64,000 bases of DNA from Deltaproteobacteria bacterium (GTDB lineage: Bacteria; Myxococcota_A; UBA9160; UBA4427). The translations under genes and the position numbers were made by a program. The notes under the pieces were generated by a model, which was not told the origin of the DNA, ran no database searches, and worked only from the letters and a program-made list of their open reading frames with translations. The stretch is from assembly GCA_029261835.1 (NCBI GenBank), contig JAJDAO010000016.1, positions 46,930 through 110,929 of the forward strand, written 5' to 3'. Of the stretch, positions 1 to 64,000 are shown piece after piece. Each line of letters opens with the position of its first letter. Within the stretch, counting starts at the first letter, position 1.

Positions 1-689
1 GCGTTGATCTCGGGCGATATGTCGATGATACCGCTGCGCTCGATCTGTTGGTCAATGTCGAAGTTAGAGTTAAGCGAGAAGAACTGCAGCCGGACGGGGG
101 TGTTGTCGGTCCAGCGATCTTCTTTGGCGATGGCGGTGTTGAGGAGAAGGTCGAAGTCGTGACGCATTGCGGCTCGGACGTCGGCTTGGGCGCCGCTGTG
201 GACAGTCGCCCTTGCAGCGGCGGTGGCGCAGGTGTGGGCGACGTCGCTGGAGGCATCTCTGGCGGCTCTGGCGGCACCGGCGGCGGCTCTGGCGGCGTGC
301 ATTGCAGGGTCCTTATGGGCACGGATATCTCTGGCTCGGACGGCGGCGGCGAAGTGGGCGTCGTCAAAGGAGGCGGCGTAGATGGGATCGTTCATGGCTT
401 TGTGGTCGGCTTCCGCAGCCTGTCGCGAGGCGGTTTTATCGACTTCGCCGGCGACTTCGTCAGCGGCTTCAGCGGCGTATCTGGCGGTTTTGGCGGCGGG
501 TCTGGCAGCGCAGTCGGCGGATCTCTCGGCAACACAGATGGCTTGCTCGACGGCGTCGATCTGCTCTTGTGAAGCGCCCCATCTGGCCACAAACAGTGGT
601 TGGACGTGGCGGGCGCAACGGGCAACGAAGGCGACGCGAGCCCAACGCGGAAGCTTGTCAAGTTCCTCCTTGGCCACCACTTCAGCCAT
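1..689 (-). CDS. Ala-rich helical-repeat protein, C-terminus off the left edge (partial)
   Basis: Reverse-strand translation from ATG at 689: MAEVVAKEELDKLPRWARVAFVARCARHVQPLFVARWGASQEQIDAVEQAICVAERSADCAARPAAKTARYAAEAADEVAG...AKEDRWTDNTPVRLQFFSLNS; open to base 1 and therefore absent from the ORF track. Confidence 0.75.
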   Translation of the reverse strand, partial: MAEVVAKEELDKLPRWARVAFVARCARHVQPLFVARWGASQEQIDAVEQAICVAERSADCAARPAAKTARYAAEAADEVAGEVDKTASRQAAEADHKAMNDPIYAASFDDAHFAAAVRARDIRAHKDPAMHAARAAAGAARAARDASSDVAHTCATAAARATVHSGAQADVRAAMRHDFDLLLNTAIAKEDRWTDNTPVRLQFFSLNSNFDIDQQIERSGIIDISPEIN

Positions 690-989
690 GGCTTCCTCGC
701 TTCTCAATACGTGCACCGTGCAACCAGCCGATGGTAGCACCGACGGGGTTTCCCGGTGGCGGGCAGGACCTTGCTTCGATCTGCTAGTCGGCTGTCGTCT
801 TTCCAGCTCATAGATTTGCAGCGCGTAGGGCACTCCAGCAGCTTACAGGCGGCGCTGGGTTGTTTTTTGAGTGACCGTAACCACTTGAATTGATTAAGGA
901 GCCCCGCGATTGACTGATCAGCTTCCCAAGCCCGGACCGGGGCCAAATCCCAATAACTTCCACATCGTCGAGCGCTATTTGACATCACG

Positions 990-1556
990 CTACTTGTCGG
1001 ACGTGGCGGGAATCCCCGTTCTTTGTCCTACGCGCGATGCGCAATGGCCTGCCAAGGGGCGACCGCGATGGGTCGCGTCGCCCCTCTCTCCGCGGCGCGT
1101 AGCGGTCAAGCTCGCAGAGCGGCCTCTAAGAGTCGGGAGAACGGAACCATGGTTCCGATTTGCCGGCAGCTCGCACACATGTGTGCGATTTGAGAGGGCA
1201 GGGTTACTGGCCACCTTCACGAGCCGAGCAGTCGAGGGCTCGTCCTTCGCGAGCTCGGCCTCGAAGTCGGGCTCGGGGAGGGGGGCGATGCGCTGCCAGC
1301 GGGAGGAATCGGATTTCGAGATGCCGTCTGGCAAAGTCGTACCGCGCGACTTTGAACCGCCGCGGCGAACACTTTCGTCCAAGGCCAGCATCTCGCCTAT
1401 TCGCCGCTCAGCCCGTAGCCGCAGGTCGATAGCCCGCCGCGCGGCTTCCTTCGCGCCCTTCTGGCGCTCCTTCGCACCAGGCTCGTACACCTGGCCCCTG
1501 AGGGCGCGGGTTTCTGGACAGCTAGCACGGAACCAATTACCGTGTTTCGAGGCCAC
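990..1556 (-). CDS. Phage/plasmid-type small protein (RLRAERRIGEML...SKSDSSRWQ motif), probably truncated or recombined remnant
   Basis: ORF 188 aa; residues RAERRIGEMLALDESVRRGGSKSRGTTLPDGISKSDSSRWQRIAPLPEPDFEAELA resemble a common mobile-element protein; the C-terminal half is low-complexity and unlike the family. Confidence 0.35.
   Translation of the reverse strand: MASKHGNWFRASCPETRALRGQVYEPGAKERQKGAKEAARRAIDLRLRAERRIGEMLALDESVRRGGSKSRGTTLPDGISKSDSSRWQRIAPLPEPDFEAELAKDEPSTARLVKVASNPALSNRTHVCELPANRNHGSVLPTLRGRSASLTATRRGERGDATHRGRPLAGHCASRVGQRTGIPATSDK
1142..1188. repeat. Two adjacent perfect palindromes, CGGAACCATGGTTCCG and TCGCACACATGTGTGCGA
   Basis: 16-bp (1142-1157) and 18-bp (1171-1188) perfect palindromes, both CATG-centred; each is overlapped at its right end by CGATTTG. 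Confidence 0.8.
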
Positions 1557-1608
1557 GGCCGTAAGTGTCGTGGCGCGGAACGTACGCTAGGCCACACGCA
1601 GACGGCAC

Positions 1609-2628
1609 TTGGCCAACCTCGATTTTCGATATATTGGGTCTTTTCAAACTGGGACTGTCTTCGAAGCGGAGGAACCGCTTGAGGAGTCTTGGAACAGACT
1701 CGCTCGAATCGGGACGAGTGACTACTCGGCGGCGCTTAGGCCTAGCAATCTAAAAATCCACTGGGAGGCACATCGTAAGTACGCGGTTGTGCGGATTCGA
1801 CAGGCCCTTGAGTTTCGAGTTGCGGCCTCTTCTGGTTCTCTTCTTACTCAACCGCTTCCCTTCTACTACGCCTTTCTCAATCTCACCAGAGCTCTTCTTG
1901 CGATCATCCCGGAGGTCATGCCCAAGCCCGGGCACGGCCTCCGCCACAAGCTGGGGGGAGACCTCTGGGCGTGCACCGCCGAGCTTGTCCCTGGGACCTT
2001 CACGGACCTGCTCACTACACTCGGCGTTGATTGGTCCAGCGGGCAGACGATTTCGCTCTCCGACTGCCTCTCCCGAATTCCGGAGGTCGCAGCGATCTAC
2101 AGTGCACCAAGCCGGGGGAAGCCGAATGTCTCACCAGTGCGTGTTCGCGGCCACCATTCGGGCAAACTGTCTCTCGAATTCGATGAGCGGTTGGTTGACG
2201 TTCAGGAGTTTCGTGCGGAGTGGGCGTTGCGTCATCCTAGTCTTCGGCCCTACTTCGAACTCAATGACAAAGGAGCGATTCTCAACCTGCTGGACACCAG
2301 CAGGGCGGAAACGTACGAAGCCGCCTGCGAACTATGCTCCGAACTACTCACCAATAGCCTCATGTTCAGCCAGAGCGCGACCTGGTACGCCGAGCGTGAA
2401 GACAATACTTCCCTCCTCGTTCCGGGAATCGCCAAGTACCTTGCCGCGATGTTCATTCTTGGAAGCCTCGTTCGCTACGAACCCGACCTCCTTGCAGATG
2501 CGGCCCTGCCTGCCTCCGAAACGGGTTGGTTTCTCGATCGGTTCATTCGAGCTGCCGACCGGTTCTTCCCGCAACTGGCGCTCAGTTTCGCCTACAAGAA
2601 TCCAGTGTATGTCAGACGGCCGGTGTAA
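1609..2628 (+). CDS. YaaC-like protein
   Basis: 339 aa ORF (TTG start); HRKYAVVRIRQALEFRVAASSGSLLTQPLPFYYAFLNLTRALLAI and HGLRHKL resemble the YaaC family. Confidence 0.55.
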   Translation: MANLDFRYIGSFQTGTVFEAEEPLEESWNRLARIGTSDYSAALRPSNLKIHWEAHRKYAVVRIRQALEFRVAASSGSLLTQPLPFYYAFLNLTRALLAIIPEVMPKPGHGLRHKLGGDLWACTAELVPGTFTDLLTTLGVDWSSGQTISLSDCLSRIPEVAAIYSAPSRGKPNVSPVRVRGHHSGKLSLEFDERLVDVQEFRAEWALRHPSLRPYFELNDKGAILNLLDTSRAETYEAACELCSELLTNSLMFSQSATWYAEREDNTSLLVPGIAKYLAAMFILGSLVRYEPDLLADAALPASETGWFLDRFIRAADRFFPQLALSFAYKNPVYVRRPV

Positions 2629-2851
2629 CTCCCCCTCGCTGATGCGGACGAGGAGACGGGGGAATGAGCGTCACCGGTTGTGTGAATGTAGTCGACCCTT
2701 GCCGCTCTCCAGTGCGTAGCTCCGAATGCGTCGCCCCCCAGCCCCCGAAATAGCTCACGCAAACGTCCATTTGGAGACGCTATCTCGGCGGGGCGCCGGA
2801 CGTTCACCGATCATCGACGACCGGCGGTTGAGAACTGCAGGGCGGCGGCGA

Positions 2852-3490
2852 TCAATCTCGCAGCTCGTCGAGATAACGCCCAACCCGTTGCGCTGCTAGC
2901 GCCTTGAGCTTGGCTCGCAGATCGGCCGCACGCCCCTCAGCATGAGGGGAAGCCGGCACGACCCTTGTGAACCTCCAACAGCGCGGCGCTTCTAGGACCA
3001 GCTCGAGTTCCTCGTCGACATCGATACCGAGCCCAGGGTCGAGGATGACTACCGGCTGAGACGGGAACACTGGACGGGAGACCATGAGATCGCCGCTCGC
3101 GGCCAGATGGGCATCAATTCCCATGCAGGCAAACTCGGCTGGTTCGGTCTCAGTTAGGGCTGCTCCTCGAAGAATCCGGACGTCGTCGAGGAGGTCATCG
3201 TAGAGAGCATCGGCGATGCGCCACCTTCGGCTACGGATCCTGGTCGGCTCTCTGAAGGAGTTCGAGGCACCCTTGTACACCTCAATGTCCGCGACCAACC
3301 ACTGCCGATCGGTTATCGACGCTTCAACGACTACCGGTGTACCACTTCTCGAGTACGCAGCCATCCGATAGGCCGCCACGTCGCGTCCAAGATCGGCATC
3401 TGGTCGCGCTTGGGCTGCCGTTGCTAGCGAGACGGCCAAGATGCCTGCCGTGATGAGCTGCCTGATCATCGATCTCCCCTTTCGCGTCAT
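2852..3490 (-). CDS. Hypothetical secreted protein
   Basis: 212 aa ORF; N-terminal signal peptide MIRQLITAGILAVSLATAAQA. Confidence 0.6.
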   Translation of the reverse strand: MTRKGRSMIRQLITAGILAVSLATAAQARPDADLGRDVAAYRMAAYSRSGTPVVVEASITDRQWLVADIEVYKGASNSFREPTRIRSRRWRIADALYDDLLDDVRILRGAALTETEPAEFACMGIDAHLAASGDLMVSRPVFPSQPVVILDPGLGIDVDEELELVLEAPRCWRFTRVVPASPHAEGRAADLRAKLKALAAQRVGRYLDELRD

Positions 3491-3514
3491 CGGGTCGCGC
3501 CGGGTCCCGGACCC

Positions 3515-4099
3515 TTAGGTCTCCGCTGCACGGAAGGCGGTTCCCCTCATCAACCCATCCACCTCCCCCGCACACTGCTCCGGCTGATTGTAGACCTCAG
3601 AGCCGGCAAACCGCACAACCCGAAACCCCTCGGCGACCATCGCCCGATCGCGCCGCTTGTCGTTGGCCGCCTGAAATCGAGTCTTCTCGTGAAACGCATG
3701 GCCGTCGACCTCGACAACCAGAGGAGAGCGCAGGGTGCGACGCTTCTCGTGGGGCTCGACCAGGTAGACAAAGAAGTCCGCCCGGTACCGGGTGCCCCCG
3801 GTGTGAACGGCCTTCTGCGGCTCCACAACGACCCCGTACCGTCCACCGCCGAACTGTCCCTCCTCGAGTGTGGCGTGCATCCCGAAGCGATTCTCCGCCA
3901 CCTAGCAGGGCCACCGGCTCCAGAGGGACACGAGCATCACCTGCTCGATGGGGGATTCGCAGCGTTCCAGAAGCTCCTCCACCTCCCGCCGCTGCCGGTC
4001 CAGGGCCTCGGTTAGCATCTGCTCGGCCTTCTGGCAGAGCGGGATGCTACCCCCATGGCCCAAGGCCCTGGCCGGACTTGGTTGCGGAGGGGAGGTCAT
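3515..4099 (-). pseudogene. DUF559-like / PD-(D/E)XK nuclease-like gene interrupted by an in-frame TAG
   Basis: ORFs 3902..4099 and 3515..3901 are in the same frame, separated only by TAG at 3902-3904; joined product ...CESPIEQVMLVSLWSRWPC*VAENRFGMHATLEEGQFGGG...YRADFFVYL...PLVVEVDGHAFHEKT...RDRAMVAEGFRVVRFAGSEVY. Confidence 0.6.
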
Positions 4100-4392
4100 G
4101 CGGGGGCCTCGGGTGCAAGCCGAACGACCGCAGCCGGCTTGCTCCCGGCTGCCCGCCGGGCCTCGGCCTTGCCATTCAGGTCAGTCGTCTGCTTGTCGAC
4201 CTGCTCGCGGATGACTTCTGCAATGGCGCGCAGGTAATCAGCACACCCTCCATCACGGAACGCCAGAAACCAGAGGTTCGAAATGACGTAAGGGCCATCG
4301 GGGTGCTCCTGAAGCTTCTGACACACCCTCATCCATTCCGTCATCGTATAGACTGCTTCAAATGGAATGGGATCCCAGATCTCCGCCATCAC
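4096..4392 (-). CDS. Hypothetical protein in integrase-led operon
   Basis: 98 aa ORF; start overlaps upstream stop as GTGA, stop overlaps downstream start as ATGA. Confidence 0.55.
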   Translation of the reverse strand: MMAEIWDPIPFEAVYTMTEWMRVCQKLQEHPDGPYVISNLWFLAFRDGGCADYLRAIAEVIREQVDKQTTDLNGKAEARRAAGSKPAAVVRLAPEAPA

Positions 4393-4793
4393 GCTGCCTC
4401 CTCTTCTCCGCCTCGCGCAGCGGTTTCAAGCCTCGTTAGGAGCGACTGCCCTAAAAGGAGCGCCGTCTCGTGAAACCCGCCCGCCCACTGCTCCGCGCCG
4501 GTATGGACGGCCAATTGTGCGAGGTAGGCGGTTGACTCCAGGGTCACGTCTTGGTTCGCAGCGATGGTTGCTCCCTCGGAGAGAACGCTGGCGCACGCCG
4601 CGGCGAGCTTGGAGACATTCTCCAGCAACTCGTTGGCCGCCTCGCAGAGTTCCGGTGACACGTCACCCCGAAGGCTATCGCTGGCGAATGAGAGGAAGTG
4701 GTTGTGCTCCACGGTCAGAAAGTGCTTCGCCTTCTCCTCGGTAATGAGGCCCTCATGCGGAAGGACGGTGAGCTTGATGGTTTCGCCCATCAC
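4389..4793 (-). CDS. Hypothetical protein in integrase-led operon
   Basis: 134 aa ORF, 4-nt overlaps with both neighbours. Confidence 0.55.
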   Translation of the reverse strand: MMGETIKLTVLPHEGLITEEKAKHFLTVEHNHFLSFASDSLRGDVSPELCEAANELLENVSKLAAACASVLSEGATIAANQDVTLESTAYLAQLAVHTGAEQWAGGFHETALLLGQSLLTRLETAARGGEEEAA

Positions 4794-5227
4794 GCTGCCT
4801 CCTTCTGCCGCTGCTCTTCAACTTCGAGCCGGTGCACGAGTTCGGTTGCCAGTTGGTCATAGGCCCAGTTGAACGGCCCCGTGCTGTGCCGGGTTGCCTT
4901 CTCGGTGGCGGCGAGCCGAGAAAGAGTCCGGGTATCGTTCTTCCATTCCTCGTACTCCAAGCGCCCAATTGGCAAGTGCTGACGCCGAAACTCCGCCGGC
5001 CTGCGACGCCTGATTGCCTCAGAGCAGGCCTTGACCATGGTCGTGATGTCTATGGCGAGAAAGCCCAGGGCATCGCGCTCTCGTGGGTCCTCTGTACCGC
5101 TGACGGCGCTGATGATTACACCCTGGTAGGCAGGTAAATCCTCTTCCAGCCATCGCAGCGCCTCTTCAGGCGTGATGCTGTCGCCCTCAGGCAGCGGCAT
5201 GATGATGAGTTCATGGGGTTCACTCAT
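4790..5227 (-). CDS. Hypothetical protein in integrase-led operon
   Basis: Internal ATG at 5227 of ORF 4790..5416 (MSEPHELIIMPLPEGDSITPEEALRWLEED...); overlaps integrase stop by 8 nt. Confidence 0.55.
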   Translation of the reverse strand: MSEPHELIIMPLPEGDSITPEEALRWLEEDLPAYQGVIISAVSGTEDPRERDALGFLAIDITTMVKACSEAIRRRRPAEFRRQHLPIGRLEYEEWKNDTRTLSRLAATEKATRHSTGPFNWAYDQLATELVHRLEVEEQRQKEAA

Positions 5228-6254
5228 TGTCTTCTCCTCGATTGGTGTTGGGCGTCCCAGGCACTCGCCTGGCGACATACGGGAAGTGCAGAAGTCCTGC
5301 GGCCTCCCGTTTCTTCTCCTCGGGCCTTCGGTCGTAGCCTTGGGTCGTGGACACCGAGGCGTGACCGGCAAGCTGCTGGGCCACGCTGATATCGGCCCCG
5401 GCATCAAGCAGGTCACCGATGAACGTGCGGCGCATGTCGTGGGGGCTGAAGGGCTGAATACCCGCCTGCTCGGCGCGCTTGCGGCAGACGACGAAGACGA
5501 CGTGGTCGGAGATGCGGCGCGGGGTGATGTTCCCTCCCCGATTCACAGGGCATAGGAGCGGGCCTGTCACATCACCCCGCTCATGCAGCCAATCGTCCAG
5601 CGCCGCCCGACAGCCCGTTGAGACGTGGACCAGGCGCGCCTTCCGGCCCTTCCCGCGGCGAACTCGGAGCTCCCCCGTCTCGCGGTCGTAGTCCTCGAGG
5701 TCAAGCGCTGCCATCTCGGCACGGCGCAGTCCGCAGGTCATGCCCAGGACGAATATCGAGGCGTCTCGAGGGCCGGCGGGACCGGGGTCGGATTGGCACA
5801 CGGCTGAGAGGGCCTGCTTCTCGCCGATGGTGAGCGAGCGTCCGGCGGGCAGCGTGGCGCCGCTAACCGGCTTCAGGTCACATGCTCTGGCCCGATGCTC
5901 TTCTGAGATGAGACCCAGCCGCCACGCTTCCTTGAGGACTGCGCGCAGCGTGGCCAGCAGGGCGTTGATGTAGCTCGGCGAGTACGGCTGGCCGGTCTTG
6001 GGCGAGATGGACTCCGCCAACGCTGTTCGCAACGTCTGGGTGTGGACGTACGTCAGCCGCTCCCAGGGTAGCGACACTGCATCGTGAGCACCCTGGCTCA
6101 TGACCTCCGCCAACTTATTGAGGCGGTCAAGCTGCGTGATGCGGCTGCGCTCCGAGCCGAGTGAAGCCAGGTAGACCGCTGCCGGACTCTCGTGCAGAGG
6201 CCGAACGAGCTGCACCGGCGCGGCCGGCCGCGAATGCTTGAGCGCTAGTCGCAT
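5220..6254 (-). CDS. Tyrosine recombinase/integrase
   Basis: 344 aa; TCGLRRAEMAAL, SPHDMRRTFIGDLLDAG, LAGHASVSTTQGYDRR: Arg, HxxR, His and Tyr catalytic pattern. Confidence 0.92.
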   Translation of the reverse strand: MRLALKHSRPAAPVQLVRPLHESPAAVYLASLGSERSRITQLDRLNKLAEVMSQGAHDAVSLPWERLTYVHTQTLRTALAESISPKTGQPYSPSYINALLATLRAVLKEAWRLGLISEEHRARACDLKPVSGATLPAGRSLTIGEKQALSAVCQSDPGPAGPRDASIFVLGMTCGLRRAEMAALDLEDYDRETGELRVRRGKGRKARLVHVSTGCRAALDDWLHERGDVTGPLLCPVNRGGNITPRRISDHVVFVVCRKRAEQAGIQPFSPHDMRRTFIGDLLDAGADISVAQQLAGHASVSTTQGYDRRPEEKKREAAGLLHFPYVARRVPGTPNTNRGEDNE

Positions 6255-6590
6255 ACGTGCTCCTGCACGCCAATCGGTGAGGCCTCGAGCTTCGCCATGG
6301 GCTGTCCTCTGCCTGCCGTTGCGACAACGCTATCTCGAGTAACGGTGACCTCAGTACCGCTGGCTTGGGGAAGATGCAAGGGGGAGGACTTGATTTTATT
6401 GAATTGCACACGTTCTCGTGTCTGCACGGTAGCGCGCCTGATGAGCCGCATCTCGGCCTTTAACAGAACTGCTTGAGACGTATTCAAGACCACACGGGGG
6501 GTGAAGGCAATGCAAAGGGGGTGGGGGACCCCCGGTTTCGCAATGGGTCCCATCCGCTGGACCTATATGGGGGTCCTCATGCAAGCCACG

Positions 6591-6630
6591 CCAGAAAAAA
6601 ACTGTCCCAGAAAAATCCTGGCCAGAAATT
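6591..6630. repeat. Three CCAGAAA iterons at 15-16 bp spacing
   Basis: ccagaaa at 6591, 6607 and 6622, between the divergent integrase and antitoxin genes. Confidence 0.55.
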
Positions 6631-6737
6631 CCGAGTACACGAACCGCCACCACTAGCCCCGAGCACGGACACAGCGCGCCACTCGACAGCGCCGCCAACA
6701 CACCCGACACTCTCCGCGTCAGAGTGGGGAAACCGAA

Positions 6738-7151
6738 ATGCGACGTATCAGCGTGACTCAGGCCAGCAATGAGCTGGCTGCAATCATCGAGCAGATCGAA
6801 TCCGGCGGAGAGCCCGTAATGCTCATGGACGGCGAGGTCCCCGTCGCCGGCATCGTTCCGCCGGAGGCACTTGCGGCACTCGACGAACTCGAAGACCAGC
6901 TAGACCTCGCCGCCGCAGAGGAGGCCCTAGCTGAAAGCGACGAGAGAATTCCGTGGGAGACGGTAAGGGCGGAGCTGGGACTGGAAGGCGAACCGGATGC
7001 TACGGAAGTCGAGAACGTTCCTGAGGATGGGGAGGATGGGGCGCCGCTCGGCGAGGAGCTGGACGAGAAGTTCAAGTCCGTGGCACGGGAGGTCATTCGG
7101 AAGAACCGGAGGCTCTTCGAGGCATTTGCGGCGTGGGACCGGAAGAAGTGA
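6738..7151 (+). CDS. Phd/YefM-like antitoxin, no adjacent toxin seen
   Basis: MRRISVTQASNELAAIIEQIESGGEPVMLMDGEVPVAGIVPPEAL is Phd/YefM-like at the N-terminus; long acidic C-terminal part. Confidence 0.6.
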   Translation: MRRISVTQASNELAAIIEQIESGGEPVMLMDGEVPVAGIVPPEALAALDELEDQLDLAAAEEALAESDERIPWETVRAELGLEGEPDATEVENVPEDGEDGAPLGEELDEKFKSVAREVIRKNRRLFEAFAAWDRKK

Positions 7152-7180
7152 CCGAGGAGGTGGCCGCGGCCTGATAGGTG

Positions 7181-8995
7181 TCATGCGACACCTGGCTCCA
7201 CCCTTCGTGCAAGAGCGAGAATCAACAGAATGTGAAGGATTCGATTCGCGGTGCGCCTGTCGATGGCGCCTGGCTCGAAGAAGCCGTGGCAGAGCGAATT
7301 GCGAAGGTTCCAACCTCGCTGATCAGTTAAGAGGACTCTCAGGTACAGAGCTACGTCTTCACCGAACGCGGCAGAAACCGCCTGATCGCGGAGCATCTCG
7401 TCGAGCGTTCGAAGTCGGAGGCTGCCATTTCGGCCGGGGCGGTATGCTGGAGAATCCTGCTCAACAAGTAGCCGACGAATCGCAGCTTCGACCTGCGGTA
7501 TGAGGATGGAGCAAGCTGCCAGATAGTCACCGCGGAAGTACGCCCCCAGTCCGGACTCCACCGTGGGGCGATGCTCGGCGGGAAAGACCGGCGACTCGTA
7601 CATGTGATCACTGAGCGACTCTGCACTCAACGCGGGGCCAGATTCCAGTCGTTCGAGCGCTATTTCAAGAAACATGCTCTCAAACTGTAGATTCTGGAAT
7701 ATCTGCGAGACCACGCGCCCTTCGAGGTCCTCCTCAAGCGATCCGACCGTGGCGATTGTCCGGCCATCGTGGTCCGAGATTGCACGAGGCATGTGCGCCT
7801 GGAGGGGAGCCTTCTCGGCAAGGTCACGAAGTTGGTGTTCGACCTGGGCTCTGCGGGGAGTGAAATGCGCAGCGATTCTGTTGAGGGCATCGCCAAGCGC
7901 ACCCTCAGTGAGTTCTTGAATGTAGGCGTCGAGCTTCTCTTTCGGAATGTCAACAGTAGTAGAGAACTGTTTCATCTGGCCGACTGCGCGCCTGCCGAAC
8001 TCGCGTATTCGGCTCTCAAGTTCGTCAGCATCCTGATGCAGGCCGTGCTGGTGGAGAACTTCGTAGACCTTCTGAAGCCACGCCGATGCCACCAAGGGCT
8101 CCGCCTCCTTCGCAGCTTGTTGGAAAGCCACGGAGTACGTGAGGAGAACACGCCGAGCGTCGTCGCGGCGATCTGAGCGATTGTAGTAACGCGCAAGCCT
8201 CATAGCTGCGGCTTCCGCGCCATGCGGATCGAGCCCACCGCCTTCTGGATTCGCGAATCGCGTTAGTCGCTGCTCGAGGGCATTGACGAGGCTCAGCTCC
8301 GCCTCGGAACTGAGTTCGACCCTCTTGTTCTCCACGAGTGAATCGAACGAGAACCCCCAGAGCCCGCACCGAGTATCATCTTCGACTCTGGCCTCGAATG
8401 ACAGAATCGCGTCTCGGACACGGGCTACCCTGTCCTTGTCATTAATGGAGATCGCGATTGATAGCGCCCGCTTTAGCTCCGTGACGAGCGAGGCCTCGAA
8501 CCGGTGCTTTTCCAGTTGACTGAGCCGCACAGTAGAATCGACGATGCGCCGAGCGAGCTCTATGTTGGCCGCTGCTTCGCAGACCGTCGGCGAGAAGTCC
8601 CAGACAAGATCTGCGTAGCGAAGAACAAGCGTTGGGTGCTGCGCTTCCGCTGATCGCGATTCCCAGTACTCGATCATCTCAGGGGTGACCAATCGTATAC
8701 TAGGCGTCTCGTATCCCTGCCCGGCCTCGTTTGTGCCGGTCATCATCGGCCCGTAGTAGGTACCCCAGCCAGTCGCCTCATGTGTGTAGTTTTCGACGAA
8801 GCCGAAGGCCATACTCTCTGCACGGAGTGCGAGGTTCGGCTCTCGGCCAGCTTCTCGGCCGGCTCGAATCAGCTCGCTCACGCTGCTCGTCACTTCGTGT
8901 TCAGAGAACCCGTCCGAGCGTGAGTCGAACTCGTCGAGCAGGCGTGTCAGATCTACATCTCGTTCTGTCATACGATTCCCGAAGACATGGGCCAA
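7181..8995 (-). CDS. DUF4209-like protein
   Basis: 604 aa; C-terminal ...LLTDQRGWNLRNSLCHGFFEPGAIDRRTANRILHILLIL resembles DUF4209; RNSLCH fits Rx4H. Confidence 0.65.
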   Translation of the reverse strand: MAHVFGNRMTERDVDLTRLLDEFDSRSDGFSEHEVTSSVSELIRAGREAGREPNLALRAESMAFGFVENYTHEATGWGTYYGPMMTGTNEAGQGYETPSIRLVTPEMIEYWESRSAEAQHPTLVLRYADLVWDFSPTVCEAAANIELARRIVDSTVRLSQLEKHRFEASLVTELKRALSIAISINDKDRVARVRDAILSFEARVEDDTRCGLWGFSFDSLVENKRVELSSEAELSLVNALEQRLTRFANPEGGGLDPHGAEAAAMRLARYYNRSDRRDDARRVLLTYSVAFQQAAKEAEPLVASAWLQKVYEVLHQHGLHQDADELESRIREFGRRAVGQMKQFSTTVDIPKEKLDAYIQELTEGALGDALNRIAAHFTPRRAQVEHQLRDLAEKAPLQAHMPRAISDHDGRTIATVGSLEEDLEGRVVSQIFQNLQFESMFLEIALERLESGPALSAESLSDHMYESPVFPAEHRPTVESGLGAYFRGDYLAACSILIPQVEAAIRRLLVEQDSPAYRPGRNGSLRLRTLDEMLRDQAVSAAFGEDVALYLRVLLTDQRGWNLRNSLCHGFFEPGAIDRRTANRILHILLILALARRVEPGVA

Positions 8996-9204
8996 TGGGC
9001 TATTATCCGATGACTCGCGTCGCGTGATTCATCACGCGCCCCGCCAGGTCGAATAGCTCGCGCGCGCAGATCTCTAAGTCCTCCGAATTCGAGAAGATTT
9101 TCCCCGCCTTCTCGGCACGGCCTGCGCGGTGAAGCTCTTGTTCGCGCCGAGCTACGGAGATTCGGGAGCGTGTAGCGTGTAAGAGGAAGGGGGCTACGAC
9201 AACT

Positions 9205-10017
9205 TCAGCTTGTCCGCGCAGCATCCTCGTAGTGGACGATGCGAGCCCTACCTCCTTCACTGTCGCCACTTGTACCCGAGCTTCCACCAGATGTGGAATC
9301 AGTCGGCTGTGGATAGAGGTAGTGCTCGATGTTCTGGATATCGATCAGCAGACTAATCTGCTGTTGCTTGTCGAGGGGATGGAAAGCGGGAGGCATCTTG
9401 TGTTTCATGCCCTGTAGGAGTCGGTTGATTGCTCCTCTATCTATTGCGGGTTGCAGCGGCTGTGGCGCTGGCCGATCCATCACAGTCATTGTCGATCTCT
9501 TTGGCTTGTAGCGCCAAACGATCATGAACCCGAGGAGGCCGAACACGGCCCCCGGTGTCCCGTTTATGAGCTTCGCATTCAATCCACCGGACTCGAGAAT
9601 TATCTCCATCGAGCCAGAGAGGCCCGCAAAGCTCATCGTGAATCCCGCGAACATTGCGAGTGCTCCGATTCCAAGCCCTGCGAGGGTGGTTGCCCGGAAC
9701 GTTGAGTCGAACTTCGGCGTCTCTGAAGTATCGCTCTGGTGCCCCATGTTTCGTCCCTTTGCCATGTTGTCACGGGCAGCTTCGAGGTCGGCTCGCTGTC
9801 GCTCCTGGGCTTGCTTCTCGAGGTACCCAAGGGTGAGGTCAGAACGAGTCAGAAAGCAGAATGTACAGCCTTCCTCGTCGTCTCGAATTGAGTGTCCGCA
9901 AATCTCACATTCCATTTCAAGCGTCCCTTCAGAATCGGCACGAACCGACAAGCTCAGGGAGCTACGCCTCGGCGTCGAGCTGGTGGAAAGCGTCTCCGTC
10001 GACCCTGGGTGGTTCAC
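9205..10017 (-). CDS. Zinc-ribbon membrane protein, hypothetical
   Basis: 270 aa; CEICGHSIRDDEEGCTFC followed by two hydrophobic segments; true start may be internal. Confidence 0.5.
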   Translation of the reverse strand: MNHPGSTETLSTSSTPRRSSLSLSVRADSEGTLEMECEICGHSIRDDEEGCTFCFLTRSDLTLGYLEKQAQERQRADLEAARDNMAKGRNMGHQSDTSETPKFDSTFRATTLAGLGIGALAMFAGFTMSFAGLSGSMEIILESGGLNAKLINGTPGAVFGLLGFMIVWRYKPKRSTMTVMDRPAPQPLQPAIDRGAINRLLQGMKHKMPPAFHPLDKQQQISLLIDIQNIEHYLYPQPTDSTSGGSSGTSGDSEGGRARIVHYEDAARTS

Positions 10018-10691
10018 GAATCTCTGACCCTCGCGCCCGCCCCTTTACTCTTCCCTTCGCTCGGGCGGTCCGACATATACCACACACCGGACCTCATGTA
10101 GTGGACTCCTCTCGCCCACAGCGTCTCGCGGCTCCGAGAGTTCGGCTGACCACCCTCCGCGTCGCCTCGAAATCTGCTTCATAACCTCAGTCAACTCGCG
10201 ACCTCACTGAAGTGCGGAGCGGGACGCCGCTCTGATCCCTGCAGAAACGCGGGACATAGTGGGCCTTACGTCCCCGGTTCCACTTCCGACGACGGTGTCA
10301 CGTCCTACCTGGGACCGATCGAGCCAATTCGACAACCCCGAAAACTGGGGAGATAACGTTTGAATCGACTCCTCCTCCCGGCGGGTTGACCATGTATCAT
10401 AACGTCCTTTGCGGAACGTGCTGTCGGGGCGTAAACGCCGCGGAATGCTTGGAACGAACATCGTTCGAACCCGCGCCCAGATTGCTGCGATCCTCGCACT
10501 ATTCCCGGTAGACGGTCAATCAAGAAACACGTCGGCGATTCGGAATTGCGCCGTACAGCTCGCGACGGTAGTCTTGTCGCTGAGTTCGACTGCCTCCGCG
10601 GACCGAGCTATCCCCCGCCCCCCCACCCCCCCGGAAATGATTGCCCCGCACGCAATGTCAAAGTCGCTCAACGCGACGGGGACGTGATTCC

Positions 10692-11096
10692 GTGCCAATC
10701 CATTTCGAAATCCTCGAGGATCTTCGTCTCCGGCTCGCCACTGTCTCGGGCGCACTCGAAGACCAAGGGTTCGTAGAGACCTTCGAGCGCTACTGGCGAT
10801 CCCCTTCGTACGACAAGGCGCTCAACGTGCTTTACGATTTCCGAAAACTGTCGAAGTTCCAGATCTCCACCGCCACGGTGCAGGACCTTGCTGACCTGAG
10901 TCTGAGCGTGCATCGCGATTCGACCGGCGTGAAGACTGCTGTTGTCGCATCCGCCGATGTCGTCTACGGAATCAACCGCATGTACCAGGCCTTCGTGGAC
11001 AGATCACCGAACACCGTTGAGGTCTTCCGCGAGATGGCTGACGCCCTGCACTGGGTCGGGGTTCCGGAGGATCGGTGGGAGGAATTCGGGGCCTAG
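10692..11096 (+). CDS. SpoIIAA/STAS-like hypothetical protein
   Basis: GTG start in ORF 10641..11096; VPIHFEILEDLRLRLATVSGALEDQGFVETFERYWRSPSYDKALNVLYDFRKL. Confidence 0.5.
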   Translation: MPIHFEILEDLRLRLATVSGALEDQGFVETFERYWRSPSYDKALNVLYDFRKLSKFQISTATVQDLADLSLSVHRDSTGVKTAVVASADVVYGINRMYQAFVDRSPNTVEVFREMADALHWVGVPEDRWEEFGA

Positions 11097-11397
11097 ACCT
11101 CTGCCAGGGTGCTGGCACAGCGACCACAATGCCACGCACCGGCGTGTCCTCTGGCCGCCGAGACAGCCGCTGTCAGACTTCTGTCGCTCCCGCCCGTCAT
11201 GTCGCCCAGGTTCACCGGATGCGCGATGCCGACTGGACCGCAGGCCGGGGGGCGGATTACCACTGACGAGGTCTTGGCTCAGCGGCAGTGCTGCTTCCTG
11301 CGCCGCCAAGACGGGCTCGATCGCTACAGCAACCCCGCGGATGTCCGATGCGCTCAATACACCACCCAAAGAGCCGCGGGCTGAGAGGCGACGGCAC

Positions 11398-11685
11398 ATG
11401 AGACTCAACTGCTGGGAATTCAACAAGTGCGGCAGGGAGCCGGGCGGATTGCGAGAGGCCGAGCTGGGTACATGTCCGGCGGCGACCGATGCCTCGAATG
11501 ACGGCGTACATCGAGGCAAGATGTCCGGCCGCATCTGCTGGGCTATCGCGGGCACGCTCTGCGGCGGTGAGGTTCAGGGAAGTGGCGCCCAAAAGCGAAT
11601 GACCTGCCTCGGCTGCAAGTTCCTTCAGCAGGTCGAGGAGGACGAGGGAGACAGCTTCCACCTCATTCTCCCAGAGCCTCGATGA
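11398..11685 (+). CDS. Two-CW-type cysteine-rich small protein
   Basis: MRLNCWEFNKCGREPGGLREAELGTCPAATDASNDGVHRGKMSGRICWAIAGTLCGGEVQGSGAQKRMTCLGCKFLQQV. Confidence 0.7.
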   Translation: MRLNCWEFNKCGREPGGLREAELGTCPAATDASNDGVHRGKMSGRICWAIAGTLCGGEVQGSGAQKRMTCLGCKFLQQVEEDEGDSFHLILPEPR

Positions 11686-11949
11686 TCACCGCAAGACCGG
11701 CCATACGGTGCTGAGCTTCCTGTGCGGCCACCGCAGCACCCACACCCAGAGCAGCGCGGCGCCGACGAGCAGACCGAGGTAGGGGTCGAGGGGCATGGGG
11801 GGGGAGGGTAGCTGGGGAGGGGTCGCGGATGACGGTACATGCGTGTAGGGGTTCTCTCCAATAAGGCACTGAAAGCATTAAGGAATCCCCTGATGGTGCC
11901 GATCTGCAAGGAGTGTATACTGCGTTTCTTGGGGGGTGGCTGGAGAATC

Positions 11950-12198
11950 ATGGCGATCGCGGACGAACGGCAGGCATTCGAAGAGGCCCTGGGGGATCTG
12001 CTCGCTGAGCACGAAGGAGAGTTCGTCATCTTCTTCAACCGTGAGCAGCGCGGGTTCTACGCCGATTTCGATTCGGCCTACGCGGCTGCTCTCGCCGAGT
12101 TCGGCACCGATGCTGAATTCTTGGTCTCGAAGATCGAAGAGCCGGGCCCGGCTCGACCAGTGTCGCTCTCATGGGACGCTGGAGTGATGTTTGCCTAA
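11950..12198 (+). CDS. Small hypothetical protein coupled to the aspartyl protease gene
   Basis: MAIADERQAFEEALGDLLAEHEGEFVIFFNREQRGFYADFDSAYAAALAEFGTDAEFLVSKIEE; stop overlaps next TTG start by 8 nt. Confidence 0.6.
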   Translation: MAIADERQAFEEALGDLLAEHEGEFVIFFNREQRGFYADFDSAYAAALAEFGTDAEFLVSKIEEPGPARPVSLSWDAGVMFA

Positions 12199-12787
12199 GA
12201 AGAAGCGCCAACGGAAGCCCTCGTCCAAAGAGCAGCGTAGGCGCGAAGAGCAGCGGAGACCACGCGAGTCATACGCGGTCCGCTGCGTTCCATGCGATGC
12301 GCGAGTGCTCTTCCAGCGCGGGCCAGCGATCGATGTCATGTGGTTCGTTTCGCCGGAGCTTGAGGAGCAACTGCGAAAGCAGGAAAGAGACGTCCCTGAG
12401 CCGGTCGTTGGTCCCGTTCTCGTGGATACTGGCGCCCAGTTTTCAGCGATCGCGGAGGAATCCGCAAAGCGTCTTGGCCTCCGCCCCGTCGACACAAAGA
12501 TGACCGGTGGTGCGCACGGTTCTCAGCAGAGTAACGTCTACCACGTGGGGCTTCGGATCCCGGTGGGCTCTAACCACAACATGAACATAGTGGGCCGGAT
12601 GATCGGAGTCCCCGATCTTGAAACGCATTCCAAGCAGTACGGGATGATGGTGGACGGGGTGACCCGGGAGCCTGTCGGGTTTACGGGCCTTCTCGGTCGC
12701 GAGTTCCTACAGCACGCGACGCTGACCTACGATGGAGCGAAAGGGGTCCTCAGGATCGTCGCAAACCCAGACCTCTTCAGCTCTTAG
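12191..12787 (+). CDS. Retropepsin-like aspartyl protease
   Basis: 198 aa; VLVDTGAQFSAIAEESAKRLGL (D[ST]G motif) and GFTGLLGREFL. Confidence 0.65.
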   Translation: MPKKKRQRKPSSKEQRRREEQRRPRESYAVRCVPCDARVLFQRGPAIDVMWFVSPELEEQLRKQERDVPEPVVGPVLVDTGAQFSAIAEESAKRLGLRPVDTKMTGGAHGSQQSNVYHVGLRIPVGSNHNMNIVGRMIGVPDLETHSKQYGMMVDGVTREPVGFTGLLGREFLQHATLTYDGAKGVLRIVANPDLFSS

Positions 12788-12820
12788 CGCCCCCTCACCA
12801 CTTCTCGGGCTGCCCCGCGA

Positions 12821-12988
12821 TCAGCCCTCCTCCTCGTCGTCCTCGAGCTCCTCGTCATCATCGTCCGGCGGTGGCACCAGGAACGTGATGAGGACGAGAC
12901 ACACCCCGATCACCGCCAGGCCGTTAGCGATCAGCGGGCTGAAGGCGATGCAGGCCCCGCCGACGAGGAAGAGGATGGCGCGGATCAT
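12821..12988 (-). CDS. Small membrane protein with acidic tail
   Basis: MIRAILFLVGGACIAFSPLIANGLAVIGVCLVLITFLVPPPDDDDEELEDDEEEG. Confidence 0.4.
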   Translation of the reverse strand: MIRAILFLVGGACIAFSPLIANGLAVIGVCLVLITFLVPPPDDDDEELEDDEEEG

Positions 12989-13682
12989 TGGGGGGACTTT
13001 ACCGCCTCGTTCGCGCAAACAGCGCACAGGTCGTGGCCTCGCACTTCTTTACCGCGGCGCGGCTCCACGCCATGCACTGGATGCAGAACAGCTTCGTCAT
13101 CGCAGCAAGGCTCCCGTTTGTAGCCAATTCGGCTGTGTTCGCGTGCTGAGAGCGACGATCGGGTGGGCGGGTGACCAACGGGTCCGGTTCTTCAGGGACG
13201 GCCTATTCAGCGGCGTTTACTCGAGTCGGAATCGAGGCTCCGTGGTGCGGTCAGTACACACCAGGCAGTCCCGCCTCAGAATCGCGTTCTGGCGCGCTGG
13301 CGCCACCAGGAATGCGGGGATGGCGAATCTTCAGCGCCTGGGGGTCGGCTGTGGGTACCGGGATGGAGATAGCCGTCAGAAGTGCCATTCACGGCGGGCT
13401 GCGGACGCGAGATGCGCGGGGCAGGGGTGGGCATCGCCGCGGTACCGAGGCGCATCTCGTGGGGGCACTTGGCACGGCTTCGATGCGAGGGCTGTGCCGG
13501 ATGTGTGCCAAGGGGGTAAGTGTTGGAATTGGCTTGGGAAGTGGGAGTCTTCTGTCGCGGGTGGGGCTCCCCGCTCCCCCGCGCACCCCTCTCGCGTACG
13601 TGCACCTGAGAGGCGCGGCCTGTCAGTCCTGACAATCGCACCCGTCGGAAGGGCCGACGCAGGCCAATACCAGGATTCAAAA

Positions 13683-13719
13683 TGTGGGCCGAAGGCGGTT
13701 TGTGGGCGATTTGTGGGCG
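13683..13719. repeat. Tandem TGTGGGC repeats beside putative att site
   Basis: tgtgggc at 13683; tttgtgggcg at 13699 and 13710. Confidence 0.6.
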
Positions 13720-13775
13720 GTTTTGCGCTAGCAACTTCGCCCGTAAGTCATTGGAATTACTTATTCTTGAAGTTG

Positions 13776-13809
13776 CTGGTGACCGGTTCGAATCCGGTCG
13801 CCGCCTCCA
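13776..13809 (+). other. tRNA 3' fragment (tRNA-Cys-like T-arm, acceptor strand, CCA), candidate attachment site
   Basis: ACCGG-TTCGAAT-CCGGT + CGCCGCC + T + CCA at 13782-13809; U73 fits Cys/Gly tRNA; no matching 5' half (GGCGGCG...) upstream. Confidence 0.7.
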
Positions 13810-13898
13810 TAAGTCTTGGATTTCATTCACGAAAAAGATGCAAGGAATGGCCCGCGGACAGTGCGCGGACGGTGGCGGACAGTCGCTCGGTCGCCAGA

Positions 13899-14441
13899 CT
13901 ATTCGACCTGAGCGCTGCGATGACACCCTCGAATCTTCGGCAAGGCTGCCGATGCTTCCACCCGCTCGATCTTCTCTTTCGTCCCCGTGTAGCGAAGGTC
14001 CACATTGATCATTACGTAGCTGACAGTGGCCGGACGAGTGGTGAATGAAGTGCGAAGGACGCGGAAATCGCGATTCGAATCGATCCGCCCTTCGGTATCG
14101 AGATAGCGTCGCAAGGCCGAATCGCTCACAGACTGCCAGCCGAACTCGAAGTACTTGACACGCACCCTACCAGGATCGACCTCGAGTTCCAAGAATTCGC
14201 AGAAGGTCTTTCCCGTGGTCCTGTCGGTCTTGATGAGAAGAGTCCCCGCCCAAGCGCCGTCGACCACCACCTTTCGCTGCACCGTACGTTCTGCGTGGCC
14301 CGTGAGGAATACGTAGAGCCGGGCGCGTCCCTGTGTTGGGGGCTTCGGACGATCGAATACGGGACCGGGCGTAGTGGGAATCACAATCCCGCTACACGCG
14401 ACAGCAACCAGACCGAGCCCCGCGAGTGCACGCCACCTCAA
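13899..14441 (-). CDS. Hypothetical lipoprotein
   Basis: 180 aa; LGLVAVACSG lipobox. Confidence 0.6.
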   Translation of the reverse strand: MRWRALAGLGLVAVACSGIVIPTTPGPVFDRPKPPTQGRARLYVFLTGHAERTVQRKVVVDGAWAGTLLIKTDRTTGKTFCEFLELEVDPGRVRVKYFEFGWQSVSDSALRRYLDTEGRIDSNRDFRVLRTSFTTRPATVSYVMINVDLRYTGTKEKIERVEASAALPKIRGCHRSAQVE

Positions 14442-14571
14442 ATGGCTAGCCGCCTACGGATGAGCGCTCAGCTGTCGGCCGCGCTTTGCGATCAGTCCCG
14501 AAACGCCTCTACACTTCGAATACTACCAAAGGCCAAGTCCGATACCTTGTCGGGCGCTGTTCGCGATATCC

Positions 14572-15108
14572 CTAGAGGAAGAGGTCACCAGCCGATACTT
14601 CACACCTCACATCCCCCAGGCGAGCCCCTGGGTACGCTGAGTCCTCGAGCCACGCGGTGAGGCTGCCCGTGTAGGTAGCTTGATACCTCACGCTATGCCC
14701 AGTGAACTCGCCTTCGGATCGCGCGACGTATTGTCGCCCCGCCTCTGCAACGAAAGTCGTGTCACAAACCGCCTTGAACCACATGTACTGGTTCTCAACG
14801 TATCCAGGCATCTCGAACGGAGCACGCCTACGCGCCTCGATGATCACGCGATGGGTGCCTGGCAACACATCCCACGTGGAGCCACGAACCTCGGCATCGT
14901 CGATCCGGACGATCCTCGTCTTCTGCTCGAGATCTGCGCTGATGATGGCGATCCGATCAAGGGACTGTGGTTCACCGGGATACAGCTGCCTCTGAGGCGC
15001 AGCGCACGCCAGGCAGTGCCAGGCCAATACGGTCCCAACCACCGCCTGTGCGGTTCTGTACATAGTCTGAGCCTTGGGCACGACCGACGCCGTACAACGG
15101 ACCGGCAC
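14572..15108 (-). CDS. Hypothetical lipoprotein
   Basis: 178 aa; LAWHCLACAAP lipobox-like. Confidence 0.55.
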   Translation of the reverse strand: MPVRCTASVVPKAQTMYRTAQAVVGTVLAWHCLACAAPQRQLYPGEPQSLDRIAIISADLEQKTRIVRIDDAEVRGSTWDVLPGTHRVIIEARRRAPFEMPGYVENQYMWFKAVCDTTFVAEAGRQYVARSEGEFTGHSVRYQATYTGSLTAWLEDSAYPGARLGDVRCEVSAGDLFL

Positions 15109-15241
15109 TCAGCAGCCGGCAGCGACCTGCCGCGGGAGCTGAGGTGCCAAGACGCCCGCAGGATACCAGATGTGACTTGGAGACGAGCCTTCGCCGGTCC
15201 GACTGCAGCGGCTTCCTTGTGCGGTGTGTTCGCGGCGAACC

Positions 15242-15610
15242 CTATTCGGGGGAGAGGTCGAGCTGGACCCTCAAGTTCTTGTGATTGAACTTGTCGGACG
15301 GATACGTCCAGCTCGATACGGCGTTGAGAGCTGCCTGGCTGAACTCGTCGGCAGGGCAGGACCGCATCACGCGCGCGTTCCCGACCGTGCCCGTGTTGGA
15401 GATGTCGAAGGCAAGGCGAACCCAGCCCGCGCAGTTCGGCTGATCGCGGGTGCACCCGGAACCGCAGGCAGAAGGTCCAGGCTGTGCAGAGCCAGCGGAG
15501 TCGGATGAAGGTGGGGTACTGGGTGTGGCTACACAGCCGAGGAGCCACACCACGATGGCCCCGCTCGCGACTATTGCGCGCATGCCGCCGGCCCCCGTAG
15601 CCCAGCTCAT
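15242..15610 (-). CDS. Lipoprotein with TonB-C-like domain
   Basis: MSWATGAGGMRAIVASGAIVVWLLGCVATP...GWVRLAFDISNTGTVGNARVMRSCPADEFSQAALNAVSSWTYP. Confidence 0.6.
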   Translation of the reverse strand: MSWATGAGGMRAIVASGAIVVWLLGCVATPSTPPSSDSAGSAQPGPSACGSGCTRDQPNCAGWVRLAFDISNTGTVGNARVMRSCPADEFSQAALNAVSSWTYPSDKFNHKNLRVQLDLSPE

Positions 15611-15914
15611 ATTCGATCTCCCGACCGCAGTGGCCGCCGCTACACAACACCCTACGGGGTCTGCGTCTTGATGTCCAGATGGATAGGGATGGCGGGCGCC
15701 TCCGGCCGCGCGGAGCGAAACCCACGTATCTGACACGGTCTACCGCAGGGTCTAACTATTCATGCTGGGCCCGGGAGATTCTCTGCCACATCTGGCAGAG
15801 CGAGGCCACTTCCTTGCTGAGAGCCCCGCCTCGTCACTCGATTCGTTCGGGGCTGTTTTCTGCCACGCGCGGGTTGGCTGGCCCGGCGAGACCAACAGCC
15901 ACGGAGCAGATCAG

Positions 15915-16601
15915 ATGCGGTTCATGACAGTCAATCTGCTGACGGTCGCGCTGCTGATCGCGGGCGCAACAAGCGCCAGTGCATATCGGCTCGACGTAAC
16001 AAGCAGCTACGATGGCATCAGCGTTCTCAGCCCCAGCGACACCGTGACGATCACGCTGGCGTTCGACACGGAGCGTGAGGTGGACCTGGCACAGCTCGGC
16101 TTCGGTGTCATCTACGACACGGGCGTCTTGGCCTACAACCGAGGGGCCTCGTCGACGACTTCCTATCTTCTCTATACGACCGCCAGGAACGCATATTTGA
16201 GGGCGGCTAACTCGTGCGGCGGTGGCTTCGGCAGCCCGAACGCGGGCATGGGGTGTAGCCCCCACCCGACACTCTCCGACCAGATTCAGGTCGATTTCTT
16301 CACGAGCCAGGTCGGATCCAACACCGGCGTTCCGACTGCGACGACGGGTGCCGAGGTTATTGCCACGCTCGTCTTCCACGTCTTTGCTGTGGGTGACGGC
16401 TTTGGCGACATCACCGTCACGATGGACCCGGTCCGCAGCGGTATCCTGCAGCTCGGTTCCATATCGGGCCAGCCCCCGCTGACGATCAATCAGGCCTCGA
16501 ACGCCATGGGCGTGATCACTCCCGAGCCCACCACGGCCCTGCTGGTGGGCATGGGCCTCGTCGGGCTGTGCGGCGTGCGCCTTCGCAAGCGCGCGAGGTA
16601 G
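15915..16601 (+). CDS. PEP-CTERM secreted protein, paralog 1
   Basis: Signal MRFMTVNLLTVALLIAGATSASA; C-term ITPEPTTALLVGMGLVGLCGVRLRKRAR. Confidence 0.8.
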   Translation: MRFMTVNLLTVALLIAGATSASAYRLDVTSSYDGISVLSPSDTVTITLAFDTEREVDLAQLGFGVIYDTGVLAYNRGASSTTSYLLYTTARNAYLRAANSCGGGFGSPNAGMGCSPHPTLSDQIQVDFFTSQVGSNTGVPTATTGAEVIATLVFHVFAVGDGFGDITVTMDPVRSGILQLGSISGQPPLTINQASNAMGVITPEPTTALLVGMGLVGLCGVRLRKRAR

Positions 16602-16981
16602 CCAGACCGACAATCAACGCGCAATGATGCTTCACGGCTTGGCCATGCGGTTTGCGGAGCTGAGGTTGGCGGCTCGAACGGGATCGGGTGCCCCGATGCT
16701 CTGCCCGCGGGGTGAGGCAGTCTTGTCCGAGCCGCGCCCGGTGCGGACACTTGCGAATCCCCCCGTCGAGTATGTCGGTCTGTTGGTTTCTGGTTGACAT
16801 CAGAGATTCGAACGCCTCACCCTGTGCTTGGTGAGGTACTGGCATAGCGACGACCCGGGCGGAGGTGCCAGGCGGTTCATGGTCAAGAGTGCAACAGAGC
16901 GCGACATAGGCCGTGACGATCGAATACTCAGGACAGCGCGGTGAGCGGACTGGCGACGTCAACAATCAAGGAGACAGCCGG

Positions 16982-17653
16982 ATGCGACACTTGACAGCCA
17001 GCCTGCTCGCGATCGCCGTGCTGATCGTCGGCGCAACGAGCGCGAGTGCATGGCGGCTCGACGTGACCAGCAACTACGACGGCGTCAGCGTTCTCAGCCC
17101 CAGCGATACCGTCACGATCACGCTGGCGTTGGACACGGAGCTGGACGTGGGTCTGCTGGGGCTCTTCGTCGGCGTCATCTTCGACACGGGCGTTCTTGCC
17201 TACAACCGGGGGGCGTCGTCGACGGACAACTACCTGCTCTACTCGAACGCCAGGAACGCTTACCTGAGGGCGGCCAACTCCTGCGGTGGGGGCTTTGGCA
17301 GCCCGAACGCGGGCATGGGCTGCAGCCTCCATCCGACAATCCCCGGCCGGGTTCAGGTCGATTTCTTTTCGAGCAAGATCGGATCGAACACCGGCGTCCC
17401 GACTGCGACGGTGGGTGCCGAGTGGCTTGCCAACCTCGTCTTCCATGTGGCTGCCGTGGGTGACGGTTTTGGCGACATCAGTATCAGCGGCTACGTGGAC
17501 CTCGATCACTCCCACCCTCCGTGGCCGGCCCTGACAATCAATCAGGCCCCAAACGCCATGGGCGTGATCACTCCCGAGCCAACCACGGCCCTGCTGCTGG
17601 GTATCGGCCTGCTCGGTCTGTGCGGTGTGAGCCGTCGGAAGAGCGCGAGATAG
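16982..17653 (+). CDS. PEP-CTERM secreted protein, paralog 2
   Basis: MRHLTASLLAIAVLIVGATSASA...ITPEPTTALLLGIGLLGLCGVSRRKSAR; strongly similar to paralog 1 throughout. Confidence 0.8.
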   Translation: MRHLTASLLAIAVLIVGATSASAWRLDVTSNYDGVSVLSPSDTVTITLALDTELDVGLLGLFVGVIFDTGVLAYNRGASSTDNYLLYSNARNAYLRAANSCGGGFGSPNAGMGCSLHPTIPGRVQVDFFSSKIGSNTGVPTATVGAEWLANLVFHVAAVGDGFGDISISGYVDLDHSHPPWPALTINQAPNAMGVITPEPTTALLLGIGLLGLCGVSRRKSAR

Positions 17654-17828
17654 CCACGTTCCCATCAGAGCGCTGAGCGAGCGCGAGGTCCGAGCACCAC
17701 CGATCAGCGCCCGAGCCTCGCTCGTTGTCCGGACCCCCACGCCCGGGGGCTTGGCCGGTCTGGTCGTCCTTTTGGACGACAGCGGCGAGGAGTTCATCTA
17801 CTTCCAGTTCTGACGATTCTCAGAGCTT

Positions 17829-19179
17829 TCAGTCGACGTAGCCGAGGGCGCGAAGCTGCTCGAGGCGCTCTTCATCGCCTCCTGAATTGGTGCGGGTCAG
17901 CCGAGGGATCGGCGTGACTTCGTAGCTTGCGATTGGCGGCGGCGGCTCGACCGCGAGGAAGGAAGCGATGCTGCCGCTCATGTCCGCGCCGGCGGGCAAG
18001 CCCAGCCACGACAGGATCGTGGGAGTCACGTCGAGTACGCTCGCGCCTTCGACCGCGCTCCCGGGGGCGATGCCGGGTCCGCGCGCGAAGATCACGCCGT
18101 CGAGCGCATCGCCCATGTCGTGCTCTCCGCCAGGAAACCGGGCGGCGCGCCTGAAGCCGTGGTCTGACAGCACAAGGACCAGGTCCCCCTCGCCATAGCG
18201 TTCGAGCAGGCGGCCGATCAACGCATCCGTGTATTGGTAGAAGCTCAGCAGCGCTTCCCGTCCCATCAGCCGCTCTTCGCTCGGCTCCAGGTAGGCGGCG
18301 GGGTAGCTCGACTCGTCGTCGAGGGTGCCGAAGGTGTAGTGCGACACCCGGTCGATGCCCTGAAGCAGGATCATCAGCAAGGCCGGGTTGACCTCGGCCT
18401 CGATCTCGAGGGCCGCAGACACCAGCCCCTGGTCACGGTTCGCCACCCGACTCAACCCCAGGGCGAGCCCGGCCCAGTGCGTGGTGTTGGCCAGCGCCGA
18501 GAACGGCTCCGACATCTCGATCACCGGCCGGTGGTGGCGGTCGTTCGTGGCGCGCGCCGCCCACTCTTCCGGGTAGGCGGTGGGTGCCACGAGCTCGGGA
18601 GGCTCGCGGAGTGTCTCGCCGACGGCCTTCGCGAGGGTCTCCGCCAGCGACCGCTTGCCCGTCACCTCTTCCGGGAACGCGTAGTCGGTGATCATCACGC
18701 CGTCCACGGGCTCGGGGGGGTTAGGTCATCAGCCAGTTGATCACGGCGACCCGCATGCCCTTGGCCGAGAGAATGTTCCACAGGGCGTGGACCTTGCGGT
18801 CGTGGCTGTCGTAGAGGCGCGTCACGCCGCCGCTCGTCTCTCGCCGTGGGAGCACCCAGCCGAGGATGCCGTGGTCGCGCGGGAGCCTGCCAGTGACGAC
18901 GGTCGTCCAGATGCGTGGAGAGAGCAGCGGCTGGAACGAACTCAGCTCGCCGGACGCTCCGCCGCCCGCGATGGCAGCGAGGTGCGGAAGCCGTCCCGCC
19001 GCGATCATCGGCTCGATCACGCGCATGCTCGCACCGTCGATCCCGACAAGCAGAACGCGGCCCCGCTCCTGGCGATGCTCGGAGCAGCCCACGGCCGCAA
19101 GCAGGGCGAAGAGCAGGGAGATTCTCGAGACTGACATAGGGGCGATAGAATACCCTGTCCGTTCTCGATTTCGGTCCAC
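17829..19179 (-). pseudogene. Type I phosphodiesterase/alkaline phosphatase-family lipoprotein, 1-nt frameshift
   Basis: 18721..19179 (GRVLLVGIDGASMRVIEPMIAAGRLPHLAAIA...NWLMT*) continues in another frame as 17829..18707 (DGVMITDYAFP...LVLSDHGFRR...GVIFARGPGI...DVTPTILSWLGLP); break lies at a C7 run. Confidence 0.75.
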
Positions 19180-19359
19180 CCGGGATTGGTGGGCGATCGC
19201 TCCTGTCCTGCCGTTGGTGTGCGGGTGGGTCGACCGATCGAGCCCTCTTCTTGGACATTCCCCCGCTGGCGTCCAGCAGAACGTCCGCTCGAACGGCAGG
19301 CGAGGTCGAAGACTCTCACGACCAGTCGGCTCCAGAGCCCGGCGGCGGTGGGATGGAGA

Positions 19360-19998
19360 TCAATCCTCCTCGACACTCACGTTCATCAGCACGTCGATTC
19401 CCATCTCGACGCCTACAACGAGCACACCGATGATCGCCCCCGATTCGCCGCGCACAGGAACAGAAATCTGAACCGAAAAGGCGCCACTACTTTCATCCCA
19501 TTCCAACGGACCGTAATACGTCTTCTCGGACACGGCGGGAACTTGAAACTTCGCCTCATCCCCTTGCCAATAGTCCGAAGTTGCCGGAACTGCGGCGACG
19601 TTGGCACCCAGCTTGTCCGTCAAGAACATCTCGCTGAAGGCATACTTGTCAGAGGCTTCCATCTTCGCCTTCAGGACAAGTGCGGCCGGGTTCTCTTGCA
19701 GCGATTGTTTGAGTGGAGTGAGTCCGGGGCTCCCTGTCCATTGCTGATCGATACGCAATACCTCGATCAACGAAGTGTCCTTCCGGTTTTGCGCAGAAAC
19801 AGCAGCAACCAAGGTAGGGTTGAGGGCTAGTTCCCTTGCCGATTCCTCGGCGCCAAGAGCAAGTCGCTGTGCCTCTTGGCGCCCGTTGTCGCCTTTGTCT
19901 TCTGCATGAATCGGAGGCAAGGGGCCAAGACCAAGGAGCAATCCAATGAAAGCACTGACGAGGACGAAAGTTGTTCGGTGTCGACACATTGGATGCAC
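19360..19998 (-). CDS. Periplasmic cache/PDC-sensor-like protein without a signalling domain
   Basis: 212 aa; FSEMFLTDKLGANVAAVPATSDYWQGDEAKFQ...VSVPVRGESGAIIGVLVVGVEM. Confidence 0.55.
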   Translation of the reverse strand: MHPMCRHRTTFVLVSAFIGLLLGLGPLPPIHAEDKGDNGRQEAQRLALGAEESARELALNPTLVAAVSAQNRKDTSLIEVLRIDQQWTGSPGLTPLKQSLQENPAALVLKAKMEASDKYAFSEMFLTDKLGANVAAVPATSDYWQGDEAKFQVPAVSEKTYYGPLEWDESSGAFSVQISVPVRGESGAIIGVLVVGVEMGIDVLMNVSVEED

Positions 19999-20277
19999 TC
20001 CTCCATATCATGATGACAGCAAATCTCCCCCGGCGCTTCTTTGCCACGTCCAGCTCGCACCCGTGGAGACACCGGACGGCACGGGACTCTCGGCTGTCGG
20101 GCCTCCGACCAGTAGAGCACTCCTCAGGGAGGGGTAAACCTGGGAGTGCCCTTGAGGTCAACTCCCGTCTCATAGCTTCGGGATTCTCACGGCACCCCCG
20201 ATAGGCCATCCAGGAAAGAGCCAGGAGCAAATGCTCAAGTCTGGACTCTCATGGGGAGCTGGGCCTTCGTGCCGCTG

Positions 20278-20964
20278 CTACTCGAACAGTTTCCACCCGT
20301 GAGTCCGCATGCAGTCGACCACTCTCTGATCCGTGCGAGCGCCAGCAATTGTCGCATCGAAGGTGGACCGCCCGATCCGTGCGTTCATGTCGGCACACTC
20401 GCGTATGGCTTTGCGACGACTTACCGAATCCGGGGTGGCGACGAAGATGAGAGGATCGAGATGGATCGGATCGAAGACCCAGATCTCGTTTCGCTGGGAC
20501 TGGAACCGGTCCCAGCAAGTGCGCACCTGGGCGGGAGTAGACGACTGCCTGCTGCAATCCCTGAGAATCTCTCCTACCTCGGCTAGACGGAGCCCAAGTC
20601 GGTTGAATTCGAGACGGGAGTTCGCGACACACGCAGGGCCCGCCGGCAGTGCCAGTATCTCGGCGCGTCTTTCCGCAACGCGAACGCGATCACTCCACTG
20701 CTTTGAACCCGGACCGCGGGCCCCACAAATGGATCGGACACGCGAATTTTCGTCGAACTCGACGCGAACTAGCAACGACTCCATGCCGGGCACGATGAGG
20801 TCAGCAAGGCGTGCCGAGCGATCCATGACCTCCGGTTCGGATCGGCACTCGGCTGTGGCCTCCGGAAGCGCCGCATCGCCGTCTGGACAGTACGGGATAG
20901 CGTCTGGCGTCGCGCAGGCAATCGCGAGGAGGCTCAGCGCTGCAACACACACGGATCGACGCAT
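20278..20964 (-). CDS. Hypothetical lipoprotein
   Basis: 228 aa; ALSLLAIACATP lipobox. Confidence 0.6.
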   Translation of the reverse strand: MRRSVCVAALSLLAIACATPDAIPYCPDGDAALPEATAECRSEPEVMDRSARLADLIVPGMESLLVRVEFDENSRVRSICGARGPGSKQWSDRVRVAERRAEILALPAGPACVANSRLEFNRLGLRLAEVGEILRDCSRQSSTPAQVRTCWDRFQSQRNEIWVFDPIHLDPLIFVATPDSVSRRKAIRECADMNARIGRSTFDATIAGARTDQRVVDCMRTHGWKLFE

Positions 20965-21318
20965 TGGCTTCGTCCGTCCAACTCACATCCAACCACCACG
21001 CCCCCAGCGGCCGCGGCTGCGCAACACCCTGTAGGGTCTGTGCCTCGATGTCCAGGAGCGTAGCAGTACCGGATGCATCCGGGCACACGGCGCGAAGCCT
21101 GCAGATCTGACACGGTTCGGAGCAGGGTCTCACTATTCATGTCGGGCTCGGCGGATTGTCTGCTACGTTTGGCTCGGCGAGGCCACTTCCTCGTTGGGAG
21201 CCCCGGCTCGTTACTCGATTCATTCTGCGGTCGTTTGCTGCGGCGCCCGGGTTTGGCCGGACCTGGCGGTGATGGGGCAGCGAGGATCGAGCCCTAGGGA
21301 GAAACAGCGGGGGTGACC

Positions 21319-21987
21319 ATGCGGTTTGTCGCTATCGAGCTTCTGGTGATGGCATCGATGCTGTTGCCCGCCGCAGGTGCCAGCGCATACGCGATTCGGA
21401 TGAGTACGAGCTATGTCGCGGGTACCCCTCTTCAAGTCGGTGACAGCGTGACGATTGCGGTGGAGTTCGACACGCAGGGGCCAGCCGACATTCTCATGAT
21501 GTCGCTGGGTGTGTTCTTCGACACGGGTGTCCTCGCCCACAACAGGGGGGCTTCGGCGACCGTCCCGTACCTTCTCTACTCCGGAGGAAGGAGCGGCGGA
21601 TACCTCTACTCGCTGCAGTGCGATGGCTTCGTGGACCTGGACGGCACATGCCAGCCGATTGCCGTCCCCTGGCCCCACGCGAATATTTCGTTTCTGTCGA
21701 GTCACCTTCCATCCCAGGTACCGATCACGACCGCGACCGCCGGTTTCGAGTTGCTCGCGACTCTTGTCTTCAACGTCGTTGCACCCGGTGACGGCATTGG
21801 CGAGGTCAACCTCGGCTGGGGCGATCCCAATTTCTTGCTGGACGGGAGCGGGACGGACATAGCCGGATCAGTCTTGTTGGGACCCGGTATCGACATTCTT
21901 GTGGCCCCCGAGCCTGCCACCGCTCTTCTGCTGGCTCTTGGCTTACTCGGGCTGTGTGGTGGGAGCCATCGCAGGCACACGAGATAG
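21319..21987 (+). CDS. PEP-CTERM secreted protein, paralog 3 (diverged)
   Basis: MRFVAIELLVMASMLLPAAGASAYAIRMSTSY...GVFFDTGVLAHNRGASATVPYLLYS...APEPATALLLALGLLGLCGGSHRRHTR. Confidence 0.8.
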   Translation: MRFVAIELLVMASMLLPAAGASAYAIRMSTSYVAGTPLQVGDSVTIAVEFDTQGPADILMMSLGVFFDTGVLAHNRGASATVPYLLYSGGRSGGYLYSLQCDGFVDLDGTCQPIAVPWPHANISFLSSHLPSQVPITTATAGFELLATLVFNVVAPGDGIGEVNLGWGDPNFLLDGSGTDIAGSVLLGPGIDILVAPEPATALLLALGLLGLCGGSHRRHTR

Positions 21988-22163
21988 CCTCTAGTGATGT
22001 CGGCAATGCGGGAGCAAGCCGGCCGCGGTTCTCGGCAGTCAACATGACTTCGATCCCCCGATGGTGCCGCCCGCGTGCAACTCGCCCGGAGGAGCTTGTT
22101 CGCCACGCCGGTTCCGAAAAGGCGTCGGGGCTCTCACCTAGATGGGGGAAACCGCCTAGAAGG

Positions 22164-24500
22164 TCACCGATGCGATGCGGCTCGCAGGGGGATGCGTTTG
22201 CCCTGGCGGACTTCGGCGTCCGACATCCGCGCGGAGAACTCCTCGTTGCCGATCCAGACCCGATAGGGGCCATCCGGCTTCGTGGGCTCGCGGGTCTCGG
22301 TTGCGTAGGGGAGGCGGAGGCGAGCCAGTCCGTTGTCGCCCGCGCTCGTCGCGGCCGTGTAGGTGAAGCGTCGACGCGTCGAGGTGAGGAGGGCGAGCTG
22401 CGCGCGCATCGGGGTGCCCGGCTCGGCCCTGGACTCGATGACCGCGCCCTCCACGATCTCGAATAGCTTGTACGGAATCACGCCAGGTGGCACCTGGTCT
22501 GGCGGGAACGATGTCCAGAGCGGGTCGGCGCCCTCCGGCCCCTCGATGATGAGCCGCATACGCGAGGCGCGGGTCTCCCCGCGCGAGCCGTCGTGTCGGT
22601 GAAGCAGGTGGTCGAAGCGGCCGGGCTTCAGCAGCCGATGGTCGTGCGTCATCACGTAGCGCACGCCGAGGTCGCGGATCGCTGCGAGTGCCTGTTGCTC
22701 GGACGTGGCACGGAAGAAACGCACCACCGAGATGTACTTGTCGCGATCGAGATAAGGGCCGAAGTTGTTCGCCGGTGTGGGTCGGCGCCCCACGTACGCC
22801 ATCGCGTGGCCCTGGCTCGGATTGACGAGAATCCCGTACTCGGGCGTCTGCTCCGGGTCGAAGAAGCCGGACGTCTCCGGAGTCGTGCGACGGACCATTT
22901 GCAGGAAGTGGGTGAGGGCGTGGGCCGGAGTCGCGAAGCCCGAGGATGGAGTCTGGGGGCTTGCGAATAGCGCCGCCGTCGCCGCGGGCACGTAGGGAAG
23001 GTAGGCCGCCCTTGCTCCAGGCAGGATCAGTACGACACCAATCAGAAGAGCGAGCGCGCTTGCCGCGAGCCTCGGCATGGTGCGCTCGAGGGTGCTCGCG
23101 ACCACGGCGAGAATCAGAGCGAACCCAATTGCGGCGAGGGGCGCAAAGTCACTTCCGTATCGTCTCTGCAGGATGGCGAGAGTCGCCAGCACGAGGGTCC
23201 AGCCGGCGAGGCAGAGCATCGGCACGCGGGCCGCTGGCTGGCGCGCACGCCAGAGAGCGGCGATGCCCGCCCAGGGAATGAGCCAGGCGAGGTAGCCGTA
23301 ACGCTCGTGGGCGGGTGACACGAGACCGGCAAGATCGGCGGCCGCCCAGTCGACGAGGGGCCTCTGCTCGGAGTTGCCCGTGGCCCACAGGTCCGCTCCG
23401 CCCATGAAGGCAAGGGCGGTCTCCACGGAGGAGGAGACCGACGGGATCGAGAGAAACAACCCCAGGCCCGCGGTCGTCACGATGAAGATGCGGACGAGTC
23501 GCTCGGCCGTAGCCCGCGATGGCCGCCACGCTTCGCCGGCGCCGAGTGCCCCCGCGACGAGGCCCACGCCGCACAGTGCGACCACGTGAAGCCATGACAG
23601 GCTCGTGGACGCGAAGGGTCCTCCGATCGGCGTTCCCGACACCGCGACCCAGGGCGCGATCAGCACAGCGGCCGTTGTGGCAGTCGTCGCCTGCGCCATG
23701 AGGCGCCTTCGGTCTCCTGTCAGAGCCCCGGCCAGTAGGAGCACCCCTTCTCCCAGGCCGATGTAGAGCAGGCTGCCGCTCCAGGTGAGTGCCAAGGCCG
23801 CGGTGGCAAGGGCGCGTGCCGTGGACGTCGCCACGATGCGGCCTCCCGTGAGCCCCGGAGAAGTCGCTCGAAGCGTGAGCAGCACCAGAATCGAGACCAG
23901 CAGCGCCACCGCAGCGTGATGGTCGGGGTTGCCGAGCGACGATCGCAGGATACTGACTGGAAGCAGTGCGAAGATCGTCGCTGCGCCCAGGCCCACACCG
24001 CGCCCGCCCGCTATCCGGCCGGCCGCGTAGACGGGGAAGACCGTCAGCGCGGACAGCACCGGGCCGACCCAGGCGGCCACGTGCTCGAGAGAGCCGCACG
24101 AGCGGTCGAAGGCACGGGCAATGGCGCCCAGGAGCCAGTCGTAGAGTGGCGGCATGGGGACGGGTGCCCCGGTCGGGTAGGCGAGGTAGGGGTCCCAGTA
24201 GAGGACGGCGGGAAAGTTCGCGCAGCTGAAGAGGGCTCGTCGGGCGTGCTGCGACCCATCCACGACGTTGATCTGAACGTGGCCGTCCGGAAGGAACACC
24301 TCGAAGAAGAAGAGGGATCGCACCGCCAGCGCGAGCAACGCGATCAGAACCGTCAGGAGACCGACAGCGGCAAGACACCGCCCCTCGGGCGAGAGCTTCA
24401 CGAAGGTGAGGGTAACAGAGCGCGGTATGGGCGCTAAGCCCGTGCGGCCGGGCGCCCATCGGAGAGAAGTGCCCGACGGGTCACCCGCCCACCCTCGCAC
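22164..24500 (-). CDS. STT3/PglB-like oligosaccharyltransferase
   Basis: 778 aa multi-TM; DGSQHARRALFS, DPYLAYPTGAPVPMPPLYDWLLG, GNPDHHAAV, PANNFGPYLDRDKY; N-terminal start uncertain. Confidence 0.7.
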   Translation of the reverse strand: MRGWAGDPSGTSLRWAPGRTGLAPIPRSVTLTFVKLSPEGRCLAAVGLLTVLIALLALAVRSLFFFEVFLPDGHVQINVVDGSQHARRALFSCANFPAVLYWDPYLAYPTGAPVPMPPLYDWLLGAIARAFDRSCGSLEHVAAWVGPVLSALTVFPVYAAGRIAGGRGVGLGAATIFALLPVSILRSSLGNPDHHAAVALLVSILVLLTLRATSPGLTGGRIVATSTARALATAALALTWSGSLLYIGLGEGVLLLAGALTGDRRRLMAQATTATTAAVLIAPWVAVSGTPIGGPFASTSLSWLHVVALCGVGLVAGALGAGEAWRPSRATAERLVRIFIVTTAGLGLFLSIPSVSSSVETALAFMGGADLWATGNSEQRPLVDWAAADLAGLVSPAHERYGYLAWLIPWAGIAALWRARQPAARVPMLCLAGWTLVLATLAILQRRYGSDFAPLAAIGFALILAVVASTLERTMPRLAASALALLIGVVLILPGARAAYLPYVPAATAALFASPQTPSSGFATPAHALTHFLQMVRRTTPETSGFFDPEQTPEYGILVNPSQGHAMAYVGRRPTPANNFGPYLDRDKYISVVRFFRATSEQQALAAIRDLGVRYVMTHDHRLLKPGRFDHLLHRHDGSRGETRASRMRLIIEGPEGADPLWTSFPPDQVPPGVIPYKLFEIVEGAVIESRAEPGTPMRAQLALLTSTRRRFTYTAATSAGDNGLARLRLPYATETREPTKPDGPYRVWIGNEEFSARMSDAEVRQGKRIPLRAASHR

Positions 24501-24591
24501 GCTTGCCTCTGAAGAATGATCCGAACAGAGCGGCTGCGAGGGCGAATAGGGATGTCATTGGGAAACTCTAGCGGAAAGATCAGAGCCCAGT

Positions 24592-24613
24592 GAACTCGGC
24601 CCGTGCCGAGTTC
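24592..24613. repeat. Palindrome GAACTCGGC-CCGT-GCCGAGTTC
   Basis: 9-bp perfect inverted repeat with 4-nt spacer. Confidence 0.6.
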
Positions 24614-24675
24614 TGGCCGACAACAGGTAGAGCCGCCCCGGAAACCTGGCCCAATCAAGAGGTGCCGTTGGGATC

Positions 24676-24830
24676 ACTTGTTCCAACTGTCACACTCCTC
24701 GCCCAACCGGTGTCTCAGCTATGGAAACCAGGCGTCTCGCGGGTTGTGGCGCCCAAGCGAGACGAGCATGCACGGCCCCCTGAGCAAGCTACACGACGGC
24801 GATAGTGCCGACCAGAAGCTTGATCGGCCA
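24676..24830 (+). repeat. Direct repeat copy 1: ECF promoter plus vestigial sigma-factor N-terminus
   Basis: Near-identical to 25389-25540; encodes MHGPLSKLHDGDSADQKL, compare MHGPLSKQYDGDSTDQQL of the sigma gene. Confidence 0.85.
24688..24715 (+). promoter_or_regulatory. Putative ECF promoter upstream of NTF2-like gene
   Basis: TGTCACA-N15-GTGTCT, same sequence and spacing as 25401-25428. Confidence 0.6.
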
Positions 24831-24843
24831 AAGGAGAAGAGAA

Positions 24844-25305
24844 ATGCTGACGAAACGCTTTGCGGCGTACGCACAAGCCTTCGAGCGCGCGTATGAGTCG
24901 CGTGACTGGTCCCTGCTGCGAGACTTCCTCACCGAGGACGCGAGCTACGAGGTCCTCGGCCCCGAACGCCTGCGATCGGAGTCGCGGGGCAGAAAGCAGG
25001 TGCTCGAGTTCCTCGAATGGGTCACCGATGCCTTCGACCGGAAGTGCGAAGAACGCAAGACCGTCATGTTCGACCCGCTGGTGGAGATCGATGGCCGGAT
25101 CGAGCTCCACGCCGCGGCGATCTACCGCCTTCCGAGTGGCACGCACTGCCACTCGCACCTCTACGAGACCGCGACATTCGAGGGAGACCGGATCCGGCGG
25201 CTCGTGGACGAGCTGAGTCCCGGGGCGTGCCATGAGATTCTGCTCGCCCTCGACGCGTATCCGGAGCTCTTTCCGCGCTCGCTCAACGGACCCGCGGCCA
25301 GCTGA
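24844..25305 (+). CDS. SnoaL/NTF2-like protein
   Basis: MLTKRFAAYAQAFERAYESRDWSLLRDFLTEDASYEVLGPERL...GRKQVLEFLEWV. Confidence 0.65.
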   Translation: MLTKRFAAYAQAFERAYESRDWSLLRDFLTEDASYEVLGPERLRSESRGRKQVLEFLEWVTDAFDRKCEERKTVMFDPLVEIDGRIELHAAAIYRLPSGTHCHSHLYETATFEGDRIRRLVDELSPGACHEILLALDAYPELFPRSLNGPAAS

Positions 25306-25388
25306 GATTACGCCAAGTGGCTCGTTCGCCGTGCGCCCAGGGGCAAATACCTCCACGAGCGTATCGCCGGCCTCGCGGCGTTGGGATT

Positions 25389-25540
25389 GCTCGGCCCAAC
25401 TGTCACACTCCTTGGCCAAACGGTGTCTAACGTATAGAGACCAGGCGCCTCGTGGAGTTGTGGCGCCCAAGCGAGACGAGCATGCACGGACCCCTGAGCA
25501 AGCAGTACGATGGCGACAGCACCGACCAGCAGCTTGTGCG
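25389..25540 (+). repeat. Direct repeat copy 2: sigma-factor promoter and N-terminal coding region
   Basis: caactgtcacactcct...gtgtct...ccaggcg.ctcg...tggcgcccaagcgagacgagcatgcacgg.cccctgagcaag shared with copy 1. Confidence 0.85.
25401..25428 (+). promoter_or_regulatory. Putative autoregulated ECF promoter
   Basis: TGTCACA-N15-GTGTCT upstream of the sigma factor start. Confidence 0.6.
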
Positions 25541-26378
25541 TGTGGCGCGTGACGGCAGCAGCGATGCCCTCGATGCGCTCGTCCGTCGCCACCAAGGCTT
25601 CGTCTACAGCATCGCCCTGCGCATGCTCTGGGACCCCCAGGACGCCGAGGACGCGACCCAGGAGATTCTCATCAAGATCGTCACCGGCCTGTCGTCTTTT
25701 CGTGGCGAGAGCGCGTTTCGCACCTGGGCATACCGTATCGCCACCAACCACGTCCTCAATTCGAAGCGCAGCCGAGCAGAAAAGACGGTCACCGGCTTCG
25801 ACGACTTTGGGATCAAGATCGACGAGCTGTCGGACCTCGATCTCGCGGGCGAGGTGGCGGCTGAGGCAGAGCGGCGCGTGCTCGCCGAGGAGACCCGAGT
25901 CGCCTGCCTCACCGGCATGCTGCTTTGTCTCGATAGAGCCCAGAGGCTGACGTACATCTTGGGTGAGGTCTTCGAGGTCAGCGATGCGCTCGGCAGCGAG
26001 ATCCTCGGTATCACGCGACAGAACTTCCGCCAACGGCTGGCGCGCTCCCGGCGACAGCTCTACGAGTTCATGCGCGGCAAGTGCGGTCTCGTCAACTCGG
26101 CCAACCCGTGCCGTTGCGCGCGCAAGACTCGAGGCGCCATTCGCGCGGGGATCGTCGATCCAAAAAGCCTCAAGTTCGTCCCCGCCCACGTAACGAGGAT
26201 CGAACAAGACGCCAAGGACCGTTCGCGCGAGTTTCGGCAGGTGGTCGGCGCGGGCTACGCCCACCTGTTCCGCGACCAGAACCTCAAAGAGCCTCCGGAC
26301 CTCGTCCCCAGGCTCCGCAGCATCGTCTCCGACGAGCGCTTCCGCGCGACCCTGGATCTGGACAGCAAGCCTTCGTAG
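25482..26378 (+). CDS. ECF-type RNA polymerase sigma factor with C-terminal Cys extension
   Basis: DALVRRHQGFVYSIALRMLWDPQDAEDATQEILIKIVTGLSSFRGESAFRTWAYRIATNHVLN; extension CGLVNSANPCRCARKT. Confidence 0.85.
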   Translation: MHGPLSKQYDGDSTDQQLVRVARDGSSDALDALVRRHQGFVYSIALRMLWDPQDAEDATQEILIKIVTGLSSFRGESAFRTWAYRIATNHVLNSKRSRAEKTVTGFDDFGIKIDELSDLDLAGEVAAEAERRVLAEETRVACLTGMLLCLDRAQRLTYILGEVFEVSDALGSEILGITRQNFRQRLARSRRQLYEFMRGKCGLVNSANPCRCARKTRGAIRAGIVDPKSLKFVPAHVTRIEQDAKDRSREFRQVVGAGYAHLFRDQNLKEPPDLVPRLRSIVSDERFRATLDLDSKPS

Positions 26379-26410
26379 CCGGCATGCGCGTGCCCGCAGA
26401 AAGGAGAACC

Positions 26411-26788
26411 ATGGAGATTGACGAAGCGAAGAGACTGTGCGATCGCTGGCTGCCGTTGTGGACCGGGAATCGGCCGGACGAGCTGATCCAGGCCTATTCC
26501 GACGATGTCTTCTACCGCGACTCCGCCAATCCCGACGGCGTCAAGGGCAAGCCAGCCTTCCTCGCCTACCTGCGCCGGCTCCTCGCCCACTTTCCGAACT
26601 GGGCCTACCAAGCCGAGACGGTCTTTCCGATGAAGGGCGGATTCGTGCTGCGCTGGCGCGCCAGCATTCCCGTGCGCGGCACCGTCCTGGACGAGACCGG
26701 GCTGGATCTCGTTCTCGTCGATCAAGGTCTGATCACGCGCAACGAGGTGTACTTCGACCGTGCGCCGCCGCTCGAGGAACTCCGGTAG
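26411..26788 (+). CDS. SnoaL/NTF2-like protein
   Basis: MEIDEAKRLCDRWLPLWTGNRPDELIQAYSDDVFYRDSANPDGVKGKPAFLAYLRRLL. Confidence 0.7.
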   Translation: MEIDEAKRLCDRWLPLWTGNRPDELIQAYSDDVFYRDSANPDGVKGKPAFLAYLRRLLAHFPNWAYQAETVFPMKGGFVLRWRASIPVRGTVLDETGLDLVLVDQGLITRNEVYFDRAPPLEELR

Positions 26789-27209
26789 CGCGACGGAGAC
26801 AGGCCAGGCATGAGCTCGGCTAGCTTGGACACACAGTCAACCGGCTGAGCTGCTGCGGAGCTTTCCGGTCTGGTCTAGCTGGTCGAGCGCGCGGTGGACG
26901 CGCCACTCGATGTGCGGCGGGTTCAGCGCTTGGCGCCCATCCCCCCTTGCGAGGTCGGCCCAGGAACCCCGCATGTCGGCGAGGCGTGCGGCACTCGCCC
27001 TCGTTCCGCCGTCTGGTGGCTACGACTCCCTTCTCGGGCTTCTTGGGTTCGAGAACCTCCTCCCGCCGCGGCGCGTCGGCCCGAGCCTCACGAGCGGAGC
27101 GCATCGCGTGTGCAGAGAAGCCTCAAGTTGCGCTAAATAGTTGCCTAATCCCAACGACAGAATCGACCGGTGCCCTGTACCAGTGCGTAGGTTCCAGTCG
27201 AATCGGTAG

Positions 27210-27229
27210 GTGCAACCCCGGTGTTGCAC
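27210..27229. promoter_or_regulatory. Inverted repeat GTGCAA-N8-TTGCAC upstream of the cytochrome cluster
   Basis: gtgcaaccccggtgttgcac, about 180 bp upstream of the cytochrome start. Confidence 0.35.
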
Positions 27230-27411
27230 GGTTGTTCAAGCAAGCCCCCCGCCGGTCCTTTCGACATATCAATTGGTGCCTCCAACGCGACCCTTGGATT
27301 GGGGCCGCGTCGCTCGGGGAGCCAATCAATGCAGGTTGGTGGCGAACTGGGTCCTCGTCAGGCTGGGGACTCGCAACGGACAATTGGATCGCATCAAAAG
27401 GAGCCCAGGCA

Positions 27412-29715
27412 ATGAAGAGGACACCGATCGCTCTCCTGGCCGGCATCTTCTCTCTCTTCCTTCTCGCAGGTTGTGACGGCACCACTGGAGCCGTTGGGTC
27501 AGCGGGCCCCACCGGTGCAACGGGTGCAACGGGCTCAACGGGCGCTACGGGAGGCGTCAATCCGACCACGTCGGTCGAGACCTGTGTGGGCTGCCACGGC
27601 AGTGGCACGGCGGTGCCGGTCGGCGACATTACCACCGTCGGCGACGCGCACTACATCAATACCACTGCCAACGGCCTGATGACGAGCTCGGGATACCGGC
27701 AGCTGAATCTGGCCTTGACGTCCGTCGATGTCACCGGATCAAATGTCATCATCGAATTCACGGCAACGGATGAGCTCGGCGGCACGGTCGCCGATCTCTA
27801 CGCGGCCGACGGGCGCTTCACCATCGCGAAGCTGGTCGCGGGCAGCGGCATCGGAGAACCCAACGATTGGAGCAGCCTGATGACCACGACGGAGGATCCG
27901 GGAAGCGTCGGCACCGGTCCAGGAACCTCGACCATTCAGGCCACCTATGAGCGCTTCACCACCTCCGCCGGCGTGTTCGCATACCTGGGCACCGGCAATT
28001 ATCGCTACACGTCGTCCTTCGATCCGAGCTCGAGTGTTGCAAGCGGAGACACGCTCCGTGTCGCGATCCAGATGTCGGCCTCCGATATCCCCCCTGGCAA
28101 TGGCTGGTGCGACTTCGACGCCAACCTGAGCTCGGCGAACAACTGTACGTCGGCCGTCACGGTGACCAAGGATGTCGTCCAGACCGCCACCTGTAATGGC
28201 TGCCACGGCACGACCACCGACACGCAGCTGGGTATTCATGGTGGCGGGCGCACGGATGTCGAGTACTGCGTCACCTGTCACAACCCGGACTCCACCGACG
28301 CCAATAGCGGCGAGAGCGTGGATATGAAGGTGATGATCCACAAGATCCACCGTGGCTCCTCCCTGAGTCAGTCATACACGATCTGGGGATACGGGGACGC
28401 GGCGCACGACTACTCCAAAGTCAGCTTCACCAAGGAGATCGACAACTGCACCAACTGCCACACGGGTGGAGGAGCGGACGTCGACAACTGGAGCACGCTC
28501 CCCACGATGGCGGCCTGCGGCTCCTGTCATGACGACATCGACTGGACGACCGGTGCGAACCACGCCGGTGGTGGCGCGACCAGCAACGGGTTCTGCGCCA
28601 TCTGCCATCCGCAGGCGGGTGCCCTGGGCGCGGGAGGCGGTCCTCCGTTTCCCGTGGAGACGGTTCACCAGGGGGTGGCGCGAGCCACCGAGGCAGCCCT
28701 CTATGCCGGTGGCTCGAATGGCTACTCAATCGACGCCGTCAGCTTCGATTCCAGCACGGATGTCTTGACCATCGACTACTCGGTGACCAAGAGCGCCACT
28801 GCCATGGATCTGGCTGCCGACTCGGAGTGGACCGATACCTACGCTCTCGGTGGCGGAGGTGCGAGCCGCCTCAATCTCTCAGTGGCCTGGGATACCTCCG
28901 ACTACAACAACAACGGTAGCGGCGCGACACCCGGCAAGGTGGTTGACATCAACGGCCTCGACATCGCGGGGGGTACGGTAACGGCCCAGGGCGGGGGCGT
29001 CTATCGAGTGACGACGACGCTTCCCTCCTCGGCATCGGACACCGTGACGGTCACCATAGACGGCCATCCCGCTGCAGATCTCGATTCGGATGGTACCTAT
29101 TCTGATCGCATTCCGGTGAAGAGTGTATTCCAGGATATCAACATCAACGGCGGACGCGCGGTCGTGGTTGCGCGTCGCGCCATCGTGGATGTGAGCAAGT
29201 GCAACAAGTGCCACGACGCTGCCGGTCAGGGCATTAGCCTCCACGGGAGCAATCGCACCGGCGAGGTCCAGGTGTGCGTCGTGTGTCACAACCCGGACGC
29301 GACGGACATCAATCGCCGTCCGTCGGACCCGACCACGACAGCGGATGGGAAGGTGGAGGAGTCGATCGACATGAAGCGCATGATCCACCAGATCCACAGT
29401 GGCTCCGATCTGGTGAATGGTGTGGTGATCTATGGCTATGGAAGTGCGGAGCACGACTACAGCACGGTCGGTTTCACCGGCAACAGAAAGAACTGTGAGA
29501 CGTGTCACTACGCGGGTACCTACGATACGCTCGACGCAGCGAACTCGTTGGCCTCGACAATCAGCACTGGAACCGATGTGGCCGATCCCGACGACGACCT
29601 GAACATCTCGCCCACCGCGGCAACGTGCTCCTCCTGTCACGACGACGACAAGTCGACGGATCACATGGAGCTGCACGGCGCGTCGTTCAGTGCCTTGGAT
29701 GACGACATCTTGTGA
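27412..29715 (+). CDS. OmcA/MtrC-family decaheme c-type cytochrome lipoprotein
   Basis: Ten CXXCH motifs counted; lipobox LFLLAGC; collagen-like GXY stretch after the Cys. Confidence 0.88.
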   Translation: MKRTPIALLAGIFSLFLLAGCDGTTGAVGSAGPTGATGATGSTGATGGVNPTTSVETCVGCHGSGTAVPVGDITTVGDAHYINTTANGLMTSSGYRQLNLALTSVDVTGSNVIIEFTATDELGGTVADLYAADGRFTIAKLVAGSGIGEPNDWSSLMTTTEDPGSVGTGPGTSTIQATYERFTTSAGVFAYLGTGNYRYTSSFDPSSSVASGDTLRVAIQMSASDIPPGNGWCDFDANLSSANNCTSAVTVTKDVVQTATCNGCHGTTTDTQLGIHGGGRTDVEYCVTCHNPDSTDANSGESVDMKVMIHKIHRGSSLSQSYTIWGYGDAAHDYSKVSFTKEIDNCTNCHTGGGADVDNWSTLPTMAACGSCHDDIDWTTGANHAGGGATSNGFCAICHPQAGALGAGGGPPFPVETVHQGVARATEAALYAGGSNGYSIDAVSFDSSTDVLTIDYSVTKSATAMDLAADSEWTDTYALGGGGASRLNLSVAWDTSDYNNNGSGATPGKVVDINGLDIAGGTVTAQGGGVYRVTTTLPSSASDTVTVTIDGHPAADLDSDGTYSDRIPVKSVFQDININGGRAVVVARRAIVDVSKCNKCHDAAGQGISLHGSNRTGEVQVCVVCHNPDATDINRRPSDPTTTADGKVEESIDMKRMIHQIHSGSDLVNGVVIYGYGSAEHDYSTVGFTGNRKNCETCHYAGTYDTLDAANSLASTISTGTDVADPDDDLNISPTAATCSSCHDDDKSTDHMELHGASFSALDDDIL

Positions 29716-29716
29716 G

Positions 29717-29745
29717 CCTGGTGGTCGGCTCTGCCGACCACCAGG
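29717..29745 (+). terminator. Strong hairpin after the decaheme cytochrome (terminator/attenuator)
   Basis: CCTGGTGGTCGGC-TCT-GCCGACCACCAGG, 13-bp perfect stem followed by TCTTCTTC. Confidence 0.75.
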
Positions 29746-29754
29746 TCTTCTTCG

Positions 29755-29781
29755 GGAGCTGCCCACCTCGTGGGCGGCTCC
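29755..29781 (+). terminator. Second hairpin in the same intergenic region
   Basis: GGAGCTGCCCAC-CTC-GTGGGCGGCTCC, 11 bp paired with one mismatch. Confidence 0.55.
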
Positions 29782-29899
29782 TCAGGAGGCGGCGGCTCAG
29801 GCGGGCCGCCGGGGTTCCTGCTAGAGAAGGACGGGCTAGAAGGACGACGCGGGCGGGCAATCGGGGCGACTTACACCATCACGGAAGGGGGATGAAGGG

Positions 29900-30823
29900 G
29901 TGCGCAGTGTCAGCCGACGCCGAAAGGAGAAGCGTTGGGCAGGTGGTTGGGCGGACTTCGGTGCCCTCTCCTGGCTGGCCATCCCGCTCCTCGGGATACT
30001 CGTTGCGTGCGCGACGACGTGGTCGCCCGCCGAGCCCCGCAGCTACCGCCGCACAGCGACGGTGCCAGGCGCCAGCGAGCTCGTGGGCCTTGATGAGTGC
30101 GAAACATGCCACGAAGGCGACGACGGGCCCGCTGTGGTTCCGGCCTATCACAACGACTGCGAGAGCTGTCACGGATCCGGCGAGCTCCACATCGATAGCG
30201 AGGAGGTGGCGGAGATCCGCTTCCCGGCCAGCGCAGATTGTCTCGTTTGCCACGAGACCGGCCGCTCCACGCAGATGGCTTGGACGACATCGGAGCACCA
30301 ACGCACCGGCGTGATGTGCTCGGACTGCCACGAGCTGCACAGCCGCGAGCCGCGGCACCTGCGCGCCGTGGCTCCGGTGCAGGATGTACTGCTGCGCCAG
30401 GCAAACGATACGACGAAGCTCTGCGGCAGCTGCCACTACGAGATTACTTCGCGACTCAACCTCTCCTCGCATCACCCCATCCGGGAGGGGATGATCGGCT
30501 GTGCGGATTGCCATCGACCGCACGAGAACCGGCGCGTAACGCTGGGAGCGCGCACCCAGCTCTGTACCGGCTGTCACGAGGACCACGCCGGCCCCTGGAT
30601 CTACGAGCACGCTCCGGCGGCAGAGGACTGCGGCTACTGCCACGTGCCGCACGGCTCGAGCAGCTATAGCTTGCTCGAGACGAGCCAGCCGGGCGTGTGT
30701 ATCTCATGCCACACGCTGGCGGAGCAGTTTGTCACACATGAGCCGTTGGCCTCCATGACACGCTGTACCGACTGTCACGAGGCGATTCACGGATCGTATG
30801 CTGACTCGCACCTGAGGAGGTGA
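29900..30823 (+). CDS. DmsE/MtrA-like decaheme c-type cytochrome
   Basis: Ten CXXCH motifs (CETCH CESCH CLVCH CSDCH CGSCH CADCH CTGCH CGYCH CISCH CTDCH); LGILVAC lipobox-like. Confidence 0.87.
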   Translation: MRSVSRRRKEKRWAGGWADFGALSWLAIPLLGILVACATTWSPAEPRSYRRTATVPGASELVGLDECETCHEGDDGPAVVPAYHNDCESCHGSGELHIDSEEVAEIRFPASADCLVCHETGRSTQMAWTTSEHQRTGVMCSDCHELHSREPRHLRAVAPVQDVLLRQANDTTKLCGSCHYEITSRLNLSSHHPIREGMIGCADCHRPHENRRVTLGARTQLCTGCHEDHAGPWIYEHAPAAEDCGYCHVPHGSSSYSLLETSQPGVCISCHTLAEQFVTHEPLASMTRCTDCHEAIHGSYADSHLRR

Positions 30824-30833
30824 GACTGGAACC

Positions 30834-32996
30834 ATGGTCCACCGAGCACACTTCGGCATTGGCCTGCTCGTTCCGCTTATGCTGGCCGGCTCGGTCGCAG
30901 CAGATGAGGAATTCGAGCTGCTCTGGTCCGCGACGCTCCTGGGAGAGTTCAATGTCATCGCCTCGGAGGAAGCGAACAACGACGTCACCGGCTTCTTCGA
31001 CCAGTACGAGTTCATACCGAACAAGAGCGACGCGGCGCCGTTTCAGCTCGGTGTGCGTGACGCGTCGCTGGACTGGATCGGCGGCGATGGCGCGCCACGG
31101 CTGCAATTCCGTCTGCAGAGCCCCAGCTCGAATCTCGCTATAACCGGCTCCCAGACCGGCGAGCCCTTTCTGAATCAGCGGGCCCTTCTACTGGGGCGAT
31201 TCGGTGGCATCCGCTTCGACGTTTCCTACGATCGCTTCCGAACGCAGGCGCTGCGGTTCTTTCCGAACATAGCCGGCACGCCCTTCACGCACGTGGATGT
31301 GACGGATCCAAGCGACCGCTTCTTCCGAGACCGCACCGGGTTTGACAGCGAGATCCGTCTCAGGCCCCACGAGCTCTTCGAGAGCCCGAAGCGAGGCGTT
31401 GACTGGCTCGCGCCAGAGCTCGCCTTGCGCGGTGGCTATCAGATTCGTGAAGGTAAGCGGCAGGTCGGCTTCCTGCTCAAGACCGCCAACGTCAACGACC
31501 CGGTGTCCTTCACCGGACACCCCGATCAAGACGTCGGTGAGGTGGGCGTGGGTCTACTGCTCGCGCCCGGCGGCCTCTTCACGATGACCTTCGATTTCGA
31601 CCACAAGCGCTTTCGCGAGAGCGCCCCCGCCACGTTCGAGAGCACTCTCGGCACGGCATCCGCCTCGGACTCGCTGCCGATCAGCTTCATCCCAGACAGC
31701 GATCGATCCACCAGCAGCATGCGGCTCCACAGCCGCATCGGTGAGCGTGCCGTGCTCGAAGCGGGCTTCCAGGTCTCGTGGCTCGAGCAGGTGGGCGACC
31801 TGACCCCGGTCCAGCAGGCTGCGGGCTTGCGCGAGAACGAACTCCTCTTCTACTCGACCAATATGGCGGCCGACGTTGTGTTGGGCGGTGGCGTTTCGGC
31901 GAACGCCTTTTTTAAGTACGACCAGCGCGACAACGACATCCAGCGGGACACGGCTGGCTTTGGCCGCACGAACTGGAGCCAGGTCGACTTCTTCTTCGAG
32001 CGATGGCGTCGCATTGTCGGCGGTGCCGAGGTCGTCTATCAGCTGCGGGGGACCAACCAGCTCGCTTTGGGTGGGCGCCTGGAGTGGGTCGACCGCGAGC
32101 TGGACTTCGCAGTGCCGAATTCACAGGGCGGGTGGGTCCGGCCGCTAAACGCTCTGGTGGCGAACGAGACACAGATGTACACGGTGTACGGGCGTGCGAG
32201 CCTTCGCCCCGCCACGGGCCTGCGCGTTCGCGGAGAGATCGGCTATCGCGAGGCTCCAAAGACCGGCTATGTCGTCGATCTCGACGACTATGTCTATGGG
32301 AAGCTGCGGGCATCGTATGCGCTGCAGTTCTGGCGGCCCGTCATGCTCTCTGGTTTTGGGCAGGGGGGCTTTGGCAAGAACCGAGACTTCAGCATGCAAG
32401 GGGGAACCGCAGCCCAGCCCATCGGGAATCCCGTGGGCCTCGACTTCGAGAGGTACGACTTTCGCTGGGGCCTGACAATCACGACTCCGCTGCGGGACGA
32501 CATGACCCTCTTCGCTTCGCTCTTTCACGCACTTGATGTGCAGGACTACAATCTCGTGCGCTCGGACGTGGCGCGCTACCTCCAGGAGATCGTCCCGAAC
32601 AGCTTCTGGGTGGCGGGCCCTGTCGAGTACCGCACGGACGACGTGAGCCTGATCCTGGGCACGCACGTGCAGCTCGCCGAACGGACGGACGCCGGTCTTT
32701 CCTACAGCTTCACACACGTCGAGGCGAGCTACCGCTCGAGCGCGCCCTCTGCCGCGATCCGGCGCATCCAGGGCTCCAGCATCGTCGACGCCGACATCCA
32801 CGGGCTGGATCTGGAGTTCGGACATCGACTGAGGGATGGGCTGCGCATGCTCGTGGGCTATCGGTTCCAGCTCTATGACGACAGCGCTCCCGTGCCCACC
32901 GGGACGGGGAGCGTCGTGACGCCCCTGGATCCCTCGACCTACCAGCACACCTTGACCCTCGGTGTCACCCTGACCAGCGACCTGCTGGCACGCTAA
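30834..32996 (+). CDS. MtrB/PioB-like outer-membrane beta-barrel
   Basis: 720 aa; signal peptide, alternating beta-barrel pattern, position directly after the MtrA-like gene. Confidence 0.8.
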   Translation: MVHRAHFGIGLLVPLMLAGSVAADEEFELLWSATLLGEFNVIASEEANNDVTGFFDQYEFIPNKSDAAPFQLGVRDASLDWIGGDGAPRLQFRLQSPSSNLAITGSQTGEPFLNQRALLLGRFGGIRFDVSYDRFRTQALRFFPNIAGTPFTHVDVTDPSDRFFRDRTGFDSEIRLRPHELFESPKRGVDWLAPELALRGGYQIREGKRQVGFLLKTANVNDPVSFTGHPDQDVGEVGVGLLLAPGGLFTMTFDFDHKRFRESAPATFESTLGTASASDSLPISFIPDSDRSTSSMRLHSRIGERAVLEAGFQVSWLEQVGDLTPVQQAAGLRENELLFYSTNMAADVVLGGGVSANAFFKYDQRDNDIQRDTAGFGRTNWSQVDFFFERWRRIVGGAEVVYQLRGTNQLALGGRLEWVDRELDFAVPNSQGGWVRPLNALVANETQMYTVYGRASLRPATGLRVRGEIGYREAPKTGYVVDLDDYVYGKLRASYALQFWRPVMLSGFGQGGFGKNRDFSMQGGTAAQPIGNPVGLDFERYDFRWGLTITTPLRDDMTLFASLFHALDVQDYNLVRSDVARYLQEIVPNSFWVAGPVEYRTDDVSLILGTHVQLAERTDAGLSYSFTHVEASYRSSAPSAAIRRIQGSSIVDADIHGLDLEFGHRLRDGLRMLVGYRFQLYDDSAPVPTGTGSVVTPLDPSTYQHTLTLGVTLTSDLLAR

Positions 32997-33111
32997 GGCC
33001 GCCGCCTCGCGCCGCCCCATCCCCTATCGCCAATGGACGGCGAGGCGCATCGGATGGGCGGAGAATCCCCTAGACCCGGGAGATGCTGCGGTTCGGCCAC
33101 GCGCGGGCGCG

Positions 33112-35265
33112 ATGAGTGGACTCGCCGGGCGCTTCTCTTCCCGGAGGCGGTGGCTATGGTGTTGTCGGGGGAGGGCGATGGCTTTGCTGCGCAGTAGCGG
33201 TCGTGATGACCAAGGCTTGGCCTTGAACGACGGCGATACGATCGCCGTCACCGGCGGTGGTCCGTCTGGAAGCTTCTTCGCCATCCGAGTGCTGCGGGAG
33301 GCCCGGAGAGCCGGACGACACGTCAAAGTGGTCATCATCGAGAAAGGAAAGAGCATAGGACGCGACGGTATCTCGCGGCATGGGAGAGGGTGCAACCACT
33401 GTGCAGGAGGCATCTCCCCCCGGTTGAACGACGTGCTCGAACAGAGTGGGTTGGCGATCCCAGGGACCGTCATTCGGGGAGAGGTGGACACCATTTGGGT
33501 CCAGGGGCTGTGGAAGAACTTCCCATTCAAGGTTCCGGAAGACATGAGAATGTACTCGGTGTTGAGGGGGTCGTTCCCTCAGCGCGCGGGTAGTGAATTC
33601 GGGGGATTCGATGGTTTTCTGCTGAGAGAAGCCGTCAAGGAAGGCGCCGAAGTCGTTTCGGGAGAGGTTCTCGGAATCGACTACTCCGACACGGGAATGC
33701 CCCGGCTCGAGATGAACCCGGCATATGAAGCGAGCAAGACCATTGAGGCGAGCTTCGTCGCGGTCTCGACCGGGATCAACATCCAGCGTGGCTCGGATTA
33801 TGGGTCGAACCCGCTGATCTGTTGCCTGCGAAGAATCAACCCACGGTTCAGCCCTGCCAGGACCAGGAAGGCGCTGATATTCGAGCTCGAGGTTGGTCAG
33901 GACTATCTCAAGAAGCACATGAACCGGGAGATCTACTTCGTCGAGTACGGCTCGAAGGAGCTGTCACTGGAGCACATCGCCCTGGTTCCCAAAAGAGAGC
34001 TTCTTACCGTGGCGTTGATCGGCCGCTCCATTGATGAGGCCGAGTTGCCAAAGGATGCCAGGAGGATCGTGCGTGAGGTGCTCGCACTGCCACACATGAG
34101 GCGGATTCTGCCGAGTATGGAACCCGCTCCGCTAGCCTGCATCTGTGCTCCCAGAATGGCGGTGAGGGCGGCGAGGCATCCCTATGCCGACCGGGTGGCA
34201 TTGATCGGTGATGCGGTCGGCTCGAGGCTCAACAAGGATGGTCTCTACTCGGCGTATAGAACCGCCACGCAGCTCGCTGACACCGTGTTGCATCACGGCA
34301 TCGATGAGAGGAGCTTGGAGACGAGCTACGGACCGGCGGTCGAGTGGCTGGCACGAGACAACCGATATGGGGAGCTCATGTTTGGCGTCAGCAGGCTCAC
34401 TTTCCGCACGCCGGTGGTGAGTCGCATCGTCTATCAGGCCTTTGCCACCGAGTTGAAGGTTCGAGACAAGGATCGACGTCCGCTGGGGACGGTCCTCTGG
34501 AAGATGGCAAGCGGGACTTCCGATTACCGTGAGGTCCTGAAGGGCATGTCAAGTCTTCCCGTACTGCGGTCGTTCTTGGTGGGCGGGGTGCTCGTGACGT
34601 TGCGCAATACGCTGACGGAGATGTTGTTCGGGGTGAAGTGGGGTGAGTACGGCAGATACCCCACTGTGATCATGAAGGAGAAGAGGGGCGACGTGAAGCG
34701 AGCCATCGAGCAGAGGTTCGGAATCGAGATCGGCGAGTCACCCGAGTTCGAGAGGATGTACAAGATCAAGATCAGAGCATCGCCCCGGCAAGTGTTCGAC
34801 GAGCTGGGGAAGTTCGGCGACGAGCGGCGGAACTACTTGAAGCTGAGGTCACTCGAGATCAAGCGGATATCGGGTTTGCCGAACGAAGTGGGGTCGGTCA
34901 TCGAGTACAACGCCAAGCTCATCAGCATGACGCTGAGAATGCGGCTGACCAGCGTCGTCCCGGACAGGGCCTTGCTGTATGCGGTGGATGAGAAGTTCGC
35001 AGACAGGGGCAAGCTCGTATTCGATATCGAGAGGACGAAAGACGGGAACTGGGGTCTGGTGCTATACGCCGCGTTCGACTTCAAGAGGGGCAAGAGGCTG
35101 ATAGGCCGCATCTATTGGAGTCTGTTCCGGATATTCTTTCCGGCGTTCTTGCACGACATATTCTGGAACCACGCGCTCTGCCGCATCAAGGAAGACGTCG
35201 AGGACATAGCGGAAGAGGACGTGCTTCCTGCCAGGAGCGGCGCAGCGGTCTGTCGGCAAGGGTGA
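33112..35265 (+). CDS. Geranylgeranyl-reductase-like FAD oxidoreductase with C-terminal START/SRPBCC-like domain
   Basis: IAVTGGGPSGSFFAIRVLR, GRGCNHCAGGISP, YADRVALIGDAVGSRLNKDGLYSAYRTA; ~170 aa extension YKIKIRASPRQVFDELGKFGDERRNYLKLRS... Confidence 0.7.
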   Translation: MSGLAGRFSSRRRWLWCCRGRAMALLRSSGRDDQGLALNDGDTIAVTGGGPSGSFFAIRVLREARRAGRHVKVVIIEKGKSIGRDGISRHGRGCNHCAGGISPRLNDVLEQSGLAIPGTVIRGEVDTIWVQGLWKNFPFKVPEDMRMYSVLRGSFPQRAGSEFGGFDGFLLREAVKEGAEVVSGEVLGIDYSDTGMPRLEMNPAYEASKTIEASFVAVSTGINIQRGSDYGSNPLICCLRRINPRFSPARTRKALIFELEVGQDYLKKHMNREIYFVEYGSKELSLEHIALVPKRELLTVALIGRSIDEAELPKDARRIVREVLALPHMRRILPSMEPAPLACICAPRMAVRAARHPYADRVALIGDAVGSRLNKDGLYSAYRTATQLADTVLHHGIDERSLETSYGPAVEWLARDNRYGELMFGVSRLTFRTPVVSRIVYQAFATELKVRDKDRRPLGTVLWKMASGTSDYREVLKGMSSLPVLRSFLVGGVLVTLRNTLTEMLFGVKWGEYGRYPTVIMKEKRGDVKRAIEQRFGIEIGESPEFERMYKIKIRASPRQVFDELGKFGDERRNYLKLRSLEIKRISGLPNEVGSVIEYNAKLISMTLRMRLTSVVPDRALLYAVDEKFADRGKLVFDIERTKDGNWGLVLYAAFDFKRGKRLIGRIYWSLFRIFFPAFLHDIFWNHALCRIKEDVEDIAEEDVLPARSGAAVCRQG

Positions 35266-35492
35266 GTCCGGCTCAGCCCCGCTGTCTGGACAGCCCCGAG
35301 TTGTGCATCACGGCGGTCACGCCGGACGAGGCCATGGTGCCGGCTGCCAAGGGAGCTGGCGTGCCTCCGCCTGCCCTCGGGTGCGTCCTCGCAATAAGGT
35401 TGCACTCTACTATGAATGTATGATACAAGGATATGGGGCGGCGGCAACGACTTTCGAGGTCGGTCCCAGGGGCGGTGAGAAGAGGCCAGGTT

Positions 35493-37946
35493 GTGAATCG
35501 CGAGCGCATCGGTGAGGGATTCGAGCAGTGGGGCGACCTCATGGTCCGCCATCGCTGGTGGGTCATCGGCGTCATGTTGGGCTTGGCGGTGGGTGTGGGT
35601 GCCGCGCTCCCGAGCATACAGGTCGACAACTCCGTTGAGGCCTTCCTCCACGAGGATGATCCCGACCTGATCCACTACAACGACTTTCGCGACCGATTCG
35701 GCCGCGATGACGTAACGGTGATCGCGATCCGGCCGCGCGAGATCTTCGATCTGGCATTCCTCGAGGAGCTCCGAGCGCTGCACGAAGACCTCGAGCACGA
35801 GGTGCCGTACCTCGACGACGTGACAAGCCTCGTCAACGCGCGAGCAACCTACGGTCAGGCGGACGAGCTCATCGTCGAAGACCTGATGGCTGAGTGGCCG
35901 CGCAACGAGGCCGACCTCGCTGTGCTCGAAGAGCGGGTCTTCGCCAATCCGCTCTACCTCGACACGCTGGTTTCCCGCGATGGGCGCTTCACCAGCGTCA
36001 TTCTCGAGCCCGCGGTCTACTCCCCGGTGACCCGGGAGGATGAGGCGCTGGCGGGCTTCGAAGAGAATGGAGCGGTGGAATCGAATGGCTCGGAGGAGCA
36101 GCAGTACCTGACGGATGTCGAGAGCGGCGACATGGTGAAGGCGGTGCGCCGGGTGATGCACCGCTATCGGGATGCGGATACCGAGATGGTTCTCGCGGGC
36201 ACGGCGGTCGTGGAGGAGCGCCTGGAGGACGAGATGCAGGCCGATCTCGCCCGTTTTCTGGGCCTCTCGATGCTTGTCATCGTGGCCGTGCTCTACGCCG
36301 TCTTTCGGCGTGCTTCGGGCGTGGTGCTCCCGCTTCTCACGGTCGTTCTGTCTCTCACGACCACGTTGGGCGCCATGGCGCTTCTCGGGATTTCTCTATC
36401 GCTCACCACCGAGATTCTTCCTTCTTTCCTGCTGACCATCGGTGTGTGCTACTCGGTACACATCATTGCGATCTTCTATCAGGGGCTCGATAGAGGCCTG
36501 GCTCGCGAGCAGGCCATCCGTCACGCGCTGGGCCACTCGGGACTGGCCGTCCTGATGACCGGCTTGACGACCGCCGGAGGCCTCGCCTCATTTGCCTGGG
36601 CCGAGGTTGCTCCGGTGGCTGAGCTCGGAATCGTGGGGCCCCTCGGCGTGACCCTCGCCATGATCTTCGCTCTGGTGCTATTGCCCGCATTGCTGGCGGT
36701 CGTTCCGCTACGCAGGCCGGAAGGCCGATCACGGCGGCAGAAGGGCGCGCTCCTGAGCGATGCCGTCGTCGCCTGCGGTGCCTTCTCGGCGCGACGTCCG
36801 TGGCTCGTGCTCGGCGGTGCGGCTCTCCTCCTCGTGCTGGCCGCCGCGGGCGCCTCCCGCTTGCGTTTTGCCAATGACTACTTCCTGTGGTTTCCGGACG
36901 ATGAGCCGCTCGTCCAGGCCACGGCATTGGTCGATCGCGAGTTCAAGGGTGTGGTGACGCTCGAGGCCATCATCGAGACCGGCGTGGAGAACGGTCTGCA
37001 CGATCCAAGTCTGTTGCGGAGGCTGGAGGCCATCGGAGAGGCGAACGTTTCCTTTCGGCAAGGTGAGCTCTTCATTGGCAAGACCGTTTCCCTCGCCGAT
37101 ATCCTGAAGGAGACGCATCAGGCCCTGAACGAGAATCGGGCGGAGCACTACAGCATCCCCGACGACCCCCGGCTGGTGGCGCAGGAGCTGCTCCTCTTCG
37201 AGAACGGTGGTGCGGACGATCTCGAAGAACTCGTCGATTCGCAGTTCAGCACGGCGCGCATCAGCATGAAGCTCCCGTGGACAGACTGGATGCTCTACCC
37301 GAAGTTCCTCGAGAGGATGCGCCAGCATCTAACGGCGATTCTGGGAGAGGATGTGCCATTCCATCTCACCGGCTTCTGCACCGTTATGGCTCGTGCGGCC
37401 GAGTCTTTCATCACGACGATGGCGCAGTCCTACCTGCTCGCTCTCTTGATCATTACGCCACTCATGATCGTCCTGCTGGGAAGCCTCGGCCGCGGTCTGC
37501 TCAGCATGGTGCCGAATCTGGCGCCGATCCTGCTCACCTTGGGGCTGATGGGGTGGCTCGAAGTGCCCCTCGATATGTCGACGACCCTCATCGGTGGCAT
37601 CATCATCGGTCTTGCGGTCGACGACACCATCCACTTCATGGACCGCTTCAACCGCTACTTCGAGCAGACTCGTGACGCCCAGCGTGCCGTGCGAGAGACA
37701 CTCGAGACCACCGGCACCGCGATGCTCTTCACCTCCGTGGTGCTGGCAGCGGGGTTCCTGGTATTCTGCTTCGCCTACATGCAGAACGTCGTCGTTTTCG
37801 GCTTGCTCTGCGCCTTCGCCACAGTGGCTGCATTCTTCGCGGACGTAACGCTGGCGCCGGCCCTGATGGTCTTGGCTACGAGGCGGAAACGCGAGGCGAG
37901 CGCGGAGCCCCTGCTATCGCCGGGAGGGCGGGAGCAGATAGGATAG
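35493..37946 (+). CDS. RND/MMPL-family transporter
   Basis: VDNSVEAFLHEDDPDLIHYNDFRDRFGRDD...GIIIGLAVDDTIHFMDRFNRYFEQTRDAQRAVRETLETTGTAMLFTSVVLAAGF. Confidence 0.9.
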   Translation: MNRERIGEGFEQWGDLMVRHRWWVIGVMLGLAVGVGAALPSIQVDNSVEAFLHEDDPDLIHYNDFRDRFGRDDVTVIAIRPREIFDLAFLEELRALHEDLEHEVPYLDDVTSLVNARATYGQADELIVEDLMAEWPRNEADLAVLEERVFANPLYLDTLVSRDGRFTSVILEPAVYSPVTREDEALAGFEENGAVESNGSEEQQYLTDVESGDMVKAVRRVMHRYRDADTEMVLAGTAVVEERLEDEMQADLARFLGLSMLVIVAVLYAVFRRASGVVLPLLTVVLSLTTTLGAMALLGISLSLTTEILPSFLLTIGVCYSVHIIAIFYQGLDRGLAREQAIRHALGHSGLAVLMTGLTTAGGLASFAWAEVAPVAELGIVGPLGVTLAMIFALVLLPALLAVVPLRRPEGRSRRQKGALLSDAVVACGAFSARRPWLVLGGAALLLVLAAAGASRLRFANDYFLWFPDDEPLVQATALVDREFKGVVTLEAIIETGVENGLHDPSLLRRLEAIGEANVSFRQGELFIGKTVSLADILKETHQALNENRAEHYSIPDDPRLVAQELLLFENGGADDLEELVDSQFSTARISMKLPWTDWMLYPKFLERMRQHLTAILGEDVPFHLTGFCTVMARAAESFITTMAQSYLLALLIITPLMIVLLGSLGRGLLSMVPNLAPILLTLGLMGWLEVPLDMSTTLIGGIIIGLAVDDTIHFMDRFNRYFEQTRDAQRAVRETLETTGTAMLFTSVVLAAGFLVFCFAYMQNVVVFGLLCAFATVAAFFADVTLAPALMVLATRRKREASAEPLLSPGGREQIG

Positions 37947-38050
37947 CCGCGGTGGCTCATCTCTGTGCCATCTCCGGCCGTTGACCGAGCGCCGAAGATC
38001 GAGTATTCGCGTGATGCATCCACAGCCGAGGGCAAGCGGAGGACGCCAGG

Positions 38051-38506
38051 ATGCCCAGTCCAGCAAAGTTTCGGGAGGTCGTTAATCAGCTCAGTCAGCG
38101 CTTCAATGCCTTGCAGCGCGGCGAGAAGTGCTGCTTCGGCGTGACGATGTCGCAGTGTATGACGCTCGAACTCCTGCATCAGCGAGGGCGCTGCACCGTG
38201 CGAGAGCTGGCAGAGGGTCTGGCGCTGGACACCAGCACCGTAACCCGGGTCGTGGACGTACTGGTGCGAGATGGGCTCGTCCGACGGGCCCGGGACGAGA
38301 AGCGGGATCGTCGGCGCGTCTTCGTGTCGCTCAGCGGGTCCGGCCGCCGACTGGCAAAGAAGCTGGAGGTCAGCGCCGACGAGTACTGCGCGCGGATTCT
38401 AGAGCGCATTCCGCAAGAGCGTCGCGCGGAAGTGTTCGATGCGTTGCTCCTGGTGGTGAGCGCCATCGACGAGATGCCCGAAGATCTGCCCGATTCCTGT
38501 AGCTAG
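38051..38506 (+). CDS. MarR-family regulator with N-terminal CC...C motif
   Basis: EKCCFGVTMSQCMTLELLHQRGRCTVRELAEGLALDTSTVTRVVDVLVRDGLVRRARDEKRDRRRVFVSLS. Confidence 0.88.
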   Translation: MPSPAKFREVVNQLSQRFNALQRGEKCCFGVTMSQCMTLELLHQRGRCTVRELAEGLALDTSTVTRVVDVLVRDGLVRRARDEKRDRRRVFVSLSGSGRRLAKKLEVSADEYCARILERIPQERRAEVFDALLLVVSAIDEMPEDLPDSCS

Positions 38507-38535
38507 CTAGAGCAACGCTTCCGAGGGAGGTTCGC

Positions 38536-41376
38536 ATGCGGCGATTGTCTCGTAGAGAGTTTCTCGGGGCGGGCGCCGGTGCTGCGACGCTCGTTCTGGG
38601 ACTCGACCGACTGACCTGGGCACTGCCCGCGCGGGCAAAGGCTGCGGGCGGGCCGGCCCCTGGTTACCGAGACTACCGGGATGTCTATCGCCAGCGCTGG
38701 CGTTGGGATCGCGTGGTGCGCGGCACGCACACCAATGCGAACTGCGTGGCCGCCTGCGCCTGGAACCTCTACGTGCGCGATGGGATCGTGTGGCGCGAGG
38801 AGCAGGCGGCGCCCTATGCCGCGTCGAATACGAGCCTGCCAGATTGGAATCCGCGGGGCTGCCAGAAGGGTGCCTGCTATAGCGATCTGATGCTCGGACC
38901 ATCGCGGGTGACGCATCCGCTGCGCAGGGTAGAGGCTCGTGGCTCGAACAGCTGGAAGCGTATCTCGTGGGATCAGGCGCTGGACGAGATTGCTAGCAGT
39001 TTGGTCGACGTACTCGTGCGTCGCGGCGGCGAGGGCGCGGTCTGCGAGATGGGGGGGCACCTCGATTTCGGTCCGACTGCCGCGGCTGCCTGGCGGTTCT
39101 TCGGGCAGATCGGGGTTCCCATCACAGACGGTGCCGCCCTGACGGGCGACCTCCCGGTGGGGGGGACGATTACGCTGGGGCTTCCCTTTACGGACGGGAG
39201 CTCGGATGACTGGTTTCGCTCGGACTGCGTCGTGCTCTGGGCCTTCAATCCGTCGGTCACCCGTATTCCGGACGCACACTATCTACAGGAAGCGCGTTAT
39301 CGCGGTGCCCGCGTCGTCGCGATTACGCCCGACTTCAATGCAAGCGCCAGCCACGCTGATCTGTGGATATCGCCGCGACCCGGCAGCGATGCAGCACTGG
39401 CGCTGGCGGCTTGTCGAGTCGTGATTGACGAGGGTCTGTACGCAGCCGACTACCTGCGCGAGCAGACCGATCTTCCCTTCCTGGTACGCCGCGAGACACA
39501 GCGCTTCCTGCGGCATTCGGATGTCGTCGAAGGGGGGAGCGACGAACGCTTTGCGCTGTGGGACGAAGCCAGCGAAGCACTGCTCTGGGCGCCCGGCTCG
39601 GCCGGGAGCGAAGAGAAGACGCTCGCGCTTCCGGAAGGTGCGCGGCCGGCACTCGAGACGCAGCGGACCGTGCGGCTTGCTTCGGGAGAGAGCGTTTCGG
39701 TCCACACGGTCTTCTCAGCGCTGCGCGAGGGGCTGGCGCGCTTCGGTCCCGAAGAGGCGGCATCCACTACGGGTGTGGCCGCCCCGGTGATCCGAAGGTT
39801 CGCTCGTGATTTCGCGCGCGCGCCGTCGGCACTGATCCTCTCCCAATTCGGCATGTGCAAGAACTACCACTCGGACCTCATTCAGCGCTCCCAGATTCTG
39901 CTTGCATCGCTGACCGGAAAGCTCGGACGTGCGGGCAGCGGATGGCGCTCGGGGGGCTTCGTTGCGTTGGATGGGCTGGGGCTGGTGGCGATGCAGGACA
40001 AGCTCGGCATCCCCCACCTGCTGTGGACCGCGGCCCGCTCCTACTTCGACCCCAACGCCGTGAGGGGGCAGTTCGAATCGATGTTCATCCCCGCCGCACT
40101 CTTCTACGCGGTGCACGGTGGCCTCGGAGAGATTCAAGGGGCGGCGGAGCACGGAGATCCTCTGCTTCCCAAGGGATCCGCACCCTATCTGGAGGAGGCG
40201 CTGGCGAAGAAGCACTTCCCCATGAGTCCACCGCCGGGCTCCGATCCGCCGGAGATCATCTTCTCGCAGTGCGGCAACATCCTGCGGAGCAGCAAGCTGG
40301 GAGAGCGCGTCCGCGATTCGCTCTTCGCCCAGGCCAAGCTCATCGTCGACATCACGCTGCGCATGAGCGAGACCGGTCGACATGCCGATATCCTGCTTCC
40401 CGCCGCCGGCTGGTACGAGAAGATCGGCCTCAAGTACATCCCGGCGACCGTTCCCTTTGCAACGCTGGGCGATCGCGCCGTGGCGCCCCTGGGCGAGGCC
40501 ATGCCGGAGTGGAAGATCTACTCGCATCTGGCCGAGCGTGTTGCGGCGGAGGCCGAGCGGCGCGGTGTGTCCAGCGTGCAGGGCTTTCGAGGCCAGGCGT
40601 GCGAGATTGCCGAGCTCGGCGATCGCTTCAGTGATGGCGGTCGCTTTGGTGCCGACGGCGATGAGGAAGTGCTGCGCTTCATTCTGAACATCTCGCCCGC
40701 GACCAGCGGTGTCACGATCGAAGAGCTGCGAGAGCAGGGCGGTGCCCTGCGACTTCCGAGCCTCGGAGGCCAGGGCGAGAGCGCGGGCATCTACTCGGAC
40801 TACAGTCCCGAGGAGCCGGTGGCGCCGCTGCGCGACTTCGTAGAGAAGAAGCAGCCGTATCCAACCCTCACCGGTCGCCAGCAGTTCTACATCGATCATC
40901 CCTGGTTCCTCGAGCTCGGCGAGGCGCTCCCCACGCACAAGGACCCACCCGCGGCCGGCGGCGACTTTCCCTTGACCCTGACCAGTGCCCACACACGCTG
41001 GAGCATCCACGCGGTCTGGCGTGATCACGCGCTGATGTTGCGGCTGCAACGAGGCGAACCCGCGGTGCTCTTGAACGATGGCGACGCCCGCGCGCGGGGA
41101 ATCGGTGATCACGACCTGGTACACGTCTCGAACGATCTCGCGAGCTTCACGGCTCACGCGAAGGTCGCCGGGGCGATTCGGCCGGGGCAGGTGCAGCTCT
41201 ACCACGCCTGGGAGCCCTACCAGTTTCGTGGTGGCAGGAGCCACCAGGCAGTGTCACCAAGCCCCATGAAGGTGACACAGCTCGTCGGTGACTACGGGCA
41301 GCTCCACTGGGGCTTCGCGCGCTACGAGCCCAACCAGGTCAACCGCGACACGCGCGTCGAGGTCGCGCGGGCGTGA
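38536..41376 (+). CDS. Tat-exported molybdopterin oxidoreductase, DMSO reductase superfamily (type II-like)
   Basis: Tat signal RRLSRREFLGAGAGAATL; RGTHTNANCVAACAWNLYVRDGIVWREEQ...PDWNPRGCQKGACYS; HADILLPAAGWYEK; C-terminal molydopterin-dinucleotide-binding-like region. Confidence 0.85.
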   Translation: MRRLSRREFLGAGAGAATLVLGLDRLTWALPARAKAAGGPAPGYRDYRDVYRQRWRWDRVVRGTHTNANCVAACAWNLYVRDGIVWREEQAAPYAASNTSLPDWNPRGCQKGACYSDLMLGPSRVTHPLRRVEARGSNSWKRISWDQALDEIASSLVDVLVRRGGEGAVCEMGGHLDFGPTAAAAWRFFGQIGVPITDGAALTGDLPVGGTITLGLPFTDGSSDDWFRSDCVVLWAFNPSVTRIPDAHYLQEARYRGARVVAITPDFNASASHADLWISPRPGSDAALALAACRVVIDEGLYAADYLREQTDLPFLVRRETQRFLRHSDVVEGGSDERFALWDEASEALLWAPGSAGSEEKTLALPEGARPALETQRTVRLASGESVSVHTVFSALREGLARFGPEEAASTTGVAAPVIRRFARDFARAPSALILSQFGMCKNYHSDLIQRSQILLASLTGKLGRAGSGWRSGGFVALDGLGLVAMQDKLGIPHLLWTAARSYFDPNAVRGQFESMFIPAALFYAVHGGLGEIQGAAEHGDPLLPKGSAPYLEEALAKKHFPMSPPPGSDPPEIIFSQCGNILRSSKLGERVRDSLFAQAKLIVDITLRMSETGRHADILLPAAGWYEKIGLKYIPATVPFATLGDRAVAPLGEAMPEWKIYSHLAERVAAEAERRGVSSVQGFRGQACEIAELGDRFSDGGRFGADGDEEVLRFILNISPATSGVTIEELREQGGALRLPSLGGQGESAGIYSDYSPEEPVAPLRDFVEKKQPYPTLTGRQQFYIDHPWFLELGEALPTHKDPPAAGGDFPLTLTSAHTRWSIHAVWRDHALMLRLQRGEPAVLLNDGDARARGIGDHDLVHVSNDLASFTAHAKVAGAIRPGQVQLYHAWEPYQFRGGRSHQAVSPSPMKVTQLVGDYGQLHWGFARYEPNQVNRDTRVEVARA

Positions 41377-41519
41377 CGAGTTCGTCAGCCATCCACGCGA
41401 ATCGGAGACTCGTCGGGGGGAACCCGCGCTCTCGGTTGCAGCGTTGAGGCGGTGACGCGTGCCTCCAGCACGATTCGCGAAGACTGGCTCGCAGATGTGC
41501 GGACAAGGACGCGAGAATG

Positions 41520-43583
41520 CTATGAGGCGCGGGTTTCACTCCGCGGCGGATCCAGCACTTCGCGGATACGCCGCAACAGCTTCCCCGAGGTGAACGGTTT
41601 CTCGAGGAACTCGACGCCTTCTTCGAGCACACCGTGATGGCTGATGACGTTGTCCGTGTAGCCGGACACATAGAGCACTCTCGTCTCCCGGCCCGTCGCC
41701 AGGAGCGCGTCGGCCAACTGGCGTCCGTTCATGCCGGGCATGATGACGTCGGTGAGCAACAGCTGAATGCGACCGACGTGTTCCGTCGCCATTCGAAGCG
41801 CGCTCTCGGCCGATTCGGCAGCCAGGACGGTGTAGCCACCCGCTTCCAGTGTTCGGCAAGTTGCCTCTCGCACATTCCGATCATCTTCACACATAAGGAT
41901 CGTCTCGTGTCCTCCGCGGCTCAGTTCCCTTGTGCCGCTCGGGACTTCTGTCGCAGCGACCCCCACCGCAGCGGGGAGATAGACCCTGAAGGTTGTGCCC
42001 TGGCCCGGCTCACTGTAGACCGTGATGTGCCCGCCCGACTGCCGCACGATTCCGTGGACCATGGCCAGTCCCAGTCCGGTCCCCTCGCCCAGTTGTTTGG
42101 TGGTGTAGAACGGCTCGAAGGCGCGTCGACGCGTTTCCGTATCCATGCCCATGCCGGTGTCGCTGACGGCAACCATCACGTGCTGCCCGGCTCGCGCTTC
42201 GGCGTGCAGGGCGACGTAGTCAGCGTCCAGGGTCGCGTTGTTCGTCTCGAGCGTCAGCGCACCTCCCTCCGGCATCGCGTCACGGGCGTTGACGACGAGA
42301 TTCACGACGACCTGCTCGAGCTGCGCTGCGTCGGCGCAGACGCACGACACGTCGGACGCGCAGACCATCTCGAGCTTGATGTCCTCGCGGATCAGTGGCC
42401 GCAGCATCTTCTCCATGTCGGTCAATAGCCGATTCAGGTCGAGGACGACGGGGCTGAACACCTGTCGCCGGCTGAAGGCCAGGAGTTGGCGCGTCAACGT
42501 CGCCGCCCGCTGCGCGGCGTGATCGATCTGCGCCAGATCGGACAACAGCTGGTAGTCTCTCGGCAGATTCTTCTCCATGCCGTTCCGAACGAGTTCGGCG
42601 TTGCCGAGAATCGCGGTGAGGATGTTGTTGAAGTCATGCGCGACGCCGCCGGCAAGTTGTCCGATCGCCTCCATCTTCTGCGCCTGACGGAGCTGGGCCT
42701 CTAGCTCGACCTCGCGTGTGACATCGCGCTTGACTGACACAAAGTTGGTGATCTCGCCGGATAGGTTGCGGACCGGTGAGATGGTCGCATCCTGCTCGTA
42801 GAGCGTACCGTCCTTCCTCTTGTTGATGATGTGACCGGTCCACACCTCTCCGCGCGTAATCGTCTTCCACAGCTCCTCATAGAACTGTGCAGTCTGACGC
42901 CCACTCTTGAGTATGCGTGGATTCTGTCCGACAGCTTCTTCGCGCGCATAGCCGGAGATGCGCTCGAAGGCGGGATTCACGTACTGAATCGTGCCCTCCC
43001 GATCGGTGATCAGAATGCCTTCGGCGGATTGTTCGATCGCCGTGGCCAGCCGTGTGCGCTCCTCTAGGGCTCGTTCGCGCTCGACCATTTGCGTCTTCAG
43101 CTCCCGATTGGCGGCGACCAGATCCGCCGTACGCTCCAGGACGCGGTTTTCGAGTTCCCGGTTCTGCCGTTCGAGTGCCGCCTGCAAGCGACGCAACGTC
43201 AGGTGAATCTTGACCCTTGCCACCACCTCATTGGGTTCGAATGGCTTGGTGATGTAATCCACGCCGCCGGCCTCGAAGCCATCGATCTTGCTCACGGATT
43301 CGTTCAGGGCGCTGACGAAGATCACGGGGACTTCGCGGCTCCCCTCGTGGGCCTTCAGCCGACGACAGACTTCGAATCCGTCCATCCCCGGCATCTTCAC
43401 GTCCAGCACGACCAGATCCGGTGGATCGACACGCACTGCGTCCAAGGCCAGCTGACCGTCCGTGGTCGGCCGCACGCGGTGACCGGCGTCGGACAGGATT
43501 CTTGCCAACAAGTGGAGATTCTCCGGGATGTCGTCGACGATCAGAATGTCGCCCGGCGAGTCGGATGTGCGTTCGGTGCTCAC
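41520..43583 (-). CDS. Hybrid histidine kinase (REC-PAS-HisKA-HATPase-REC)
   Basis: ILIVDDIPENLHLL...; VAHDFNNILTAILGN; GTGLGLAMVHGIV; C-terminal ILMCEDDRNVREATCRTLEAGGYTVL. GTG start overlaps upstream TGA as GTGA. Confidence 0.88.
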   Translation of the reverse strand: MSTERTSDSPGDILIVDDIPENLHLLARILSDAGHRVRPTTDGQLALDAVRVDPPDLVVLDVKMPGMDGFEVCRRLKAHEGSREVPVIFVSALNESVSKIDGFEAGGVDYITKPFEPNEVVARVKIHLTLRRLQAALERQNRELENRVLERTADLVAANRELKTQMVERERALEERTRLATAIEQSAEGILITDREGTIQYVNPAFERISGYAREEAVGQNPRILKSGRQTAQFYEELWKTITRGEVWTGHIINKRKDGTLYEQDATISPVRNLSGEITNFVSVKRDVTREVELEAQLRQAQKMEAIGQLAGGVAHDFNNILTAILGNAELVRNGMEKNLPRDYQLLSDLAQIDHAAQRAATLTRQLLAFSRRQVFSPVVLDLNRLLTDMEKMLRPLIREDIKLEMVCASDVSCVCADAAQLEQVVVNLVVNARDAMPEGGALTLETNNATLDADYVALHAEARAGQHVMVAVSDTGMGMDTETRRRAFEPFYTTKQLGEGTGLGLAMVHGIVRQSGGHITVYSEPGQGTTFRVYLPAAVGVAATEVPSGTRELSRGGHETILMCEDDRNVREATCRTLEAGGYTVLAAESAESALRMATEHVGRIQLLLTDVIMPGMNGRQLADALLATGRETRVLYVSGYTDNVISHHGVLEEGVEFLEKPFTSGKLLRRIREVLDPPRSETRAS

Positions 43584-45526
43584 TGCGGATCTCCGGCGTG
43601 CCGGGCTTCCAGAGCCGACAGGCCTCGCAGCTCGTGATACGCGTATTCCTGTACCAGAGCCATCAGCCCCGCACTCAGTTCGGTGTCGTGTTCGGCAATA
43701 CGCTCGACGATTCCCTCGACGTCGTCGCGCTTCAATGCGATCACGGCAGCGTGAAGTTCCTGCTGCCAGTCGCCTGGAAGCGCTTGCAGGCGCTTGCGAA
43801 GACTCGCGACACCAAGTCGTTGTCGATTGCTTGGCACCGTCCCGCAATCGGTCTCGGGATCCTCATAGACATAGCGCACGCCAAGGTGGCGGGTCATCGC
43901 ATCGAAGATCTCGCTCTCGGCGTACGGTTTGCGTACGAAGTCGTCGCAGCCCGCCGCGAGTATCTGCTCGTGTTCTTCCTCGAAGGCATGGGCGGTCAGC
44001 GCAATTACCGGCGTGCTTCGGCCGACCGGGGTCATCTTGATCCGCCGCGTCGCTTCCAGCCCATCCATCAGCGGCATGCGTACGTCCATCCAGACCAGGT
44101 CCGGTCGGTACCGCTCGAACCGGACCAGAGCCTCTTCGCCGTTGCTCGCCTCGCGCACCTCAAAACCGACGGTCGTCAACAGAGTGCGGAGCAACCGGCG
44201 GCTCTCCTCCACGTCTTCCACAATGAGAACGCGATACCTCCGCTGTTCGGGTGCCAGCCCGACAACCCGCCGCACGGGTGCAGTCGGCCGGACGTCGCTC
44301 GGCGCGGCCTCGGGTGCCCGGATGTCGAACCGGAATACGCTGCCACGACCGAGCTCGCTGTCCACGTCGATCTCACCGCCCATTGTCTCGACGAAACGTC
44401 GGCTGATGCTCAATCCCAGCCCCGTCCCCTCTCGCTTGCCCCCATCATATACCCGCGTGAACGGTTGAAACAGCGAATCGAGTGCCTCGGCCGCGATACC
44501 GATTCCGGTGTCCGCCACTTCGACTCGCAGCCGGCCGTCGCGCGACGCGACGTCGCCCGTAGCTTCGTCCTGTTGGGGCGCATGCTTCACGCGCAGTGTC
44601 ACCTGGCCTTGCTCGGTGAACTTGATGGCGTTGCTGAGCAGGTTCGCGAGCACCTGGCGGAGCTTGCCCGCATCCGACCGGATGAAGCGCGGCAAGGCGG
44701 AATCGCGCTCCAAGAGCAACTGCAGCCCCTTCGCGCGGGTGCGTGGACCGACCATGCTCTCCACAGTGTCGAGCAAGTCGTGCAGATCAAAGTCCGATTC
44801 CTCGAACGTGGCGTGTCCAGCCTCGATCTTCGACATCTGAAGCACGTCGTTGATCAGCTGCAGCAAGTGCTCACCGCTGCGGTTGATCGCGTCGAGATCT
44901 CGCCGCTGCTCCGTCGTCAGGGTCCGATCTCGGCGCATGAGCTGCGAGAAGCCCAGAATCGCATTCAGTGGCGTGCGCAGTTCGTGGCTCATCTGCGCCA
45001 GGAACTCGCTCTTGGCGCGGTTGGCGAACTCTGCGTCCTCCTTGGCTCTCCGCAAGAGATCCTTCTGGAGCCGATTCTCCACCGCCAAAGCGACCAGATT
45101 GCCGAAGTTGGCCAATAGGGGCTCGTACGCTTCGAAGACCTGAGCGTTCTCGAGCCTGAACGTCAGAACGCCGTACGGACGATCGACCGTGGCCAGAGTG
45201 ATGACTCGAAATCCGGGCCGGCTCGCCAGCGGGCAGCTCCAGGAGACGGGCGCGACTTCTTCGCTTAGGGCTGGGCAGGCGTCACAGGCCCTCTCGGCGA
45301 AGTCACCGGCGTGGGCCGTAGTGCCGACCAGGCAGGCGCGGCAGGCGGCGACGCCGGGCACCGTAATCATCGCCTGTGAGGCGAACTCGGCTACCCGCTG
45401 GGAGGTAGGCAGAATGAGCAATATGCTGGGCGTGGCCAGGAGACCGCCCAGAATGCGTGGGTCGTGCGGAGGAGAGCCGTGGTCTCGATGGCTCAGATCG
45501 CGGCGTGCCTTAGGCGGGTCGTCCAC
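43580..45526 (-). CDS. Hybrid histidine kinase (GAF-like-HisKA-HATPase-REC)
   Basis: FLAQMSHELRTPLNAILGFSQLM; GTGLGLSISRRFVETMGG; VLIVEDVEESRRLLRTLL. Confidence 0.9.
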   Translation of the reverse strand: MDDPPKARRDLSHRDHGSPPHDPRILGGLLATPSILLILPTSQRVAEFASQAMITVPGVAACRACLVGTTAHAGDFAERACDACPALSEEVAPVSWSCPLASRPGFRVITLATVDRPYGVLTFRLENAQVFEAYEPLLANFGNLVALAVENRLQKDLLRRAKEDAEFANRAKSEFLAQMSHELRTPLNAILGFSQLMRRDRTLTTEQRRDLDAINRSGEHLLQLINDVLQMSKIEAGHATFEESDFDLHDLLDTVESMVGPRTRAKGLQLLLERDSALPRFIRSDAGKLRQVLANLLSNAIKFTEQGQVTLRVKHAPQQDEATGDVASRDGRLRVEVADTGIGIAAEALDSLFQPFTRVYDGGKREGTGLGLSISRRFVETMGGEIDVDSELGRGSVFRFDIRAPEAAPSDVRPTAPVRRVVGLAPEQRRYRVLIVEDVEESRRLLRTLLTTVGFEVREASNGEEALVRFERYRPDLVWMDVRMPLMDGLEATRRIKMTPVGRSTPVIALTAHAFEEEHEQILAAGCDDFVRKPYAESEIFDAMTRHLGVRYVYEDPETDCGTVPSNRQRLGVASLRKRLQALPGDWQQELHAAVIALKRDDVEGIVERIAEHDTELSAGLMALVQEYAYHELRGLSALEARHAGDPQ

Positions 45527-46160
45527 TGGAAACCGTTTCCGGCTCGAACGTTGCGAGGAACTCTCCCGGCTTCATGTAGTACGGATTCCTCACGATCTGG
45601 CCTTGTACGATCATCATCGGGTGCACTTTGAGCACGTTCAGGAGTGTGGCGCCATCAAAGCTGCGAGCATCGTACTGGCAAATCGGCGTAACCGGGTGCA
45701 CTTCGCTCAGTTCGTTGATCAGTGCCTCGTATTCCACAAGCCGCTCGGAGCCCGGAATGCCTCGCAGAGCCCAGGTCATTTCGCCGCTGACGCGTGCCCC
45801 GGTGTAGTCGGCTCCCAGCGCGCGGCCGTAGCAGTCGCGGAGGCGTTCGAGCATGTCTTCCGGAACGAACATGCCCTCGGGACAATACACGTCGACGGCT
45901 CGGAATAGCTCGAAGTCACCGCCCTGATCTTCGTCCGGGAGCCGCACATCCATATCGCTCAACCAGCCCCGCACTTCTTCGCGCGAGGTCGAGTCCACGA
46001 AGTAGCCCACCTGCTCTCCCGCGGTTGTGCCGTCGGCCAGGAATTTCGATATGACTTTCTTGCGTTGCTCGTCGTCGTCGTAGATGAGGCACATGTGGGT
46101 GCCCTCGGGAAATGAATCGTTGGTCGCTCCCAGAGTGATTTCGCGCCTGGAGGTGAGCAT
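45510..46160 (-). CDS. MEDS-domain (DcmR-like sensory) protein 1
   Basis: FPEGTHMCLIYDDDEQRKKVISKFLADGTTAGEQVGYFVDS; overlaps downstream kinase by 17 nt. Confidence 0.75.
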   Translation of the reverse strand: MLTSRREITLGATNDSFPEGTHMCLIYDDDEQRKKVISKFLADGTTAGEQVGYFVDSTSREEVRGWLSDMDVRLPDEDQGGDFELFRAVDVYCPEGMFVPEDMLERLRDCYGRALGADYTGARVSGEMTWALRGIPGSERLVEYEALINELSEVHPVTPICQYDARSFDGATLLNVLKVHPMMIVQGQIVRNPYYMKPGEFLATFEPETVSSGRPA

Positions 46161-46279
46161 GGTAGGACTCCTTCCTAGCTGTTCTAAGAAAGCATGCCGC
46201 ACGGCGGTGCCGCGCTGGAAAAGGAATTCGCCCGCGCTCGCGCGTCGTTCCGCGCGAGGCAGACGCGTCGTTTGTCGCC

Positions 46280-46906
46280 CTACGTGGGGCTTCGGTTCGT
46301 CAAGAACTCCTCTGGCTTCACGTAATACGGGTTTCGGAAGACCTGCTCGCCAACGATCACCATCGGGTGCACCCGGTGCACGTTCAGAATCGTGGCACCG
46401 TCGAAACGGCGAGCGTCGTACTGGCAGACCGCTGTCACCGGGTGTCGGCTGACCACGTCGTTGACCCGCGCCTCGTACTCCATCAAACGATCGGACCCGG
46501 GAATGTCGCGCAAGGCCCAGGACATCTCCCCACTCACCCGCGCTCCAGTGCACCCGCACGCCACGGCTTCGCGATAGGAGGCGCGCAGGCGGTCCAGCAT
46601 CGAGTCCGGGACGAACTGCCCATTCGAGCAGTAAGTCTCCTGCGCGGAGTGGGCCTCGAAGTGCAGGGTCTGCTCCGCCCCGGGCATCTCGACGCCGAGG
46701 CCTTTGAGCCAGTCTTGGACCTGGTCGGGTCGTATGATGTCCGCCAGGTAGACGACCCTCTCTCCAGCGACCAGGCCGCTTTGGAGAAACTGCGGGATGA
46801 TCCTTCTGCGCTGCGCCTCATCGTCGTAGATGAGGCACATGTGCGTTCCTTCCGGGTAGGTCTCGCTGGTGAAACCCATTGACACTGTTCGCCGATTCTC
46901 AGCCAT
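46280..46906 (-). CDS. MEDS-domain (DcmR-like sensory) protein 2
   Basis: YPEGTHMCLIYDDEAQRRRIIPQFLQSGLVAGERVVYLADI; paralog of 45510..46160. Confidence 0.75.
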   Translation of the reverse strand: MAENRRTVSMGFTSETYPEGTHMCLIYDDEAQRRRIIPQFLQSGLVAGERVVYLADIIRPDQVQDWLKGLGVEMPGAEQTLHFEAHSAQETYCSNGQFVPDSMLDRLRASYREAVACGCTGARVSGEMSWALRDIPGSDRLMEYEARVNDVVSRHPVTAVCQYDARRFDGATILNVHRVHPMVIVGEQVFRNPYYVKPEEFLTNRSPT

Positions 46907-46949
46907 GACTTGATCTCCGTTTCTCGTACCGACAGCGACGCGACGCCGG

Positions 46950-47334
46950 TCATTCCGATGCGTTCGCTCTGCGCCGCTGAGCGAACCTGTTCCGCGTGCT
47001 CTGCGAACTCGATTCCATGTCGCGCGAAGAGATCCGGCGGTGACTCGACCGCACAGGCGGAGCACAACATCGGTGTTCCGCCGCCGGTGCTCCCACCACC
47101 GATGAAGCGCGTCCGCATCACTCGCGTCTGGGGCAGGAGCGAGTCGTCGTCGGGTGCATCGCTGCCCGCTTCGAGCAGGAGCACGTTGTTCACGCGCATC
47201 GAGTGGGTGCGAGCAACCGAGGCTCCGCCCCGGCCGCCGTCGCCGATGATGGCGGCGAATGGACCGTTCGCTGCTGACACGGCAAGCCCCCCTCGCGTCT
47301 CATGGTGAGCTTGCCCGCATGAAAGCAAGCACAT
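46950..47334 (-). pseudogene. Decayed N-terminal copy of the GMC-like oxidoreductase at 49399..50703
   Basis: MCLLSCGQAHHETRGGLAVSAANGPFAAIIGDGGRGGASVARTHSMRVNNVLLLEAGSDAPDDDSLLPQTRVMRTRFIGGG...ACAVESPPDLFARHGIEFAEHAEQVR aligns to the intact gene; FAD glycine motif degraded; no C-terminal half. Confidence 0.8.
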
Positions 47335-47594
47335 CGTCGCATGTCCAGCGAAAAGACAGCGATCGAGCAATAGCTCACGAGAACGAGACGATCTCAACGT
47401 CGGATGCGCGAGGCTCCGGCATTCGAGGGTCGCAGCCCTCTCCTGCTTTCGACCCAACGCCGTGAAGGAGAAGCTCCAGTCGATGTTCATTCTCGCCGCG
47501 CGCTTCTACGCAGTGGTCCACGCGACGCGAGCGGAAGCCACGCCGCTGCGCCTCGGCAGGTGTCAGGAACGTCATTGCCGATGGATGATCCGGG

Positions 47595-47966
47595 CTAGGG
47601 AAGAACGGCGTACGCCAACGAGAGACCAAGCGCCAAGACAACGACCGCCCACCCACGAACGAGGGCGGGCCCGCGCGCCGACCACCAATCGAGGAGCCCG
47701 CGAAAGCGCTCGAGACCGACGAATGGTGTGATGACACCCACCACGATCGTGAAGACACCGAGGATGCGTATGAGTTCGGGAGCGCGAGAGGCGGGCGCTG
47801 CGAAGACCAGCGCCACACCCACGAACACGCGCAGGGCTGCCGCGACGTAGAGGCCAACCGGCGTCTGGAAACGCCGCACGAAGTTGAGCAGCCGCGGGGG
47901 CGAGGCGACGCCCAGTGTCCCCAAGGCTGCGATCAAGAGGCCGAGGATGAGAGCTACGAGGGTCAT
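47595..47966 (-). CDS. Small multi-TM membrane protein
   Basis: MTLVALILGLLIAALGTLGVASPPRLLNFVRRFQTPVGLYVAAALRVFVGVALVF... Confidence 0.6.
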   Translation of the reverse strand: MTLVALILGLLIAALGTLGVASPPRLLNFVRRFQTPVGLYVAAALRVFVGVALVFAAPASRAPELIRILGVFTIVVGVITPFVGLERFRGLLDWWSARGPALVRGWAVVVLALGLSLAYAVLP

Positions 47967-48152
47967 TCTGTCCTCCCGAAGCGCGGCCTGACGGATCCAC
48001 GTCGACGGGCCCGAAACAGCGCTGAGCGAACTCCGCCAATACGCCCGAAGTATGCCGCCGGGGTGGCAGGCACGCCAATCCAAGCGAACTGTCGACAACC
48101 GGGGGCCGGGCAGGTATGGGGTGAAGATGATCCTGCTATACAGATCATCGTG

Positions 48153-48758
48153 TCATCCCCGGTGCTCGACATGGAAGTTGAACCGGACGTGCCGGCCGTC
48201 CCTGGTCCGCAGCTCACTCAGCTGAGGGGCGGCGTTCGTGGCTGCTTCGATGCATGACGCCCAGAACTGAAGGGCAGCAACGTTCCGCTTGTGGACGTTG
48301 AGCTCCCACTGCCCGGGAAATCGCTTCCAGATCGCGAAGAGCGCACGACGCCCGATGCCGAGGCGTCGGCTCCCGTGCTTGATGTAGAACTCGGCGAGTT
48401 GGTGGACGGCAGACCCCGTGGAGGTCGGGCCCCGAACGAGCGCGCACCCTGCGGCGCGGCGCCCGCATTGGATGATGAATGCGTGACGGCCCGGCTCGGA
48501 CCAATAGAGGTCGAGGTACGGGTAGGAGACCGAGTCGGTGGTAGCGATGGGAAGATCGCCGTGGTTGCCGAGTTCGTGCAGGTATCCGTCGAGTAGCGAT
48601 CGGATCAGGCCAGCATCCGAGCTGCTCGCCGCCGCGAGTTCGATCAGCGGACCTGGATGGTTCAGCGCCCCGCTACTGCTTGCGGCGCACCACCTGCGAG
48701 AAGACGAGAAGACCGGCGCCAAACGCCACGGCCCCGCTCGGCTCGGGGATCGGGTCAC
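48153..48758 (-). CDS. GNAT-family N-acetyltransferase
   Basis: IRSLLDGYLHELGNHGDL...HQLAEFYIKHGSRRLGIGRRALFAIWKRFPGQWELNVHKRNVAALQFWASCIEAAT; true start probably internal. Confidence 0.7.
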   Translation of the reverse strand: MTRSPSRAGPWRLAPVFSSSRRWCAASSSGALNHPGPLIELAAASSSDAGLIRSLLDGYLHELGNHGDLPIATTDSVSYPYLDLYWSEPGRHAFIIQCGRRAAGCALVRGPTSTGSAVHQLAEFYIKHGSRRLGIGRRALFAIWKRFPGQWELNVHKRNVAALQFWASCIEAATNAAPQLSELRTRDGRHVRFNFHVEHRG

Positions 48759-49095
48759 TGTTCGAGATGATCCGGCCGCGAGGCCTGCGCGGACCGTAGG
48801 GATACTGAGCGCCGGTGTACCAGTTCAGCCATGCAGAGGTCCAGCCCCTCACGCCCAGAAAGCCCACCCGGTGCCGGCCCGAGCGATTGCCGGTGTAGGC
48901 ATCTGCGTCAGGCGTGAGGCTGACGGCGAAACTCCCGCCCTGATCGATCATCTGCATGAAGAGAGTCGATTCCTGGCAGCCGCCGGCATCGCAGTTCCTG
49001 AGGCCGATCGTATCCGCGCTCGATGCACCGGCGAAGCCGACGAGCGAGAAGAGGAGGAGCAACCGGTAAACCGAAGCGAGCTTCAGGGGCCTCAT
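48673..49095 (-). CDS. PEP-CTERM secreted protein
   Basis: Signal peptide; C-term DPIPEPSGAVAFGAGLLVFSQVVRRKQ. Confidence 0.7.
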   Translation of the reverse strand: MRPLKLASVYRLLLLFSLVGFAGASSADTIGLRNCDAGGCQESTLFMQMIDQGGSFAVSLTPDADAYTGNRSGRHRVGFLGVRGWTSAWLNWYTGAQYPYGPRRPRGRIISNSDPIPEPSGAVAFGAGLLVFSQVVRRKQ

Positions 49096-49398
49096 GCGTG
49101 TGCCTCCGTCGAGGTGCCACGCGGACGATGCGGCCTTCCCAGTGTGAAGCCGCCCGCCGCGAATCAGAGAGAACAAATCAATGGTGCACCTTCTTATGTG
49201 GCGATGTCCACGCAAAAAGTGGGGCGGATGAAGAAAGACGTCCCTCCGCCGCGATCGCGCTCGGCGTCGGGGCGGGTTGGGCAAGCTGGATACCCTTCCT
49301 CCCCCAAGGGGCAATCCGTGCGTAGGAGGGCCGACTGCCGCCCGGAGTCGTGAGCCTCACAAGGTCCTCTGCGCGGGTGGGGATCGATGGCAGCGGAG

Positions 49399-50703
49399 CT
49401 ACGCGTCGAGGTACGCCGCCAGCCGCGAGCCGAGTGCCAGCAGCGTGAGGCTCGGTGGTCGGCCCCAGGGTTCCGGGATGACCGAGCAGTCACAGACGAA
49501 GAGGCCTTCGATTTCGGTCTGAAGGTTCGCGTCCACGACATCGCCGACGCGAGCCGTGCCCCCCGGATGTGCGCCGATCGGGAAAGAGTGGAAGATTCGC
49601 TTGGCTCCGGCGTTCTCGAGGATCTCGCTCGCGCACTCCCGGCCTCGCCGGAGTCGCTCTTGATCCTCATGAGAGAAGGTACGACGGACGCGACCCTTTC
49701 GGCTGATGGTTCCGTCGATCTCATCGCGTGCCTTCACCATGATCGTGAGCGCCTTTCGGTAGTGGGGCAGCTGATCCAAGTGGAGCCGCTGGGCGGCCGA
49801 CAGCCAGTACTGGGCGGGGTGCAGCGTCATGTCCGCCAGCATGAATCCCTCGTCGGACGAAAGGACGCCGGCGACCATGGGGTGCTCGCGGGCGGCGTCG
49901 ATGCCATCGACGGCACCGCTGACCGAGATGACCGGATCGCAGAAGAACCCGCGACCGGCTCGCTCGATGCCGCTCGCTCGAAGCAGTTGAGCTGAGCCGA
50001 CGCCACCGGCCGCGAGCACGACGACCTCGGCCTCGGCGCGGTGCGTGGCGCCGCTCTGGCGAAACTCGACCGCGCGCACGCCGAGGTCGTCACTCAGGAT
50101 TCGCGTCACGTTCGCGCGAGTTTCTAGCACGGCGCCGTTCCGACATGCCTCCTGCACGAAGCTGCGCGCATTCCACCGGGCGTTGTACGGCACACTCGTG
50201 TCACAGCGCCGCGCATACACGAACTTCTGGATCGGCTCCCAGTCGTATCCGAGATCTCGAGCGCTCTGAAAGATGCGCCTGGCGCGGGGCCCGATCGCCT
50301 GTTCGGGTATCGGGGCGATGGGCACCTCCTTGCGAACCTGTTCCACGTACTCTGCGAGCTCGATTCCATGTCGCCTGAAGAGATCCAGCGGGGGCTCGAC
50401 CGCACAGGCGAAGTACAACATCGAGGTTCCGCCGCTGGTGATCCCCTTGATGATGGGGACCCCACCGCCGATGAAGTTCATCCGCATCACGCGTGCCTGG
50501 GTCCAGAGCGAGTCGTCGACGGGTGCATCGCTGCCCGCCTCGAGTACGAGCACATGCTTGCCCCGCAGCGAGAGGGCGCGAGCAACCGAGGCTCCGCCCG
50601 GGCCGCTGCCGACGATGATGGCGTCGAATTGGCGGTTCGCTGCTGACACGGCAGGCCCTCCTCGCGCCTCATGATGAGCTTGTTTGGATGAAAGCAAGCT
50701 CAT
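49399..50703 (-). CDS. GMC-family-like FAD oxidoreductase
   Basis: FDAIIVGSGPGGASVARALSLRGKHVLVLEAGSDAP...VVLAAGGVGSAQLLRASGI...FPIGAHPGGTARVGDVVDANLQTEIEGLFVCDCSVIPEPWGRPPSLTLLALGSRLA. Confidence 0.85.
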   Translation of the reverse strand: MSLLSSKQAHHEARGGPAVSAANRQFDAIIVGSGPGGASVARALSLRGKHVLVLEAGSDAPVDDSLWTQARVMRMNFIGGGVPIIKGITSGGTSMLYFACAVEPPLDLFRRHGIELAEYVEQVRKEVPIAPIPEQAIGPRARRIFQSARDLGYDWEPIQKFVYARRCDTSVPYNARWNARSFVQEACRNGAVLETRANVTRILSDDLGVRAVEFRQSGATHRAEAEVVVLAAGGVGSAQLLRASGIERAGRGFFCDPVISVSGAVDGIDAAREHPMVAGVLSSDEGFMLADMTLHPAQYWLSAAQRLHLDQLPHYRKALTIMVKARDEIDGTISRKGRVRRTFSHEDQERLRRGRECASEILENAGAKRIFHSFPIGAHPGGTARVGDVVDANLQTEIEGLFVCDCSVIPEPWGRPPSLTLLALGSRLAAYLDA

Positions 50704-51147
50704 CGCCGTGTGTCCAGCAGACGGATGGCGGGCGCGGGATATGTCACGAGAACGCGGCCGTCTCAACGCCGGATTCGAACCGCATTCCCAGCTCCTGAGC
50801 TGCGTCTACGGTGCACACCGCACAGATGGCCCGCATCACAGATGCCGATCGCCTGCCGAGCGAGTGCGACTGCTCCGGAGTTGCCGGTCGCGGCGTGACC
50901 AGCGGTTGCCGGTTGCCTCGCAACCACCCCCGACGCGGCTTGTCAGCGACCGACTTCGCCCGAGAGCTGCGCATTGCAGAGCTCGCGTGTGACACGGGAC
51001 GTCACCCGCTGGAGTTCGCCCGCGAGAAGAAAAGGCCCTTGTTTTCAACTCCTTAAGCGGATGCCGTCTGCTGGCACGCCCCTTGCGAAGAGGAGACTCC
51101 GGAATCACTGCCCACGTTCGGTACGGCCGGGATCAGGAGTCATAAGT

Positions 51148-52206
51148 ATGAGTTGGAGACGCCCTTTGAAGATGTTCGGGATGCTCGCGCTCGTAGCGCT
51201 GAGTTCAGTCGCGCTGGCGAGCAGTGCAAGTGCGGGCTGCGGCTGTGATCACCCGCCGCCCGACTGGACCCTGGTGATGCCGCCCTTCGGATCTCCCGGG
51301 AAAGCGATAACGATCAACGCGGACAGCTTCGAGTTCGTTCCGGGGCAGTCCTACGGCGTGAAGATCGGTGGCAAGTGGGTCGTGGCCCTGGCCGAGGCGA
51401 CCGGATCCATAGTAGTCCCGGTTCAGCCGAACGCGCTCGTCGGTCCGTCAGAGGTCCAGATCGTCGGCGGTGTGCTCGACGTGGTCTATCCGGCGTCGGT
51501 CTTTACCGTGATGCCCGTGCCTCGCGCGCTGCCGGCTGTAGACGGTATCTATCTGGCTCGGCACTACGAGATCCCCGTTACGGCGGATGGCACGCTGCTG
51601 ATTCCGCTGGATGTGGGCGAAGTGCTCGATCCCACACAATTCGCCTTCGCGCTTCCGGCCTTGGAGCTCGCGTTCGGACACGAGGACGTCGTGATCTACA
51701 ACGCAGACGGCGTCGATCTGACGCTCTTTACTCTCGATGTCGAGGATCCGACCCTGCGTGAGTGGGGTGAGTACTACGGATGGCAGGTGAGCGAGGACGG
51801 GGGACTTGGCGGGATGGTCTACGAACCCGCGATCGGCTCACCCGTGGGCCTGCTCAAAGAAGAGAACATGAGTGACATCTTCAGCTACTGGCGCCACGAG
51901 TTCTATACCTACGCGGATGCTCATGCCCCCGGTGGCTCACACCAGCTCGGGGCGGGCAAGTTGCATCCCGATGGCACGCGACACGTGGACCACAACCAGC
52001 TGGTGATCGCGATCCGGGGACATGAACGGTCCACTGGCAAGCCCCTCGATCCCGGCAAGCTGAAGGCCCACGTCGCCTGGCTGTCCCTCGTGACCCCGGA
52101 CCCCATCGCTCTGTCGGATATTCTTGGCGAGTTCCAGTACGGGCTCGGCGCCTGGATTCAGGAGATGCCCTCGTCGGAGACGGACTACGACGCAGAGGGC
52201 TGGTAG
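51148..52206 (+). CDS. Secreted protein of unknown function with IPT/TIG-like N-terminal region
   Basis: Signal peptide MFGMLALVALSSVALASSASAGCGCD; PPFGSPGKAITINADSFEFVPGQSYGVKIGGKWV. Confidence 0.6.
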   Translation: MSWRRPLKMFGMLALVALSSVALASSASAGCGCDHPPPDWTLVMPPFGSPGKAITINADSFEFVPGQSYGVKIGGKWVVALAEATGSIVVPVQPNALVGPSEVQIVGGVLDVVYPASVFTVMPVPRALPAVDGIYLARHYEIPVTADGTLLIPLDVGEVLDPTQFAFALPALELAFGHEDVVIYNADGVDLTLFTLDVEDPTLREWGEYYGWQVSEDGGLGGMVYEPAIGSPVGLLKEENMSDIFSYWRHEFYTYADAHAPGGSHQLGAGKLHPDGTRHVDHNQLVIAIRGHERSTGKPLDPGKLKAHVAWLSLVTPDPIALSDILGEFQYGLGAWIQEMPSSETDYDAEGW

Positions 52207-52353
52207 CCGTGCACGGCGGCCGCAGCGTCTCGCTGGTGCTGCGGCCGCGTGGTGATTCCCTGCCGCGGTTGGGTCCGTTCGGACCAATCCGCGGCGCATC
52301 CGTTTGCGGGCGGGCGGTCCGCCGCGAGGCCGGGAGGTGAAGACCGCGGCCGA

Positions 52354-53217
52354 TTACTCCGCCTTCTTCCCCTTCTTTCCCCGTAAGAGTCCACCGACGC
52401 CGTCGAGGAGGTTGGCGCTCCCTTCGACGCTCTTCTCGAGTCCGCGCTTGACGTCTTCTTGCAGCTGCTTTCCGGTCTCCGTCACCGAGTCCTGCAGCTC
52501 GACGCCGGCTTTCCCGAGCGCCGTGAGCTTGCCGCCGAGCTCACGGGCCAGGTCCTGCGGAAGGCCGATACCATTCTTGGCGATCGCCTGCAGGATCGCC
52601 TTGGTCACGATCGCCACGAGCTTCTCGCCTGGAATCCCGTTCTCGCTGCCCGAACCGATGTTTTGCAGCCGAATCTCCGGCACCTCGACCGACAGCTCAC
52701 TCAGCTTCGCACCCAGCGCCTCGAGGCGCGTGTGCGCCGTGATGTCTCGAATCACCAGCTCTTGGATGATGAATCCACGCCCCCCCTCGCTCGGCGGGCT
52801 GGCCGGCTTGCCCTCACCGCTGCTCAGGCGTGAGAGATTGTCGAGGATGACGCCGTAGTTCGTCTTGCCTTCGCTCCGCTCGAGACTGACCTCGATTTCG
52901 CTCAGCGCCAGCAACGGCACGACGAGGGGGTCGTCCATCAGGCTGGGGAGAGGGAGGACGACGTCAGCTCGCCCCAGGCGGATGAAGTTCGGCCTCTCGA
53001 ATCCCGAAGGATTGGAGACCCGCAGCTCCGAGAGACCGAACTCGCCCGAGACAAAGCCGAGCCGCAGCGAGTCGAGCTTGGTCTCGACGCCAAGGGCAAC
53101 CTCCGCTCCCTTCTCGATCGCCACGGCCACGATGCGGTCGATGTATACGAAGAAACCGGCGAGGCCGATCGCGACGAGGATCGCGGCGCCGATCAGTAGA
53201 CGCGACAGCAGGCTCAT
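52354..53217 (-). CDS. AsmA-like membrane-anchored protein
   Basis: LIGAAILVAIGLAGFFVYIDRIVAVAIEKGAEVALGVETKLDSLRLGF...NPSGFERPNFIRLGRADV. Confidence 0.6.
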   Translation of the reverse strand: MSLLSRLLIGAAILVAIGLAGFFVYIDRIVAVAIEKGAEVALGVETKLDSLRLGFVSGEFGLSELRVSNPSGFERPNFIRLGRADVVLPLPSLMDDPLVVPLLALSEIEVSLERSEGKTNYGVILDNLSRLSSGEGKPASPPSEGGRGFIIQELVIRDITAHTRLEALGAKLSELSVEVPEIRLQNIGSGSENGIPGEKLVAIVTKAILQAIAKNGIGLPQDLARELGGKLTALGKAGVELQDSVTETGKQLQEDVKRGLEKSVEGSANLLDGVGGLLRGKKGKKAE

Positions 53218-53460
53218 GGGTTCTTGTCCTCTGGTTGCGGAGAGCTTCTTTACCTACCACAATCGGCGCGCCCTGTGGAGCGGGGTCTGCGTGTGTGTCC
53301 GTCCCGGACTCTGTCCTGATCTGCCGGGGGCAAGCCCCCTCGGATGTCCAAGGAGCGGCGGGCGGGGCGCGTCTCTCGCTCGGCCGGCTGCTATCGGCTA
53401 GGGTGATCCGCCCGGCTCCGGCAGATCGGCTGCGAGCCGAGCCCGAAGAAGGGGAGACCG

Positions 53461-54312
53461 ATGGATCCTGAGACGATCGGAAGCACGGCCCAGCAGGCCG
53501 CGGATACCGCCGTGGCGCTGATGTCCAATTGGGGTCTCCAGGTGCTGGGGGCCCTCGCGGTGCTCCTCGTCGGGCGCTGGGTCGCGGGCCTCGTACGCCG
53601 CCTGGTGCGGCGTGCAATGGTGAACGCGAACGTCGACGAGTCGCTGATTCCGTTCTTCTGCAGCCTCGCCTACTACGTGGTGCTCATCGTCGTTGGGATC
53701 GCGGTACTCGAGCTGTTCGGTATCGAGACCACCTCTCTCATCGCCGTACTGGGCGCCGCAGGTTTGGCCGTCGGGTTGGCGCTCCAGGGCACGCTCTCCA
53801 ATTTCGCCGCGGGTGTGATGCTGCTGGGCTTCCGTCCCTTTCGCGTCGGGGACTATGTCGAGGTGGCGGGCTCAGCCGGCAGCGTGGCTGAGATCGGCAT
53901 CTTCAGCACTTCCCTCAACACGACGGACAACGTCCGGGTCACCATCCCGAATTCTGCGGTTTACGGCGAGGTGATCCGGAACTACAGCGCGAACGAGATC
54001 CGACGCGTCGACTTGGTGATGGGGATTTCGTACGGTGATGACATTGCTCGAGCGATCGAGATCATCCGCAACGTGCTCGAGGGCGACGAGCGTGTGCTGA
54101 CCGATCCCTCACCGCAGATCGCCGTCAGCGAGTTGGCGGACTCCTCGGTCAATCTGGTTGTGCGACCCTGGTGCCAGGGCGCTCAGTACTGGAATCTGCG
54201 CTTTGATCTGACCCGGGCGCTCAAAGAGGAGCTCGAGGCCGGTGGATGTGCGATCCCCTTCCCACAGCGCGATCTTCACGTGGTCACGCTTCCCGCAGCC
54301 GAGGGCGGCTGA
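53461..54312 (+). CDS. MscS-family small mechanosensitive channel
   Basis: FGIETTSLIAVLGAAGLAVGLALQGTLSNFAAGVMLLGFRPFRVGDYVEVAGSAGSVAEIGIFSTSLNTTDNVRVTIPNSAV. Confidence 0.95.
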   Translation: MDPETIGSTAQQAADTAVALMSNWGLQVLGALAVLLVGRWVAGLVRRLVRRAMVNANVDESLIPFFCSLAYYVVLIVVGIAVLELFGIETTSLIAVLGAAGLAVGLALQGTLSNFAAGVMLLGFRPFRVGDYVEVAGSAGSVAEIGIFSTSLNTTDNVRVTIPNSAVYGEVIRNYSANEIRRVDLVMGISYGDDIARAIEIIRNVLEGDERVLTDPSPQIAVSELADSSVNLVVRPWCQGAQYWNLRFDLTRALKEELEAGGCAIPFPQRDLHVVTLPAAEGG

Positions 54313-54390
54313 GCATTGCGTACGGGTTTGATGCACAGGGCGCGCTGCGGCGTCTCGAGCCACGCCGACAGCGCTTTAGGAGAGTTGATC

Positions 54391-55272
54391 ATGCGTTTTC
54401 ATCAGATCGTCGTGCTCATCGTGTTGCTGTCGGCGACCGGAGTCGCGGCGGATACGATCGAACTCGAGAACGGCGACAGGCTCGAGGTGACGGTGATCGA
54501 GGAGCGCGATGAAACGATCATCGCCGAGCACATGCTCTTCGGTCGAATCGAGATTCCGAAGTCTGCCGTGAAGCCCCCGCCGCCGCCGGAGTCGGAGGTG
54601 CCGGGCATCTTTGGCAGCGACATCCTGCGCGGCTGGACGCGCAGCCTGGGCGCCGGTGTGTCGGGTGCGAGCGGCAACTCGAAGGACGCGAGCTTCAATA
54701 CCTCGCTCAAGATCGGCCGGAGCGCCGAGACGTTCCGTGGCGCTTTCGATGCCGGCTATTTCTTCGCCACCAAGGACGGTGACAAGACGACCAACCAGTT
54801 CAACGCAGACTACCGCCACGACTTTCTCTTCCGCGATTCGAAGTTCTTTCTGTTCGGAACCGCCCGCTATGACTACGACCAGTTCCAGGGCTGGGAGAAT
54901 CGCATCGCGGCGAGTGGCGGTGTCGGCTACGACTTCTACAAGCGCGAGAAGTTCGAGTTGCGGGGCAATCTGGGTGCCGGCTTTGCCCGCACGTTCGGCA
55001 GTGAGCGGAGCTGGAGGCCGGAGGGCGTCGCGGGCGTGGCGCTGGTATGGCGCATCACTGAGGGGCAGAGCTTCCATCTAGATACGACCTACTACCCGAA
55101 CTTCGACGACCTGCCCGAATTTCGTCTGCTCTCGAACGCCAACTACAGCATCGGCATTGGGCGGATCGAAGGGTTGAACCTGAAGTTTGGGCTGAAGAAC
55201 GACTATGACTCGGTAGCGACGGGCGAGAACAACAATCTGAAGTACTACGGCAATCTCGTCTACGAGTTCTGA
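54391..55272 (+). CDS. DUF481-like outer-membrane protein
   Basis: DTIELENGDRLEVTVIEE...LGAGVSGASGNSKDASFNTSLKIGRSAE...; C-terminal YEF. Confidence 0.8.
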   Translation: MRFHQIVVLIVLLSATGVAADTIELENGDRLEVTVIEERDETIIAEHMLFGRIEIPKSAVKPPPPPESEVPGIFGSDILRGWTRSLGAGVSGASGNSKDASFNTSLKIGRSAETFRGAFDAGYFFATKDGDKTTNQFNADYRHDFLFRDSKFFLFGTARYDYDQFQGWENRIAASGGVGYDFYKREKFELRGNLGAGFARTFGSERSWRPEGVAGVALVWRITEGQSFHLDTTYYPNFDDLPEFRLLSNANYSIGIGRIEGLNLKFGLKNDYDSVATGENNNLKYYGNLVYEF

Positions 55273-55386
55273 CCCGCCGAAGCCGTTGGGATGCGGGCGG
55301 GCTGCGGAATCCAGCCGCTATCACGATTACCGGTGGATTGAATCAACGCCCGGCACCGTTGGCTCTCCAGATGAGAGGAATCACGC

Positions 55387-56274
55387 GTGGCCGACAGCGA
55401 GACCGCCAGCGCCAAGAAGTACCAAGCCGACATTCCAGCGAGGAATGAACCATTCTTCCTCAAGGGGTCGAACAACTACGATTGGGGCATGAAGAACCGC
55501 CTCGCCAACATCTTCGATGCCGACTCTGGTCGGACCGTGATGTTGGCCTTCGATCATGGCTACTTCCTCGGTCCGACCAGCGGGCTGGAGCGCATCGATC
55601 TGGACATCGTGCCGCTGACTCCATATGCCGACACGCTGATGCTCACGCGCGGAATCCTGCGCAGCAGTATCCCGCCCACGTACACTGGTGGCATCGTGCT
55701 GCGCGCCAGCGGCGGCCCGAGCATTCTGAAGGAGCTCTCGGACGAAGAGATCGCGCTGAGCATCGACGAGGTAATCCGACTGAACGCTGCAGCGATGGCG
55801 GTGCAGGTCTTCGTCGGCGGTGAATTCGAGACCCGGTCGATCCACAACATGACTCGGCTCGTAGACCTGGGGAATCGTCATGGCATCGCTACGCTCGCTG
55901 TTACAGCGGTCGGCAAGGACATGGCACGTGACGCGCAGTACATACGTCTCGCGACGCGGATCTGCGCCGAGCTTGGTGCGACCTACGTCAAGACGTACTA
56001 CGTGGAGGATGGCTTCGAGTCGGTAACCGCCAGTTGTCCGGTACCGATTGTGATTGCTGGCGGCAAGAAGCTGCCGGAGCGGGAGGCCCTGCAGCTCGCG
56101 AATCGAGCCGTCGAGGCGGGAGCGTCGGGTGTCGACATGGGTCGGAATATCTTCCAGGCCGAGTGCCCTGTGGCGATGATTCAAGCGGTTCGCAAAGTGG
56201 TCCACGAGGGAGCAGCGCCGCGGGAGGCGTTCGAGTTCTATGAGACGACGCGACGGGAGAGCGGAGTAGGCTGA
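55387..56274 (+). CDS. LsrF-like class I aldolase/thiolase
   Basis: [52 protein letters not shown]...[39 protein letters not shown]. Confidence 0.8.
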
Positions 56275-56350
56275 GCGGCTTCGAGTTGTCGGGGCTCCTG
56301 GGTTCTGACGCTCGCCACTCTGCCCGCAAGGCGGTGATTGGAGCAGCGGG

Positions 56351-58462
56351 ATGGAGAACCGATGGCGCGCCGAGGAAGCCGAAGCCTTCATCGCTCGCTA
56401 CGCGGAACGATGTGATCGCGACCTCGCGCTGCGTACCTATTCCAGCCGCCTGATCGGAGCCGAGCGTTCGCTCGTGCTCCACGGCGGTGGCAATACCTCT
56501 CTCAAAGGAGCGGCGAGCGATGTCTTCGACCAGCCGGTCGAGGCGATCTTCGTCAAGGCTTCCGGAGTCGATCTCGCCCGGATCGAGCCCGAGGAGCACG
56601 TCACGTTGGAGTTGGCTCCTCTGCGTCGGCTACGTGCTCTGGCGGGGCTGGGCGACCAAGACATGGTGGGCGAGCTGCGGCGCCGCCTCTTCGACCAGCG
56701 TGCACCCACACCTTCAATCGAGACTCCTGTGCACGCGTGTCTGCCCGCGCGCTTCGTCGATCACACGCATGCGGATGCGGTACTGGCACTCTGCAGCCAG
56801 CCGGATGCCGAGGACCATCTGCGCAAGGCGCTGGGTGACGAAGTCGTGATCCTGCCGTACGTGAAGGCGGGTCTGGAGCTGGCCGCGCAGGTGGCCGATG
56901 CCTGCGAGGTCAACCCGGACGCACGAGCGATGGTCTGGCTGCGCCACGGGATCGTCACCTGGGGCGGCACGGCACGCGAATCCTATGATCACATGATCGA
57001 GCTGGTTTCGGCGGCGGAGCGTTATCTGGAGCGGCGCGCAGTCGTTCGCGCAACGCCGTCGGCCGCCACTTCACTGGAAGTCGCCCGGCGGCGGCTGGTC
57101 GACGTGGCACCCCGCGTGCGCGGCCTGCTCGCCGCCCGCAGTGACAGTGCGGATCGCCCGTGGCGCCGGGTCGTGTTGCGTTCCTTGGTGGAGCGTACGG
57201 TTCTGGACAAGCTCGACGCGGAGGGAGCGCATTCACTCTTCGTTTCGCCACCCCTTACCGCTGATCACCTGATTCGAACGAAGCCGCTGCCCGTCTGGAT
57301 CGAGGCTCTGGATTTCGCCGACGACGAGCGTCTGTGCGCGCAACTGCGCGGAGCCGTCGAGCGCTACGCTGATGGCTACCGCGCCTACTTGTCTCGACAT
57401 GCCGCACGTATGCCCGCCGGTGTGGAGGCCTTCGACCCTTTGCCCCGTGTGTTGCTGATCCCCGGGCTCGGTGCGATCTGTGCCGGTAGTGACGCGGCGG
57501 CCGCGGATACTGCGCGCGATATCACGGCTCAAACATTGGACGCGAAGGCGCGCATTGCTGCCATGGGCTCGAGCTTCGAGGGCCTCTCAGAGGAACAGCT
57601 GTTCGACATGGAGTACCGGTTACTCCAGCACGCCAAGCTGGACGATTCGTCCGGTCTCCCGCTGGCTGGCCACAGCGTGCTCGTGACTGGGGCAGCTGGG
57701 GCGATCGGCTCTGGTATCTGCGCCGGGTTGCTGGCTCGGGGTGGGCATGTTGCGGTCAGTGACCTGCCCGGTCCGAGTCTGGATGCCGCGGTCGAGCGTC
57801 TCGAGGAGCAAGCGCCGGGCCGCGTGATCGGTGTGCCGCTGGACGTCACCGACGCTCAGTCGGTGGCCTCCGGCTTCGAGACAGTGAGTGCCACCTGGGG
57901 CGGAGTTGATCAGGTGGTCATCAACGCCGGACTGGCCCACGTGGCGAGCCTGAGCGAGATGGACCTGGAGCGCTTCCACCTGATCGAGAGAGTCAACATC
58001 GATGGGGCACTCCTACTCCTGGCCGAGACGGCGCGGCATCTGGAACGCCAGGGGACGGGAGGCGATGTCGTATTGGTTTCGAGCAAGAACGTGTTCGCGC
58101 CAGGAGCCGGCTTTGGTGCCTACAGCGCGACCAAGGCGGCCGCGCACCAGCTCGCACGGATCGCCAGTCTCGAGCTCGCGAGTGGTGACGTCCGCGTAAA
58201 CATGGTTTCGCCGGACGCCGTATTTTCTCATGGCGCACAACGCTCCGGGTTGTGGGCCGAAGTGGGGCCGGATCGCATGAAGGCGCGTGGTCTCGACGAG
58301 GCAGGCCTGGAAGAGTACTACCGCGATCGCAATCTCCTGAAAGCACGCATCACGGCCGATCACGTGGCGAACGCCGTGCTCTACTTCCTGACGCGGCAGA
58401 CTCCGACTACGGGTGTGACGCTCCCGGTCGATGGCGGCCTGCCCGACGCGACGCCGCGCTAG
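56351..58462 (+). CDS. Bifunctional class II aldolase/short-chain dehydrogenase
   Basis: N-term LVLHGGGNTSLKG, VDHTHADAVLAL; C-term VLVTGAAGAIGSGICAGLLARGGHVAVSDL...YSATKAAAHQLARIASLEL. Confidence 0.88.
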   Translation: MENRWRAEEAEAFIARYAERCDRDLALRTYSSRLIGAERSLVLHGGGNTSLKGAASDVFDQPVEAIFVKASGVDLARIEPEEHVTLELAPLRRLRALAGLGDQDMVGELRRRLFDQRAPTPSIETPVHACLPARFVDHTHADAVLALCSQPDAEDHLRKALGDEVVILPYVKAGLELAAQVADACEVNPDARAMVWLRHGIVTWGGTARESYDHMIELVSAAERYLERRAVVRATPSAATSLEVARRRLVDVAPRVRGLLAARSDSADRPWRRVVLRSLVERTVLDKLDAEGAHSLFVSPPLTADHLIRTKPLPVWIEALDFADDERLCAQLRGAVERYADGYRAYLSRHAARMPAGVEAFDPLPRVLLIPGLGAICAGSDAAAADTARDITAQTLDAKARIAAMGSSFEGLSEEQLFDMEYRLLQHAKLDDSSGLPLAGHSVLVTGAAGAIGSGICAGLLARGGHVAVSDLPGPSLDAAVERLEEQAPGRVIGVPLDVTDAQSVASGFETVSATWGGVDQVVINAGLAHVASLSEMDLERFHLIERVNIDGALLLLAETARHLERQGTGGDVVLVSSKNVFAPGAGFGAYSATKAAAHQLARIASLELASGDVRVNMVSPDAVFSHGAQRSGLWAEVGPDRMKARGLDEAGLEEYYRDRNLLKARITADHVANAVLYFLTRQTPTTGVTLPVDGGLPDATPR

Positions 58463-58513
58463 CGTTCATCTCGTGAAACCGGACCGAGTCAGAAGCCCAG
58501 CGACTCACCCGGG

Positions 58514-59317
58514 CTAGAGAGGTTCGGGCGCGTCCAGCCCTCGCCCCGCTGAATCGAAGATCGGAAATGTCGCCCAGCCCCGGCGCTGCACGAAGAGCTG
58601 CAGCGAGACGCCGAGCACACCCAGACCGTAGAGCACCGATCGACGAAAATTGATCGAGGACGCTTCCTCGAAGTAGGCCGCAGGGCAGCTGACCTCCCCG
58701 ATCGAGAAACCGGCGTGGATGATCTGGGCCAGCATCTGGTTGTCGAAGACGAAGTCGTCCGAGTTCTCGAGCAGCGGAAGGCTCTCCAAGACTTCGCGCG
58801 TGAACGCGCGATAGCCGGTGTGATACTCCGACAGCTTGGCGCTGCAGAGCAAGTTCTGGATGGCCGTCAGCAGCCGATTGGCGACGTACTTGTAGAGCGG
58901 CATGCCTCCCGCTCTCGCTCGTCCGCCCAGGATTCGAGAACCCAACACGGCGTCGAACGGGCCATCGGTCAACATGCTGATCATGGCCGGTAGGAGCTTC
59001 GGCGTGTACTGGTAGTCGGGGTGAAGCATGACCACCACATCGGCGCCGAGGCGTAGAGCCTCTGTGTAGCAAGTCTTCTGGTTGCCCCCATAGCCGCGGG
59101 TGCTCTCGTGGACCAGCGTGCGCAGCCCGAGGCGTCGAGCTACCTCAACTGTTTCATCCGGACTGGCGTCATCCGTGACCACAACATGGTCCACCAGATC
59201 GAGAGGGATGCCTCGGTAGGTCTTCTCGATGGTTCGGGCCGCGTTGTACGCGGGCATCACGACCACGATCTTCTTGTCGTGAAACAAAGCCGCTCGCTCC
59301 TCTCCCGGGCAAAGCAA
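58514..59317 (-). CDS. Glycosyltransferase family 2
   Basis: VVVMPAYNAARTIEKTYRGIPLDLVDHVVVTDDASPDETVEVARRLG...ADVVVMLHPDYQYTPKLLP. Confidence 0.9.
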   Translation of the reverse strand: MLCPGEERAALFHDKKIVVVMPAYNAARTIEKTYRGIPLDLVDHVVVTDDASPDETVEVARRLGLRTLVHESTRGYGGNQKTCYTEALRLGADVVVMLHPDYQYTPKLLPAMISMLTDGPFDAVLGSRILGGRARAGGMPLYKYVANRLLTAIQNLLCSAKLSEYHTGYRAFTREVLESLPLLENSDDFVFDNQMLAQIIHAGFSIGEVSCPAAYFEEASSINFRRSVLYGLGVLGVSLQLFVQRRGWATFPIFDSAGRGLDAPEPL

Positions 59318-59382
59318 TATCTCTCAGAATGCCAGCTGAGCTTTTTCCGTCGGAGGAGTATAGACTGGAAGCGAGCGAGCCC

Positions 59383-59467
59383 GCCCGGGTGGCGAAATGG
59401 TAAACGCGGGCGACTTAAAATCGCCTGGCTTCGTGCCGTGCAGGTTCGAATCCTGCCCCGGGCACCA
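59383..59467 (+). tRNA. tRNA-Leu (UAA)
   Basis: gcccggg...gcgacttaaaatcgcc...caggttcgaatcctgccccgggcacca; anticodon TAA, long variable arm. Confidence 0.93.
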
Positions 59468-59505
59468 ACCGGTGCCCCGATCCGAGCGACCCAGCTTGGG
59501 ACCGG

Positions 59506-59829
59506 CTAGCTGTCCTGCAGGGTTACTACCCGCTGGCGGACTTCGGCGCTCTGGAGCAGCTCCTCCAGAGCGTCGTGGTCGAGCAATGTGGTGCGCCGGT
59601 AGTGCAGGCCCGGCTCTTGGATTTCGACGCGATAGATCTCACGGGTGCCCGCGAAGACCTGCCTGATTCTCAGGTATTGATCGGGGCCGCCGGCCAGGAT
59701 CTGGTCGCGCAGCGAGTCGACGATGCGCTGGCAGCGATCGAAGCCGTGCCCCAGCTGACCGAAATACGCCGCCTCGGGCCCCCGGCCTCGGTGACTGAGC
59801 TTGTACGCGCCGTGCGGCTTCATAGGCAT
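59506..59829 (-). CDS. Hypothetical protein
   Basis: 107 aa ORF. Confidence 0.5.
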   Translation of the reverse strand: MPMKPHGAYKLSHRGRGPEAAYFGQLGHGFDRCQRIVDSLRDQILAGGPDQYLRIRQVFAGTREIYRVEIQEPGLHYRRTTLLDHDALEELLQSAEVRQRVVTLQDS

Positions 59830-59931
59830 AACCGAAGTAGGATACCGGCTGGGACCTATCTCACAAACCCAGAAGTTCGAATCGAGCCCGAGCCGCCGCC
59901 GCCATGCGCGATCGGCGTCAGTCGCTTCTGA

Positions 59932-60387
59932 TCAGGCGTGGCGATGGATTCCGGGCCGGAGCTGAGGAACGATTCGCTCGATGCGCTGACGTCTCCGCAG
60001 TCGTTCCCGCGAGAGGAAGTCGGCGATGGCGACCATCGCGCGCGCCGAGGTCGGCTCTGAGAACTCGAGACCGAGGCTCGACTCTTCGAGGGCTTGGGGG
60101 AGTGAACACAGCGCGCTGGGGGCGGTTGTCACCTTCGACCAGGCGACGCGGCCGGCCAACGATACCCGCTGGCCTCTCGCAAGTGTGAGCTCGATGCGCA
60201 CTTCGGTGCCGGGGGAGACAGGCCGGCTGGTGAGCACGCGCGCTCCGCTTCGGGAGAGGCCGACGCAGATGGCCCGCTGGCGGTGGAGGTGGCTCCCGCC
60301 CCCATCGACGTCGATGGGGGCGATCTGCGCTGGCAGACTGGTCCGAATGCGCGCGTTGTGCCGGCTCCCACCGCTGGTACGGGACAT
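59932..60387 (-). CDS. PilZ-domain-like protein
   Basis: MSRTSGGSRHNARIRTSLPAQI...AICVGLSRSGARVLTSRPVSPGTEVRIEL...LGLEFSE. Confidence 0.7.
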   Translation of the reverse strand: MSRTSGGSRHNARIRTSLPAQIAPIDVDGGGSHLHRQRAICVGLSRSGARVLTSRPVSPGTEVRIELTLARGQRVSLAGRVAWSKVTTAPSALCSLPQALEESSLGLEFSEPTSARAMVAIADFLSRERLRRRQRIERIVPQLRPGIHRHA

Positions 60388-60559
60388 GCTGCCCTCCTTC
60401 TCGTCGGAATCGTCGACAGGCGGGCCCGGGATTCGCCCGCACCCTGTTACATCGGCGGACACCTAGCGGCAGCTTGAGCGCAGGATTGCGGCAAGGGCGG
60501 AGCCAAGTAGCGGCTCGCGCAACCCGTTCTGAGGGAGTCGGACCGGCGGGAATCGGAAA

Positions 60560-61936
60560 GTGGGGGTCTCAAGCCGTTGGGGCGGCGCGACGAATAGACG
60601 AGCGAGATCGTTCGTGTCGGGTCAGACAGCCAGATCCCCGCACGCCGATCTGCCGGAGTCCGCCTTGCCGGGAGAGTGCCAGCTTAGTTTGACCAGTGAG
60701 CTGCGAGAGCAGCTCGGCTTGGGAAGCGACGAATCTCTTCGCGTGATTCACAGCGCCGGGCGTGTGCTCACGCTGGAGCGCTCGGGCGGGACGGGCGTTG
60801 TTGCCGTTCCTTGGGATCGGGATCTCGTCTTGACGGCCGACGTGAGGTCGTTCTCGCTGGCCGACGTGCTGAGCTCGATCCACTCAGCGAGCAAGTCGGG
60901 CTTCCTGCTCTTTCTCCACGGCGAGCACGAGAAGTCCATCTATCTGCACCGGGGCGAGGTGGTCTTCGCTACATCGAATCAGCAGGTGGATCGGCTCGGG
61001 GAGTCGCTGCTTCGGTGCGGAGAGATCAGTCTCGAGGAGCTGCGCGAAGCAGATCGTCGCTGGACGCCCACCGCCCGTTTCGGCAAGACTCTGGTCGAAC
61101 TCGGCATCCTGACGCCCCGCGAGCTGTGGAATGCGGTCAAGAGTCAGGTCGAGGAGATCGTACGCACCCTCTTTGCCTACACGGATGGCATGATCCACTT
61201 CTGGGAGGGAGACGTACAGCCGGACAACATCGTGCGCCTGGCGCTGCCGACCAGGCGGCTGATCGCCGAAGGACTGCGACGGCGAGATGAACTCTTCAAG
61301 TTCTTGGCCGTACTCGAGGACACACACACCCGGTTGCAGCCCGTCGAGGGGATGCAGGCAAAGCTATCGAGTCGCGAGGCGGTCTTCCTGGACGCTCTGA
61401 CGGAAGAAGAGTGTGGCGGCCGCTTCGCCGAACTCTGTCGGCGGGTTGGGGTGGACCCGTTGTCGGGTGCTCGTACTGTCCAGCTCCTCAAGCTGGTTGG
61501 GGCGATTCGGCTGCTGCGTGAAGGCTTGGCCCTCGAATTCCTGGGCGAGGGCGATCTTCGCAGTCATGACGAAGACCTCGTACGTGAGTGCGTCTATGAT
61601 CACATCAAGCTGCTCGGCGAGCTGACCGCGCCGATCGTCGCGGTCGACGGAACGGAGGTCGTCGGCGAGCGGCTGGGTCGCGTGGTGGAGGAGGCGGCCA
61701 GCCGTCACTCCGAGATGCTCAACGGCCTCGTGGTTTCATCCGGCGGAAGCATCGACCCCGAAGAGGTCCTGGCCCGCGCCCTGCGGCTGGCTGGCGATCG
61801 CGTACGCGGGGTGAGCGAGGCGCTCGGCGAATTGGTCAGCTACCTGGAATTCGAGCTGAACAATCATCCGAGGATCGAGGGCGCTGACGTCTTCCTCGAG
61901 GCGGTCGAGGACCTGCGCGCTAAGCTCGAGCGCTGA
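60560..61936 (+). CDS. DUF4388-containing protein
   Basis: SFSLADVLSSIHSASKSGFLLFLHGEHEKSIYLHRGEVVFATSNQQVDRLGESLLRCGEIS. Confidence 0.75.
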   Translation: MGVSSRWGGATNRRARSFVSGQTARSPHADLPESALPGECQLSLTSELREQLGLGSDESLRVIHSAGRVLTLERSGGTGVVAVPWDRDLVLTADVRSFSLADVLSSIHSASKSGFLLFLHGEHEKSIYLHRGEVVFATSNQQVDRLGESLLRCGEISLEELREADRRWTPTARFGKTLVELGILTPRELWNAVKSQVEEIVRTLFAYTDGMIHFWEGDVQPDNIVRLALPTRRLIAEGLRRRDELFKFLAVLEDTHTRLQPVEGMQAKLSSREAVFLDALTEEECGGRFAELCRRVGVDPLSGARTVQLLKLVGAIRLLREGLALEFLGEGDLRSHDEDLVRECVYDHIKLLGELTAPIVAVDGTEVVGERLGRVVEEAASRHSEMLNGLVVSSGGSIDPEEVLARALRLAGDRVRGVSEALGELVSYLEFELNNHPRIEGADVFLEAVEDLRAKLER

Positions 61937-61969
61937 AGGCACCCACTCAACCCGTTCTCGGGGAGCTTC

Positions 61970-62773
61970 ATGACCCGTAAGAGCCGGCGGATGCGCGGTG
62001 GTGCATCGGGCGGTCTCGAGTACCTCTACGGACTCCACCCGATCGAAGAGGCGTTGCGCGCCCGGCGCCGCGAGCTCCACAGACTGCTGATCCGCCGAGG
62101 ACCTTCCCGGTCCGAGCTCGAGCCAGCCGTGGGAATGGCTCGTGAGCAGGGGGTCCCCGTACAGCAGGCCGATCTCGAGGAGCTCGCCCGCCTGGCTGGC
62201 AGCGGCGAGGCGAACCTGCAGGGCGTGCTGCTCGAAGCCGGCCCGCTTCCGCAGTTGCGGACGATTCGCGAGTTGTGCTGCACCGCCGATGCGCCGGATC
62301 GCGGCCGCCGCTTCGTCGTGCTGGACGGCGTCGAGGATCCGCAGAACGTGGGTGCCATTGCCCGGGTGGCCGACGCGGCGGGTGCGAGCGGTCTGGTTCT
62401 CGGCCGTGACCGGTCTCCGCCCCTCAGCCCGGCACTCGCCCGCGCCAGCGCCGGAGCCATCGAGTGGCTGCCAGTCGCGCGGGTGGCCAACCTCGTGAGG
62501 GCGCTCTCGGAGCTCAAGAGTGAGGGATTCTGGCTCTTGGGGGCGCACCCCGAGGGAGAAGCATCGGTCTTCGAGCTGCCTGACCGATTGCTGCGCGGCG
62601 ACCTGGTCGTGGTGCTGGGAGCCGAGGGGCGCGGGCTACGCCCCAGTGTCGTCAAGCAGCTCGATCACCCGGTCCGGATTCCCATGCGAGGCCGGGTTGG
62701 GTCGATGAACGTGGCGACGGCCGGCTCGGTCGTGCTCTTCGAGCTACTTCGTCGCTCGTCGGCTGAGGCGTAG
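61970..62773 (+). CDS. rlmB: 23S rRNA 2'-O-methyltransferase, TrmH/SpoU family
   Basis: YLYGLHPIEEALRARRRELHRLLI; VVLDGVEDPQNVGAIARVADAAGASGLVL; VVLGAEGRGLRPSVVKQLDHPVRIPMRGRVGSMNVATAGSVVLFEL. Confidence 0.92.
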   Translation: MTRKSRRMRGGASGGLEYLYGLHPIEEALRARRRELHRLLIRRGPSRSELEPAVGMAREQGVPVQQADLEELARLAGSGEANLQGVLLEAGPLPQLRTIRELCCTADAPDRGRRFVVLDGVEDPQNVGAIARVADAAGASGLVLGRDRSPPLSPALARASAGAIEWLPVARVANLVRALSELKSEGFWLLGAHPEGEASVFELPDRLLRGDLVVVLGAEGRGLRPSVVKQLDHPVRIPMRGRVGSMNVATAGSVVLFELLRRSSAEA

Positions 62774-62858
62774 CTTTTTTCGTCGGTTGGGTCGCTCGTC
62801 CGTCCCCGGCGGTTGATGAGGGGGAGCCGTCCGTTATATTCTGCCCGGTCGATTTCGT

Positions 62859-62931
62859 GCTGGCGTAGCTCAACTGGTAGAGCACCGGATTTGTAATCCG
62901 AAGGTTAAGGGTTCGAGTCCCCTCGCCAGCT
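62859..62931 (+). tRNA. tRNA-Thr (UGU)
   Basis: gctggcgtagctcaactggtagagc accggatttgtaatccg gggttcgagtcccctcgccagct; CCA not encoded. Confidence 0.93.
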
Positions 62932-63329
62932 CCGCCCGCAGTAGCGCATCAGGCCAGGATCGGGGCGCGGGTAGTATAAGAGGGTTGTAGGTAGAGAGTA
63001 CAGGTAAGAGGCAAGAGGTTAAGAGTGACAGCCCAGGAAGCAAGAGGGCTGAGCGGGGAGCGCGAGTCCGGCGCGGGACGAGCGAGTCGAAACGGACGAC
63101 AGAATAGACGAGCTGCCTTGGGTTCGGGCGAGCCACCTTTCGAGAAGCGGGATTCGAAAGTGGACGTTGGGGAACCAGGGGAGTTATACGCATTTTTTGA
63201 CGACGACAGCGATTAGCATCAAAAGTCAAGAGACAGCAGGTATTTGCAGGCGTTCTTGCGGGATCGAAGAGGAGTGGAACGACGGAAACAGCTCTCGATC
63301 CGGTCGAGCGCGTCGTCCCGATTCAGCGT

Positions 63330-63415
63330 GGAGAGGTACCGAAGCGGCCAACCGGGGCAGACTGTAAATCTGCTGGCTTTTGCCTACGGAGGTTCGAATC
63401 CTCCCCTCTCCACCA
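63330..63415 (+). tRNA. tRNA-Tyr (GUA)
   Basis: ggagaggtaccgaagcggccaaccggggcagactgtaaatctg...ggttcgaatcctcccctctccacca. Confidence 0.93.
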
Positions 63416-63508
63416 CCGGGAAGGTCTGGCGGGTCGGTTCAGTGAGGCGGGCCCGAGGTTTTTGAGAGGTTTCGACAGCCGCTTGACGGTGCGGACGGAG
63501 GGTGGCGG

Positions 63509-63585
63509 GCGGGAATAGCTCAGCTGGCTAGAGCACGAGCCTTCCAAGCTCGGGGTCGCGGGTTCGAATCCCGTTTCCCGCTCCA
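63509..63585 (+). tRNA. tRNA-Gly (UCC)
   Basis: gcgggaatagctcagctggctagagcacgagccttccaagctc...gggttcgaatcccgtttcccgctcca. Confidence 0.93.
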
Positions 63586-63603
63586 CGCGCCAACGGAGGT
63601 TTT

Positions 63604-63679
63604 GCTCACGTAGCTCAGGTGGTAGAGCACGTCCTTGGTAAGGACGAGGTCAGCGGTTCAAGCCCGCTCGTGAGCTCCA
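63604..63679 (+). tRNA. tRNA-Thr (GGU)
   Basis: gctcacgtagctcaggtggtagagcacgtccttggtaaggac...gcggttcaagcccgctcgtgagctcca. Confidence 0.93.
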
Positions 63680-63810
63680 CGATTCTGGTGGTGCCGGGCC
63701 GATCAAGGGCCGGTGGCCGCATCAGAAAGAGAACGAGAGAAACCGAGAGCGCGATTCGAGAATCAAGGGAGTGAGGAGAGCGGCCGGATACCGCGTGGTC
63801 CGAGGGATAG

Positions 63811-64000
<190 letters not shown>

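Follow-up and report, generated by a model that had tools for sequence, protein, structure and literature searches.

An mtrCAB-type gene cluster adjoining genes for a predicted EbdA/S25DH-like molybdenum alpha subunit, a MarR regulator and an MMPL transporter

Introduction

Electron conduits of the MtrCAB type are known from Shewanella, where the Mtr hemes span potentials of about 0 to −400 mV (PMC7198977). The mtrCAB genes are known to be mobile, and their neighbors vary (PMC8805035). The ethylbenzene dehydrogenase (EbDH) of Aromatoleum has a heme b with a potential of +256 mV and depends on acceptors of high potential (PMC8840923). Sterolibacterium denitrificans, which has steroid C25 dehydrogenase (S25DH), carries eight alpha subunit genes and fewer beta and gamma genes, and the latter are shared among the alphas (PMC6016249, PMC6153880).

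We have analyzed a stretch of 64,000 nucleotides of a deltaproteobacterial genome (the window), in which an mtrCAB-like cluster and a molybdenum alpha subunit of this kind lie on the same strand. Seven genes had initially been annotated as one specialized extracellular or periplasmic redox system. We find that the locus as a whole is probably best explained as two units lying side by side, mtrC-mtrA-mtrB (27412-32996) and MMPL-MarR-alpha (35433-41376).

The seven genes

All seven genes of the initial annotation are present on the + strand between 27412 and 41376, separated by intergenic gaps of no more than 184 bp. The features are as follows.

27412..29715, + strand: OmcA/MtrC-family decaheme outer-membrane cytochrome (mtrC), lipoprotein-like; TIGR03507, 10 CXXCH, PDB matches
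29716..29799, + strand: two strong hairpins in the mtrC/mtrA gap; folding z = −6.1, calculated for 29700-29800
29900..30823, + strand: MtrA-like decaheme cytochrome of DmsE/GSU2203 type; 10 CXXCH, PDB match to MtrA
30834..32996, + strand: barrel-like protein at the place of MtrB; low-scoring matches to TIGR03509 and GSU2204, gene order
33112..35265, + strand: FAD-binding geranylgeranyl-reductase-like protein with an extra C-terminal domain; weak FAD-type matches
35417..35427, no strand: palindrome TGTATGATACA, candidate MarR operator, just 5′ of the MMPL start
35433..37946, + strand: MMPL/HAE3-type RND transporter; PF03176 at 124 bits, HAE3- and HpnN-like
38051..38506, + strand: MarR-type regulator; PF01047
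38536..41376, + strand: Tat-exported, EbdA/S25DH-like molybdenum alpha subunit; TIGR03479 at 871 bits, PDB match to EbdA, tree position, conserved residues

Co-transcription of the seven genes is possible from this arrangement. Scans for promoters and terminators gave a yield no higher than chance. On the 5′ side of mtrC (22164-26378) lie genes for an STT3/AglB-like oligosaccharyltransferase and then SnoaL-like and ECF-sigma-like proteins, and just 3′ of the alpha gene, on the opposite strand (41520-47065), are two hybrid histidine kinases and a MEDS-domain sensor.

The predicted mtrCAB conduit

The first three genes encode a predicted conduit of the known MtrCAB kind. The MtrC-like protein has 767 amino acids, 10 CXXCH motifs and a signal ending in LLAGC that is lipoprotein-like. 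It scores 422 bits against TIGR03507 (cut-off 209), as expected of the OmcA/MtrC-family surface decaheme of an MtrCAB system, and is the sole match above the cut-off within its own genome; its matches in the PDB are MtrF, OmcA and MtrC. The second decaheme protein also has 10 CXXCH, and its one PDB match is MtrA (6r2q_A, 1.9e-21), in keeping with the periplasmic or barrel-embedded decaheme of the complex. NCBIfam places it in the DmsE/GSU2203 type with scores under the cut-offs. When the two sequences were shuffled, at most one and two CXXCH were obtained for the MtrC-like and MtrA-like proteins respectively, against 10 in each real protein. The barrel-like protein matches the MtrB/PioB model TIGR03509 weakly (E = 0.0056); its orthologues reach E = 2e-4 with that model at best, and 5e-11 with the GSU2204 family. 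A single-sequence structure prediction of this protein carried no confidence (pLDDT 29). The MtrCAB-like electron conduit of the initial annotation is supported. No CymA/NapC-type gene for a periplasmic electron partner adjoins mtrCAB in the window.

Between mtrC and mtrA, one hairpin has a perfect stem of 13 bp (29717-29745) and the other a stem of 12 bp (29755-29781). At the equivalent position in another genome of the class (G079) there is a strong hairpin of different sequence.

MtrC was sought in 91 genomes of the class, comprising its own and 90 others. Seven of the 91 have a match at E < 1e-30 and six have one above the TIGR03507 cut-off. Of the 90 other genomes, six carry an mtrCAB locus, whole or in part. 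Homologues of mtrC, mtrA and mtrB occur together, in the C-A-B order, in G004, G013 and G079. A contig of G081 breaks off within mtrB, which follows mtrC and mtrA there; a second G081 locus and that of G082 have mtrC only, and in G056 mtrC lies at a contig end. The MtrA homologues directly 3′ of mtrC in G004, G013, G079 and G081 are 52-62% identical to that of the window, and a barrel homologue follows mtrA directly in the first three, while in G081 the contig stops before the barrel gene is complete. The readable mtrC stretches of these six genomes, several of them partial, contain no homologue of the FAD, MMPL or MarR genes. In G013 a NapC/NirT tetraheme gene and a 7-heme DmsE-like gene adjoin mtrB.

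The G079 locus (L249, G079:C180, 3202-13666) encodes MtrCAB proteins 58-62% identical to those of the window, and lies 2.2 kb from an EbdA-like alpha. That alpha belongs to a different subfamily, is on the opposite strand and adjoins a TetR gene. EbdA-like alphas are present in three of the seven MtrC-bearing genomes, and G004, G013, G056 and G082 have none; given that alphas are common in the group, no association of MtrC with alpha is seen across the genomes.

A second multiheme cluster was observed on another contig (L078, G000:C93, 12273-19431), with genes for proteins having 11, 5 and 5 CXXCH and MtrC-domain-like matches. The contig begins with an alpha gene and also carries an MMPL gene.

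The molybdenum alpha subunit

The last gene of the cluster encodes a molybdoenzyme of 946 amino acids. It begins with a Tat-like sequence, RRLSRREFLGAG, as expected for an EbdA/S25DH-like alpha subunit, so that the Tat export proposed in the initial annotation holds; Tat-type starts are also found in most paralogues. The model that it fits best is TIGR03479, for type II DMSO-reductase alphas (E = 1e-261), which covers nearly the full protein. The score of 871 bits is under the curated cut-off of 985, as are the scores of all 27 alphas of this genome. Against the EbdA equivalog NF042978 it scores 527 bits, far under the cut-off of 2000, and so does not qualify as EbdA proper. Because both scores lie below their cut-offs, the substrate and even the reaction are left unfixed. 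Membership of DmsEFAB was also rejected, with a score of 161 bits against the 778 required by the DmsA model TIGR02166, and no DmsB or Fe-S beta subunit in the cluster.

Among the PDB matches, that to EbdA (2ivf) runs over the full length as a single stretch (residues 5 to 945). PcrA gives the best score, but in two stretches. Asp223 of EbdA, a ligand of the molybdenum, corresponds to Asp205 of the window protein, and EbdA Lys450 to Lys442. The lysine is not exclusive to EbdA, as ClrA also has Lys at this position, while PcrA and NarG have His. The FS0 residues H65, C70, C74 and C109 are invariant in the aligned set, and there is a His at the position of EbdA His192. Both the Asp ligand and the FS0 His/Cys motif of EbdA/S25DH-like alphas are thus present.

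In a tree of 78 rows, from which labelled S25dA1-8, CmdA, AhyA, DdhA and SerA are absent, the window alpha falls in a clade of 16 rows with a support of 99, drawn mostly from MAGs labelled Myxococcota or Binatota. This clade adjoins others that hold loci of a Sterolibacterium MAG. The window alpha lies outside the PcrA/NarG/Haloferax branch; ClrA and NarG are on long branches and their placement is unsure. Judged by its sequence, the protein is an ethylbenzene/steroid-C25-dehydrogenase-like alpha subunit. The initial annotation had suggested that the substrate might be lipophilic. This is in keeping with the known hydroxylases of the group, which act on lipophilic substrates, and by analogy the window enzyme may do so too.

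The absence of a nearby Fe-S beta subunit was correctly noted in the initial annotation for the cluster itself, which has neither a beta nor a gamma gene adjoining the alpha, but it does not extend to the genome. Elsewhere, four betas (full matches) and two gammas stand against 27 distinct EbdA/S25DH-like alphas, four of which are cut by contig ends. These are counts from a genome search in an assembly with a completeness of about 95%, from which some beta or gamma genes could be absent. The alpha therefore looks alone because alphas outnumber betas by 27 to 4. The 27 are distributed over contigs C3, C16, C28, C32, C33, C47, C55, C61, C68, C69, C72, C73, C80, C88 and C93, and include several tandem pairs. 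A paralogue 67% identical to the window alpha adjoins an alpha of the L036 type, an arrangement also found in G014. There, an orthologue of 65% identity precedes another alpha gene, MobB, a gamma (EB_dh, TIGR03477) and a beta (TIGR03478, 533 bits, above the cut-off of 481). By analogy with S. denitrificans, we infer that the alphas of this genome share beta and gamma subunits encoded elsewhere.

The MMPL, MarR and FAD-like genes

A contig of 3.8 kb from another MAG (L148, 1-3779, Glo_18) carries the end of a MarR gene, an alpha and the start of an MMPL gene in succession. Compared with the window, the MarR is 60% identical over its last 60 amino acids, the alpha 67%, and the MMPL protein 54% over its first 197 amino acids. 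Since the three recur together, we take MMPL-MarR-alpha to be, probably, a working unit. The contig is short, and a conduit farther out could be missed. The link between the molybdoenzyme and the MarR and RND/MMPL genes drawn by the initial annotation thus seems to hold, on the strength of one other contig. A general association of MMPL genes with alphas was considered and dropped, as it was seen in two of 20 alpha regions and one of 20 controls.

The MarR protein has six cysteines (27, 28, 36, 48, 113 and 150). It had been called Cys-type; the cysteines are there, but the label is loose. Cys113 and Cys150 are kept in the L148 homologue. The palindrome TGTATGATACA has a single match in the window, where 0.13 would be expected at up to one mismatch for a pattern that was picked post hoc, and it was sought on L148 and not found. 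It is tentatively a possible MarR operator.

The FAD-like protein has weak N-terminal similarity to FAD/geranylgeranyl reductases and no Pfam match in its last 188 amino acids. Searches of the PDB and of plasmids returned no matches for it, and its single-sequence structure prediction was without confidence (pLDDT 31). Among the 91 genomes of the class only its own copy and one partial match of 32% were found. The gene is probably a lineage-specific addition, outside both conserved units.

One system or two units

Three observations lead to the reading of two units: mtrCAB recurs without the FAD, MMPL and MarR genes; none of 108 other alpha-bearing loci (partly overlapping) has MtrC, MtrA or MtrB homologues nearby; and MarR-alpha-MMPL is found on L148. 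The initial annotation had itself named co-occurrence in relatives and the phylogeny of the molybdoenzyme as checks on its single redox system, and both go largely against it. Orthologues of the alpha, 62-68% identical, are present in 11 genomes, none of which has an MtrC above the cut-off, and the enzyme groups with EbdA/S25DH-like alphas, its G014 orthologue being encoded together with beta, EB_dh gamma and MobB.

A single system, in which the alpha oxidizes a lipophilic substrate and the electrons leave through MtrA, MtrB and MtrC while MMPL and MarR handle the substrate, would suit the single strand and close spacing of the genes. The proximity of MtrCAB and an alpha in G079 also speaks for it. 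Estimated from alpha density, the chance of an alpha within 5.5 kb of MtrCAB is about 4.5% in the genome of the window and 3.7% in G079, figures that are weak evidence as they were computed after the adjacency was known, for a finding chosen for that adjacency. With its alpha of another subfamily, on the other strand and beside TetR, G079 makes a weak case for a link between conduit and alpha. Against a single system, MtrC occurs in four genomes that lack alphas, and the distribution of the alpha in relatives is as given above. The heme b of characterized EbDH lies above the Mtr window of potential, and hence transfer from the alpha complex directly to MtrA would be uphill if the window proteins behave like their relatives. 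We therefore regard a single system as very unlikely. That an EbdA/S25DH-type C–H hydroxylase feeds MtrCAB either directly or via an unlinked carrier, so that anaerobic oxidation of a steroid, terpenoid or hydrocarbon is coupled to an extracellular acceptor, appears less probable still.

The molybdoenzyme could alternatively be a terminal reductase that receives electrons from periplasmic cytochromes and acts on an oxyanion (chlorate, selenate or another) or an organic oxide. The type II group also includes ClrA, PcrA, SerA and NarG, the top PDB score is that of PcrA, and ClrA shares the lysine at EbdA 450. The one-stretch alignment is with EbdA, however, the tree places the window alpha outside the PcrA/NarG/Haloferax branch (with the reservation noted for ClrA), and the gene of an orthologue lies with one for an EB_dh gamma, so this role is more doubtful again. 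The lowest probability goes to the alpha being a redundant copy with little function of its own, left beside mtrCAB by rearrangement. The 67% identical paralogue in an arrangement shared with G014 would fit such a history, but the open frame is full, the ligand residues are kept, and MarR and MMPL partners are found on L148 as well.

Discussion

If the locus comprises two units, mtrCAB would move electrons between carriers in the periplasm and the cell exterior. The second unit would make one of the 27 EbdA/S25DH-like catalytic subunits of this genome. The alpha would be loaded with the molybdenum cofactor, combined with beta and gamma subunits from other loci and exported by the Tat system, and would hydroxylate a lipophilic substrate such as an alkyl-aromatic compound or the side chain of a terpenoid or steroid, using water. 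Electrons would leave the complex by way of its Fe-S clusters and then heme b, and a c-type cytochrome of high potential would accept them. The MMPL protein might move either the substrate or the product, and MarR might de-repress the MMPL-MarR-alpha unit when its ligand is present. MarR-alpha-MMPL thus offers a testable unit of regulation and transport for one particular alpha.

An adjoining respiratory conduit and molybdoenzyme do not necessarily form one pathway, and least so where there are 27 such enzymes. The claim that the operon-like arrangement invites is a tempting one, and on testing it here we found it weakly grounded. More striking than the gene cluster is the 27-copy alpha set itself, which is larger than that of S. 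denitrificans, the largest that we found described. It points to an uncultured lineage, whose relatives are deposited as Myxococcota, and a limited search of the literature on steroid- and hydrocarbon-dehydrogenase genes in MAGs gave no account of it.

The window conduit resembles MtrCAB of Shewanella (6r2q) and the GSU2203/GSU2204-type proteins of Geobacter in its mtrC-mtrA-mtrB order, two decahemes and barrel-like partner. It differs from these in the weak fit of its barrel to the MtrB model and in lacking an adjoining CymA/NapC-type gene, although one exists in G013. With DmsEFAB of Shewanella the locus shares a decaheme, a barrel and a nearby molybdoenzyme, but here the enzyme is EbdA-like rather than DmsA-like and there is no DmsB. 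Compared with EbdABC (2ivf), the alpha aligns over its full length and keeps the equivalents of Asp223 and Lys450 and a His at the His192 position, whereas it falls short of the equivalog cut-off, its FS0 spacing differs and beta and gamma genes do not adjoin it. A parallel in gene complement is S25DH of S. denitrificans, likewise built on a Tat-exported type II molybdenum alpha with the Lys450-type residue and with several alphas against fewer beta and gamma genes (PMC6016249). In the present genome there are 27 alphas in place of eight, and no beta or gamma gene adjoins the window alpha.
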